Part shown: in pieces, positions 1 to 41,893 of the stretch
Position numbering within the stretch: position 1 is the first letter of the stretch
How the letters are laid out: each line of letters opens with the position of its first letter
Origin: a virus
Reading direction: 5' to 3' (one strand)
DNA: 41,893 nucleotides
Virus record (IMG/VR): IMGVR_UViG_3300042923_000364
Span: 1 to 41,893 of that record
Translations under genes and position numbers: made by a program
Notes under the pieces: generated by a model
Told to the model about the DNA's origin: nothing
The model's database searches: none
The model's input: only the letters and a program-made list of their open reading frames with translations

Positions 1-127
1 TTATAAAGTCATACTGTGTAGGGACTCCTTGGGTTTGACTCAGGTTAGCGCGACTCAGGTTAGCGCCACTCAGGTCAGCGCCACTCAGGTCAGCGCCACT
101 CAGGTCAGCGCCACTCAGGTCAGCGCC
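1..127. repeat. Terminal direct repeat (left copy), probably assembly overlap
   Basis: Bases 1-127 are identical to 41767-41893. The exact length of 127 matches the largest k-mer commonly used by short-read assemblers, so this is best read as the overlap left when a circular graph path is cut open. It lies inside the pentapeptide-repeat gene and contains six of its 15-bp units, so it is not the physical terminal repeat of the virion. Confidence 0.9.
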
Positions 128-370
128 ACTCAGGTCAGCGCCACTCAGGTCAGCGCCACTCAGGTCAGCGCCCCTCAGGTTAGCGCGACTCAGGTTAGCG
201 CGACTCAGGTTAGCGCGACTCAGGTCAGCGCCACTCAGGTTAGCGCGACTCAGGTTAGCGCGACTCAGGTCAGCGCCACTCAGGTTAGCGCGACCCCCTT
301 GAGAATCTCCTCTAAGCCATCTACCATGACTCTCTACCATCTCATTAAGTTTGTCTTGTGAAATTAACAT
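1..370 (-). CDS. Pentapeptide-repeat protein, N-terminal part (gene crosses the contig ends)
   Basis: ATG at 370 follows a strong AGGAGGAAGG ribosome site. A 25-residue leader (starting [12 protein letters not shown]) is followed by 17 full pentapeptides of the form (G/R)A(D/N)LS, the classic A(D/N)LSX right-handed beta-helix repeat. At position 1 the frame is still open and continues at 41766 once the contig is circularised, giving a 226-residue protein ending at 41456. The DNA units are almost identical 15-mers. They differ mainly at GGC/CGC and GAC/AAC, with one unit ending AGG (RANLR), which suggests recent expansion and makes the assembled copy number uncertain. Some pentapeptide proteins mimic DNA and act on gyrase, but the function here is unknown. 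It lies between DNA polymerase and the nucleotide kinase, in the replication block. Confidence 0.9.
38..292. repeat. 17 tandem 15-bp units
   Basis: On the plus strand each unit reads ACTCAGGT(T/C)AGCGC(G/C), with no spacers. They encode the pentapeptides on the minus strand. Every unit is exactly 15 bp, so gain or loss keeps the reading frame. The same array starts again at the right end of the contig. Confidence 0.95.
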
Positions 371-393
371 TGTACCTTCCTCCTCCAAATTCT

Positions 394-2400
394 TTAATGA
401 CACTCAGCCCAGTTCTTCCCTATTTTTCCTTCAGTACCTAACTCAACCCGGAACTTAAAGAACTCTCCAGTTCTTCTCATAGCCTCCTGAGCAGCCTCTA
501 TGATTATCTGAGCAATCTCTTCGGTTCTACATGCTGCCTGGAATTCATCGTGAACCCAAGCCATCATAGCGAAGTCTCCCTCCCAGCCGTGTCTGAGGCC
601 TTTTTCTTCAACCAAGATTCTTTCAGTCTCCACTAGCCACTTCTTACAGATCAATGCACCTGCACTCTGAAGAAGAGTATTAAGAGCAGCGTGAAGATAC
701 CTAACGTGAACTTGTCTACCATCAAGACCTTTGAGCCATTTCTTCTTCCACTTACGAACTCTCCCTCTGTGCATCTCAGCGACCAGGGCGTTCTCAAGGG
801 CTTTCTTAAGCATTGCTATACCAGGATTCTTAGCGAGAAAGGCAGTCTTCAGACGCTTACCTACTGCTCTATCACCTTTGACGATCTTCCCGATTTTTGC
901 ATCTCCTGCACCGTACAACCAAGCATATATGAAGGTCTTAGCATTGTCCCTTGTGGGCAGTCCAGCATCCTCTTGATTGAGCGTATGGACATCTCCATTG
1001 ACAACAGCCTCCGCATAATAACCTTTGTCATAGGGAAATAAAAAATGAGCAAGAGTACGTAACTCTTGCCCACTCGCATCCACGCCCACTTGAAACCAAC
1101 CAGGGGGAGCCATAAAGAGTTCCCGGCAGTCATGCCCATAAGGTGTACCACATTTTGGAACCTGAGCTATATTAGGGTTTGCATGCGTAGCACGTCCTGT
1201 TACAGCTCCATTAGGGTTTACGCTTCCATGTATATTCCCATCAGCCTTAACATGCTTGAGCCACCCTTGCTTACCATCTACAAGCTGTCCTAGCCTCTTC
1301 GCTACTGTGAAATACTCTTCGAACACCCCGGATAACTCTTGGAGTTCCTTAGGGGCATCGTCATCATTCTTGATGTAATTGAATGTGGTCTCATCAATCT
1401 TCAAAGGGACAGACCCACTCTGCACTAAGCGATATAATGCCTCTTCCTCAAGGAGCCTCTTGTCATCCTCATTGAAGTTGAATAAGTCGAGGTCCTCAGG
1501 GTAATACTGGAAGTGTTTTGTAATGATGTATTCCAGCATCTGCCGGGAGTTAGGATTGAAGGTCTTGAAGCGTTTCACAGGGACCCCAGCGATATACCCC
1601 CGCTTCTTATCGTTGCGCTTAGGGGTGAAGTCTTTATCAGGAATGGGAGGAGCTGCCTGTTCTAATTGAGAGGTAAGGACCCCTAAGCGTTCCCTAAGTT
1701 TTGCCTCCAACTTCTGAGCCTTAAGGACATCAAAAGGAAAGCCATTACGCTTCTGGTGACACATCAGCCACTGTATCTCGTGCTCCAGCTTAACGGCTTC
1801 TAGAGAGTACCTTTTGGCGAATAACCTTGCACAAAGATGTTCGGTAACTACAACGTCTTGAAGGTTATAATCAAACATCTCTTCAGTGAATATGGCCCAT
1901 AGTTCCACATCCTCATCTGTATGGAGAGCAAAGTCTCCTTTAAGGACCCCTAAGCGATAGCCCCAAGCTCTCAATGAGTGGGACCCAAAGAGCTTCCCAG
2001 GAAGTTTCCCGGACCTCAGTAGAGGGGCATCCAGATCCTTAATGTTACTGTAGATTAACCTAGAGAGGACCAGAGTGTCATAAACTGAATGACGATGTTG
2101 TCTTACTACTCGGAAGAATTCAGGGTATACCTTAAACATTGCCTCGGTATCAAAGTCTATAACGTTATGACCGCAAATAGGTTCGCCTCTTTCGAGGGCC
2201 TCTTGAAGCATCAGGAGACCATCAGGGACTTCCTCAGGTCTAAACCTAAACTTGATACCGGAGGTAAACCGTTCAGTTAGTTCTTCGAGAGTAAGTGTGT
2301 GTAATTCTTCAGGTGTAATATCTACCTTCGAGATTGTTACACAGTGGATCTTAGTGATTGTCTCAAGGAGTCCATCAGACTCCAAGTCAAAAACTAACAA
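394..2400 (-). CDS. 5: DNA polymerase, family A with 3'-5' exonuclease (T7 gene 5)
   Basis: Replicative polymerase of 668 residues (T7: 704). The N-terminal exonuclease has FDLESDG with D5 and E7 at the same positions as T7, then GHNVIDFDT and YNLQDV. The polymerase domain has motif [10 protein letters not shown] (D441), motif [17 protein letters not shown] and motif C VHDE (D618). The tyrosine in KTFIY corresponds to T7 Y526, which predicts low discrimination against dideoxynucleotides. In T7 the partner is host thioredoxin; whether that holds here cannot be told. The start is TTG at 2400, chosen because the in-frame stop is only five codons upstream and DLES must be near the N terminus. The Shine-Dalgarno site is weak (GGAG 15 bases away), so translation is probably coupled to the upstream gene ending at 2421. 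Confidence 0.97.
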
Positions 2401-2420
2401 TAGTCTACCAGCTTACTCCG

Positions 2421-2819
2421 TTACATCTTGTAACTATAATCCTGCGCTGCCTGCTCTAATTGCAGGGCTTCTGTTTCAAGCTGTACCTTTTCAAGGGCTA
2501 TCAAGGCTAGGCGTTCGTGCCTATACTTAGCTTGATCTTCTGCAAACTTCTGCATGTTAGCAAAGTACTTCTTCCGTATCTTTGCTTTCCGGTTCCGTAA
2601 GGAAATACGGAGGTTTGTCACTTTATCATCAAAAGACTGAGCTGCTTCGTCTACAATATCAGCCAAGCGTAACACAGCGTTTCGAGCTCTGTAACCTAAT
2701 GTGACCGCCTTTTCTATTGTTCTTTCTTTGAATTGGATTACTGCAGCAGCTTTACGTTCAATTGTGATAATATCCTCTGCTGTGATCATAGGGTCATATT
2801 TAACAGTTATGAATTTCAT
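2421..2819 (-). CDS. Hypothetical coiled-coil protein
   Basis: 132 residues, not recognised. It is rich in K, E, A and L with long helical stretches, for example around residues 85-130 (KFAEDQAKYRHERLALIALE), and no cysteines or membrane segments. ATG at 2819 is preceded by AGAGGACAG at good spacing and overlaps the end of the upstream gene by 4 bases (ATGA-type junction), indicating translational coupling. It sits directly before DNA polymerase, so a role in replication is possible but is only inferred from position. Confidence 0.75.
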   Translation of the reverse strand: MKFITVKYDPMITAEDIITIERKAAAVIQFKERTIEKAVTLGYRARNAVLRLADIVDEAAQSFDDKVTNLRISLRNRKAKIRKKYFANMQKFAEDQAKYRHERLALIALEKVQLETEALQLEQAAQDYSYKM

Positions 2820-3448
2820 TTCTGTCCTCTCTTTCTCTCATTTCTTTCTTTATTCTCAAGGTCCACCGCACAGGCGAACATTGCTCTACACATTGCATGA
2901 CCTAAGTGATCGTCCTGTCGATCCCCTGCCATGTAAGCCATAACGTGGATCATCAGGTGATTCAAATGGTCATCCACTGGAATCTTCCTCCAGTTATCCT
3001 TGCCGTATTCCTTACGGCCTTCCTCTAAAGCTTCAGTCATTTGAAACATTGCTTTAGGGTCCAAGCAGTCAAATCCATAGGAAACTGCAGATTGACCCCC
3101 GCCGTGTTCATTGGTGATCTTAGGGGCATCCTTAGAGACTCCCTTGATGCCTTTTCCAGAGATGCCTTGAGAAGTGCTCGGGGAAGGGACCCCGTCGATT
3201 TTGAATTCTGAAGGAAGACCACCATTGAGCTCTCTTTCACATTTGATGTTACTCCCGCAGAACCTTTGACTTCCGTTGTAATGCCAGCAGGTCTTACACT
3301 CGGAAAACTTAGGGATATTTGCGTATGCTAAAAGAGATGCTTCACCATCTTTAGGGTCTCTTCGTTCAAAACAAGATGGTCTATCTTTAACAGCACCTGC
3401 ACCTGTACAGTGCTCCCCGGATCGACACTCTTTGCGGCAATCAACCAT
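2816..3448 (-). CDS. dATP/dGTP pyrophosphohydrolase-like protein with zinc knuckles
   Basis: 210 residues from ATG 3448, chosen over an ATG at 3478 because GAGGAGG lies six bases before it and the start overlaps the previous stop (ATGGTTGA). The C-terminal half resembles the phage dATP/dGTP diphosphohydrolase domain (MazG-like all-alpha NTP pyrophosphatases). It has an EEGRKEYGKDNWR segment, then a histidine/aspartate-rich helix pair (DDHLNHLMIHVMAYMAGDRQ, DDHLGHAM). The N-terminal half is unusual: several cysteine clusters (CRKEC, CKTCWHYNGSQRFC) that probably bind zinc. A nucleotide-pool role fits its place beside DNA polymerase. Related enzymes (MazZ) serve 2-aminoadenine genomes, but no PurZ is present here. 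Confidence 0.72.
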   Translation of the reverse strand: MVDCRKECRSGEHCTGAGAVKDRPSCFERRDPKDGEASLLAYANIPKFSECKTCWHYNGSQRFCGSNIKCERELNGGLPSEFKIDGVPSPSTSQGISGKGIKGVSKDAPKITNEHGGGQSAVSYGFDCLDPKAMFQMTEALEEGRKEYGKDNWRKIPVDDHLNHLMIHVMAYMAGDRQDDHLGHAMCRAMFACAVDLENKERNERKRGQK

Positions 3449-3623
3449 TAGGAGCCTCCTCAGTATGGAGGTCATCAATTATGATACGACCTGCGCTGAG
3501 TCCTTTGATAGAGGGTTTAGCCACAAGAACCTTCTCAGGTAAACTAAAGGCATCCTGCATCATCTTAAGCGTAATCTCATCTATAAGGAATCCCTGGGAA
3601 TCAAATGTTAACTTTTCAGGCAT
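3441..3623 (-). CDS. Hypothetical small protein
   Basis: 60 residues, not recognised. ATG at 3623 has a clear GGGAGAGGA site eight bases upstream. It follows the primase-helicase by 21 bases and overlaps the next start by 8 bases, so it is part of the same translated chain. No cysteines, membrane segment or motif is visible. Confidence 0.65.
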   Translation of the reverse strand: MPEKLTFDSQGFLIDEITLKMMQDAFSLPEKVLVAKPSIKGLSAGRIIIDDLHTEEAPNG

Positions 3624-3644
3624 TAAACTTTCCTCTCCCCTAAA

Positions 3645-5324
3645 TTAAAATGGGTTCTCCTCGCAGTCACCCTTAAGATCTCCTCCAGGTTCCCCTAAGA
3701 ACGTGTCTGCATCTGCAATAGGGTCTAACCTCCCGGTTTCCTTATTAAACCAGAGGTAGCCGGCAAGCCCAGTAGAACCTGTAAAGCGACACTTAAGAAG
3801 CCTTAAGCGAATGAGGTTGCGAGACTTTTCATCATCATCCTGCTGGTTTCTTTCACCAGCGATGATCGTATCCGGTATCTGCTTGAGGGTCCCTGAGCCC
3901 CTTAGGTCATCTAAGGAAATCTTCCCGCCCTCTTCAGCAGCCGTGGCCTTACCTTCAGTCTTCTTAAGGTGACAGACCACTATAATCCCAATGCCAAGCT
4001 CCTGAGTGAGACTGTACAAATTGGTCATTAGGACATCAATGTCTTTTCGTTCGTTATTAGTGGCGAGACCGCTGACAGCAATAGAGATATGATCCAGTAA
4101 GATCATCCTGCAGCCTTCCACAGTAGCCATGTAGCGGATCTTTTGAATGAGGCTATCCCCATCTAAGCTCCCGAAGTGGTCATAAAAAATAAACCTTTCG
4201 GTCCCCAAGGTTTCCGTAAAGGCTTTTTCCCATTCATCTTCCGGTATGGCATCTTCCAGGTGAAGGCGTTTGTTGACGTGAAGTGACATTAAAGACTCCG
4301 CTGTTGTGGTGTTTTGCTCCTCCAAGAAGATCATACCGAGCTTGATAGGGTCTACATATTCTACACCCCAATAATGACCAAGCTCTCTCAGAATCGTGGA
4401 TTTGCCGATTCCTGTTCCAGCGGTAACAAGAACCATTTCAGCTAACCGAGCGCCTCTTGTGAGATCCTGAAGGGGTCCCTCCCAAGGCCATGGTAAGGAA
4501 ACAATGTTCTTCTTTTTGTCTTTGATCTTTTGCTTGAGCTCAATACCGTTAACGATACCTCCCGGCTTATACTGTTTGGCGTTCCAAATGGCGCTTACAA
4601 TATCCTGAGGGTTTCCCTTGAGTAAAACCTCATTAGGGTCTTTTAAAGGTAACGTAGCGTGATAAAGCTTCCCAGGAGACAGGAGCCCTTCAACATCCTT
4701 CCGGGCTTTCTCTCCTTCTTTATCCATATCAAACATAGTGATGACCTGTTCGAAGCTCTCCAGCCAATCTATGTTAGCTGCAAAGGTCTTCTTAGCTGAG
4801 CCAGCTCCTAAGGGAATAGAGACCACAGGCCACTTATTACCCTGCACCTGGGAGACCGTTAGGCAATCTATTTCCCCCTCAGTGATAATTAATTTCTTCC
4901 CTCCGCTAAAGAGGTGTTGACCGAAGAAGACCTTAGGAGGTTTTCCCATGATGAAGAAGTCTTTATTCTTACCTCTGATCTTCTGTCCGGTAGTTTCGTT
5001 ATTTTCATCCTTATAGCACGCGACTTGAATAGACTTACCTCTTAAGGTAGCCTTATAGTAGCTGTATTTTTCACAGGTTTCTGCCATGATTCCCCGAGCT
5101 GGTAAAGGTCCAGAAATCAGGAGATCCTGTGAAAGTGGTGGATCTGTTGTAGCCATTTTGCGAGGTCCTCTCTCGATAGTAGTAGACCTATCTTGGTGTT
5201 GTAGTTTCTTACATGAAAAACAATAGGTATGTCCATCTGTATACAAACAGAGGGCATCCGAGCTCCCACATTGGGAACACGGGAGATGTCTTTCGACTAT
5301 CTCAGAATCCTCATGATATTCCAC
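3645..5324 (-). CDS. 4: Primase-helicase (T7 gene 4)
   Basis: 559 residues (T7 gp4A: 566). The order is an N-terminal zinc module (CSQC then CFSC, about residues 16-40), a TOPRIM primase core (TEGEID and MFDMDKEGEKA), a linker, and a RecA-like hexameric helicase with Walker A GTGIGKST (K308; T7 K318) and Walker B RMILLDH. It ends in an acidic tail (GDLKGDCEENPF) with the C-terminal phenylalanine that in T7 docks the polymerase. ATG 5324 is preceded by AGGAG and lies 20 bases after the lysozyme-like gene. An internal ATG could give a helicase-only short form (listed separately). Confidence 0.97.
   Translation of the reverse strand: MEYHEDSEIVERHLPCSQCGSSDALCLYTDGHTYCFSCKKLQHQDRSTTIERGPRKMATTDPPLSQDLLISGPLPARGIMAETCEKYSYYKATLRGKSIQVACYKDENNETTGQKIRGKNKDFFIMGKPPKVFFGQHLFSGGKKLIITEGEIDCLTVSQVQGNKWPVVSIPLGAGSAKKTFAANIDWLESFEQVITMFDMDKEGEKARKDVEGLLSPGKLYHATLPLKDPNEVLLKGNPQDIVSAIWNAKQYKPGGIVNGIELKQKIKDKKKNIVSLPWPWEGPLQDLTRGARLAEMVLVTAGTGIGKSTILRELGHYWGVEYVDPIKLGMIFLEEQNTTTAESLMSLHVNKRLHLEDAIPEDEWEKAFTETLGTERFIFYDHFGSLDGDSLIQKIRYMATVEGCRMILLDHISIAVSGLATNNERKDIDVLMTNLYSLTQELGIGIIVVCHLKKTEGKATAAEEGGKISLDDLRGSGTLKQIPDTIIAGERNQQDDDEKSRNLIRLRLLKCRFTGSTGLAGYLWFNKETGRLDPIADADTFLGEPGGDLKGDCEENPF
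5154..5156 (-). promoter_or_regulatory. Possible internal start for a short helicase form (4B-like)
   Basis: The in-frame ATG for residue 57 (MATTDPPL) follows GAGAGGA at nine to ten bases. It lies just after the zinc module, like the T7 4B start at Met64. Initiation here would give a 503-residue protein without the primer-recognition zinc domain. Confidence 0.45.
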
Positions 5325-5344
5325 AGGTTCTCCTGCTTTACTCC

Positions 5345-5686
5345 CTAGACTTTTACTACACGAACCTCCGGGTATTCATATTGCAGTTTCTTAATTAGGG
5401 TGTTGATTGCTTTTCGTTGAGCGTCTGTGATTGTGTCCTTGTTTTCAGTATCTATTAGGATGTAGATAGTTGTGTTATGGTACAGGTACTTGTGACCTGC
5501 TACGGCCTGAAGGGGCCTTCCTTCTTCTACTATTCCTGAGACCTGCACAAGGTAATGAAAGGGGACATCAAGTTCCCCGGCCCTCCTTGCGATTCTCCAC
5601 AGGTCATCCTTGGATTTCCCTTGGGTCCTCTCGCAGAGGAGACAGATAGTTTCTGTGTTTGTACGTTGACGAAATGAAACGCTAAT
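5345..5686 (-). CDS. 3.5: T7-lysozyme-like protein (gene 3.5) lacking the amidase zinc ligands; no ATG start
   Basis: The frame aligns almost without gaps to T7 lysozyme: VSFRQRTNTETICLLC against VQFKQRESTDAIFVHC, LDVPFHYLVQVSGIVEEGR against LDVGYHFIIKRDGTVEAGR, and TDAQRKAINTLIKKL against TPAQMQSLRSLLVTL. Synteny (after endonuclease I, before primase-helicase) agrees. T7 lysozyme is an amidase that also binds and inhibits the phage RNA polymerase. Here zinc ligand His17 is Leu, Tyr46 is Phe, and the protein ends before the region of His122 and Cys130, so it should not cut peptidoglycan. The frame opens right after the endonuclease amber stop and has no ATG, GTG or TTG near its N terminus. 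ATT at 5686, 11 bases after AAAGGAG, is the best start. A GTG at 5548 would delete half the fold. Confidence 0.75.
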   Translation of the reverse strand: MSVSFRQRTNTETICLLCERTQGKSKDDLWRIARRAGELDVPFHYLVQVSGIVEEGRPLQAVAGHKYLYHNTTIYILIDTENKDTITDAQRKAINTLIKKLQYEYPEVRVVKV

Positions 5687-5692
5687 GAGTTG

Positions 5693-6157
5693 CTAGTCTC
5701 CTTTCTTTTTCTTATGGATGAGACCCTGGGTTCCTCTAGATGGTTCCTTAAGCCATTCCTCAGGGACAAACTTAGCTGCAAACTTATAGCCATGCTTTTG
5801 ACACCATGCAGCATATGAAGTTTTACTTCCTTTATAGATGACCTGTTTAGGATTACTGAAAACGAACCTAATATCAAGATGAGGATACTGCTCCTTCACA
5901 AGAAGGTGCTTTTTTCTATCCTCTGTCTCAAAGAGCCCCTTTGCTTCAATGATGATGCCATTCGGCAAAATCAAATCTGGTGTATAAATATGGTCTGAAG
6001 CGGGAATCACATACTTTAAGTGATACTGTTCAAAAACTACAGGGACCCCTTGTAGCTGGAGTCGCTTTGCAATACTTTCCTCTAAGCCACTACGGAAGGC
6101 GAACGTTTCATGTGTTGCCCACCCTCCGTGTCTGCTGAAGGTTCTTTTAGAAGCCAT
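5693..6157 (-). CDS. 3: Endonuclease I, Holliday-junction resolvase (T7 gene 3)
   Basis: 154 residues (T7: 149). It resolves branched DNA and degrades host DNA. The T7 active site is intact: RSGLEES (Glu), YTPDLILPNG (Asp), IEAKGL (Glu and Lys), followed by the conserved DRKKHLLVKEQYP and YKGSKTSY. The C terminus is basic (KKKKGD). Its ATG directly follows the TAA of the SSB gene (TAAATG), so translation is coupled. The TAG stop at 5693-5695 is in the same frame as the lysozyme-like gene that follows. Confidence 0.97.
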   Translation of the reverse strand: MASKRTFSRHGGWATHETFAFRSGLEESIAKRLQLQGVPVVFEQYHLKYVIPASDHIYTPDLILPNGIIIEAKGLFETEDRKKHLLVKEQYPHLDIRFVFSNPKQVIYKGSKTSYAAWCQKHGYKFAAKFVPEEWLKEPSRGTQGLIHKKKKGD

Positions 6158-6772
6158 TTAGAATTCTTCGCTTACATCTCCGCTCTGATCTTCACTGTCG
6201 AAGCCTTCAGAATCAAACTCAGATCCCTCAGGGGCGTCCTCAATGTCAAACCCGAAGGATTCCGCAGACACTTGTCCAGGTTGGTACTGTACAAGGTTCT
6301 TGACCATGACAGCAGATAGGTAAAGGTTAAGACCATATTTAGTACCATCAACAAACTTAGGTCCAATTTCGTAAGCCACCTGTACGGACGAACCGTTGCC
6401 GATTTCCACAAGTACAGGTTTACCAGCACTATCAAACACATTGATGGTCTTGTCCCAGGTCTCTCCTGTTCTTGGGTTCTTGCCTTGAGATTTCGTACGG
6501 AATTTGAATACAATGTCTCCGTCTTTATCTAATTTGGTTCCGAAGTTAGGCTTAGAGCCTTTCGCAGGTTTCGCCCCTTTGAAACAAGGGGCATACTTTT
6601 TGATTTCATTATAGGTGGTCTCAAGCTGCTCCAAGAGTTTCTGAGTTACTTCCAGAGGGAACTTAACGGTTATACTTTTGTAGCCTGTAGGCTTCCCTTG
6701 GTACTCCTCTTCTCTCCGAATGTTTGCCCATGAAGCAATACCTATTGGAGTTGTAAATCTTTCGTTAGCCAA
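6158..6772 (-). CDS. 2.5: Single-stranded DNA-binding protein (T7 gene 2.5)
   Basis: 204 residues (T7 gp2.5: 232). It has an OB-fold-type beta-rich core and a long acidic C-terminal tail (repeated D, E, S, ending EEF). The acidic tail with a terminal phenylalanine is the hallmark of gp2.5 and in T7 contacts polymerase and primase-helicase. The position before endonuclease I matches T7. The upstream sequence carries GAAAGGGGATTAATTTGGCTAACG; the start at 6772 is TTG (MANERFTT), with AAAGGGG about seven bases before it. Confidence 0.93.
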   Translation of the reverse strand: MANERFTTPIGIASWANIRREEEYQGKPTGYKSITVKFPLEVTQKLLEQLETTYNEIKKYAPCFKGAKPAKGSKPNFGTKLDKDGDIVFKFRTKSQGKNPRTGETWDKTINVFDSAGKPVLVEIGNGSSVQVAYEIGPKFVDGTKYGLNLYLSAVMVKNLVQYQPGQVSAESFGFDIEDAPEGSEFDSEGFDSEDQSGDVSEEF

Positions 6773-6805
6773 ATTAATCCCCTTTCTTTATTCTCATTAA
6801 ATAAA

Positions 6806-7150
6806 TTACTTGCCGACTGGAGCTACGATAATGCAGGTTGCTATTGTGGTTCCTTCACGAAGCATGAAGCCATCTAAGCCGATGTTACTCATCATGACCG
6901 TGACCTCAGTAACCAGAGGGGCATCCGTTTGATTGACTATAAAGTTAGAAATGAGTCTCATCGGGCTTTTCATCATTTCTTCTGAAAGGTTGAAGAGAGC
7001 TGCACCTCCTACCGGAATCTCAATTGTTTGTCCGGTTTTGATCTCTTTCACTCGGGAATCCAAGCGGTCTGGCGCTACCAGGAATCCTGCTGTTGCCTTC
7101 AGCTCTACTGCTGATATAAGATTTTTTGCGGGAGCTTTTGCTGCTGCCAA
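6806..7150 (-). CDS. Small beta-rich protein of unknown function, first gene behind a phage promoter
   Basis: 114 residues. It starts with TTG at 7150, seven bases after a near-perfect AAAGGAGGTGA. The protein is beta-strand-rich. Its C-terminal third (LVTEVTVMMSNIGLDGFMLR, then TTIATCIIVAPV) has the rhythm of the end of trimeric dUTPases, where a GD-IAQ-V---PV strand follows the motif-3 loop. The dUTPase catalytic motifs are not visible, so this is at most a fold suggestion. It is the first gene after a phage promoter and a 5' hairpin, with the best ribosome site in the genome, so it is expected to be strongly expressed, perhaps as a stoichiometric DNA- or protein-binding factor. Confidence 0.8.
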   Translation of the reverse strand: MAAAKAPAKNLISAVELKATAGFLVAPDRLDSRVKEIKTGQTIEIPVGGAALFNLSEEMMKSPMRLISNFIVNQTDAPLVTEVTVMMSNIGLDGFMLREGTTIATCIIVAPVGK

Positions 7151-7178
7151 TATGTCACCTCCTTTATAAATGAAATAA

Positions 7179-7206
7179 GACCACCCAAGGTTTCCCTTAA
7201 GTGGCC
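7179..7206 (-). promoter_or_regulatory. 5'-leader hairpin with GAAA tetraloop
   Basis: In the transcript from the promoter at 7211-7233 the arms GGCCACTTAAGG and CCTTGGGTGGTC pair over 12 base pairs (three are G-U) around a GAAA loop. The stem starts about ten bases after the likely initiation site. Such 5' stem-loops stabilise T7-type mRNAs or serve as RNase III sites. Confidence 0.6.
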
Positions 7207-7210
7207 TGTC

Positions 7211-7233
7211 TTTCCGAATCGTGGCACAATCAA
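7211..7233 (-). promoter_or_regulatory. Phage RNA polymerase promoter P1
   Basis: The minus strand carries the core ATTGTGCCACGA followed by TTCGGAAAGA; initiation is likely at the GG near 7215. The core is shared exactly with four other intergenic or gene-edge sites (13373, 17597, 17622, 38093), all in the same orientation. The CAC-then-GG layout resembles the T7 CACTATAGG half. It would drive the middle (replication) genes from 7150 on. Confidence 0.85.
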
Positions 7234-7236
7234 GAA

Positions 7237-7767
7237 TTAAATTAAGTAACCCACAGAGATTTCATCAGGATTACCAAAAGCTTCTCTTATGGGAATTCCC
7301 ATGAAACGCATTACACCATCCTGAGCAGTCGGGCTCCAGTAAGGAGATTGAACACCATACGAGGTTCCTCTAGACCACCTTAAGAGGGCTGAGTAAGTTA
7401 TTGTTCCTAAGAGGATGACATTAGGAGAAGTGTAGCACTTCCTTTGGAACTCCTTATGTTTCCTGGAGATCTCATTAAGGATGAAGTTGCCTTGTTTGTC
7501 TTCCAGCTCCTCCAGTTGAACCTGAGAGGCGGTCTTTCCGTAAGTCATCTTGATGTGTTTTGTTATATAGGAGCCTCCCTCTAGGTACCTCAAAGTGCTC
7601 TCATCGGCCAACCTTTGAAGCTCACTAACTTCCTCTACATCCCTGAGTAAAGAGGTTACTTGGGACGCGCCCCAGACATCCTTGAGTTGTTTTGTTGTTC
7701 GGCAATACATACAAACCCCTGCTTTATCTTGAAGTGCTCTCGCTTTACCACATTTACAGATTTTCAT
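7237..7767 (-). CDS. Hypothetical protein with N-terminal zinc ribbon
   Basis: 176 residues, not recognised. The N terminus has CKCG then CMYC within 22 residues, a typical zinc ribbon. The rest has no family motif that I know. ATG 7767 is preceded by AAGGAGGAAG at ideal spacing. It is the gene right after RNA polymerase, where T7 keeps early genes of unknown or host-takeover function, and it ends just before promoter P1. Confidence 0.8.
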   Translation of the reverse strand: MKICKCGKARALQDKAGVCMYCRTTKQLKDVWGASQVTSLLRDVEEVSELQRLADESTLRYLEGGSYITKHIKMTYGKTASQVQLEELEDKQGNFILNEISRKHKEFQRKCYTSPNVILLGTITYSALLRWSRGTSYGVQSPYWSPTAQDGVMRFMGIPIREAFGNPDEISVGYLI

Positions 7768-7786
7768 TGTTATCTTCCTCCTTTAA

Positions 7787-10396
7787 TTAAGCAAACATAT
7801 AAGGACTCTCAAGAACAACCTTAAGATCTAACTTACCTTTCTTTGGAATTGTCGGTAAAGTAACCTTCGACTGATCGATGAAGACCTCCATATCTTGCGC
7901 AAAGGTCTCTAGTACATCGTGTTCAGTGTACATCTTATGAAACGTATACCGAACAGTCGAGAACATCTCTTGAGCTTGAGCCACGGGTGATCCATAGGAA
8001 TCATGTATCATTGCGAAGTGCTTAATACCTCTATCGTAAGCCTCCAGAATAGTCATCTGCAGGTGTGAGGCATCTAGCGAATGTATAAAGTTAGGAGCGA
8101 TCCCGTTAACTTGTGCGTGTTTGTCTATGTTTCCACTCGGTTTTGTAGTGTATAATCTCCTAAAGCCTCCCCCGAAGCGTAACCGGAAGGTCTCATACGC
8201 AGGTTCCATATAAGCCTGTTGTATCGGGAGGCCCATAGGAGTAACCCAGGTAACTACGTTGCCCTCCTTGCAGACCAATCGGGCCATTTTCTGGAGCCAT
8301 GCCATACCCTCAACAGCTTTAACTACCACTTCCTGAATGACGTTCCAAATAAGTTTAGCTAAGTAAGCAGCAGCTTGTACGGGTTTTATGAACATTTCTC
8401 CTTTCTTCTCTTTACGTGCCTTGAGAATAATATCTTCTAAAAGCTGCTGCTTAAATCCATACTCCTTAGAGCCATACGCAAAGGTCATTACGCACCTTTT
8501 AGTTACCTTCCGGGTGATACCGTAGAGAAGCCATTGTTGCGCTAATGATTTAGTCCCCAGCTTTAAGAAAGTTTCGCCCTCTTCGTTCTCTGACTCCTCA
8601 TCTATGCTCCCTTTCTTAGCGTCCTGCTCCACGATAACCTGGACTTTCTCAGCTACTGCCCTGTAGATATCATTAGGAGTATCTTGAGGAAGTAGATTAA
8701 CAGCTTGTCCCCCTACAGAATCCCTTAAGATAGCGCTGAAGTGCTGAAGGCCTGAACATGTACCATCGAAGGCCACAACGATTCCGGTTTTAAACCCTTT
8801 AGGAGTCCTATAGGTTTTCTCATGTTTCTTCCATTTGGCCCACTCGAAGCAAAACCCTAGAAACTGTATCGGGCAATCATCCAAGGTAGTCCACCAGAGG
8901 TACCCTAGAGGATCTTCAGCGCTCCTTAGGATATGCTCTTCATTGTCTCGTATCCACTGCTTCCGGGCCGGGAAAGACACCTTATCGACTCCAGCAAGAT
9001 TAGCCCCGTGGACCATCATCCATTCTATATCCTGCATGGTCTGGCACTCCGGTACGTTAGCGAACAATAATAAGCCTTTATTGAGGTCATCCCCTTGAGG
9101 ATTGAAAGCAGGAACCGGATAAACCCGACCTCTGAAGTCTAAATTATGTGGGAAGTATATCTGATCAAAGTCTGCAAATTCCTCAGCTAATCCAATGTGA
9201 GAGAGCGCCCGGAGTACCTTTGATTTACGTTCGTGCTCATGCTTGTGATACTCTACAAGGTCCTTCTTGTGTTTAATTAACTCCTCAGGCTCAAAATCTC
9301 CTGTAAGTTCAGGCGGTCTGGGTGTTTCATGGAAAAGAGGAATTCCTGCAAGGCCTCCTCCCCGGTTTTGAATAGCCTTAACTACCGCTAAGACCTCCCG
9401 ATTGATCACCCAAGGTGTCTCCTGGCACTGGTTAACAGCCCCCCGGACTTGCCCCAGGTCTAGCTGGGAAAGCTTCTCTAAGTACTCTTTGTTATAGATA
9501 TTGCTGCCTTCACTTTTAGTATAGATGAGTGCTTCTGTCCTTAATAAAGGTTGTCGACCTCTAAGGTCTCCATAGTATGCCCCTTCAAAGACGCTTGTCC
9601 ATGGAGCAGGTGGAATCACTGTAGGGCATGTTTTGAAGGCCTTGAGGATGCTCTTGGCTTCATTAGTGTTCCAGGCTTCTAACAGCCATTGCGTAGGTCG
9701 TATCTCAAGGATAGAATCCCCTTTTATACTTGTCCCATGTGAAAGCTCAAAGTATCCTGAGCCTGCCACAGTGAGTTCTAAAAGTTTAACCCCAAGAGCA
9801 GCCCTTGCTACCGTGTCCCAGCAACATTTTTTATGGCCTTCATTCCGCATGGTGTTGTCCAGGAAATACGTCTTATAGTGGCGGTCTTTACGCTTCTTGA
9901 GACCATCAAGGACCTTTCCACAGGTGGGATTATCTAAGCTATTGAGGAAAGAGTCTGCCATTGCTTCTTCCTGTATTTCCTTACCTACAATATTAGCCAA
10001 GGCTGAAAGAGTTGAGGCGTTGTAAGTCACATATACTTGCATAGCACTATTGAGAAGATTGCTAAAAGGTATAAACGTCAGAATGTCTAGGAGCTTGTCC
10101 CTCTCATCGGCATATAACTCAACAAGCTCTTTTACGATATCTGTGTAATTGGCCTTAGCTCCTGCTTTAGGGGCCACCAAGGAATCCACTAGCTTTTCAA
10201 TGTTCCCTCTAACTACACTGAATTGTCTATTGATTAAGCGCTGCCCCAGTGAAAGACTTGCTGCGTCACCTTCTTCTTTGTTAACTCTGAACATTTTCTC
10301 TTGACGATCTGAAGCACAATTTTTGTACTTCTTTTCGAGCTCTAATTGTCTTTCATAAAGATCCCCGTAGATTACCTTAAGTTCCTCTTTAGTCAT
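7787..10396 (-). CDS. 1: Single-subunit DNA-dependent RNA polymerase (T7 gene 1)
   Basis: 869 residues (T7: 883). It transcribes middle and late genes from phage promoters. Motif A FDGTCSGLQHFSAIL has the catalytic D544; motif B is RKVTKRCVMTFAYGS with the lysine and tyrosine of the active site; motif C MIHDSYGS has D799. The segment aligned with the T7 promoter-specificity loop (QQAYMEPAYETFRLRF onward) differs from T7, as expected from the different promoter core found here. ATG 10396 has GAGGAGAGAAAGGA upstream. It is the only recognisable polymerase for the phage promoters and lies downstream of the operator-controlled host promoter at 12539-12567, which would make it the key target of repression in a lysogen. 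Confidence 0.98.
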   Translation of the reverse strand: MTKEELKVIYGDLYERQLELEKKYKNCASDRQEKMFRVNKEEGDAASLSLGQRLINRQFSVVRGNIEKLVDSLVAPKAGAKANYTDIVKELVELYADERDKLLDILTFIPFSNLLNSAMQVYVTYNASTLSALANIVGKEIQEEAMADSFLNSLDNPTCGKVLDGLKKRKDRHYKTYFLDNTMRNEGHKKCCWDTVARAALGVKLLELTVAGSGYFELSHGTSIKGDSILEIRPTQWLLEAWNTNEAKSILKAFKTCPTVIPPAPWTSVFEGAYYGDLRGRQPLLRTEALIYTKSEGSNIYNKEYLEKLSQLDLGQVRGAVNQCQETPWVINREVLAVVKAIQNRGGGLAGIPLFHETPRPPELTGDFEPEELIKHKKDLVEYHKHEHERKSKVLRALSHIGLAEEFADFDQIYFPHNLDFRGRVYPVPAFNPQGDDLNKGLLLFANVPECQTMQDIEWMMVHGANLAGVDKVSFPARKQWIRDNEEHILRSAEDPLGYLWWTTLDDCPIQFLGFCFEWAKWKKHEKTYRTPKGFKTGIVVAFDGTCSGLQHFSAILRDSVGGQAVNLLPQDTPNDIYRAVAEKVQVIVEQDAKKGSIDEESENEEGETFLKLGTKSLAQQWLLYGITRKVTKRCVMTFAYGSKEYGFKQQLLEDIILKARKEKKGEMFIKPVQAAAYLAKLIWNVIQEVVVKAVEGMAWLQKMARLVCKEGNVVTWVTPMGLPIQQAYMEPAYETFRLRFGGGFRRLYTTKPSGNIDKHAQVNGIAPNFIHSLDASHLQMTILEAYDRGIKHFAMIHDSYGSPVAQAQEMFSTVRYTFHKMYTEHDVLETFAQDMEVFIDQSKVTLPTIPKKGKLDLKVVLESPYMFA

Positions 10397-10700
10397 TGTC
10401 CTTTCTCTCCTCTCGTTTATAGGCCATCTGTCGGGCCTTATATAGGCGGGATTGTTAAACTGCTAAAAGGCAATAAGAAACCAGCCCCTATGTCACCTTT
10501 TTTCTTGGAAGGGCTGGCGGTAGGTTCCAGGAGTTTCTCAAGCTATTCTTTTATTAGGAGAATAAAGCTCTTAATAACTAATGATCCTGTTCAACAGTAT
10601 TTTGATGTGAAGCCTGAAAAGCACTTAATTTTAATAACTTTCCCAAGGCCATAATAATCTTAATAGTTAGACAATTCTGTCGAATAAAGTCGAGGAAAAC
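10397..10700 (-). other. 304-bp leader of the RNA polymerase gene
   Basis: No gene seen. It is AT-rich with a hairpin (10481-10517) and the polymerase ribosome site. A TATATA box near 10441-10446 has no convincing -35 partner, so I do not call a separate host promoter. Confidence 0.5.
10481..10517 (-). terminator. Hairpin in the polymerase leader, possible attenuator
   Basis: In the minus-strand transcript CCAGCCC pairs with GGGCTGG around a 23-base loop and is followed by TTTCTTATT. The stem is short and the T-run interrupted, so it may be a weak terminator or an RNA-processing site upstream of RNA polymerase. Confidence 0.35.
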
Positions 10701-11051
10701 CTATTGTTTCCCCGATGGGTACTCCTTGCGGAATTCTAAGAGTTCCTTCAGTACCTTCTCTTGCATCCGCCTGTAGCTATTGCTGTTCTTAATCACTGCT
10801 GCTTGATTTACACCAGGTTTGCCTATTTGGCGCTTCCAGTGAAGACCCATATAGGTGTGATAGGCTACCTTACTTTCCAGGCAGTCTGAGTAGACATCAG
10901 GATGTTTTCTGATCCCTGCGATACCTCCATAGGTGACCTCAAGGTTCTTCATGATCGTCTTGTGTTTCTCAGCTAGATGTTTGTACATGCTCTTAGGTGT
11001 CATCCTGCAGTCACTCCAATAAGTTGATTTGATTCCTTCTAAGGGAACCAC
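10701..11051 (-). CDS. Hypothetical basic protein
   Basis: 116 residues from GTG 11051 (GAGGGTCGC upstream); an ATG at 11000 with GGAGTGA would give 99 residues. The sequence is rich in K, R, H and Y with predicted helices and might be a nucleic-acid-binding protein, but no family is recognised. It is the last gene before RNA polymerase in the operon that starts with the antirepressor. Confidence 0.65.
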   Translation of the reverse strand: MVPLEGIKSTYWSDCRMTPKSMYKHLAEKHKTIMKNLEVTYGGIAGIRKHPDVYSDCLESKVAYHTYMGLHWKRQIGKPGVNQAAVIKNSNSYRRMQEKVLKELLEFRKEYPSGKQ

Positions 11052-11055
11052 GCGA

Positions 11056-11076
11056 CCCTCAAGGAGATCTTAAGGG
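11056..11076 (-). promoter_or_regulatory. Intergenic RNA hairpin
   Basis: In the transcript CCCTTAAG pairs with CTTGAGGG (one T-G pair) around a five-base loop, between two early genes. A similar hairpin lies at 11350-11381. T7 early mRNAs are cut by RNase III at intergenic hairpins, which these resemble in place. Confidence 0.45.
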
Positions 11077-11127
11077 CCGAACTGCTTACCTTAGGTTGAG
11101 CTGGAGGCGCTTATCTAATACACAGAC

Positions 11128-11319
11128 TTAAAGTAAACACGTTAAGTACTCCATAGGACTCCAAAAGAAGGAGCCTTTCAGATTATTGGTAACTGTGGTT
11201 AAATCCCCGGCTTTCATCATAGGACATTTAACAGAGCGTAATCTGAGGGCTGACTTGCCTCCATCCTCAAGAGTAACAAAGTGCATCTTTCCGAACATTA
11301 ACACATACATTAGTTTCAC
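11128..11319 (-). CDS. Hypothetical small protein
   Basis: 63 residues starting MKLMYVLMFGKMHFVTLEDG. It is not recognised. The start is supported by AAGGAGTGA eight bases upstream of ATG 11319. It has a hydrophobic N terminus and a basic middle (ALRLRSVKCPMMKAGD). It lies in the early operon between two hairpins. Confidence 0.6.
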   Translation of the reverse strand: MKLMYVLMFGKMHFVTLEDGGKSALRLRSVKCPMMKAGDLTTVTNNLKGSFFWSPMEYLTCLL

Positions 11320-11349
11320 TCCTTATTTAGTTGAGGTAGCCTCACCAGA

Positions 11350-11381
11350 TAGCCCTCAAGGATCTTCTCACTTAAGGGCTA
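11350..11381 (-). promoter_or_regulatory. Intergenic RNA hairpin
   Basis: TAGCCCTTAAG pairs with CTTGAGGGCTA over 11 positions (one T-G) around a 10-base loop. No T-run follows, so it is more likely a processing or stability element than a terminator. Confidence 0.5.
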
Positions 11382-11397
11382 GATTGCTAAGGTTAAC

Positions 11398-11745
11398 CTA
11401 GTGGTTTCCTGGAGACCATCCTGAAAGCGTCAAGACCTCTAGCTCTTTGTTCCACTGCTGAAGTTCTATTTTGATCTGATGGACTTTACTGAAGCCACAC
11501 CCTGAGATTGCAAAGTGATAAGCTGGTAAGGTAGCACGCTTGCTATATACTTGAGAACCGAATAGTTCCTTAGAGGATTTTCCAAGGTGACTGTCAGAAG
11601 GCCAGAGAGCTTCTAAGCCGTTACCATCGTCTAAATACACTTGGTATCTTGCAGTACTCATGGAATCTTTAGGTTGACTTAGGGTTATTATGTAGGCCCT
11701 CTTTGCTGCCTTAATTTGTTCTTGTTGATCTGTGCCTCTTCTCAT
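11398..11745 (-). CDS. Hypothetical early protein
   Basis: 115 residues, not recognised. ATG 11745 overlaps the antirepressor stop by four bases (ATGA), so the two are translationally coupled. The N terminus is basic (MRRGTDQQEQIKAAKRAY); the rest is mixed, with no cysteine pairs or membrane segment. Its tight coupling to the antirepressor suggests a function in the same early programme. Confidence 0.7.
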   Translation of the reverse strand: MRRGTDQQEQIKAAKRAYIITLSQPKDSMSTARYQVYLDDGNGLEALWPSDSHLGKSSKELFGSQVYSKRATLPAYHFAISGCGFSKVHQIKIELQQWNKELEVLTLSGWSPGNH

Positions 11746-12488
11746 GATTGCTTGTCCTCCTTATTGATCCAGTTACGCTCCTGAGCTACTTTAGTAATCC
11801 AATGGAATCCCTCGTGTGTCAGTCGAGTGTGAACGAACTTAGGCATAATCTTAACTTTGAAGTACCCAAGACCCTCGTAAGCTTTGGTAGGAAGCCATTC
11901 GCCCTTCTTGTTCTTTTGGAGCATCCTGGACTCTGCCATGTAGGCAATGAAGACAGAAGAAGGTAATCCTATAATCTTTGCAACGTCAGTAAAAGAGTGA
12001 GTACTTGAGGAATCCATGAAGGCATCATGTAGTTCAATCTTAGGAGCAGCTTCCTCCAGGAGTCTCTTTTGTCTGTCAATAGTTTCCTTAGCGATTAGTA
12101 AGGCTTTAGCTAGGAAGACCTCAGGATCGTCTAGGAGGTCTTGAGAGGTCTTAGGAGTTAAGTACATGCCATTCTTACGGATGCTTGGGAGGACCTCAGA
12201 GGCTATCCAGTTTTGAAATGAGAGTGCTGAAGGTTTGTCTGAACGCATTACCAGTTTGTAAAGACCAGCTTCGTTAATGAAATTGACTGATTTAACTCCT
12301 CGAATTGTCTGTAACGAATAAAGACATTTCATTTCACCAGGTAAACGTAAGAGGGCATTGGTAACGGCTGAAGGCTTAATCCCAAGGACTTCACAGACAT
12401 CCTTAGCAACGAACCAGGGATCACCTTCAATTTGAATAGTTCTAACTGAATGATTTTGATAATTGAATACGTTTTGAAGCTTGTCCAT
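11742..12488 (-). CDS. BRO/ANT-type antirepressor
   Basis: 248 residues from ATG 12488. AGGGAGAG lies six bases before it and too close to the ATG at 12494. The N-terminal Bro-N domain is clear: FNYQNHSVRTIQIEGDPWFV, AKDVCEVLGI, then INEAGLYKLVMRSDKP and FQNWIASEVLPSIRKNG. The C-terminal half (about residues 140-248: HSFTDVAKIIGL, TKAYEGLGYFKVK, LTHEGFHWI) matches the KilAC/ANT domain of phage antirepressors. Such proteins relieve repression of lytic genes. It is transcribed divergently from the ribbon-helix-helix gene at 12643 and is the first gene of the operon leading to RNA polymerase. Confidence 0.9.
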   Translation of the reverse strand: MDKLQNVFNYQNHSVRTIQIEGDPWFVAKDVCEVLGIKPSAVTNALLRLPGEMKCLYSLQTIRGVKSVNFINEAGLYKLVMRSDKPSALSFQNWIASEVLPSIRKNGMYLTPKTSQDLLDDPEVFLAKALLIAKETIDRQKRLLEEAAPKIELHDAFMDSSSTHSFTDVAKIIGLPSSVFIAYMAESRMLQKNKKGEWLPTKAYEGLGYFKVKIMPKFVHTRLTHEGFHWITKVAQERNWINKEDKQS

Positions 12489-12508
12489 TTCCATCTCTCC
12501 CTTTGTGG

Positions 12509-12534
12509 TTCTTTGTGGCTACATGTAGCCTTAG
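12509..12534. promoter_or_regulatory. Operator O1
   Basis: This is one of three 26-bp sites beginning TTCTTTGTG and continuing with a (A/C)(A/G)TGT(A/G)G half. O1 covers the start of the leftward (minus-strand) antirepressor transcript. Its second half reads CTACATGTAGCC, itself a dyad (GGCTACATGTAGCC). Confidence 0.75.
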
Positions 12535-12538
12535 ATAC

Positions 12539-12567
12539 ACAATAGCATATGTAGTTCTTTGTGTCAA
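12539..12567 (-). promoter_or_regulatory. Host sigma70-type promoter for the antirepressor-RNA polymerase operon
   Basis: On the minus strand TTGACA (12567-12562) and TATTGT (12544-12539) are separated by exactly 17 bases. The -35 box lies inside O2 and the start point falls in O1, so the promoter should be repressible. Confidence 0.75.
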
Positions 12568-12580
12568 CGTGTAGCTACAG
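12555..12580. promoter_or_regulatory. Operator O2
   Basis: Second copy of the 26-bp site (TTCTTTGTG, then ACGTGTAGCTACAG). It starts 46 bp from O1 and covers the -35 box of the leftward promoter. Confidence 0.75.
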
Positions 12581-12582
12581 TA

Positions 12583-12611
12583 TTTACAAATAAATTTCTT
12601 TGTGGTATCAT
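12583..12611 (+). promoter_or_regulatory. Host sigma70-type promoter for the RHH repressor gene
   Basis: TTTACA (12583-12588), a 17-base spacer and TATCAT (12606-12611). The -10 box lies inside O3, pointing to autoregulation. Confidence 0.7.
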
Positions 12612-12621
12612 GTGGTAACAG
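12596..12621. promoter_or_regulatory. Operator O3
   Basis: Third copy of the 26-bp site (TTCTTTGTGG, then TCATGTGGTAACAG), 41 bp after O2. It covers the -10 box of the plus-strand promoter. Confidence 0.75.
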
Positions 12622-12642
12622 AAGACATGAGGAGGAATAAGC

Positions 12643-12822
12643 ATGGAGTTACCAAGTACACCTGCTCAATTCAAAAGAAGAGAATATGATGATGTAATAC
12701 GCTTACGACTTTATAAGGATGACAAGACCTTATTTTATTCCATTTGTGATGATAATTCCGTCAATCCCTCAGAGCTACTCAGGAAATACATTAAGCAGTA
12801 CATTAGTGAAAATCAGAAATAA
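12643..12822 (+). CDS. Arc/MetJ-type ribbon-helix-helix repressor candidate
   Basis: The only plus-strand gene. ATG 12643 follows GAGGAGG at seven bases; it encodes 59 residues. The layout fits the ribbon-helix-helix fold: an N-terminal strand with alternating residues (DDVIRLRLY), helix A (KDDKTLFYSICDD), a turn, and helix B beginning NPSELLRKYIKQY. Arc and Mnt of phage P22 are of this size and class, and P22 also pairs such a repressor with an antirepressor. The three operators lie directly upstream and a strong terminator directly downstream. That it is the lysogeny repressor is inferred from size, fold and divergent arrangement. Confidence 0.75.
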   Translation: MELPSTPAQFKRREYDDVIRLRLYKDDKTLFYSICDDNSVNPSELLRKYIKQYISENQK

Positions 12823-12829
12823 TCATAGA

Positions 12830-12888
12830 AACACAAAAGACCTCCTCAAGAGAATCTAGTGAAATCTCTTGAGGAGGTCTTTTGTGTT
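12830..12888. terminator. Bidirectional intrinsic terminator
   Basis: A perfect 24-bp stem (12830-12853 with 12865-12888) around an 11-base loop, with A-rich and T-rich flanks on both sides (CACAAAAGA and TCTTTTGTG). It separates the convergent repressor gene and the exported-protein gene and should stop transcription from both sides. Confidence 0.9.
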
Positions 12889-12894
12889 ATTTAG

Positions 12895-13389
12895 TTATTG
12901 CTTCAAATGTCGCTGAATATCATAGCCCAGTACACGCGCTATTAATCGATAGCCTGGACTTTCTGGGTTACTGATATTAACGAACTCTTTATCATCATCA
13001 ATGGCAGTGACAGCAAGGGAATCATACAAATGGCTATTCGTTCTTTTTAATCCCATCTTCTTGTCAACTATCTTGATCTCATACCAACTATCTAATATAC
13101 CATTTAAAGACCCTGAGAAACCTATCAGTCTATGCTTAAATGTTGCTGTGTATTCAGAAGGTATGCTCTTGGCCTTATCGTCCCAATTGGAAGAGAACGA
13201 AGACGTATTCATATAAATACAGACATCACCATAGTCAGAAATTAAATACCACTCACCTCGTTGGGTAGGTTCCTGAGGTTCCGCTGCTTGTCCAACTCCA
13301 GGCCACCATAAGAACATCATAAGAGTTATAACCATCATTACCAGAAGGACACCTATGGAATAATGTTGTTGTCTTCCGAATCGTGGCAC
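12895..13389 (-). CDS. Predicted exported protein, lysogenic-conversion candidate (surface-adhesin-E-like)
   Basis: 164 residues from GTG 13389, which is seven bases after AGGAGGG; an ATG at 13410 is in frame but only about five bases from the predicted host transcript start. The N terminus is a signal peptide: basic (PRFGRQQ), hydrophobic core (IGVLLVMMVITLMMFLWW), then PGVGQA before AEP. The mature part starts GEWYLISDYGDVCIYMN and resembles small secreted proteins annotated as surface-adhesin E-like. It has no place in a T7 lytic programme and has its own host-type promoter and terminator, like a moron gene. Oddly, phage promoter P2 lies inside the first codons (encoding VPRFGR). Confidence 0.75.
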   Translation of the reverse strand: MPRFGRQQHYSIGVLLVMMVITLMMFLWWPGVGQAAEPQEPTQRGEWYLISDYGDVCIYMNTSSFSSNWDDKAKSIPSEYTATFKHRLIGFSGSLNGILDSWYEIKIVDKKMGLKRTNSHLYDSLAVTAIDDDKEFVNISNPESPGYRLIARVLGYDIQRHLKQ

Positions 13390-13395
13390 AATCAA
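13373..13395 (-). promoter_or_regulatory. Phage RNA polymerase promoter P2, inside the exported-protein gene start
   Basis: Same core ATTGTGCCACGA with TTCGGAAGA after it; initiation is likely near 13377. A transcript from here would lack the GTG start at 13389. By position (left of the early genes) it could be the equivalent of T7 phi-OL. Confidence 0.8.
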
Positions 13396-13421
13396 ACCCT
13401 CCTCTTTCATCTCGGCGTTAC

Positions 13422-13451
13422 TTTATACTTATCTAATATGATCTTTTGTAA
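13422..13451 (-). promoter_or_regulatory. Possible host promoter for the exported-protein gene
   Basis: Minus strand TTACAA, 18 bases, TATAAA (13427-13422). The -10 box is good and the -35 weak. The start point would be near 13415. Confidence 0.45.
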
Positions 13452-13597
13452 CACTTTCGATGCATCCTGAAGGAAATCCTTGTCAGTCCTTGGAGTAACT
13501 CAAGGAGATCTTAGGAAGACCTTGAGAGGATCTTATTACCTTATCTTAGTACCTGGTCCTAAATAAACACAGATAGATCACAAGAACATCTGAAGAC

Positions 13598-13619
13598 TGT
13601 CAAGGGAAACTACTTGACA
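13598..13619. repeat. 22-bp dyad repeat, copy 1
   Basis: TGTCAAG, eight bases (GGAAACTA), CTTGACA. It is identical to 13796-13817. TTGACA occurs in both directions, but no -10 box lies at the right distance, so an operator or protein-binding site is more likely than a promoter. Confidence 0.85.
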
Positions 13620-13670
13620 CCTCGCATGAAATAAGCCTTTCTACCCTCAAGATTCCCTCAATATCACCTC

Positions 13671-13701
13671 AACTTCCAATAACCAAAAATTATCGGAAGT
13701 T
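13671..13701. repeat. Inverted repeat
   Basis: AACTTCCAATAA and TTATCGGAAGTT pair over 12 positions with one mismatch around a seven-base loop. There is no T-run, so its function is unclear. Confidence 0.7.
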
Positions 13702-13795
13702 AGAAACCTAGTGTTTATGCGGGTTCGTGGCAGGTCACCTCAAGATCAACCCTCAGAACAGTCAAAATGTCCATACCTGATGTACAAACCTGAGG

Positions 13796-13817
13796 TGTCA
13801 AGGGAAACTACTTGACA
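13796..13817. repeat. 22-bp dyad repeat, copy 2
   Basis: Exact second copy of 13598-13619, 198 bp further on. With its flanks (GAGGTGTCAAG) it can also pair with the right arm of copy 1 (CTTGACACCTC). Confidence 0.85.
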
Positions 13818-13890
13818 GGTACCCACGGGGGAATCGAGGAACGCAACGAAGTGAAGTGTAGGTCTCGAAAGTTTTGAGAAATTTTCTTAG

Positions 13891-13903
13891 GTTAGCGGTA
13901 GGG
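13891..13903 (+). repeat. 13-bp inverted repeat flanking the recombinase gene, left half
   Basis: GTTAGCGGTAGGG. Its reverse complement is at 15607-15619, just before the recombinase start. Confidence 0.8.
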
Positions 13904-13913
13904 GGATCTTCAG

Positions 13914-13957
13914 CGTACCAAAACGCACATAGGTCCTGGTGTATTGGGTTTGGTACG
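13914..13957. other. Candidate attP of the serine recombinase
   Basis: A 44-bp imperfect dyad with perfect 9-bp outer arms CGTACCAAA and TTTGGTACG and scattered matches inside, centred on a CC pair at 13935-13936. Large serine recombinases use attP sites of about 50 bp with such imperfect symmetry and a non-palindromic central dinucleotide, usually next to their gene. This one ends four bases before the recombinase stop codon. Most known attP sites sit at the 5' side, so the 3' location is a caveat. Confidence 0.45.
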
Positions 13958-13961
13958 TTTG

Positions 13962-15596
13962 TTAATGAGAGGCTGTAAAATTATAATGAATATCAATTTG
14001 TTTATCTTCAGTTACTTCTATTCTATTAATGAGCTTCACCAGAGCTGCCTGAGGAATCTTACGGAACTCCAAGAGATCTACAACAGTCTGCAGGAGCTCC
14101 CTATCTACTCCACTTTCGGACTCTTCAGGACTCCTTGAGGTTTGCAGTTGTGTACGCCTTTGAGAAAGAGAGTCGCGCTCCTGCTGGTAGTCTTTAGAAA
14201 GATCCATGAAGTCCTGCTCTGTGAGGATGCCCTTAAGTTTATCTTCATAGAGCGCTTTTATGGTCCTCTTTATTTCACTGAGGCGAGACTCTACCTTGTC
14301 GATCTCTTTGCCTGCATGATCAACTTGTCTCTTCTTCCGCTTACCTGCAAGCTGCTGTGCTTCTGTTATAAGACCTCCAGTGTTCACTTCCTCTGCGAGA
14401 CCCTTAAGACTCCCTAGAACATACTGTTCGAGCTCTCCTTCAGAGTATGTGTGTCTAGTACAGCTCCCGTGGCGTTTGTATCCTGAGCATATCAATACGA
14501 AACCGCTTCTAGGGGTCATTGCGAAGGTCATCCGAGACCCGCAGTCTTTGCAGAAGACAATACCTCCCAGGAGATGTGAGACCCTATTGTTGCTGTTCTC
14601 AGGTTTGGTGTAAGATTTGAGCTTGAGGAGTTGCTGGACAGTCTCAAACAACTGAGCAGATATAATAGGCTCATGGGTATTTCTCACGACAACCCAAGAC
14701 TCCTTGGGAATAGATCGGGCTTTCTGTACTTTATAGTTGATCCGGCTGTTCTTATGTTGTGCTACGTGTCCCGCATAGGTGGGATTAGAAAGAATAACCT
14801 TGACGGTTTCTGCGTTCCACTGCTCAGATATTCGTTGCTTACGTGTCCTTAGAATCTGCGCTTTGTACATCGTAGGAGTAAGGATTCCTTCCTTATTGAG
14901 TCTACGTGCAATAGCAGATAGATTAGGCTTCAGACTATACTCCTCATAAATCCTACGCACTATAGGGGCAGTCTCAGGGTCTATGACAAGGAGGTTCTTA
15001 TCGTATGAAGCTTTAAGGTATCCATAAGGAGCCACTGAGCCTATAAACTTTCCTTTATTCCTCTTACTGTTTATTGCAGTCCTGACATTCTTTGAGAGTT
15101 CCCTGGAGTAATAGTCATTCATGACCGCTTTGAAGGGAGTCATATCGTTATTACTATTGTTCTTCTCAAAGGTGTCTATACCATCATTAAGAGCTATGTA
15201 GCGTATATTTCGTTGAGGAAAGTATCTCTCAATGTAGTGGCCTGTGTCGATATAATCACGACCTAGCCTGGAGAGATTCTTAGTAATAACGAGATTGACT
15301 CTACCCTCTTCTATGGCCTTGAGGAGTCTTTTGAAAGCTGGTCGATTAAAGTTTGTCCCTGTGTAACCATCGTCAATGTAAATGTCCTCAATGTTCCAAC
15401 CTTGCTCTAAGACGTAACGTGTAAGAAAGTCTTTTTGATTTGCAATACTTTCAGACTCAGCTTCATTTTCATCAGAGTCTTCCTTTGAAAGCCTCAAGTA
15501 AAGCCCTGCATTAAATATAGTGTGTCCAAGATCTAATTTTAGGTAAGCATCCTTTTCACGAAGAGCGCCCATACTGCCTCCTTCTGCTCTTCTCAT
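13962..15596 (-). CDS. Large serine recombinase (phage integrase)
   Basis: 544 residues. It has an N-terminal resolvase domain with YLRLSKED (catalytic Ser37), SIANQKDFL, DDGYTGTNFNRPAF and NLSRLGRDYIDTGHYIE. The recombinase domain (about 180-310: GKFIGSVAPYGY, LSNPTYAGHVAQ) follows, then a zinc ribbon (CKDC and later CSGY...C) and a long coiled coil (about 410-490). This is the complete architecture of integrases of temperate Firmicutes phages. It would integrate the circular genome at a host attB by a DSB mechanism through Ser-DNA links. Start ATG 15596 has GGGAG at eight bases; ATG 15572 with AAGGAGG is a good alternative. T7-like phages normally lack one. Confidence 0.95.
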   Translation of the reverse strand: MRRAEGGSMGALREKDAYLKLDLGHTIFNAGLYLRLSKEDSDENEAESESIANQKDFLTRYVLEQGWNIEDIYIDDGYTGTNFNRPAFKRLLKAIEEGRVNLVITKNLSRLGRDYIDTGHYIERYFPQRNIRYIALNDGIDTFEKNNSNNDMTPFKAVMNDYYSRELSKNVRTAINSKRNKGKFIGSVAPYGYLKASYDKNLLVIDPETAPIVRRIYEEYSLKPNLSAIARRLNKEGILTPTMYKAQILRTRKQRISEQWNAETVKVILSNPTYAGHVAQHKNSRINYKVQKARSIPKESWVVVRNTHEPIISAQLFETVQQLLKLKSYTKPENSNNRVSHLLGGIVFCKDCGSRMTFAMTPRSGFVLICSGYKRHGSCTRHTYSEGELEQYVLGSLKGLAEEVNTGGLITEAQQLAGKRKKRQVDHAGKEIDKVESRLSEIKRTIKALYEDKLKGILTEQDFMDLSKDYQQERDSLSQRRTQLQTSRSPEESESGVDRELLQTVVDLLEFRKIPQAALVKLINRIEVTEDKQIDIHYNFTASH

Positions 15597-15606
15597 AAAG
15601 ATAACT

Positions 15607-15619
15607 CCCTACCGCTAAC
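15607..15619 (-). repeat. 13-bp inverted repeat flanking the recombinase gene, right half
   Basis: Reverse complement of 13891-13903. It lies 11 bp upstream of the first recombinase ATG, where it could be an operator. Confidence 0.8.
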
Positions 15620-15662
15620 ATTATTGTAATGCAGAGATAGGGAGCTTGTAAATCTATGAGTG

Positions 15663-15752
15663 TTAATTTTCGTTGATAATAACCTTTAGGATGTCTCTCA
15701 AGATCTCCTCAAGAGTCGGCCCTGTTTCGGCTAAGTGGACGTTTACATCCAA
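15663..15752 (-). CDS. Small hypothetical protein
   Basis: TTG at 15752 lies seven bases after a perfect GGAGGTG. The 29-residue product begins MDVNVHLAETGPTLEEIL and ends VIINEN. The frame is open further upstream (PNGGVERLD) but has no start there. It is located between the 47-residue gene and the recombinase. A small acidic helix-forming protein in this place could be a recombination directionality factor or a regulator, but nothing shows it. Confidence 0.45.
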   Translation of the reverse strand: MDVNVHLAETGPTLEEILRDILKVIINEN

Positions 15753-15757
15753 ACGCT

Positions 15758-15901
15758 CTACACCTCCATTAGGTAATACTTAAGTTTTCTAAAGTACACA
15801 GTCAGCCCGAAGAGATCTCCAGGCAGTAAGTGCCACTGAAACACCAGGAGAGCTGTCAGGGAATCCTCAAGACTAACCAGGAGCGCAATATAAAAGATCA
15901 T
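15758..15901 (-). CDS. Small hydrophobic protein
   Basis: 47 residues starting MIFYIALLVSLEDSLTALLV, with one or two hydrophobic stretches, so probably membrane-associated. GAAGG lies ten bases upstream of ATG 15901. The last codons contain the ribosome site of the next small gene (GGAGGTG), which supports a real overlapping gene pair. Confidence 0.4.
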   Translation of the reverse strand: MIFYIALLVSLEDSLTALLVFQWHLLPGDLFGLTVYFRKLKYYLMEV

Positions 15902-15957
15902 GTTGAGGATACCTTCAGTCTCCGATAATCTTATGACCAGGTACTAAATGACAATAA

Positions 15958-15983
15958 ATAAGGACACCCATTAAGATGCCCTT
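15958..15983 (-). terminator. Weak intrinsic terminator candidate
   Basis: After the stop at 15993 the transcript has AAGGGCA and TGTCCTT arms (one G-U) followed by ATTTATT. It is a short stem, tentative. Confidence 0.35.
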
Positions 15984-15992
15984 AAGAGATCC

Positions 15993-16364
15993 TTAAGCTT
16001 TGACGAGCTCTAGACCCAAATTCATATAGATAATACAGCCCGCATTAGTTGGAGAAGCTACATCGAATGTCACAGCGGTATTAATAGGGAGCTCAATGAG
16101 AGCCTCTTGAATAGCGAGATTAGCTCCATTGGTAGACCCTGCAGGAATAGCGCTAGTATAGATAGCAGTAGCACCTTGCTTAAGCGCTACAGGGACATTA
16201 CTGGAGCCTACAGGAGCCGAACCAGAGACTCTCCAGTTAGCGTAATGGATCTTCCAGTAATACCCTGGGACTGCTGCCATTGTTAAGACTCCAGCAGCAT
16301 TGGCGAATGATCCGGTCAAAGGATGGGTTACGCCGGGTTTATCGTTTATTGAATGAAATAACAT
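15993..16364 (-). CDS. Hypothetical protein, possible virion decoration protein
   Basis: 123 residues, not recognised by name. Composition (A, G, S, T, V, N rich, few charges, one Cys) and alternating pattern suggest an all-beta fold such as a small jelly roll or Ig-like domain; GYYWKIHYANWRVSG is the most distinctive stretch. Position after the terminase is where T7-like phages place variable accessory genes. ATG 16364 has AAAGGAG 13 bases upstream. A capsid- or tail-decorating role is a guess from composition. Confidence 0.7.
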   Translation of the reverse strand: MLFHSINDKPGVTHPLTGSFANAAGVLTMAAVPGYYWKIHYANWRVSGSAPVGSSNVPVALKQGATAIYTSAIPAGSTNGANLAIQEALIELPINTAVTFDVASPTNAGCIIYMNLGLELVKA

Positions 16365-16372
16365 TGTAGTCT

Positions 16373-16501
16373 TTAGACTCCTTTCGAATTAACAAATAGA
16401 TCCATAATATACCAAGACATATAAGCTCCAGCGGAACACCCGAGGATGACCACTAGGAGGTCTTGAGGATTGCCCATGAGGATTTCATATAGGATGTCCA
16501 T
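16373..16501 (-). CDS. Small membrane protein
   Basis: 42 residues: MDILYEILMGNPQDLLVVIL then a CSAGAYMSWYIMDLF segment, giving one hydrophobic span from about residue 13. The start overlaps the stop of the upstream mini-gene by one base (TGATG), a coupled junction. It is too short for most gene finders. Its place beside a membrane-anchored 189-residue protein suggests the group acts at the cell envelope. Confidence 0.55.
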   Translation of the reverse strand: MDILYEILMGNPQDLLVVILGCSAGAYMSWYIMDLFVNSKGV

Positions 16502-16596
16502 CAGTCATCCTCACCTGCCTTCATTAGGATTGCCAGGAGAAGAGCTGAGGCAACCCAAGGGAGAGCCTCAAAGACATAAGCGATTAGAATCTCCAT
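16501..16596 (-). CDS. Very small membrane protein
   Basis: 31 residues: MEILIAYVFEALPWVASALL then LAILMKAGEDD, essentially one transmembrane helix with a charged C terminus. ATG 16596 lies seven bases after GAGGTGA and overlaps the last 13 bases of the 189-residue gene. Size and topology resemble small holin-like or accessory lysis peptides, but function is not known. Confidence 0.55.
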   Translation of the reverse strand: MEILIAYVFEALPWVASALLLAILMKAGEDD

Positions 16597-17153
16597 GAGT
16601 GCTTCACCTCTCCTCCAGTAACCTTCAGACCCGGAGAGGAGATCTCAGGGACATCCACATGGACTTCTAAAGAGATAGCCTTATCGATGCCTTTGGAGTG
16701 CGAATAAACCCTCTCTACTTCTACCGGGATATAGTCATCACCATTGTGGATACCGTAACCGAGGCTGACAGAGGTGTTCTTCTGGTACTCCTTCTTAGCC
16801 TCTGAGCGTCCAGCTTCTTTCGCTAAGGAGATAATACCAGTGAGGTCAATCTCTTGCTTTAGGATACCTTTGGTTCCACTTGAGGAGGCGCTTGAGGTCT
16901 TAACTGGTGCAGTCACTTCTACACCATTGACACTCGCTTTATAGGTCTGTGTTACTTCGACATCATTATCATTTCTTGATGTCTTAGGTACCGCTGAGAC
17001 CTCTGTAGTGCTCCGTAGAGGTTCTATAGAGGCCTTGGGTACATTGGTCTTAGGAAGGTCTTTGGATAGCCATAAGAAGGCCCCAAGGAGTCCTAAGGCG
17101 AGAACAGTACCTATGATGTACTTTTTATTAATTGTAAATGTCATATAATCCAT
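16584..17153 (-). CDS. Membrane-anchored envelope protein, spanin-like topology
   Basis: 189 residues. It has a short N-terminal tail, one transmembrane helix (YIIGTVLALGLLGAFLWLS, about residues 13-31), a proline/serine-rich linker and an exported domain. The C terminus alternates hydrophobic residues and ends GGEVKHSWRF; a terminal aromatic F is the outer-membrane beta-assembly signature. I do not recognise a named family. A one-helix inner-membrane anchor linked to a domain able to contact the outer membrane would suit a spanin-like lysis role or superinfection exclusion. It follows the packaging genes after 490 bp of non-coding DNA. Confidence 0.75.
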   Translation of the reverse strand: MDYMTFTINKKYIIGTVLALGLLGAFLWLSKDLPKTNVPKASIEPLRSTTEVSAVPKTSRNDNDVEVTQTYKASVNGVEVTAPVKTSSASSSGTKGILKQEIDLTGIISLAKEAGRSEAKKEYQKNTSVSLGYGIHNGDDYIPVEVERVYSHSKGIDKAISLEVHVDVPEISSPGLKVTGGEVKHSWRF

Positions 17154-17237
17154 GACACTCCTTTATGATTAATCTAATGAGACCTAAAGACTATCTACCA
17201 TTAACTTACACATAAACGTAAGCCTTCGATAGCCTTA

Positions 17238-17321
17238 GGTCTTCTTAAGATTCCTTAAGATCTATCATTGTTATATTACCTATAAAGAATAAGTAATAAG
17301 AGATAGATCTTAAAGAAGACC
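17238..17321. repeat. Long inverted repeat A
   Basis: TTAAGATCTATC (17255-17266) pairs perfectly with 17302-17313, and GGTCTTC (17238-17244) with 17315-17321. A 10-bp insertion bulges from one arm. The loop is about 35 bases. Confidence 0.85.
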
Positions 17322-17350
17322 TTGAGTATATCCTTAAGATATATCTACAA

Positions 17351-17499
17351 GGGGCGGGAGACATCTGAGAGTCTTAGTTCATTCCTTAACACCTCTCCAT
17401 TTCAGGTAGTCTTATAATGGAGATGATTGTGTTAAAGTCCCTAAGCCTTGTACTCTCAGACGTCTGCTACTCTAGAAGGTCTACAACATAGGCCCCGCC
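17351..17499. repeat. Nested inverted repeat B (149 bp)
   Basis: Paired arms from outside in: GGGGCGG with CCCCGCC edges, AGACATCTGAGAG (17359-17371) with 17453-17465 (one mismatch), TTAACAC (17386-17392) with 17429-17435, CTCCATT (17395-17401) with 17416-17422. All share nearly the same centre, so the whole can fold as one long imperfect hairpin. Confidence 0.8.
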
Positions 17500-17539
17500 A
17501 CTTCCTATGTTTTGTCACTTAAGACAGTATCGCATCTAG

Positions 17540-17591
17540 CTATTGACTTTAACAACTTAGATCTTAAGGTAGCACTTAAGATAGTCAATAG
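17540..17591. repeat. Hairpin C just after promoter P3 start
   Basis: CTATTGACT (17540-17548) pairs with 17583-17591 and ATCTTAAG (17561-17568) with 17575-17582, around a six-base loop. It begins about ten bases into the transcript from P3, as the P1 leader hairpin does. Confidence 0.8.
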
Positions 17592-17596
17592 GTTTC

Positions 17597-17619
17597 TTTC
17601 CGGTTCGTGGCACAATCAC
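17597..17619 (-). promoter_or_regulatory. Phage RNA polymerase promoter P3
   Basis: Core ATTGTGCCACGA followed by ACCGGAAAGA; start near 17601. It lies 25 bp downstream of P4 in tandem. Confidence 0.85.
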
Positions 17620-17621
17620 TT

Positions 17622-17644
17622 TTCTCTTATCGTGGCACAATCAA
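17622..17644 (-). promoter_or_regulatory. Phage RNA polymerase promoter P4
   Basis: Core ATTGTGCCACGA followed by TAAGAGAAA, so the initiation region differs from the other four. It lies directly after the terminase stop. Confidence 0.75.
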
Positions 17645-17646
17645 CT

Positions 17647-19395
17647 TCAGCGCCCAGTGAAGAACCCTTGAATGATATTGTACTGCCCTGGGATTACCCG
17701 AGATTTACTGGAGGATACCTTAGGAGGGAGCGAAGGAATAAACAGGACTCCTCTGTCAGGGTCCATCCATTGTTCTAGGGCTTCCTCAAGTTTCTCCTGG
17801 AGGCCTACATCGGCAGACCTTGCCATAGCTTCAACCCAAAACGCTATAGCACCACAGAGGGCATCCAAGCGGTCATCGTGACCTAAAGATCCTTTGTCCT
17901 TACTGATACGAGTGAGCTGATAGAAGAGACTTCGCAGGTAATCCTTTTCATACATTTGGAAGTCCTCAATTATAACCTGAGGGTCTACAATAAGCCTGTG
18001 CTGTTGGAGGACAGGTTCTATAGTGTCTATGATCCTCTTCTCTTTCTGAGTGGAAGAGCGAACCTCTGAGATTGTACAAGGGTACAGCTCCCGGAAGACC
18101 GGAGTGAGAATCTTAGTAAACATTCCGTCCCCGAAGTTAGACTCACAGACTACATCAGTAACCCCATAGAACTTAGCTTTGAGAGCTAAGGCCCTCAGGA
18201 CTTCATCGGTATAGCCTTCCTTAAAACCACCGCAGGCCACCAAGAAGAGATAACCGTTCAGATACTTGACGATAGCATAAGCTGTTTCATCTTTTCCGCG
18301 ACCACTCGGGTCTATAAACATACACGCCCCAGAATAAGGAGCGATCTCTTTAGACCTCTCAAAGGGTCCGAAGAAGTAGTCGTTCTTAAGCGCCACACAA
18401 GGGACATCAAGAAGGCGTAACTCAGGGGTCTTACCCCAATGCCATTTGAGACTTGTTTCCTTTAGGTCCAAGTCAGCTACAATCAAGTCTGATACTTTCA
18501 GAGGGTACTTGTCGGCATCCGTGAGGTTGGTATTAAGGAGAAACTGGAGAGCGAAACCCGCCCTACCGTAGGAGAGTCTACGAGTTGCAATCTCTTCCAT
18601 GTTGAAGCGTGAAGGCTCTGTAGATTTCCCGGCCCACTTCTCAGGGTCTGCATCATATTTTGTAGCAATGAAAGGAGCGAGGTTTCCACCATAATCATTT
18701 CGTTCCTTAGCACTCTCAGGGTACAACAGAGGATAGATTACAGCTTTATACCCTCGCTTCTGGAGCTCATTATAGAGACTCATTTCATTTTGAGGAGTCC
18801 CCAAGTAAATGATTTGACCGCCAGGTTTTAAGATAGCATCGAACTCTCTGACAGCTTCCCCAAGTTGATCCCTTTGCTTCTGCGTGCCGGAATTATTAGG
18901 AACCTCTACGTCATCAGCTATGAGGATGTCTGCACGAGAGCCTGTAATCTGTCCGGTGATACCTACAGACTTAACACTAGGGGCAATATCAGGAACAGCT
19001 CCATGTACATCAAAGAGGTTCTGAGTGTCTCGCAGGCCTGCTGCCTTATCCTCAGAGGTTAACCTCAAGCACTCCAAAAAGGGTACAGTATTAATGATCT
19101 TTTTAATGAAGTTAGCATTAGCGTCTGCACGTTCTTTAGATGCCGATACAATTTCAACCTTTAGCAGGGGATTCTTCCAGAGCCTCCAGACCACATAAGC
19201 ACACGTAATGAAACTCTTAGCTACCCCTCGGAAACCCTCAAGGATAAACCGAGAACAAGGAGGATGCTGTAGGGTCTTAGCCATATCATTTTGAATAGGC
19301 GTAGGATTAGGCAGACCGATCATCTTCCAGATAATAAAAAGGAGAACCCTGAAATCCTTCAAGGCTCTCTCAATCTGTTCTTTAGTCCACTGCAC
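17647..19395 (-). CDS. 19: Terminase large subunit (T7 gene 19)
   Basis: 582 residues (T7: 586), a close full-length match. The ATPase has Walker A GFRGVAKSF (K60) and the conserved VSASKERADANANFIK and GITGQITGSRADILIADDVE (Walker B). The nuclease has FIDPSGRGKDETAYA (D362), ESNFGDGMF and DDRLDALCGAIAF. It packages concatemeric DNA into the prohead and cuts it. It follows the small subunit with a one-base overlap (19395). Confidence 0.98.
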   Translation of the reverse strand: MQWTKEQIERALKDFRVLLFIIWKMIGLPNPTPIQNDMAKTLQHPPCSRFILEGFRGVAKSFITCAYVVWRLWKNPLLKVEIVSASKERADANANFIKKIINTVPFLECLRLTSEDKAAGLRDTQNLFDVHGAVPDIAPSVKSVGITGQITGSRADILIADDVEVPNNSGTQKQRDQLGEAVREFDAILKPGGQIIYLGTPQNEMSLYNELQKRGYKAVIYPLLYPESAKERNDYGGNLAPFIATKYDADPEKWAGKSTEPSRFNMEEIATRRLSYGRAGFALQFLLNTNLTDADKYPLKVSDLIVADLDLKETSLKWHWGKTPELRLLDVPCVALKNDYFFGPFERSKEIAPYSGACMFIDPSGRGKDETAYAIVKYLNGYLFLVACGGFKEGYTDEVLRALALKAKFYGVTDVVCESNFGDGMFTKILTPVFRELYPCTISEVRSSTQKEKRIIDTIEPVLQQHRLIVDPQVIIEDFQMYEKDYLRSLFYQLTRISKDKGSLGHDDRLDALCGAIAFWVEAMARSADVGLQEKLEEALEQWMDPDRGVLFIPSLPPKVSSSKSRVIPGQYNIIQGFFTGR

Positions 19396-19631
19396 TATTG
19401 GATCTCCGTAGCATCCTCATCGAAGTCCGGGATGTCCTCCATTTGATGTCTGATTTGAGTTACCCCAGGGGTTTCTGGAGTAGTAACCAGCTTGTTTTCC
19501 TTGAGGAACCTTCGGACAGCCGTGAGGAAGGCGGGACTTTTCCGTAACTCATCGTCCTTAAGACCTTCCTTGAGGACTTCGACTTCTAACTCAGCAATTT
19601 CATCTAATTTCTTTTCATCAATTTTAGCCAC
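19395..19631 (-). CDS. 18: Terminase small subunit (T7 gene 18)
   Basis: 78 residues (T7 gp18: 89). It is identified mainly by position immediately before and overlapping the large terminase. It is acidic and helical at the N terminus (KKLDEIAELEVEVLKEGLKD) with the LRKSPAFLTAVRRFLKEN segment typical of these small DNA-recognition subunits and an acidic end. Confidence 0.88.
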   Translation of the reverse strand: MAKIDEKKLDEIAELEVEVLKEGLKDDELRKSPAFLTAVRRFLKENKLVTTPETPGVTQIRHQMEDIPDFDEDATEIQ

Positions 19632-19658
19632 TGTTGTTGACCTAATTTCTCCGTATGT

Positions 19659-20267
19659 TTAACCTAACATTGCGAGTGCATCATTACACTCATTGATCAT
19701 CCGAGTCCTAAGGCCCTCTACAATATCCTCAGGGTTACTTGTGGAAATCCAATCACTCTTATTTCGAGAGAGTGAGCGCACCTCATAGATTGCCTGGATA
19801 AACTCTTGAGTTGAGGGATGAGGCTTTAAATCATACGCCTCCACAATCAAGTCTACGATCCATTTCGGACCATAATGTACAGCAGCAGACCAGACAATCT
19901 GGTGCATAGGGTCCTCAGGCCATTTATCAGGACACCAGCCAGCGTCCCTCAGGTTCCCCATAGCAACATCAAAGTAATGTTCCTTCACATATTGCCATTG
20001 CCACCTTAAGAACTCCTCAGCGTCAACCTCAGCAGTCTTCTGCCAAGCCTCATCAAAAGAAGAACTCCCAGGTTCTCCAGAGTTAGCTAAGTATTCGGCA
20101 TTAGCGTAACCCTGCCCTAGGAGCCACCTTATGAAGTCTTGCGGAATCCCTGAAGCAGTAGCGAATTGATAGGCTCCATAGGAAGCCCCTCCGAGATCCC
20201 CAGGAGTGTGAGCTACACACCCAGGGTCTCCGTTAGATTCATATTTAGCGGATAGATCACCTAGCAC
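19659..20267 (-). CDS. Endolysin, muramidase/chitosanase-like fold
   Basis: 202 residues from GTG 20267 (AAGGTGG about ten bases upstream, overlapping the end of the preceding gene). The N terminus LSAKYESNGDPGCVAHTPGD then LGGASYGAYQFA matches a family of peptidoglycan hydrolases also found as C-terminal domains of VgrG effectors. The Glu of YES (E10) is the likely catalytic acid. There is no signal peptide, so it needs a holin. T7 uses its gene 3.5 amidase plus separate lysis genes; here the 3.5 homologue looks inactive and this enzyme would supply the lytic activity. Confidence 0.85.
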   Translation of the reverse strand: MLGDLSAKYESNGDPGCVAHTPGDLGGASYGAYQFATASGIPQDFIRWLLGQGYANAEYLANSGEPGSSSFDEAWQKTAEVDAEEFLRWQWQYVKEHYFDVAMGNLRDAGWCPDKWPEDPMHQIVWSAAVHYGPKWIVDLIVEAYDLKPHPSTQEFIQAIYEVRSLSRNKSDWISTSNPEDIVEGLRTRMINECNDALAMLG

Positions 20268-20443
20268 TCTTCAGACACCACCTTAATAAGTTGCTCCGGT
20301 CGCTGCTTGTAACCATTAGTGAAGAAAGCAAAACAAGGTGTGAAACGAGCTATCTTTGCTGTGCTAAACTCTCGGTAGTTAAAATTGATGTAGACTACCT
20401 TATCGCCTTCCTTAAGGTCTCTCCCTAAGAAATCTTTAGGCAT
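20261..20443 (-). CDS. Hypothetical small protein, SH3-like
   Basis: 60 residues, MPKDFLGRDLKEGDKVVYIN then a basic half. The RDLKEGDKVVYI opening and short beta pattern suggest a small SH3-like barrel. It overlaps its neighbours on both sides (one base with the holin-like gene, seven bases with the endolysin), so it is embedded in the lysis cassette. Confidence 0.65.
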   Translation of the reverse strand: MPKDFLGRDLKEGDKVVYINFNYREFSTAKIARFTPCFAFFTNGYKQRPEQLIKVVSEEC

Positions 20444-20700
20444 TAATTCTTACCTCCTAATTGTTGAGTATTTACTGGAGCTTTGATACTTGAGGGACCT
20501 TGAGGTTGCGTAGGGTATCCTCCTTGGTTCCACTTACTAGCGATACCAAAATTAATACCGTAGTAAGCAGCCACGATCCCATAAATAGACAGCAGATCCG
20601 TAATAACAAAGGTAGTCTTGAGGAGACCATTAGAAAGCTGCTCAGCGATCCCGAGACTAATAAAAAGGATTGTAATGATCCGCATTTCTTTAGTAACCAT
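20443..20700 (-). CDS. Membrane protein, second holin or antiholin candidate
   Basis: 85 residues with two hydrophobic spans (about 8-24, MRIITILFISLGIAEQL; and 31-54, FVITDLLSIYGIVAAYYGIN) and a hydrophilic, Pro/Gln-rich tail. It directly follows the 17.5 holin homologue (one-base overlap) and precedes the endolysin. Two-span topology fits class II holins or an accessory timing protein. I do not recognise a T7 counterpart. Confidence 0.65.
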   Translation of the reverse strand: MVTKEMRIITILFISLGIAEQLSNGLLKTTFVITDLLSIYGIVAAYYGINFGIASKWNQGGYPTQPQGPSSIKAPVNTQQLGGKN

Positions 20701-20885
20701 TATTTACCTTCTGTTCTAAAATGTCTTACAATCTTATAGACTAGCCAGCCTGTTTGCACCACAGTATATAAAAGGGTAGCAAAAAGGACCCACTCAGAAA
20801 GAGAGAGTCCTAAGATTGACCCTGTGGATACTGTGACAGGTGGGGCCATCTTCAGAAGTTCAGTTTTAACCTCTTGATTTTCCAT
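20700..20885 (-). CDS. 17.5: Holin (T7 gene 17.5)
   Basis: 61 residues (T7: 67). LLKMAPPVTV and LGLSLSEWVLFATLLYTVVQTG align with T7 gp17.5 LIKAAPIVGT and FGLSLNEWFYVAAIAYTVVQIG. It has one clear transmembrane helix and a basic C terminus. It makes the membrane lesion that frees the endolysin. The position after the tail fibre is as in T7. ATG 20885 has AAGGAGG eight bases upstream. Confidence 0.9.
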   Translation of the reverse strand: MENQEVKTELLKMAPPVTVSTGSILGLSLSEWVLFATLLYTVVQTGWLVYKIVRHFRTEGK

Positions 20886-20901
20886 TTAACCTCCTTATAC
20901 T

Positions 20902-23304
20902 TTATAACTTAAGTAAAAAATCCTCAGCTTTAGTAAAAAAGTGATTGTGTCCAACCTCACTTAAATGAGAGGTATCGTTTGCCCCTTGAAAGAAGCGCTG
21001 ACGGTATGAACTATTTAATCCTGGATATAATCCAGCATCCTTAGAATCAAACACAGGAACACCGTAATACTGACATTTGCTTATGATTGCTTGAGTGTAA
21101 GCATCTAGAGCATTATTTGTGCCTTGGCGATTCCACGGAACAAAGAAACATATTTTTGCTCCGTTTCCTGCGTAAATTCCAAGTAATGAACCGAATATTA
21201 ATTGATCTAAACCAGCATTAAAATCAGCTAACGGCAGACTTATGTTGTAGTCATTCTCCCCGCCTATAACAACAATGTAGTCGCTATCGGTATCAACATC
21301 TGTCGACAGACGAGTTACAACAGGTGTAAGTCCACTTCTTATACCAATTAGCCCGTCACCATTTATTCCTTTATTAACATACGTCATGTGATATTTTTCT
21401 GCTAGTTTGTAGTGCCATGTCTCCTCAACTGGATGAGTATTGTTCTTTACATAGCTATCGCCTATAAAGGTAATTTTTTTTCCGTATAGCGGGGAGCTTG
21501 TTATACTTGAGTCTTTAATAAACTTATACAAATATAACGGTCCGTTAACACATGCATGTGTTAATTTTAGATATTCAACATCATCTTTGACGATATATCT
21601 ATAAGTCGTAGTTACATATCCGGGATTGGTTACTGCATAAATAGCCTTTAGATAGTTCCAACTGGCATCGTATTTTCCCAGAACGTTAGCATTTTTTACC
21701 GTTGATACCGTAAATTCAATAATATCTCCTTTGCGGAGTGTTAGAGCTACAGTTTCCCAATTAATATCGTGGTTAGTCTGCAATCCCTCGTTTGCACCTG
21801 CGTTTACATCGGCAATATAACCGTTAACGGCTGCTGGTATAATCCTTACTTTTTGTCCATCTAAACTGTAAATTCTAAAGTCAGCAGCTACTGTCGTGAC
21901 TAAATTCTGAGTATAAACAGTACCCCATGCATCTCCCTGTTTCCATACTTCTACAAGCATCTTAGTTATTGTATTATCATAAGGTATTAGATAGTTAGAT
22001 TTAGTCGTTTCTGCTGATGTGTTACTGCCATCAGCAAAGTATTTTCTGACTCTCACCTTATAAAGCGTATCATCAAATGACAGTAGTAAGTCTTTGCCAT
22101 TTATGAAATTAAACTGAGTTACAGCAGCATAAAAAGCAGTATTTATAACTCCTGTAGAACCTGTTACTACTCCTAAGACATAGCTTTGCAATAAAATAGT
22201 AGCGTTTGGATTTTGTGTAATTAATTGTGCTAGAGTGTCATCTGCTATTTGTTTTTGCGTAATCGCCTTATCTGCAAAACCCGTACTTAGATAATTCCCG
22301 CCTCTAATCCACGCACTATCCCAAAAGTACCAACCCCCATCAACATCAGCACCTTTAGTAGTTACTGCAATAGTACCGCTTGCGCCAGTAGTTCCAGCAC
22401 TATAAACAGGAGCAGTGCAAGCGCCAATTTCATTTTTAGTGAATGTTACAGTTGCTCCAGCGCCTCCGGTTGTCCAACCTGTAAAGGTACCTGCCCTAAT
22501 GGCGGTCGCAACTAAAGTCGCTGTATTTTGCGCTGTAGTTAAGGCAACGTTAGTCAAAACACCATTAAGTGTAATAGATGCATTTCCGTTTGTAGTGCAA
22601 CCGCCTGTTACAGTTAAAGTTTCAACTTCTGCAACATTGCCTGATACAATATAAATATTGTTATTTCCTGTTGGATATGCAGTTTGCAAATCAGATAGAT
22701 AGGTATAAACACCTTTAGGGGACGCAGACAAAGCTTGCATTTCGGATAAATAATTAGATGCAATTAACTCCGATATACCGGCTGCTGTAGCACTGCCAGC
22801 AGCGTTTATTTCACTTATGCCAGCCCCAGCAGCAGCTCCTGTAGCTACGCCTGCTGCTGTTTCCGCTTCTTGCTGAGATAGAAGACAATCAACTTTTATT
22901 TCCTCCAGCTCCTCAAGGAACTCTACAGGATTAACTAAAATATCTATCTGCTCCTGTAGATAGTTTTCCGCAGTTATCGCTCTGTCGGCCTCTTCCTCTG
23001 TCAAGTGTAAGGTTTGGACTTCAGAAATTGTAAGGTCTTCAGCTCTAAATACGGTAGCGTCTGACCAAGTTAAAAGTCTTTGAGAAGATGTCAAACGGAA
23101 TATATCTATTTTACTACCCAGTGCAGGAGGAAGTGTGAATTCAACCTGCGCGTCTGTTACAGTATAATCCACACCTTGCACCAAAAGGGTTCCATTCAGA
23201 TACACTTGAATAAAAGCCTGTCTTAAGTACTCAAAACCAAACACGAATATTTTTTGACTACCATCTCCCAGAAATGTAACCCTTGATTTTCTATCTGTTG
23301 TCAC
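20902..23304 (-). CDS. 17: Tail fibre with C-terminal SGNH esterase (T7 gene 17 N terminus)
   Basis: 800 residues. The first ~150 match the T7 gp17 virion-anchor domain (RKSRVTFLGDGSQKIFVFGF, VYLNGTLLVQGVDYTVTD, DIFRLTS, SEVQTLHLTEEEADRA). A helical Ala-rich stem (AAGVATGAAAGAGISEIN) follows, then a Thr/Gly/Ala-rich repeat domain, and from about 610 an SGNH hydrolase: FIGDSY (S617), GGENDY, and DTSH (D777, H780). It should deacetylate a surface polysaccharide during adsorption. The part after the anchor is AT-rich and lacks the CTTAAG words common elsewhere, which suggests that the receptor-binding part was acquired from another phage. Confidence 0.93.
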   Translation of the reverse strand: MTTDRKSRVTFLGDGSQKIFVFGFEYLRQAFIQVYLNGTLLVQGVDYTVTDAQVEFTLPPALGSKIDIFRLTSSQRLLTWSDATVFRAEDLTISEVQTLHLTEEEADRAITAENYLQEQIDILVNPVEFLEELEEIKVDCLLSQQEAETAAGVATGAAAGAGISEINAAGSATAAGISELIASNYLSEMQALSASPKGVYTYLSDLQTAYPTGNNNIYIVSGNVAEVETLTVTGGCTTNGNASITLNGVLTNVALTTAQNTATLVATAIRAGTFTGWTTGGAGATVTFTKNEIGACTAPVYSAGTTGASGTIAVTTKGADVDGGWYFWDSAWIRGGNYLSTGFADKAITQKQIADDTLAQLITQNPNATILLQSYVLGVVTGSTGVINTAFYAAVTQFNFINGKDLLLSFDDTLYKVRVRKYFADGSNTSAETTKSNYLIPYDNTITKMLVEVWKQGDAWGTVYTQNLVTTVAADFRIYSLDGQKVRIIPAAVNGYIADVNAGANEGLQTNHDINWETVALTLRKGDIIEFTVSTVKNANVLGKYDASWNYLKAIYAVTNPGYVTTTYRYIVKDDVEYLKLTHACVNGPLYLYKFIKDSSITSSPLYGKKITFIGDSYVKNNTHPVEETWHYKLAEKYHMTYVNKGINGDGLIGIRSGLTPVVTRLSTDVDTDSDYIVVIGGENDYNISLPLADFNAGLDQLIFGSLLGIYAGNGAKICFFVPWNRQGTNNALDAYTQAIISKCQYYGVPVFDSKDAGLYPGLNSSYRQRFFQGANDTSHLSEVGHNHFFTKAEDFLLKL

Positions 23305-23310
23305 TAATTA

Positions 23311-26300
23311 TTACCTCTTTCTTATTTTATTTGGAAGGTCTGATTCATCGACTAGGGTTTCTGTAAGTTTAACCATAGGAAGCCAATTCTGCAGCGGGAA
23401 GGTTCTAAAGACATCCCTGAGATCCCCTTTACTCACCTCAGGTCTATCCGTGACAGTCTGTTTTACTGCCTTGTAACCTGTGTAAGCTGTGTCAGCTATG
23501 GATGTCCCTGCACGTACAGCCGGGAATTGAGAAATGAAATCCCCTGCCATTTGTCCGAAAGATCTCTCCTGAGGTCTCTTAGAGAATTGGCTAGAGCGAT
23601 CTACAGTAGTCCTAAAGGATTGACTTCCCGTGGTAGCCTCATAGATGTCTTGCCCAAAACTCAAGCCTGTTCCTAAGACGCTTCTTAAGAGAGCAGCTCT
23701 AGCTAGATTCTGAGGGCTTAATCGGTCCTCAAGGTACTCCTGCCGTTTCCCTTCATCATCTGAGAACCTCGCCCAGGCTTTAGCGTGAGTTAGTCCCGCA
23801 TATACCATCGTATTGGTAGCCATAGAAAGCATTAAGGAAACCACATCATCAATCTCATGATGAGTCATAATCCTGGCAAGCTGTCCATTCATAACCTTCA
23901 TAGAGAAGTCTTTAAATTGAAACATCATCTTAGTGAAGTTGTTAGCACTGGATAATAGGTTGTGGTTTCCAATGGTGTTCTGCTGGAGAGCCCTCAGAGA
24001 CTGATTATCAATGATGGTCTTCCACTTGTTATATGTCCCAGGGTCTTCCTTTTGCCACCTATAAAGGTTTAACTGCGTGACAATCCCTTCAGAATCCCTT
24101 TGGGCATACTTATTGATTGCCACCTTGACTTCCTCGGGGCCTACTTTGTTTAAACCCGCAGCATTCATCTTTGGGTCACTGAATGGATTCCTAAGAGGTC
24201 CTACAACTTTCCCCGCTGCCCAATCAAAAGTGTCTTGCATAGTGTCTTTACGGATTCCACGGAGCATGTTGTCAGTGAGCTTAGGGAGCATGGATACTGA
24301 AGACACAACGCGACTCGCAAAGTTGACACCTGTCTGAACCTTATCCATGTACTTCAAGAGATCTCCTTTAGTACTTGCCTCTTGCCACTGTCTACTCTGC
24401 CAATCAGTCTTCCATACAGACCTTTCAAGGGTAGCTCCAAAGACCTGCCTCTCGGCTTCTTTAATCAATAGTGCTCCCTGGTCTCCAACCCTTAAAGCCC
24501 TCATAAAATTATCTACTGAGGGAATCAAATGGGTAACAGCTTTGAAGCCTACATAAGCAATAGCGCCAGAGAGTTCTCCTATTTGGTTTGCTCCCATCAT
24601 GCTCCCGTTTTGAGCATAACTGATACCCTTAAGAAGATTTACAAATGCCCCATATTGACCCTTAACATCTCTTTCCCTTCGCAGGCCTCGAATCTTAGTG
24701 AGACCCTCATCGAAAGCCTCAAGATTTCTTTGGACTTCCACAGGGTTAATATGTTTGAATTTCTCAGCCTTAGCGAGGTCACTAGCAAATAAGGCCCTCT
24801 TCTCGGTGAGTTCGGCGGTATCCTTAGCGAAGTTCCTAAGAGCTGCTTCTCCAGCAAACCTATTGATATTCATAGGCACAATCCTATCCAAGTCATTAGA
24901 CCGCAGGTGGATGTCATAACTGAAAGGTTCTCCCCAAGGAGTCTCAAGAATCTTAGTGGTATCCATTGGGACTCTCTCCTGCAAAAAGTGAAGGGTCTCA
25001 CTCAGTTCATGCACAGACCCCTCTTTGAATATGTCCAAGTTTGACAGGTTTTGATCTCCAACACCAACGGCCCACTTACGGGCGCTCTCATTAACAGCAA
25101 CTTCGACTTCCTCAGGAGTTACTGAAGGTTTTTCAGGTTTGTCCGGGAGAGCTTTGGTCATACGTCCAGCAGCCTTGTCCCGCTTTAATTCCCATGCTTT
25201 CATATCTTTGTTATACTGGACGGTCTTCTCGTTAAGGAGCTTCTCTTCAATCTTGTCACGCTTAATAGCCTTCTGAGCGTAATTCTCAAGCCAGTTGATG
25301 CAGTCTTCCATTGTATTAAACTTATTTACAAAGGTCAGCCATTTGTCATCATCGACAGCTCTCCACATCTCATCATCAAGCGCCTTCCATTCTTTTGGTA
25401 AGAGATTTTTAGTACCTGCTCCGAACATCTCCGAGGATTTCTTAGCAATGTCGATCATAGAAGATCTTAAGACACTTAGGTTATGAGCTGCTTTAACGAC
25501 AGCAGGGTCCCATTCTTTTGTAAGAAGTCCTGCAGTATTATCCGTATAAGTCGCATTGTAACATTCCCTAACTTGCTTGTTGAAGTCCTGGAAACGTCCC
25601 GGAGATATAGGCCCTTGTTCTACTATGGTCTTCTGAAGGTAATCCATCCGGGTATCTAAGTATGCCCCCCAGTGCTGCTGGAGTTGTCTCATTATCCACT
25701 CTTTCTGTCTTTCGATAGGAGGCACACCATCCTTTCGAGGGCGCTGCCGAGGATCATGGAACAACTCTGCTGCCATCTCTTTTCCGTGTTTAGAGACAGA
25801 GTTACTTAAGATCCCATGTACTGTCCCGTAGAGCCTACTCGCTTCAGCTTTACGGCTAACCCAGTTAGCAGCTTGAGAAACAATATTACCTGCCCCCGGT
25901 TCGACATCCAGAATATGACTCATCAAGTTAGGATTTAGAACATTAGCAGCAGAGAATTTGATATTATCGTCCAGAGCTATCACTGATCCATCAGGAAGAG
26001 TACGGTAACCTTGAGTCTTCTCTACTTCATTCTGTAGGCTCCTCTTAACAAAGTCCCTTAGTTCCACATCAGACAGATCCGCTTTACCACCAAGTTTCTT
26101 GAAGGCTCCTGAGACACCCTTACGGAGTTCCGAGAGTACCTTGTCTTGTTGACCTCTCTCAATCCAATGCCCTAAGACTTCCTCCCAGCCTCCTCCAGGT
26201 ACAGACTTGACTGCATCCAACCAAGCACCTTTAGGCTTCTCAATGCGCTTCAGTACAGCATCACGAACAGCATTATAATGTTTTTCTCCCCAGGTTTCCT

Positions 26301-27750
26301 TGAGGTTCCCATGTACGCCTATTTCGTGTGCTAAGAGATTCTCAATGTTATCCCCAGGCTTAAGGGCATCCTTGACTATGAGAGTCAGTCCTTCGTCAGC
26401 CTTATGGAGAGCCTTGACGTTAGCTGGGAGAGCTCTTCCTAAGTCCTTAGCGAGACCTTCTAATTCCTTCCGGGAAACAATAGCGACCTTACCGTCCTCC
26501 ATGAGCTTAGATAAGCTGGGAGACTGAAGGCCCTCTCCGAATTTCCTGTCAGACATCTTAAGGACATCCTCCCGGATAGACCTCAATTCAGAAGGTGTAG
26601 GGAGTCCCATAGCCTGCGTTACTGCATGAGTCTCTGCGTTATCAAGCTTACCCATGAGATTTCGAGTGCTTTTGTTTCTTCCTATGAAATCCCCGAAAGC
26701 TCCTAAGCCAGCCCCAGCGATACCACCAATCAGCGCTGCAGCCTCATAGTCCTGCTTATAACCACCGTACTTCTCAGCCACTTTTCTTTCGCCTACATTA
26801 ATTAAAGCATTAGTAGCAGCCAGCTCACTGTACCGAGCAAATTTAGTGAGAGCAACCTTCGAGGCTGACCCTCCAAGTCTCCCTAATGCTTTAGCTAAAA
26901 CAGCCTCTTGCCCTAAAGGAATCAGGATAGTAGGGTCTGACAATAATGCCCCAGCAAGAGTCGCGCCGTACTGAGGAATAGAAGCAATACCACCTTTGTA
27001 AGCATCAATGCGTTCTCTCCGCTGCATATCCTCTTGTTTCATTTTGGTCAACCTTAAGAGGTGCTCTGAGTTCTCCGCATTGGAAAGTACCCATCGTTGA
27101 CCCTCAAGATCCCCAGGGAGCGCCTGATTAACGTAATCAATATCTGCTTGAGTGAGACTTAAGGGAACCCTACGGTCTGTCCCTACTCCTGCCCACATGA
27201 CTCTTCCCATGCCAACCGTACCGGAATCATACCAGGAGTCTAAGAAACGATTCTTTGTCATTTCCCAGTAGGTGTAAGGAATTGGCTCATTAGTAGGGGA
27301 GGTAGGAGCATGAGCCCCAAAGGAATCTTGACCACGATCCACGAGACCGGACAGAGAGAACCCGTTAAGGTTCCCCATGATTCTCTCTACATAGTCCTTG
27401 GTCTCCTGATATGGAGGTATTCCCCCGTGCTCTTGCACTGCGCCAGGACCTGCATTATAAGCAGCCAACGCCTTAGGGACATCCCCGTTGAAAGCCTCTA
27501 GCTGCTGCTTGAAATATTTAGTTCCTCCCAGGATATTCTCACGGGGATTATTAGGATTTACCCCGAGACCTTGAGCAGTCTCAGGCATTAATTGCATTGC
27601 TCCTAAGGCCCCTGCAGAGGATGTTAGGACTGTCCCATCAGAGTTAAAATGATTACCACTCGACTCCTGCTGGATGATTCCCCGGATCAGCTCTTTAGGG
27701 ACCCCATGAGTATTACTAGCTTCTTCTATAAGGGCTTCTAAATCAGGCAT
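23311..27750 (-). CDS. 16: Internal virion protein D with lytic transglycosylase (T7 gene 16)
   Basis: 1479 residues from ATG 27750, which lies six bases after AAAGGAGG; an ATG at 27834 would overlap gene 15 and has no site. T7 gp16 is 1318 residues. Residues 1-150 are a soluble lytic transglycosylase: IRGIIQQESSGN with catalytic E29, SSAGALGAMQLMPETA, AAYNAGPGAV. The protein is ejected first and opens peptidoglycan and helps pull DNA in. A HEIGVHG motif at H475 hints at an extra domain. The last part (VRAGTSIADTAYTGYKAVKQ and before) is conserved in T7-like core proteins. Confidence 0.95.
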   Translation of the reverse strand: MPDLEALIEEASNTHGVPKELIRGIIQQESSGNHFNSDGTVLTSSAGALGAMQLMPETAQGLGVNPNNPRENILGGTKYFKQQLEAFNGDVPKALAAYNAGPGAVQEHGGIPPYQETKDYVERIMGNLNGFSLSGLVDRGQDSFGAHAPTSPTNEPIPYTYWEMTKNRFLDSWYDSGTVGMGRVMWAGVGTDRRVPLSLTQADIDYVNQALPGDLEGQRWVLSNAENSEHLLRLTKMKQEDMQRRERIDAYKGGIASIPQYGATLAGALLSDPTILIPLGQEAVLAKALGRLGGSASKVALTKFARYSELAATNALINVGERKVAEKYGGYKQDYEAAALIGGIAGAGLGAFGDFIGRNKSTRNLMGKLDNAETHAVTQAMGLPTPSELRSIREDVLKMSDRKFGEGLQSPSLSKLMEDGKVAIVSRKELEGLAKDLGRALPANVKALHKADEGLTLIVKDALKPGDNIENLLAHEIGVHGNLKETWGEKHYNAVRDAVLKRIEKPKGAWLDAVKSVPGGGWEEVLGHWIERGQQDKVLSELRKGVSGAFKKLGGKADLSDVELRDFVKRSLQNEVEKTQGYRTLPDGSVIALDDNIKFSAANVLNPNLMSHILDVEPGAGNIVSQAANWVSRKAEASRLYGTVHGILSNSVSKHGKEMAAELFHDPRQRPRKDGVPPIERQKEWIMRQLQQHWGAYLDTRMDYLQKTIVEQGPISPGRFQDFNKQVRECYNATYTDNTAGLLTKEWDPAVVKAAHNLSVLRSSMIDIAKKSSEMFGAGTKNLLPKEWKALDDEMWRAVDDDKWLTFVNKFNTMEDCINWLENYAQKAIKRDKIEEKLLNEKTVQYNKDMKAWELKRDKAAGRMTKALPDKPEKPSVTPEEVEVAVNESARKWAVGVGDQNLSNLDIFKEGSVHELSETLHFLQERVPMDTTKILETPWGEPFSYDIHLRSNDLDRIVPMNINRFAGEAALRNFAKDTAELTEKRALFASDLAKAEKFKHINPVEVQRNLEAFDEGLTKIRGLRRERDVKGQYGAFVNLLKGISYAQNGSMMGANQIGELSGAIAYVGFKAVTHLIPSVDNFMRALRVGDQGALLIKEAERQVFGATLERSVWKTDWQSRQWQEASTKGDLLKYMDKVQTGVNFASRVVSSVSMLPKLTDNMLRGIRKDTMQDTFDWAAGKVVGPLRNPFSDPKMNAAGLNKVGPEEVKVAINKYAQRDSEGIVTQLNLYRWQKEDPGTYNKWKTIIDNQSLRALQQNTIGNHNLLSSANNFTKMMFQFKDFSMKVMNGQLARIMTHHEIDDVVSLMLSMATNTMVYAGLTHAKAWARFSDDEGKRQEYLEDRLSPQNLARAALLRSVLGTGLSFGQDIYEATTGSQSFRTTVDRSSQFSKRPQERSFGQMAGDFISQFPAVRAGTSIADTAYTGYKAVKQTVTDRPEVSKGDLRDVFRTFPLQNWLPMVKLTETLVDESDLPNKIRKR

Positions 27751-27769
27751 TGACTGCCTCCTTTCGTGT

Positions 27770-30037
27770 TTAATCTCCTCCGTAGAGCATAGGCTCATAA
27801 TCTTGAGAGGGCTCTCGTAATGCCAAGGCTTCATCTAAGGTCACACCTGGAGGAGCTGCTTGAGGTTGGCTTAAGATGTAATTACCGGAATACGCAATAT
27901 CGTTCAAACTATAGGTAGCATAACCGCCTCCTCCAGTGAGTCTAAAGGTTCCCCTGTTGACATCAAAGGTGGTGTGGATATGTTCGGGGCTTACCCCTGT
28001 GTCCTTTTGGAACTTATCATAATAGTAATCAAAAACCTGTCCCCCTATCTTAACGCGATCAGGGGAGTTGATTCCATTGAAGATTGAGCGAGGAACCGCT
28101 GTGTCTTTCCATATATAATGCGTCTTTTGTGCAGTAGCTTTGGCAGTCTCTACGGCTTGCTCCACGTCCATTCCAGAATAAACTAACCAAGTAGCCAAGC
28201 CTTGGACCCTTTCCATTACAGACCGATTAGCTGCAGCGCCTACATTAACCTTGACTTGATTACCTGCGAGATCTGAGAAACCGCTAAGAGAAGTGTTTGC
28301 TAGGCGGTCCATAATATCTAAATCGGTATTCTTAACAAAAGCTTTATCCTTTGCTCTCTCCCTTCCCTGAGCGTAAAGACCAATTGCCTCTCGGATGTCG
28401 CCCCCATTAGCTTGTGCCAGGAGCTGAATCGTTTCAAGCTTGTGGGAGACCTCAGTACCCATCATCTTATAAAAGGCTCCATCATCCGTCTGGTACATCT
28501 GAGTGGCAGACTGAAGTTGATCAGAGAGGACTGCTTTACCTGAAGAATCTGTAGGGAGCTTATCAACAGTAATGGTGTCTATGGCATTGTTGAGCTGCAT
28601 CTTGATAGAGTCTGCGTAATGCTTTGCAGGTCCCCAAGAGAGGAGCTTCATGGCTTCCGCAGTCTTCTGTCCTGTATCAGTATTAGGGTTACTCATTATT
28701 GACTTCAGTTGCTCATCAACAAAGTTATTAACCATTTCCGGGTCCCAGTCTTTAGTCTTATCCACTAGGTTCCCATTGGAATCCCTGTGTTTATAAGATA
28801 CCTTAGGAAGAGTCCCGTAGGAATCAGCTACCACTTTCCCAGAAGCATCTTTATTCTCTCCTGCAAGGTAGGCCCGGAGTTGACCCTTCAGAATTGAAGA
28901 GCTCTGAGAACTAATATATTGTTGCTCTGCTGCTGCGAATTGACCAGCCAGCTTCTTCTTTTCTTGTTCGATCTGATAGCGGTAGACGTTATCCCGATAA
29001 GGAGACATTACATTAAACCAGTGAGGATCGTTGTTCTGCCACTCTGTATATTTTGCGTTGGCTTCTTCTTTAGTCATCCCTTGGAGAGCCTCAAGACTAC
29101 TCTGCACCTTAGCGCCGAAGAGCTGGGAAGTCTTTTGTTCCGCTAATTGTTGCACATCGTGCATGTTGAGATTCTGCCCGAGGTATACTGGAGACCCATC
29201 AGGTTTAGACCCTATAACCACTTTATCAGCTACTGCCTGGATCTTAGTGTAATCCCCGGTGGACTGTGCTAGGTCTACAGCCATCTCACGGGCTAACTTA
29301 ACACGCTCAGGAATAGTGAAGCCGAGTAAACGTGTATCAGCAAAGACATCTGATACAGACTTAGTTAATTCCTCAGAGGTCATCAAGTGAGCCTTAGCTG
29401 TGACTTCTCCTAAGGTAGCCTGAATGGTTCCCTGAGCAATACTCTTCCTCTCAACCTCCAGCTCCCCTAAACGAGTCCCCGCGAAAGCTGCCTGATCTGC
29501 CACATGGTTCTCATAGAAGCCCCTCTGAAAGGCTGTAGGATCTGAGGCTTTCTCAGCTACTTTCCCGAAGTACTCCTGATTGAATTTATTGAAACGTGAC
29601 ACTTCCTCATCGGCAGTCTTTGCGGGATCTTGGGACTGCCTGAAGGTGTTATACTCATCCTTGGAACGCGCAGCGAAGTAAAGACCTTTCATCTTTTCTA
29701 CCGCAGCCACGGCATAAGGATTCTTACTGAGAGTCTTATCAGGTCCATAGGTCTGCAGAATGTCAATAGCTGTGAGGTCTCTCATGTCTTTCTCTGAGGT
29801 CCCCCTGGCAATTCTTTCAGCTTCCTCTACTCGGATCTTCTGACGAGCTACAGACGCTTGTCCTTCATTCACTGCAGCATCCCCAAGGAGACCTAAGGAT
29901 CTAGCAAGTTCACTCTCACCAGACCCTGCTGCAGAAGATTTGATACCAAGGGAACTCAGGCGCTTTGAGTAGATGCCTTGAGGGTTTCCTGTGACTTTCT
30001 GCTGATTACTAAAAGCTGCTTCTACATTACTAGCCAT
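27770..30037 (-). CDS. 15: Internal virion protein C (T7 gene 15)
   Basis: 755 residues (T7: 747). It is assigned by length, order and overall character: long helical, Ala/Gln/Lys-rich, without membrane segments. In T7 it forms the middle ring of the internal core and the periplasmic part of the ejection tunnel with gp14 and gp16. It overlaps gene 14 by eight bases. Confidence 0.9.
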   Translation of the reverse strand: MASNVEAAFSNQQKVTGNPQGIYSKRLSSLGIKSSAAGSGESELARSLGLLGDAAVNEGQASVARQKIRVEEAERIARGTSEKDMRDLTAIDILQTYGPDKTLSKNPYAVAAVEKMKGLYFAARSKDEYNTFRQSQDPAKTADEEVSRFNKFNQEYFGKVAEKASDPTAFQRGFYENHVADQAAFAGTRLGELEVERKSIAQGTIQATLGEVTAKAHLMTSEELTKSVSDVFADTRLLGFTIPERVKLAREMAVDLAQSTGDYTKIQAVADKVVIGSKPDGSPVYLGQNLNMHDVQQLAEQKTSQLFGAKVQSSLEALQGMTKEEANAKYTEWQNNDPHWFNVMSPYRDNVYRYQIEQEKKKLAGQFAAAEQQYISSQSSSILKGQLRAYLAGENKDASGKVVADSYGTLPKVSYKHRDSNGNLVDKTKDWDPEMVNNFVDEQLKSIMSNPNTDTGQKTAEAMKLLSWGPAKHYADSIKMQLNNAIDTITVDKLPTDSSGKAVLSDQLQSATQMYQTDDGAFYKMMGTEVSHKLETIQLLAQANGGDIREAIGLYAQGRERAKDKAFVKNTDLDIMDRLANTSLSGFSDLAGNQVKVNVGAAANRSVMERVQGLATWLVYSGMDVEQAVETAKATAQKTHYIWKDTAVPRSIFNGINSPDRVKIGGQVFDYYYDKFQKDTGVSPEHIHTTFDVNRGTFRLTGGGGYATYSLNDIAYSGNYILSQPQAAPPGVTLDEALALREPSQDYEPMLYGGD

Positions 30038-30593
30038 TTCCTGGGTTCACCTTCTTCCGTGTTTTCGCTCCTGTGTAGAGGTTCCAATCCATTCCATCTG
30101 CATTAGCCTGAGCCTGCTGATTCTGAGCTGAGGTATAAGCGCCTGCTACTGTCGACAATGTACGAATAGCAAAGGCGGTCTTACTGGGCTTTTGAATACC
30201 TCCTATTGCAGCCTTCGCGTTTAAGAGAGTGGTTTCCTTATTAAGATCAATCTCACCGGATTTGGAAGAGTATTGGTCTTGAATAGCGGACACTGCACGC
30301 GCTTCTGAGGCTTTAGCACTTCTCTTCAATAGTTTGCCTGTGCTACTATCGCCCAGATCCTCATTCACTGCAACATCTAGCGTAGCTCCTGTACGTGCAG
30401 CGTTTAAACGTACATCCGCTATTTCCTTTACTGCAGCGTCAAACTCATCCTGGCGCTGGATCTCTAGATTCATGAAGTCTCTATTCATAGAGCTTACTAT
30501 AGCCTTCCCTTGGGCTTCTGCCTGTTTAGCCTGAGCGCGGGAATTTACTACATCCCCGGCAATCTTTAAAACAGCCCCTGCGACTACACCCAT
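30030..30593 (-). CDS. 14: Internal virion protein B (T7 gene 14)
   Basis: 187 residues (T7: 196). It starts MGVVAGAVLKIAGDVVNSRA with an amphipathic/hydrophobic N terminus, then AQAKQAEAQGKAIVSSMNRD, the type of opening seen in gp14 proteins, which insert into the outer membrane during ejection. Its order between 13 and 15 supports the call. Confidence 0.87.
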   Translation of the reverse strand: MGVVAGAVLKIAGDVVNSRAQAKQAEAQGKAIVSSMNRDFMNLEIQRQDEFDAAVKEIADVRLNAARTGATLDVAVNEDLGDSSTGKLLKRSAKASEARAVSAIQDQYSSKSGEIDLNKETTLLNAKAAIGGIQKPSKTAFAIRTLSTVAGAYTSAQNQQAQANADGMDWNLYTGAKTRKKVNPGNG

Positions 30594-30596
30594 CTA

Positions 30597-31052
30597 CTAA
30601 TCACCTTCTCCCCTTTCAAATAGAAATACCTTTGATGTATCAGTCTCCCGCACCCACTTACATCCCAGCCACGACAGCCAGTTAATATGTAAGAAGTTGT
30701 TTCCATAGACTGCATTAGAAACCTTAGGGGCCATCTTAAGAAGTTTCTCATGTAGATACCTTTTACTAAATCTAAGGAATTCTATAGAATGATCATGCAC
30801 ATGAGTTGTGAGGACCAGCCAAGGAGTGACCACTACTGCTTCATTCAATCCTGCATATGCGATTGAGAAGCCTCCGATCCCTAAGATCTCCCCTGAGGAG
30901 TGCTGTAAGACTTTTGCATCTTCAAGAATACCCAAAGGCTCCTCATAAATGGAGTGGCCTGTCACTGCTTCGATCTCCTTCAGGTCCTCCTGTCGAGCGT
31001 TCTTAAGGAAGTCCATGAGGTCTCCTATTGTTAATGTTCGAATGAATATCAT
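30597..31052 (-). CDS. 13: Internal virion protein A-like, GNAT fold (T7 gene 13)
   Basis: 151 residues (T7 gp13: 138). It resembles a degenerate N-acetyltransferase: ILGIGGFSIAY, then VLTTHVHDHSIEFLRFSKRY, and NNFLHINWLSWLGCKWVRE. T7 gp13 has the same general plan (FPLAIGG ... NTSHIRFLKTIGA). It acts in core assembly, not as a proven enzyme. The start overlaps the gene 12 stop by four bases. Confidence 0.82.
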   Translation of the reverse strand: MIFIRTLTIGDLMDFLKNARQEDLKEIEAVTGHSIYEEPLGILEDAKVLQHSSGEILGIGGFSIAYAGLNEAVVVTPWLVLTTHVHDHSIEFLRFSKRYLHEKLLKMAPKVSNAVYGNNFLHINWLSWLGCKWVRETDTSKVFLFERGEGD

Positions 31053-33421
31053 ATTCGTTGACTCCTTCTGTAGTATGTTCCATCCCAGCCAGCCCCAATG
31101 AAACTAAAAGGCGTAGGCGCGTCTGATTCAATAGTAATGACACAACCTGTATTTAGAGACTGCACTGGAAAAGTAAAGATCCCTGTCTCCAGAGGAATCG
31201 ACCCGAGTATATTTGAGGAGGCCCCTAGAATTCTTGAGGTCCAGTCGTACTCATAAGTCTCCTTCCCGATGTGAGACACAATAGCCTTGAAATAACCTGT
31301 CTCATTGAAGTGCAACCAGAAGTGTTTTACTGTTAAGCGCCCCTCAGTATCTGCTTTAGTACCGCCTTTACCATCATCTGTTTTGATCATGCAGGTTGTA
31401 GGCCTCACTGTAGCTTTGAAGGTCTCCCCGACTACCACTCTCTTTCCTGAGATATTCCCAGGGATCTCTATAAGACCTGTCTCGCAGTCAATGTCAGAGT
31501 AGACTCTATACCACCCATCTGGAAGCAAGACACCATAGTGAGCATTGGCACAAAGATCAGTCTCGTAGAGGGCGCGAATGTTAAGCTGTGTGGTGTCCTT
31601 AAAGGTATCATAAGATTCACTTGGGATTACCTCTGAGATGACCTTACGATCCAGGAAAGCTCTATAAGGTTCATCAGGTAGATCCTTAGTGTTGTACGTG
31701 AATAACATCTTCTCCAAGAAGAGACCGTCTTCGCGCTTCATAAGAAGGATAAGAGTAGATCCCTTAAAGGTGGCTCCAAGGATCTCCGCTGTACCAAACT
31801 CCCAGAAGGACCAGGAAGATTGTATACGCACCTCTTGCCGAAACAAGTACTTATAAAGGAAGATTTTCTTAGGAGCCCCTGAAGTGAGCACAAGCACAAT
31901 ATTCTCACGAGTATTAGCGAGGATCTTATGGACACCTTTAGGGATAAGAGAAGGTACATGCCCTGAGACATCTTGTGCATTATTAACCTCAGAGACAGCC
32001 TCTACTGCGTAGTACTCCATTAAAGAGGTGTACTCTTCTCTGCTTGAGGGGAAGTATACATTCTTCCCGGCTCCTACAGGTTTAGATGAGAGGTCACAAG
32101 CAAAGTCCGTAGTATGATCTAAGCGAAAGGTCTTAGGTGTAACTATTCCGTCAGCCTTTCCTAGAAACTGGGTGGACTCTGAGAAGACCAAGAGGTTCTT
32201 ATCAAAGGGAACGGCGTGATACAAAGTGGATACTGTCTCATTTGGCGCAGCATCATCTATCATATCTGAGTCTAGGACCTCGAAAGCAGTAGTCATCCAG
32301 AACTTGAAGAACTCCCCGGATTTACTTAGGATAACATTCTCCCCTGCGAGGAAGCCTAAACGGTTCCTATAGAAGAAGATGTCATTAATACGCTTGCCTA
32401 CGAAGGAAGGAGCAGGATTACTGTCATCATCACCCACTGTTCTCTCCTCCCAAGTGGCAGGTTTATAAGTGAATGACCCGTCTGCTTCTCTCACGATTAC
32501 ATGGGGCATCGTAGAGGCATCATAAGAAGTCAAGACGTTAGGTTTAACTGTTTCCTTCCACACGCCTTTTGCTCTGTCAAACTTCAAATAGTAATTATCA
32601 GCAGAACTCCCAGGCTCCCCTGTGACTTCCACAGTATAACCATCAGGAGCCTTCTGAGGAAGAAGGGAGAACTTCTGGGTAGCTTTAAGGAATCCAAACA
32701 TAGCTTGATTATTGAAGCCATCTTTAGTATCAACTGAGGTAATAGGTGTCCCTTCCTTAGTAATGTAAAGCCAGCTCTCCCCTTGTGTAACTGTCCATCC
32801 TGCAGTAGTCGCTGCTGTCTTTAACTGGGTTGCAATGTAATTAGTGTCAATCATTGCAGTATGTGAGGGATCATCACCATTAGGAGTTACGTATGAGGCA
32901 ATTACAGTACCGTTGATTATAATGCTGTATGTTCTTCCGTATTGACCACTCTTGACGTTGATCAATGCCCCTTGGGTGGCCCACACATCAGGAGAAGCGG
33001 TAGAGCTCAACAGGGCTTTCGTGTCCTTATTAATCACGAAGGTATAATCAGCAACAGTTACAGCCCTAAAGGATTCCCGAGGAGTTCCTGAGGTAATATA
33101 AGGGAGAGATCCAAGAGCATAATTCACGGTCTTCTCGTTGCCTTCTAGATCCCAAATTCTAACTGTAGTGCCAGTGAAAACCATGATATACTGTTCGGCC
33201 TCATCACGTTGGGCGAAGTGGACCAGAGGGGGAATCCCTGAGGCTAGTAAGGTAGGATCTAAAGTAGCCAGGTGAACAGTCGGAGGACGCTTTTGAAGCC
33301 CATCTGCCTCTGAAGACCAGCAATTACTTTGTAGATCTAACTGCTCAGGGTGTCTTAAGATTGGAGGCTGTTGACTCATACCAGCTACAAGGTTCTTAAT
33401 AGTTTGTGAGATAAGTGTCAT
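31049..33421 (-). CDS. 12: Tail tubular protein B, nozzle (T7 gene 12)
   Basis: 790 residues (T7: 794). The N terminus ISQTIKNLVAGMSQQPPILR then HPEQLDLQSNCWSSEADGLQ is strongly conserved in gp12 proteins. RNRLGFLAGENVILS and FDKNLLVFSESTQF are further family landmarks. It forms the hexameric nozzle below gp11. It overlaps gene 11 by one base. Confidence 0.96.
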   Translation of the reverse strand: MTLISQTIKNLVAGMSQQPPILRHPEQLDLQSNCWSSEADGLQKRPPTVHLATLDPTLLASGIPPLVHFAQRDEAEQYIMVFTGTTVRIWDLEGNEKTVNYALGSLPYITSGTPRESFRAVTVADYTFVINKDTKALLSSTASPDVWATQGALINVKSGQYGRTYSIIINGTVIASYVTPNGDDPSHTAMIDTNYIATQLKTAATTAGWTVTQGESWLYITKEGTPITSVDTKDGFNNQAMFGFLKATQKFSLLPQKAPDGYTVEVTGEPGSSADNYYLKFDRAKGVWKETVKPNVLTSYDASTMPHVIVREADGSFTYKPATWEERTVGDDDSNPAPSFVGKRINDIFFYRNRLGFLAGENVILSKSGEFFKFWMTTAFEVLDSDMIDDAAPNETVSTLYHAVPFDKNLLVFSESTQFLGKADGIVTPKTFRLDHTTDFACDLSSKPVGAGKNVYFPSSREEYTSLMEYYAVEAVSEVNNAQDVSGHVPSLIPKGVHKILANTRENIVLVLTSGAPKKIFLYKYLFRQEVRIQSSWSFWEFGTAEILGATFKGSTLILLMKREDGLFLEKMLFTYNTKDLPDEPYRAFLDRKVISEVIPSESYDTFKDTTQLNIRALYETDLCANAHYGVLLPDGWYRVYSDIDCETGLIEIPGNISGKRVVVGETFKATVRPTTCMIKTDDGKGGTKADTEGRLTVKHFWLHFNETGYFKAIVSHIGKETYEYDWTSRILGASSNILGSIPLETGIFTFPVQSLNTGCVITIESDAPTPFSFIGAGWDGTYYRRSQRI

Positions 33422-33987
33422 TAGGTCCTCCCTAGAATCCCGAAGACATCTGGGCGTTGTAGCATATTAGGTCTTTCAACATCCAGGAGGTACTCTTGAA
33501 AGTGAGCCCAGGCTTCCTGTACTTCACCACTAAGGGATTGAGTCACCGTGTCATCTCCCTGATACTTTGCTTGAAATTCTAGAGCAGCCCTAGCTGTGAT
33601 ATACGCCTTTGCAGTCTCAGGAAGATCCTCGAAGTCAACCAATAGAACAGCCTGGACAACTATAGGAGCAGTGAATATATCCGTCTGATTCTGGAAATCA
33701 TAAACGTAACTACCCCGCTTGTTGTATATCTTAGAACCTGTCAAGCGGATAATGAGAGAGTTCCATGTAATCTTCGAGGTATAAATATCAGGATTCAGAG
33801 TATAGGAATTGTTCGTGTTGAAAATCCATCCTCTACTTTGAAACTTTCTACTCACCCTCTCAAGGAATTTCACTGCGTTAATCACATCTACATTTGTAGG
33901 GTTCTCTATGGAGTTAACTGGAGATTCCCCAATGGAACTGAGGATCTGATTTACAGCCTCTAATTCCGTATCAATAAAAATGTTCAA
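33421..33987 (-). CDS. 11: Tail tubular protein A, gatekeeper (T7 gene 11)
   Basis: 188 residues (T7: 196). ELEAVNQILSSIGESPVNSI is the standard opening of gp11, followed by RVSRKFQSRGWIFNTN and the conserved ALEFQAKYQGD region. It forms the ring between portal and nozzle. Its start lies about 100 bp after the terminator that follows the capsid gene. Confidence 0.95.
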   Translation of the reverse strand: MNIFIDTELEAVNQILSSIGESPVNSIENPTNVDVINAVKFLERVSRKFQSRGWIFNTNNSYTLNPDIYTSKITWNSLIIRLTGSKIYNKRGSYVYDFQNQTDIFTAPIVVQAVLLVDFEDLPETAKAYITARAALEFQAKYQGDDTVTQSLSGEVQEAWAHFQEYLLDVERPNMLQRPDVFGILGRT

Positions 33988-34023
33988 ACACTTGAGTCTC
34001 CTTTCGTTCTGAGATTAAAAGGT

Positions 34024-34077
34024 AAAAAAGGGAGAACCTCAAGAGGCCCTAAGGACCGTCCAAAAGTTCTCCCCTTT
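34024..34077 (-). terminator. Intrinsic terminator after the capsid gene (T7 T-phi equivalent)
   Basis: In the minus-strand transcript AAAGGGGAGAAC pairs with GTTCTCCCTTT (one bulged base) and runs into a T-rich stretch (CCCTTTTTTACC). T7 places its single late terminator at the same point, after gene 10. Confidence 0.8.
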
Positions 34078-34086
34078 AAGTTCATC

Positions 34087-35076
34087 TTATGAGAATGTTA
34101 CAGTACCCATTTGAGCTGCCTCAGGGCGAAGACCTTTCATGCCAATTGCCATTTTAGCGACCATCATATCACCTTGGAACTCAATACGCCGACCGTGTTC
34201 CAGACCCATTTCTTTCAGGTTTAGGAAGCCAGCAGCAGAACGATGAGCAGCAATAATTTTAGTCTTAGAGGCATAAGCAGCCGGGAATACATGACCGCCA
34301 CCTTGGATAGCGTTCGCATTGTCTGCACCGCCTAGAGTTAAATGAGGCACAGTAACTAGATCAAAACCAGCTACGCGCTCAGGACGAGCCTCTTGAATGT
34401 TACTCGAACCGCCGTAATCTTTATCAATGACAATCTTAGCAGCCACAAGTGCAGCATTGACCTCAGGAGCCAGAAAGGCAGTACGTTCAGTCCTAGGAAC
34501 ATAGTTCTTGTCGAGGTTATACTGCATTTCCAGAAGCATGTCTAAGTAGTATTGTCCCATGGTCGCGCTTATAAGAGAGGTCCCTGTCGCAACCGTAGTG
34601 TTGACAATTGCAGGTAGGCCAAGGCCTGTCAGGTTTGCAGTGCCTGCTACAATCATCTTTGCGATTTCAGCTAACATACCAGCATCACGAGAGATCGCTA
34701 AGGCTTCCCCAAGTTGTTTTGCATATTCCTGGGCTACATCCCAATGAGCCATAGCATCATCCAAGTCTGTGATCAATGCGGAAGCTGTTAACAGCCCATC
34801 AATTAGAATAACGAGTTCACCTACAGCAATATTCTGGAGTTGAGCATCCAGGGAATTCCCTGGGGTTAAGTATGCAGCCGATGCCCGACCACTAACAGGA
34901 AATGCTGCAGATTTGCCTTGAGTGATTGTACGGGTCATAAAGCGGTCTTTAGTTACAGTGTTGCGCTCCAGAGCAGCGATAACGTCTACTGCAGTATTCT
35001 TGAGAAATAACTCCAGAGCGTCTGAATTTCCTTGTTTTAAACCAGGCTGTGCAATTGTAATTGCCATAATATTCAA
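34087..35076 (-). CDS. 10: Major capsid protein (T7 gene 10)
   Basis: 329 residues (T7 10A: 345), HK97 fold by family. It is recognised by ALERNTVTKDRFMTRTITQG and KSAAFPVSGRASAAYLTPG, the DDAMAHWDVA loop and the C-terminal RPEAAQMGTV. TTG 35076 has AAGGG six bases upstream; ATG 35067 (MAITIAQPG) has no site at usable distance, though many relatives start there. No shifted 10B-like extension is visible before the terminator. Confidence 0.96.
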   Translation of the reverse strand: MNIMAITIAQPGLKQGNSDALELFLKNTAVDVIAALERNTVTKDRFMTRTITQGKSAAFPVSGRASAAYLTPGNSLDAQLQNIAVGELVILIDGLLTASALITDLDDAMAHWDVAQEYAKQLGEALAISRDAGMLAEIAKMIVAGTANLTGLGLPAIVNTTVATGTSLISATMGQYYLDMLLEMQYNLDKNYVPRTERTAFLAPEVNAALVAAKIVIDKDYGGSSNIQEARPERVAGFDLVTVPHLTLGGADNANAIQGGGHVFPAAYASKTKIIAAHRSAAGFLNLKEMGLEHGRRIEFQGDMMVAKMAIGMKGLRPEAAQMGTVTFS

Positions 35077-35138
35077 TCAATTCCCTTCATATAGGCACGT
35101 TGGCCTTCATTTTATTTAACTTGAATAGACCTCAAGGA

Positions 35139-35885
35139 TTACGCAAAGAGACCTTTAGAAGCTCCCACTTTAGCCCGATGAGCTTGAGTGTACGCCGAGT
35201 CTCTTCCGTATCGAGGGTCTTTAGCTGCAGCGATAGCTTCTGCAGCGTTCTTGTAGCCGACTGTCTGTGAGGGAGCCCCGCCTCCTGTTATTGAAGGGTT
35301 CCGGGTGCCGTATTTTTTAGTCATATCAGCTTGAGCGCCTTTGATAATCAGCTCAATGGACTTCAGAGATCCTTTGTCAATCACTTCGTTAAAAGCAGCA
35401 ACATAGTCTTTACCTTGAGAAGCAATGAACGTTGAGACAGCCTGAAGAGCTTCAGGGCCACCAGCCATAGCCGTGACCCGCGCTACATATTGATCATTCT
35501 TTGCTTCTAATCCTGTGGTATAGGCATCCACAACAGACTTAGGGTAGCCTGCTTTCTCCAGCGCCAGATAGGACTCAGGGCTTAATTGCCCGTTTGCTTC
35601 ATACTCTGCTTCCAGGGCATCAAAGTCCACGCTCTTAGAGCCTAGATCTTTCTTAATGTCTTCCCGTGTGGATGCAGCAACCTTAATGTCTTGCTCAAGA
35701 ACTTCATCAGCATTGTCTGCAGGTTTCTCATCTTCTTTGACTTCCAAGACTGCTTCAGACTTAGGGTCCAAGCTAATCGTAGAGGTGTTACTTGTCATGA
35801 TCTCTACGCCCTCAGGCAGAACCTTTGGAGCATCTGTAGAGACTGAGACAGAAGTTACTGTAGTACCGTCTGTTTGTGTGGACAT
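35139..35885 (-). CDS. 9: Capsid assembly scaffold (T7 gene 9)
   Basis: 248 residues (T7: 307). Its N-terminal half is acidic and disordered; the helical C-terminal half contains AAEAIAAAKDPRYGRDSAYT followed by a basic end, the region that binds the capsid shell. The order portal-scaffold-capsid is universal in this group. It overlaps the portal stop by one base. Confidence 0.93.
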   Translation of the reverse strand: MSTQTDGTTVTSVSVSTDAPKVLPEGVEIMTSNTSTISLDPKSEAVLEVKEDEKPADNADEVLEQDIKVAASTREDIKKDLGSKSVDFDALEAEYEANGQLSPESYLALEKAGYPKSVVDAYTTGLEAKNDQYVARVTAMAGGPEALQAVSTFIASQGKDYVAAFNEVIDKGSLKSIELIIKGAQADMTKKYGTRNPSITGGGAPSQTVGYKNAAEAIAAAKDPRYGRDSAYTQAHRAKVGASKGLFA

Positions 35886-37441
35886 TATTGACCTGTGCCT
35901 CCTTGTAATTGTGCTTCACCGAATTTGCTTGCTAACTGAGGAGCTGCCTTCATTAAGGCTTCTTGTAGAGCTACTTGCTGTTGTTCAGCTTGAACCTCTT
36001 GAATATCCCTGAGGATACTCTTAATGTCCAAGGTACAGCCTGTCCCTATCATTGTTAGTAACTCACCAATCTTCAGGTACTGTTGAGCTCCTGGGATCAT
36101 CGAGAGGTACTCCAGAAATAACTTGATCTTCTCAAGGTCTCTGCCTCTGCCTAATGCCTCAAATCCAGTAGTTATCTGGATGTCTACAGCACCTTCAGGC
36201 AGTGGTGGCATCTCCCCTGAGGCTTCCAATTGGGTTTCAATTCTACGGGCTAAAGGTAACTGAAGCTCTACAGAGAGCAGACTATAGATACCTCCTAAGG
36301 TATCCTCCAGCTCTCTCGCTACATATCTGATCTCCTCAGCAGTTACACGCTCACCATTGCGCTGCACAGCAGAATTCAAAAGGAAGGCATACGAGAGCCT
36401 CGTTTCTATTCCATCTGCAACTCCTTTGGTAACTTGGAAATCAGGATACTTGTCTAGCGTTAAGGCTGTAATATCATCCTTGCGACCACTCGCAGCACCG
36501 CCTGTTTCTGTTTTGGTTATGGCAGACATAGAGGTTTGCCCTGAGGGATTCACAAGGTAGATAATACGGGATGCTATAGCTGCAAACTGTACGATAGCTT
36601 TAGAGAGACCCTCAAGACTAGATAAGTCCCCTTGGTACTCCTCAATGTATCCTCTGCCGTAGCTCTCGCCATCGACTTTGATCATTCTGATGGGTATCCA
36701 AGGGGACTTATCAATCGGATATGTTTGTTGAGAACCTGGAATTTCTGTGCCTTCTATTTCCTGGTAAGATGCCCATTGATCACCCTCAAGGTACACGTGA
36801 GTGTAAATCTTGATCTCTGATTCAGGCTTATAGCTCTTCCCGGATTTAGTAATGAGGGTCTTAAGATCTCCCGGTAGGGATGCAAAAGACCTTTGATCAA
36901 GAGACACGATAGTGAATACATTACCTAAGGCATCTCTTTCACAGACGTACGAATCCAACCTATAGAGCTTAATCCCGCCTTCTTTCGGCGGTAAGAATAG
37001 ACAACCATTACCTGCAACAAGGAGCTGCTTGCATGCTTCCCCTACTGTTACCCTGATTTGATGTGTCTCACAATAGCGCATAATTCGTTGCTCTCGCATA
37101 GCCAATGAGTTATCAATCTTAGCTGCTGCAGAATCATCGCCAAGTTTAGCAATAGCAGCCTTTTCTTTTTCACTCGCTGAAAACTTCACGAAAGGCGAAT
37201 TAGGGGGCATCAAGGCTAGGATAAGCTTAGAGGCTAAGTTATTAAGCCCCCTTGCACCTACGCTTTGATAAGGCGTAGGGAAATCTGTACTAGAACTTGA
37301 GCCTTCTTTAGGGAACAGAGAGGGAATAGTACAAGCAGCAGCGTTCTCTGCTCTTGTTATGTAAGGAGCCCTTAGGACCTTTAAGCGTTCATAGAGTGCC
37401 TCAGCGGTTTCCTCTCTTTGAGGTGTCTGCTTTTCACTCAT
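35885..37441 (-). CDS. 8: Head-tail connector (portal) protein (T7 gene 8)
   Basis: 518 residues (T7: 536). The N terminus LYERLKVLRAPYITRAENAA and the segments PYQSVGARGLNNLASKLILA, ALMPPNSPFVKF, YGRGYIEEYQGDLSSLEGLS and RVTAEEIRYVARELEDTLGG are classic for T7-like portals. It forms the twelve-subunit ring for DNA entry and docks terminase and tail. Confidence 0.97.
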   Translation of the reverse strand: MSEKQTPQREETAEALYERLKVLRAPYITRAENAAACTIPSLFPKEGSSSSTDFPTPYQSVGARGLNNLASKLILALMPPNSPFVKFSASEKEKAAIAKLGDDSAAAKIDNSLAMREQRIMRYCETHQIRVTVGEACKQLLVAGNGCLFLPPKEGGIKLYRLDSYVCERDALGNVFTIVSLDQRSFASLPGDLKTLITKSGKSYKPESEIKIYTHVYLEGDQWASYQEIEGTEIPGSQQTYPIDKSPWIPIRMIKVDGESYGRGYIEEYQGDLSSLEGLSKAIVQFAAIASRIIYLVNPSGQTSMSAITKTETGGAASGRKDDITALTLDKYPDFQVTKGVADGIETRLSYAFLLNSAVQRNGERVTAEEIRYVARELEDTLGGIYSLLSVELQLPLARRIETQLEASGEMPPLPEGAVDIQITTGFEALGRGRDLEKIKLFLEYLSMIPGAQQYLKIGELLTMIGTGCTLDIKSILRDIQEVQAEQQQVALQEALMKAAPQLASKFGEAQLQGGTGQ

Positions 37442-37671
37442 ATGTTAAGTCCTGTTCCCCCTGTCCCTGAGGCGCTAGAGGTTGGAATGGTCAAAGAGGC
37501 TTTCCCTTTTGCCTTCTTTCGCAGGAGTGCTGCAGTTGATTCTGCTGAGGTCTCCGGGTTAATGGAGCCTTCCACTGGAGGAGCTGCAGGAGCTGCTGAG
37601 GATGTATCAACTGTAGGTGCCTTCGTCTTCAGGCCAAATAAGCCCCCGAAGGCTTTACCGATCTTTCCCAT
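37438..37671 (-). CDS. 7.3: Virion tail-assembly protein (T7 gene 7.3-like)
   Basis: 77 residues. MGKIGKAFGG at the start and RKKAKGKASLTIPTSS ... GTGLNI at the end match the termini of T7 gp7.3 (MGKKVKK ... GGKKSLSVARSSGGGINI), with a Pro/Ala-rich disordered middle. In T7 it is needed for a functional tail. It overlaps the portal start by four bases. Confidence 0.75.
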   Translation of the reverse strand: MGKIGKAFGGLFGLKTKAPTVDTSSAAPAAPPVEGSINPETSAESTAALLRKKAKGKASLTIPTSSASGTGGTGLNI

Positions 37672-37690
37672 GTAAACTGTACTCCTTTCT

Positions 37691-37876
37691 TTAGAAATAA
37701 ACAGGGTCAGTGTCTGAGGTATCCCCTAAGGCAATCTTAAGAGATTCCTTTCCGGTCTTCTTATAGACCTCATCTGCACCGCCCATCATTGGTGAATCCG
37801 GGGCTGTTGCATTAGTTTCAGGAACAAGGTCTTTTCCCGTAGTGCTAACTTTAGGGATCTTAACTTTCCAGCACAT
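37691..37876 (-). CDS. Small virion-associated protein candidate
   Basis: 61 residues: MCWKVKIPKV, a Pro/Asp-rich middle, then KKTGKESLKIALGD. Small MCxxxKxPK proteins with a GR/K-SLxI motif occur next to portal genes in many tailed phages and share the K-SL-I ending with gp7.3. The start overlaps the upstream stop by one base. It is probably structural, inferred from place and motif. Confidence 0.6.
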   Translation of the reverse strand: MCWKVKIPKVSTTGKDLVPETNATAPDSPMMGGADEVYKKTGKESLKIALGDTSDTDPVYF

Positions 37877-38079
37877 CAGTATGTCTCCTCTTCCTGAATT
37901 CTTTGGGTAGTCTTGAGAATGTTTAGAGCATGCCTTGCCCCTTTCAAGAAGCCCAACTGTTCAAGACCTGTGAGGCCTTCTCGGCTAGCTTCTGTCAATA
38001 CGTGGTCTGTGCTCAGGGAGTCCTCAAGGAACCTTATCAGTGCATCAGAAACCGGAGGAGATTTACTGTAATCAATCAT
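37876..38079 (-). CDS. Hypothetical protein, first gene after promoter P5
   Basis: 67 residues, acidic with a helical middle (LTGLEQLGFLKGARHALNIL). Small proteins with the same ...LxxxExLGFLKGxRxxLxxL pattern are common upstream of portal genes in T7-like phages; function is not known. The transcript from P5 starts about 18 bases before ATG 38079, and its initial bases GGAAAGGAG serve as the ribosome site. Confidence 0.75.
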   Translation of the reverse strand: MIDYSKSPPVSDALIRFLEDSLSTDHVLTEASREGLTGLEQLGFLKGARHALNILKTTQRIQEEETY

Positions 38080-38092
38080 TTATGCGTTCTCC

Positions 38093-38115
38093 TTTCCGAA
38101 TCGTGGCACAATTAG
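38093..38115 (-). promoter_or_regulatory. Phage RNA polymerase promoter P5 (structural genes)
   Basis: Core ATTGTGCCACGA then TTCGGAAAGGAG. It overlaps the last codon of the acetyltransferase-like gene and should drive the virion genes to the terminator at 34024. Confidence 0.85.
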
Positions 38116-38600
38116 ATGACCTTCACGAAAGTCTTATGAGAGAAACAAAAAGAACCCTTACGAGTGTAAAGGTTCTCTGTCAGTTGTTGGTTAAGACTTA
38201 AGGCATTACCGGAAATGATTGCTACACAGTCCCATTTCTTGGCGTAGCTCTCAAGATACTCTACCGCTATCCTTCCGAATCCTGCAGAGTCATCTAGAGA
38301 AAGTACTAAGTGCTCCTGAAGGACACTGCCCGGACCCATTTCCCATTCAAATAGTGACACACAAGCAATTCCGACAAGTGCTCTTTGGGCATCTCTAAAG
38401 GCTAATACTGTAGAACGCCTTAATAGCATCTGAAGCCAATAAATTGAATGACCATCATTTACAATCGAGGCCAGCACATGGTCTTGTTTACGATGTTCTT
38501 CGAGTACAGCTACAAAGGCTTCAATAATCAATTTTTCTTCTGCCTTTGTAAAGATATTATTCAATGAACACTCTACTGTTACTCTTTGATAGGGCTCCAT
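38112..38600 (-). CDS. GNAT-fold acetyltransferase-like protein
   Basis: 162 residues. AQRALVGIACVSLFEW, QEHLVLSLDDSAGFGRIAVE, YLESYAKKWDCVAIISGN and LYTRKGSFCFSHKTFVK follow the strand-helix order of GNAT acetyltransferases, ending with the typical GF/GS-x-x-F motif. The acetyl-CoA loop is not canonical. Comparable GNAT-like genes precede the portal in some T7-like phages. The substrate is unknown. It overlaps the exonuclease stop by 22 bases. Confidence 0.65.
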   Translation of the reverse strand: MEPYQRVTVECSLNNIFTKAEEKLIIEAFVAVLEEHRKQDHVLASIVNDGHSIYWLQMLLRRSTVLAFRDAQRALVGIACVSLFEWEMGPGSVLQEHLVLSLDDSAGFGRIAVEYLESYAKKWDCVAIISGNALSLNQQLTENLYTRKGSFCFSHKTFVKVI

Positions 38601-39349
38601 AGAATCGGCTCCTTTTTCTTAAGGTCATAATCAGACTTCCTTAAGATCCTCGCTACACGTGCCTGGAGGAGAGCATCAGCTTCTGTGAGTCCTTTCTTCT
38701 TGAAGGTCTCCACTACTGTCTCCCAAGTGGCTCCATCAGCTAGGATCTTCTCGGCAGTCTTTTCGCCTATCCCAGGGCAACCTGAATAACCGTCCACAGG
38801 GTCTCCTATGAGAGTCTGATAAAGATGCCACTTATTGGCTTCCTCTTCAGAGATCGTGTAGAAGACATCTCGGCGGTAATCATAGAATCTACCCGGAACA
38901 GTTTTGAAATCTTTGTCACCACTAATGATGACAGCATTTGGTTTGCTAGTGGATAAGATACCGAGGCAATCATCAGCCTCTAAAGAAGGCCTGAGGTATG
39001 CCCTGTACGCTTCCATAGCCCACGCCTTCACACCCTTGTAACAGACAGGCTTACGTTTACCTACACGATTAGACTTGTAGGTCTCCAAGATGGTCTTACG
39101 GAAGTTCGTGTCATCAGTGAAGCAGAGAATGATCTCATAGTTCCCTGTGTGCTTGTACTTCTTTATGACCTTCTCTGTGAGGTATTGGATACGACTATCA
39201 ATCTTAGCTTTGGCCTCAGCAGCGTCTGCATGTAGAGTCCAGACATCAGGCTCCCACTCTATCTCCCTTTCTACGGCAGAGCAGGCTTCAAAGAGAACCA
39301 TATCTCCATCAAAGAGGAGTAGGAGAGGAGCGTCTTTAGTTTTAGTCAT
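38579..39349 (-). CDS. 6: 5'-3' exonuclease (T7 gene 6)
   Basis: 256 residues from ATG 39349 (GGGAGGTG four bases before it; the ATG at 39364 lies within the site's upstream region). It is a flap-type nuclease matching T7 gp6: LLFDGDMVLFEA, FTDDTNFRKTIL, ADDCLGILST, VIISGDKDFKTVPG, DPVDGYSGCPGIGEKTAE. The acidic metal ligands in these motifs are present. It removes RNA primers and degrades host DNA. Confidence 0.95.
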   Translation of the reverse strand: MTKTKDAPLLLLFDGDMVLFEACSAVEREIEWEPDVWTLHADAAEAKAKIDSRIQYLTEKVIKKYKHTGNYEIILCFTDDTNFRKTILETYKSNRVGKRKPVCYKGVKAWAMEAYRAYLRPSLEADDCLGILSTSKPNAVIISGDKDFKTVPGRFYDYRRDVFYTISEEEANKWHLYQTLIGDPVDGYSGCPGIGEKTAEKILADGATWETVVETFKKKGLTEADALLQARVARILRKSDYDLKKKEPILWSPIKE

Positions 39350-39463
39350 TACACACCTCCCCATTGTTCTGCCATTGCTTTTGCGATACCGGAAAAGGTC
39401 TTTGACCGATTCTTGGCATCAGGTCCACGGTCCTTTCCCCAGGTATACCTGAAGGAAACTCAG
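39350..39463 (-). other. Open +1-frame extension of the 5.7-like gene
   Basis: Overlapping the last 45 bases of the 5.7-like gene, the +1 frame reads VSFRYTWGKDRGPDAKNRSK then TFSGIAKAMAEQWGGV and stops at the exonuclease start (GTGTAATG). It has no usable start codon of its own. It could be reached by a +1 shift near CTTCAGG, or the 5.7-like gene may carry a sequencing error. Confidence 0.35.
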
Positions 39464-39625
39464 ACCACGTCTAGAGACATACCATCGGCCTGTCCCGAGG
39501 TCAAACCCAAGGTGTCTCCGGGTAGCCATCTCAGCGATCAAATAAGCATTGTATCGGCAGAAGTCAGCTCCGGGTTTCTTAGGGTTCAAAAAGATTGCTT
39601 TAAGGGTTCTTAAGTAATTTTCCAA
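39419..39625 (-). CDS. 5.7: T7 gene 5.7-like protein
   Basis: 68 residues (T7: 69). NYLRTLKAIFLNPK, CRYNAYLIAEMATRRHLGFD and GRWYVSRRGLSFLQ line up with T7 gp5.7 (DYLKVLQAIKSCPK, VRNNASLVAEAASRGHISCL, AWEITASGTRFLKR), and it sits before gene 6 as in T7. T7 gp5.7 inhibits sigmaS-containing host polymerase. The start at 39625 is TTG with no good ribosome site, so translation is probably coupled. A protein-like extension exists in the +1 frame after its middle (see next entry). Confidence 0.7.
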   Translation of the reverse strand: MENYLRTLKAIFLNPKKPGADFCRYNAYLIAEMATRRHLGFDLGTGRWYVSRRGLSFLQVYLGKGPWT

Positions 39626-39630
39626 GTATT

Positions 39631-39825
39631 TTAATCTCGTTTCTCCGCTACAGTATGACTAAGTGAATTAATCTCAACGATGCAGTCCAGGTCATCCTCA
39701 AGGAACCCCTGGACTGCTGCTTTCTGTTCTTCCTCTGAGAGTGCTGAGAATTCCTCATAGGCGCTTTCAGTGAGGTCATCAACCTTGGTCAGTTTGACCT
39801 CTACGGTTAAGGCTACTACAGGCAT
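39631..39825 (-). CDS. Hypothetical small acidic protein
   Basis: 64 residues, strongly acidic (DDLTESAYEEFSALSEEEQK), helical, no cysteine pair. ATG 39825 follows the ligase stop by two bases, with AAGGAG inside the ligase end. It is not recognised. Small acidic phage proteins often mimic DNA or inhibit host enzymes, but there is no direct sign of that here. Confidence 0.65.
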   Translation of the reverse strand: MPVVALTVEVKLTKVDDLTESAYEEFSALSEEEQKAAVQGFLEDDLDCIVEINSLSHTVAEKRD

Positions 39826-39827
39826 CT

Positions 39828-40733
39828 TTAGAAGTCTCCTTCCGTTTTATCATGGCGTATCCCTTTGAACCGTGGCTCCCTAAGAAGCCTTTTAGAACTT
39901 TCACACATGGCATCAACCTGAACGATCTTGCCGATGATTGCTTGAGGGTTTTCCCACCAGTGCTCCCTCTGTGTGTCAGTCATCCCTGAGATCAGAATAG
40001 TCTTACCGTCTTTCCATTTACAGACGAGACCTCCGAGAGTATCTGCATACTTCCCTTTACCTCCATAGATGCCAATGACTTCCAGGTCAAAGGAAACCCC
40101 TTGCTTGATCTTAATGATGTCCTGAGTCCTCATACCAGGATTGTAGAGACCATGAGGGTCCTTAAGGACGATCCCTTCACCGCCTTGAGAGATAAAGAGA
40201 TCAGCATACCTTCGGGCTTCCTCAAGAGATCCTGGAGTCCACGAAGCAGCCCTAGAAAGACAGCCACCTTCAGTCCCATCTAGCTGATAACAAAGATTTT
40301 CATATCGTGCTCTATAAGGTGTATGGCCTCCACATAGAAACTCAGGCTCCGTAATAATGTCATGGCAGTATGCTCTGAGTTCTATGTGCTGTGTCTTGGT
40401 ATCTCTTGCCCAGCCACTGACGATAGACTGCTCTAAAAATCTATTCTCTCTCTCTAACCATGCATAGGCTTCAAAGATAATAATGTTCGTATGATCCATC
40501 ACTTGATAGAGAGCAGCCTCAAGGTGCTTCATAGAGGAATACACTTCTCCGGTTCTTGAGTAGATCTTCACACGGTCTTCTTCAGGGTCCTTATGAGCCA
40601 AACAAAAGACACCATCAATCTTCTCCTGAGCAATCATAGGCCACTGGATCTTCTCAAGTTTGGCCTTAGGGAGATCCAGGGCTAACTGAATGAATTTGTT
40701 TTTAGGTCTTCCACAGAGGGTCTGGAGGTTCAT
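39828..40733 (-). CDS. ATP-dependent DNA ligase
   Basis: 301 residues (T7 gp1.3: 359). Motif I EKIDG gives the adenylated lysine K38; IIIFEAY is motif III, GGEGIVLKD motif IV, and IIKIKQ motif V, followed by a short OB-fold region (GKGKYADTLGGLVCKWKDG). It seals Okazaki fragments. T7 has its ligase in the early region; here it lies among replication genes with the kinase. It overlaps the kinase stop by four bases. Confidence 0.92.
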   Translation of the reverse strand: MNLQTLCGRPKNKFIQLALDLPKAKLEKIQWPMIAQEKIDGVFCLAHKDPEEDRVKIYSRTGEVYSSMKHLEAALYQVMDHTNIIIFEAYAWLERENRFLEQSIVSGWARDTKTQHIELRAYCHDIITEPEFLCGGHTPYRARYENLCYQLDGTEGGCLSRAASWTPGSLEEARRYADLFISQGGEGIVLKDPHGLYNPGMRTQDIIKIKQGVSFDLEVIGIYGGKGKYADTLGGLVCKWKDGKTILISGMTDTQREHWWENPQAIIGKIVQVDAMCESSKRLLREPRFKGIRHDKTEGDF

Positions 40734-41284
40734 ACTTCTTTATCCTCCCAAGCTTGAAGATCCCTAAGCTTCCCTAAGACATCCTGTACGATTCCTTCAT
40801 ATGCTCTACGGTCTGCCCGGACAGTCTTAAAGGGAACCGCATGATCGTTCAAGAGCTTCAGGATGTCAGCGTCTTTATCCCTCGCTGAGGATTCTGACTG
40901 TCTGCGTCCTCTTGGATTGTAAGGTTTAGTCCTGTCGAGGAAGTAGGATACATTATGGTAGTCAGTGTTGAAGACTCTGAAGATCTCCTTAGTTAGATCC
41001 AAGGAAGCTCCATAGACAGCCCCGAGAATAATCGGAGAGTCAGTAACAATGACATCTACTTCACCTATAAGAATATGCTGTCTATGGATCTGATTGGCTG
41101 AGACCCAAATTTGATTGTTCATTGCTTTCCAATCTTTAGCCCATACGCAGTCCTTAGCAAACTCCCGGACAAGCTCTACGTCCACTCCAGCCCACTTAAG
41201 TTCCTCATAGACGCGACTTGAGATAGTCGACTTGCCAGCCCCAGGACCAGCGAAAAGATTGACCACAAGAGGTCTCTTAAGCAT
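40730..41284 (-). CDS. P-loop nucleotide kinase-like ATPase
   Basis: 184 residues. Walker A is FAGPGAGKST near the N terminus; VDVIVTDSPI is the Walker B/DSP segment; a lid-like RTKPYNPRGRRQSESSARDK region follows. This matches the AAA_28-type phage kinases related to thymidylate and nucleoside kinases. Position next to ligase and polymerase suggests a role in nucleotide supply. T7 uses the unrelated gp1.7 for this. Substrate cannot be told. Confidence 0.8.
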   Translation of the reverse strand: MLKRPLVVNLFAGPGAGKSTISSRVYEELKWAGVDVELVREFAKDCVWAKDWKAMNNQIWVSANQIHRQHILIGEVDVIVTDSPIILGAVYGASLDLTKEIFRVFNTDYHNVSYFLDRTKPYNPRGRRQSESSARDKDADILKLLNDHAVPFKTVRADRRAYEGIVQDVLGKLRDLQAWEDKEV

Positions 41285-41456
41285 CCTTTTGCACCGCCTT
41301 AGTTAAGGCTTGAGACCAGCAGTCCTTACATGTCTTCTTATAGCAGTGTTCAGTTCTGCCTATACCAACATCAGGAGGGCATAGAGAACTTGTTGCTAAA
41401 TGCTCACATATAGCCTCAAAAGCAGGCTCCTCAATATTAATCACAACTTTTGCCAT
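41277..41456 (-). CDS. Small cysteine-rich protein
   Basis: 59 residues: MAKVVINIEEPAFEAICEHL, then cysteines at 26, 38, 43 and 46 (C-x11-C-x4-C-x2-C) ending KKTCKDCW. Four cysteines and histidines suggest a zinc site. Its ATG overlaps the stop of the pentapeptide gene (TAATG) and its stop overlaps the kinase start, so it is translated as part of a chain. Similar K-C-x-x-CW mini-proteins are frequent in Firmicutes phages; function unknown. Confidence 0.7.
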   Translation of the reverse strand: MAKVVINIEEPAFEAICEHLATSSLCPPDVGIGRTEHCYKKTCKDCWSQALTKAVQKDA

Positions 41457-41893
41457 TACTTTAGGACCTCCTCGATCAATTCCACCTTACCAGTTCGGAA
41501 TTTACCATCAGTACTAAAAGGAACTACAATACCTGCTAACCATTCCCACCGTATGAGACACTTCCATATACCCTCTACACCATAGTTCTTCTTAACCCAC
41601 TCTAAGGAGGCAACGTTAATTCCGCAGCCACAGAGAGTCCCGCGATTAGGATTGACAGTTTCCTCAAGAACACTCCCAGGAGCTATCAGCCACTTTTCAG
41701 GAGAACTATAAGTTCCTCCAAATGTTTTATAAACGATGATCCCTTCAGAGGTCTTCTCAAATTGAGTTATAAAGTCATACTGTGTAGGGACTCCTTGGGT
41801 TTGACTCAGGTTAGCGCGACTCAGGTTAGCGCCACTCAGGTCAGCGCCACTCAGGTCAGCGCCACTCAGGTCAGCGCCACTCAGGTCAGCGCC
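41456..41893 (-). CDS. Pentapeptide-repeat protein, C-terminal part
   Basis: Continuation of the gene starting at 370 (joined through 41766). After the last pentapeptides comes [15 protein letters not shown] and a globular domain of about 100 residues with GTLCGCGINVASLEW, KNYGVEGIWKCLIRW and EWLAGIVVPFSTDGKFRTGK. This second domain recurs, as far as I know, in other phage pentapeptide-repeat proteins. Bases 41767-41893 duplicate 1-127 and are not an independent part. The stop at 41456 overlaps the next gene by one base. Confidence 0.85.
   Translation of the reverse strand, partial: GADLSGADLSGADLSGADLSGANLSRANLSQTQGVPTQYDFITQFEKTSEGIIVYKTFGGTYSSPEKWLIAPGSVLEETVNPNRGTLCGCGINVASLEWVKKNYGVEGIWKCLIRWEWLAGIVVPFSTDGKFRTGKVELIEEVLK
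41767..41893. repeat. Terminal direct repeat (right copy)
   Basis: Exact copy of 1-127. See the left copy. Confidence 0.9.

Follow-up and report, generated by a model that had tools for sequence, protein, structure and literature searches.

The genome IMGVR_UViG_3300042923_000364 very probably belongs to a temperate T7-like phage that integrates at attP by means of a serine recombinase, in which an early promoter held by a ribbon-helix-helix (RHH) protein blocks the production of the phage RNA polymerase (RNAP) and the recombinase is separately expressed. Temperate T7-like phages as such are already known, and the present combination is a variation on them. The window, i.e. the whole stretch of DNA that was analysed (41,893 nt), corresponds to a circular T7-like genome of 41.9 kb.

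Results

T7-like chassis

The contig ends share 127 bp, 37 bp of which lie outside tandem repeats, and because of this overlap we consider the genome circular and essentially complete. As in Autographiviridae, it encodes a single-subunit T7-type RNAP (PF00940, RNAP tree), and the order RNAP, replication, head, tail, internal virion proteins and terminase is kept on one strand. Two genes of this chassis are the following:

7787-10396, minus strand: single-subunit T7-type RNA polymerase (gp1), PF00940 E=3e-102
17647..19395, minus strand: large terminase (gp19), last gene ahead of the integration module, PHROG terminase 6e-108

A preliminary description of this DNA had listed a full T7 gene set, most of which was recovered by profile matches (genes 2.5, 3, 4, 5, 6, 8-12, 14, 16, 17 and 19, a holin, and an internal virion protein occupying the gp13 place), while gp15 and gp18 are assigned from position and relatives only. 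The RNAP, serine recombinase, RHH and BRO genes all lie where that description had placed them and have Pfam/PHROG profile matches. In the RNAP tree, the genome and Negativicutes phages form one clade (support 100/100), and the host is most likely a member of the Negativicutes. Among the nearest annotated phages, the lytic T7-like Delftia phage IME-DE1 (Piedvirus; terminase 57%) shares the chassis and, unlike the present genome, has no annotated lysogeny genes.

The switch region

The candidate switch lies at the head of the early operon, which starts with BRO and ends with RNAP:

11742-12494, minus strand: Bro-N and KilAC antirepressor (BRO) leading the early operon; Bro-N 1.5e-21, ANT 3.5e-15, PHROG anti-repressor Ant 4e-58
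12643-12822, plus strand: RHH protein of 59 aa, candidate prophage repressor; RHH_9 4.8e-5, barely above cutoff
12504-12529, 12550-12575 and 12591-12616: candidate operator, recognised as three 26-bp direct repeats
12567-12539, minus strand: host-type early promoter (TTGACA-17-TATTGT), directed into BRO and further towards RNAP
12583..12611, plus strand: host-type promoter of the RHH gene, TTTACA-17-TATCAT
12833..12886: long perfect-looking hairpin, read from sequence, where the RHH gene and the 12895 gene converge
10464..10517, minus strand: terminator-like hairpin with trailing T tracts, immediately ahead of the RNAP gene, supported by its recurrence in relatives

The early promoter is one of only two coding-strand sites genome-wide that reach at least 10/12, and a 9-mer occurring three times, as in the operator repeats, was matched in 0/200 shuffles. 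The RHH protein matches a PHROG transcriptional repressor family (PHROG 876, 4e-4) and has homologues in L005 (90%) and in the prophage G097 (50% over 36 aa); against the PDB it gave weak RHH matches only and no Mnt or Arc match, and its AlphaFold model was set aside for low confidence (pLDDT 66). No further repressor-like gene was found in the genome. The hairpin at 12833..12886, which has a counterpart at 6820-6870 in L005, is likely a two-way terminator.

Prophage G097 presents the same RHH-Bro-RNAP order, with a BRO homologue 49% identical and its own three repeats over a TTGACA-17-TACTAT promoter. An operator sequence common to both was rejected, since a matrix built from the three G097 repeats misses those of the present genome; the layout alone is common. 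In L006 and G384 the repressor slot is occupied by a Cro-like helix-turn-helix (HTH) gene, which suggests that the RHH gene fills the same role.

It had also been proposed that the operator-covered host promoter reads through BRO into RNAP. The promoter and its repeats were confirmed, but the run into RNAP is not unbroken: a terminator-like hairpin intervenes and complicates direct readthrough. This hairpin is also found in L006, G097, G313, Pectinatus and G384 and is absent from G072; its folding energy in the present genome is no better than that of shuffled sequences, and its support is recurrence. Words resembling phage-RNAP promoters were located on the minus strand:

7219..7231, minus strand: GATTGTGCCACGA
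13381..13393, minus strand: GATTGTGCCACGA
17605-17617 and 17630-17642, minus strand: two such words
38101..38113, minus strand: AATTGTGCCACGA, upstream of the head genes

In total, 6 matches were obtained at no more than 2 mismatches vs 1.15 expected, and L006 has two such words at the place equivalent to 17605..17642.

The switch had been likened to Arc/Ant of P22; the divergent RHH gene resembles P22 mnt more than arc. As in P22 immI (mnt, arc, ant), the RHH gene is divergent from an antirepressor-led operon and repeats cover the promoter, a Mnt/Ant type of layout. Unlike in P22 immI, the antirepressor promoter also leads towards the phage RNAP. The P22 region is a secondary immunity region, the early lytic operons being under another repressor, and the P22 RHH proteins (Mnt, Arc) regulate ant only. 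The phage could be temperate with an RHH protein that, like them, has only a secondary part in regulating the antirepressor, lysogeny being held otherwise, e.g. by the RNAP-upstream hairpin or a host factor. The presence of this hairpin before RNAP in 6 of the 7 relatives looked at, and an early operon with BRO first and RNAP last, would fit such an arrangement. We nevertheless consider it unlikely, given that a second repressor-like gene is lacking in the genome and that relatives without BRO retain a small repressor at the same divergent position.

Integration module and integrated relatives

The integration module comprises three features:

13962-15596, minus strand: large serine recombinase (integrase) with Resolvase, Recombinase and zinc-ribbon domains, PHROG integrase 4e-104
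15652-15623 (15603..15652 with the flanking inverted-repeat motif), minus strand: host-type recombinase promoter, TTTACA-18-TACAAT
13914-13957: attP candidate, an imperfect palindrome lying 4 bases beyond the stop codon of the recombinase gene

The recombinase also contains the catalytic YxRLS motif and has relatives at 52-55% in L005, G310 and G384; other new IMG/VR recombinase relatives have flanks without T7 hallmark genes. Because the recombinase owns a host-type promoter, not every other promoter depends on the phage polymerase, contrary to the preliminary description. The attP candidate put forward there is weak as a palindrome alone (13/23 pairs, a score reached at 55/41,848 positions) and gains support from the sites of relatives. 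Indeed, its 46-bp register is identical in L005 and in the attP rebuilt from the integrated element of G310, and the G384 att site resembles it. For G310 and G384 the architecture is proven by integrated copies; in the present genome the site is a candidate, and the ykuD-using relatives have a different core. No excision factor was identified.

Integrated copies had been predicted in related hosts, and T7-like relatives were indeed found in Negativicutes chromosomes, although not the exact phage. G384 (UViG 3300033434_000010) is a T7-like prophage with a serine recombinase 52% identical to that of the genome; half of a single host ykuD gene flanks it on either side, the split falls exactly at the position matching our attP, and the gene order is the one predicted for the integrated form. 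Further T7-like prophages are carried by Negativicutes chromosomes, including the G097 prophage described above as well as G313 and G072, the latter two lying between 16-bp and 23-bp direct repeats in complete-size chromosomes. Attachment repeats were looked for and not found for the Veillonella prophage, and the G097 and Pectinatus prophages gave no clear pair. A DNA search of 381 Negativicutes genomes with positions 18000-37999 matched prophages and host transglycosylase genes, with no near-identical copy of the genome and no convincing CRISPR spacer. The IMG/VR relatives were obtained by a terminase scan and alignment scans; single-protein IMG/VR scans with RNAP and with the recombinase gave no matches.

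Discussion

As shown in relatives, the serine recombinase would open the circular genome at attP and join it to a host site, which would give a prophage that runs from attL through exported protein, repressor, early operon, RNAP, replication, head, tail, terminase and recombinase to attR. During lysogeny, the RHH gene would be expressed from its own promoter, and its product would bind the three repeats and block the sole host-type early promoter; therefore no phage RNAP would be produced and the genes behind phage promoters would stay silent. Upon induction the early promoter would be released, probably with reinforcement by Bro/KilAC, whose gene leads the operon, and transcripts reading through the RNAP-upstream hairpin may launch the T7-type cascade. 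The recombinase would be expressed apart, from its own host-type promoter.

Temperate T7-like phages with a MarR-like regulator and a tyrosine integrase include Pasto, HTVC019P, P-SSP7, LUZ100 and Pseudomonas prophages, and integration has been reported for Pasto and HTVC019P (PMC10134795). They share with our genome a T7-like gene order with an integrase and a regulator near RNAP, but their RNAP falls in a different clade, and regulator and integrase form one operon, on the same strand and just before RNAP. In place of this pair upstream of RNAP, the present genome has a serine recombinase lying beyond attP and an opposite-strand RHH gene, with Bro/KilAC heading the early operon. In the gut T7-like contig MT835557, no integrase was seen between terminase and RNAP, and a search of the open-paper literature brought up no relevant account of T7-like phages that have a serine integrase or belong to Negativicutes.

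For LUZ100, which is T7-like and has such genes, stable lysogens were not obtained (PMC10134795). Our phage might likewise descend from a temperate one and be effectively lytic today, with a lysogeny module present and non-functional; its genome is a free circle rather than a prophage, and decay is visible in the clade members G349 and Veillonella. This is highly improbable, as the recombinase, RHH and BRO frames, the promoters and the repeats are all intact and the RHH protein keeps 90% identity in L005. That the RHH gene serves as an antitoxin or in plasmid-type partition, with the recombinase as a passenger and neither having a role in lysogeny, is hardly credible: RHH proteins of such size are frequently antitoxins and weak RelB matches occur here, but no toxin partner adjoins the gene, which forms a unit of its own that diverges from the early operon, has a separate terminator and is found at this place in G097 and L005 too, and this recombinase type is present at prophage ends (G384). 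The chance of a chimeric assembly of a T7-like contig with an unrelated lysogeny module is practically negligible, the genome being solely metagenomic but the terminase-recombinase-att site order being alike in L005 and G384, which come from other samples.

Beyond a temperate phage with an RHH-held early promoter, the whole lineage may be considered. Within the RNAP clade, serine or tyrosine recombinases go together with RHH or Cro-like repressors in varying combinations. We tentatively suggest that the Negativicutes harbor a truly temperate T7-like lineage, in which an integrase (serine or tyrosine) and a repressor (RHH with antirepressor, or Cro-like) could be plugged into a fixed chassis, and RNAP would be gated twice, by a repressed host promoter and by a conserved terminator immediately before its gene, which an early product would have to overcome. 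The clade makes it possible to test directly whether T7-like phages have temperate ancestors and how a lysogen restrains a polymerase-driven lytic cascade, since it supplies a compact candidate switch, swapped modules and integrated prophages, some in chromosomes of complete size and one in a named strain, of Pectinatus frisingensis.

Together with its att site, the recombinase also represents a potential integration tool for Negativicutes. Large serine recombinases of Gram-positive phages and integrative elements have the same Resolvase, Recombinase and zinc-ribbon domains, and their attP, too, adjoins the gene as an imperfect palindrome (about 46-50 bp); unlike them, the present enzyme is found on a T7-like genome, and its relatives target a ykuD gene.

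Genome and lysogeny genes

The virus contig of 41,893 bases carries a 127-base overlap between its two ends, the first 37 bases of which lie outside 15-bp tandem repeats; the genome is therefore a closed circle, essentially complete. In the contig this circle is opened within the tandem repeat array itself (GGCGCTGACCTGAGT and variants, at 38-300 and 41800-41893), which lies between the ligase-side genes and the DNA polymerase gene. Profile searches identified RNA polymerase (RNAP), gp2.5, gp3, gp4, gp5, gp6 and ligase, together with portal, scaffold, capsid, tail tube, nozzle, internal virion proteins, tail fibre, holin and large terminase. All phage genes are encoded on the minus strand, with the sole exception of a 59-aa ORF at 12643-12822. 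The tail fibre (20902-23304) joins a T7-type N-terminus to a C-terminal GDSL lipase/acylhydrolase domain, perhaps a receptor-modifying esterase.

The lysogeny genes of the preliminary description proved to be real, since each was matched by a profile: the serine recombinase (Resolvase, Recombinase and Zn-ribbon domains; PHROG integrase family, 4e-104), the 250-aa Bro-N and KilAC protein (PHROG anti-repressor Ant, 4e-58) and the 59-aa ribbon-helix-helix (RHH) protein (RHH_9, 4.8e-5). A PDB search with the latter gave three matches only, all weak, to the RHH proteins RelB, DinJ and protein 56B.

Integrated relatives

Integrated copies demonstrate that relatives of this phage are temperate, and we infer the same life for the window phage. 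The recombinase alignment scan recovered a 41.4-kb IMG/VR contig (IMGVR_UViG_3300033434_000010, hereafter G384) whose serine recombinase is 52% identical to that of the window, and whose start and end fall in the 5' and 3' halves, respectively, of one host ykuD (L,D-transpeptidase) gene. Its order is 5' ykuD, exported protein, Cro-like repressor (opposite strand), RNAP, the whole T7 order, terminase, recombinase and 3' ykuD, as predicted from a prophage split at the attP candidate, 13914-13957. On the Negativicutes chromosome G310, a 53% identical recombinase borders a 10-kb element that lacks T7 genes and likewise lies within ykuD; a second ykuD-type gene of the same genome runs uninterrupted across the integration site.

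T7-like gene sets were also found on two complete-size Negativicutes chromosome contigs, between 16-bp direct repeats in G313 (about 42.0 kb, in 4.36 Mb; RNAP 52%, DNA polymerase 63% and capsid 57% identical to the window) and between 23-bp direct repeats in G072 (about 40.3 kb, in 3.53 Mb). The Pectinatus prophage is divided over two contigs that both end inside the nozzle gene, and that of G349 is a remnant. In Veillonella sp. CHU740 (L088 15418-17938), the prophage RNAP occupies two frames, reflecting either decay or a sequencing error.

The proposed switch region

The interval between the RHH and Bro genes holds two divergent promoters of host type:

12567-12539, minus strand, host-type promoter TTGACA-17-TATTGT
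12583-12611, plus strand, host-type promoter TTTACA-17-TATCAT

Promoter-like sites across the whole switch region are at chance level (18 vs 17.2); genome-wide, just two coding-strand sites score at least 10/12, the TTGACA-17-TATTGT promoter and that of the recombinase. As a candidate operator, three 26-base direct repeats (starts 12504, 12550 and 12591) overlap the promoters, and the 9-mer CACAAAGAA occurs three times within 148 bases, which was equalled in 0 of 200 shuffles.

The layout recurs in Negativicutes prophages. That of G097 keeps the order RHH (opposite strand), Bro/KilAC (49%) and RNAP (53%), and three copies of GTTCCCACAA, spaced by 44 and 38 bases (46 and 41 in the window), overlap its TTGACA-17-TACTAT promoter. 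An operator sequence common to both was rejected, as a matrix derived from G097 misses the window's copies. The same layout, built on repeats of their own, is seen in Pectinatus (a 51-aa RHH-like protein and GGGAACACAAACA twice) and in Veillonella (two copies of a 23-base repeat); the small divergent gene of Veillonella gave no clear family match. In G384 and the IMG/VR relative L006, a Cro-like gene with TTGACA promoters takes the repressor's place, and repeats in this region are not above chance by the same shuffle measure. This layout, and the Cro-like proteins that relatives encode at the same position, suggest that the RHH protein would act as a repressor. The divergent arrangement recalls P22 mnt and ant, rather than the Arc/Ant switch named earlier.

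Between attP and the repressor, three phages (window 12895-13410, L265 670-1182 and L177 183-728) encode a protein some 170-180 aa long whose N-terminus resembles a signal sequence. It may be expressed in the lysogen, although a phage-type promoter word stands at the start of the window copy.

Transcription towards RNAP was described as running from the switch promoter through the antirepressor. This needs correction, because a terminator-like hairpin intervenes directly before RNAP:

Window 10464-10517, terminator-like hairpin before the RNAP gene
L006 18455-18510, same
L177 2535-2595, same
L265 3880-3975, same

A hairpin followed by T tracts occupies this place in six of the seven phages compared (the window, L006, G097, G384, G313 and Pectinatus) and is absent in G072. 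It is often trailed by TTTCTTTT and ACCTTTT-like tracts. Early transcripts would need to read through it, which suggests that RNAP expression might depend on read-through or antitermination.

Recombinase promoter and candidate attP

Nor do all other promoters need the phage polymerase, as had been stated, since the recombinase is served by a separate host-type promoter:

15652-15623, host-type promoter of the recombinase
15603-15652 and 13887-13905, motif TTAGCGGTAGG, flanking this promoter as an inverted repeat, with a copy at attP
L005 (IMG/VR relative) 4230-4285 and 5940-5960, corresponding motif

The inverted-repeat motif recurs in L005, G310 and G384, with the extra copy lying next to the attP P' arm. 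It varies between elements, yet copies within each element match, and it behaves as a binding site of a co-evolving protein might. The attP sites of G310 (reconstituted), L005 and the window align in one register, with CC at 6-7 and GG at 40-41 of their 46 bases; the G384 site resembles them, its arms being slightly longer. L005, G310 and G384 share a TGGG or TGGGG core. The core of the window differs from this, so that its target is probably a different site.

Probable module exchange and distribution

Scanning IMG/VR with the window's terminase yielded L005 (terminase 83%, serine recombinase 53%, RHH 90%; identical order) and L006/G385 (terminase 85%, RNAP 65%), in which a tyrosine integrase, an excisionase-like HTH and a Cro-like HTH replace the serine recombinase and RHH. 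In the RNAP tree, the group's eight sequences form one clade (100/100), where the window is sister to G385 (tyrosine) and G384 (serine) clusters with G072 and G313 (tyrosine). Because the two types intermix, the recombinase was probably swapped more than once. RHH and Cro-like repressors are each found with either recombinase type.

Temperate T7-like phages are already established, with a tyrosine integrase and MarR-like regulator in LUZ100 and Pseudomonas prophages (PMC10134795 and sequence annotations). That paper reports integration for Pasto and HTVC019P, and states that T7-like prophages are spread widely among Gram-negative bacteria and are rarer among Gram-positive ones. None of the open papers searched brings a serine integrase, or Negativicutes, together with T7-like phages.

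The terminase alignment matched seven loci in GTDB species genomes; Negativicutes account for four, among them loci in Pectinatus frisingensis, Phascolarctobacterium and Veillonella. A strong match was carried by 8 of 381 Negativicutes genomes; as the class-wide searches covered Negativicutes only, they do not by themselves prove that the group is restricted to this class. The large terminase gene is split by insertions of about 0.8 kb in L002 (34442-36963) and L090 (10001-12491), the contigs concerned being the gut contig MT835557 and one binned as Pseudobutyrivibrio. The L002 insertion holds a 156-aa ORF that, read by eye, looks like a homing endonuclease.
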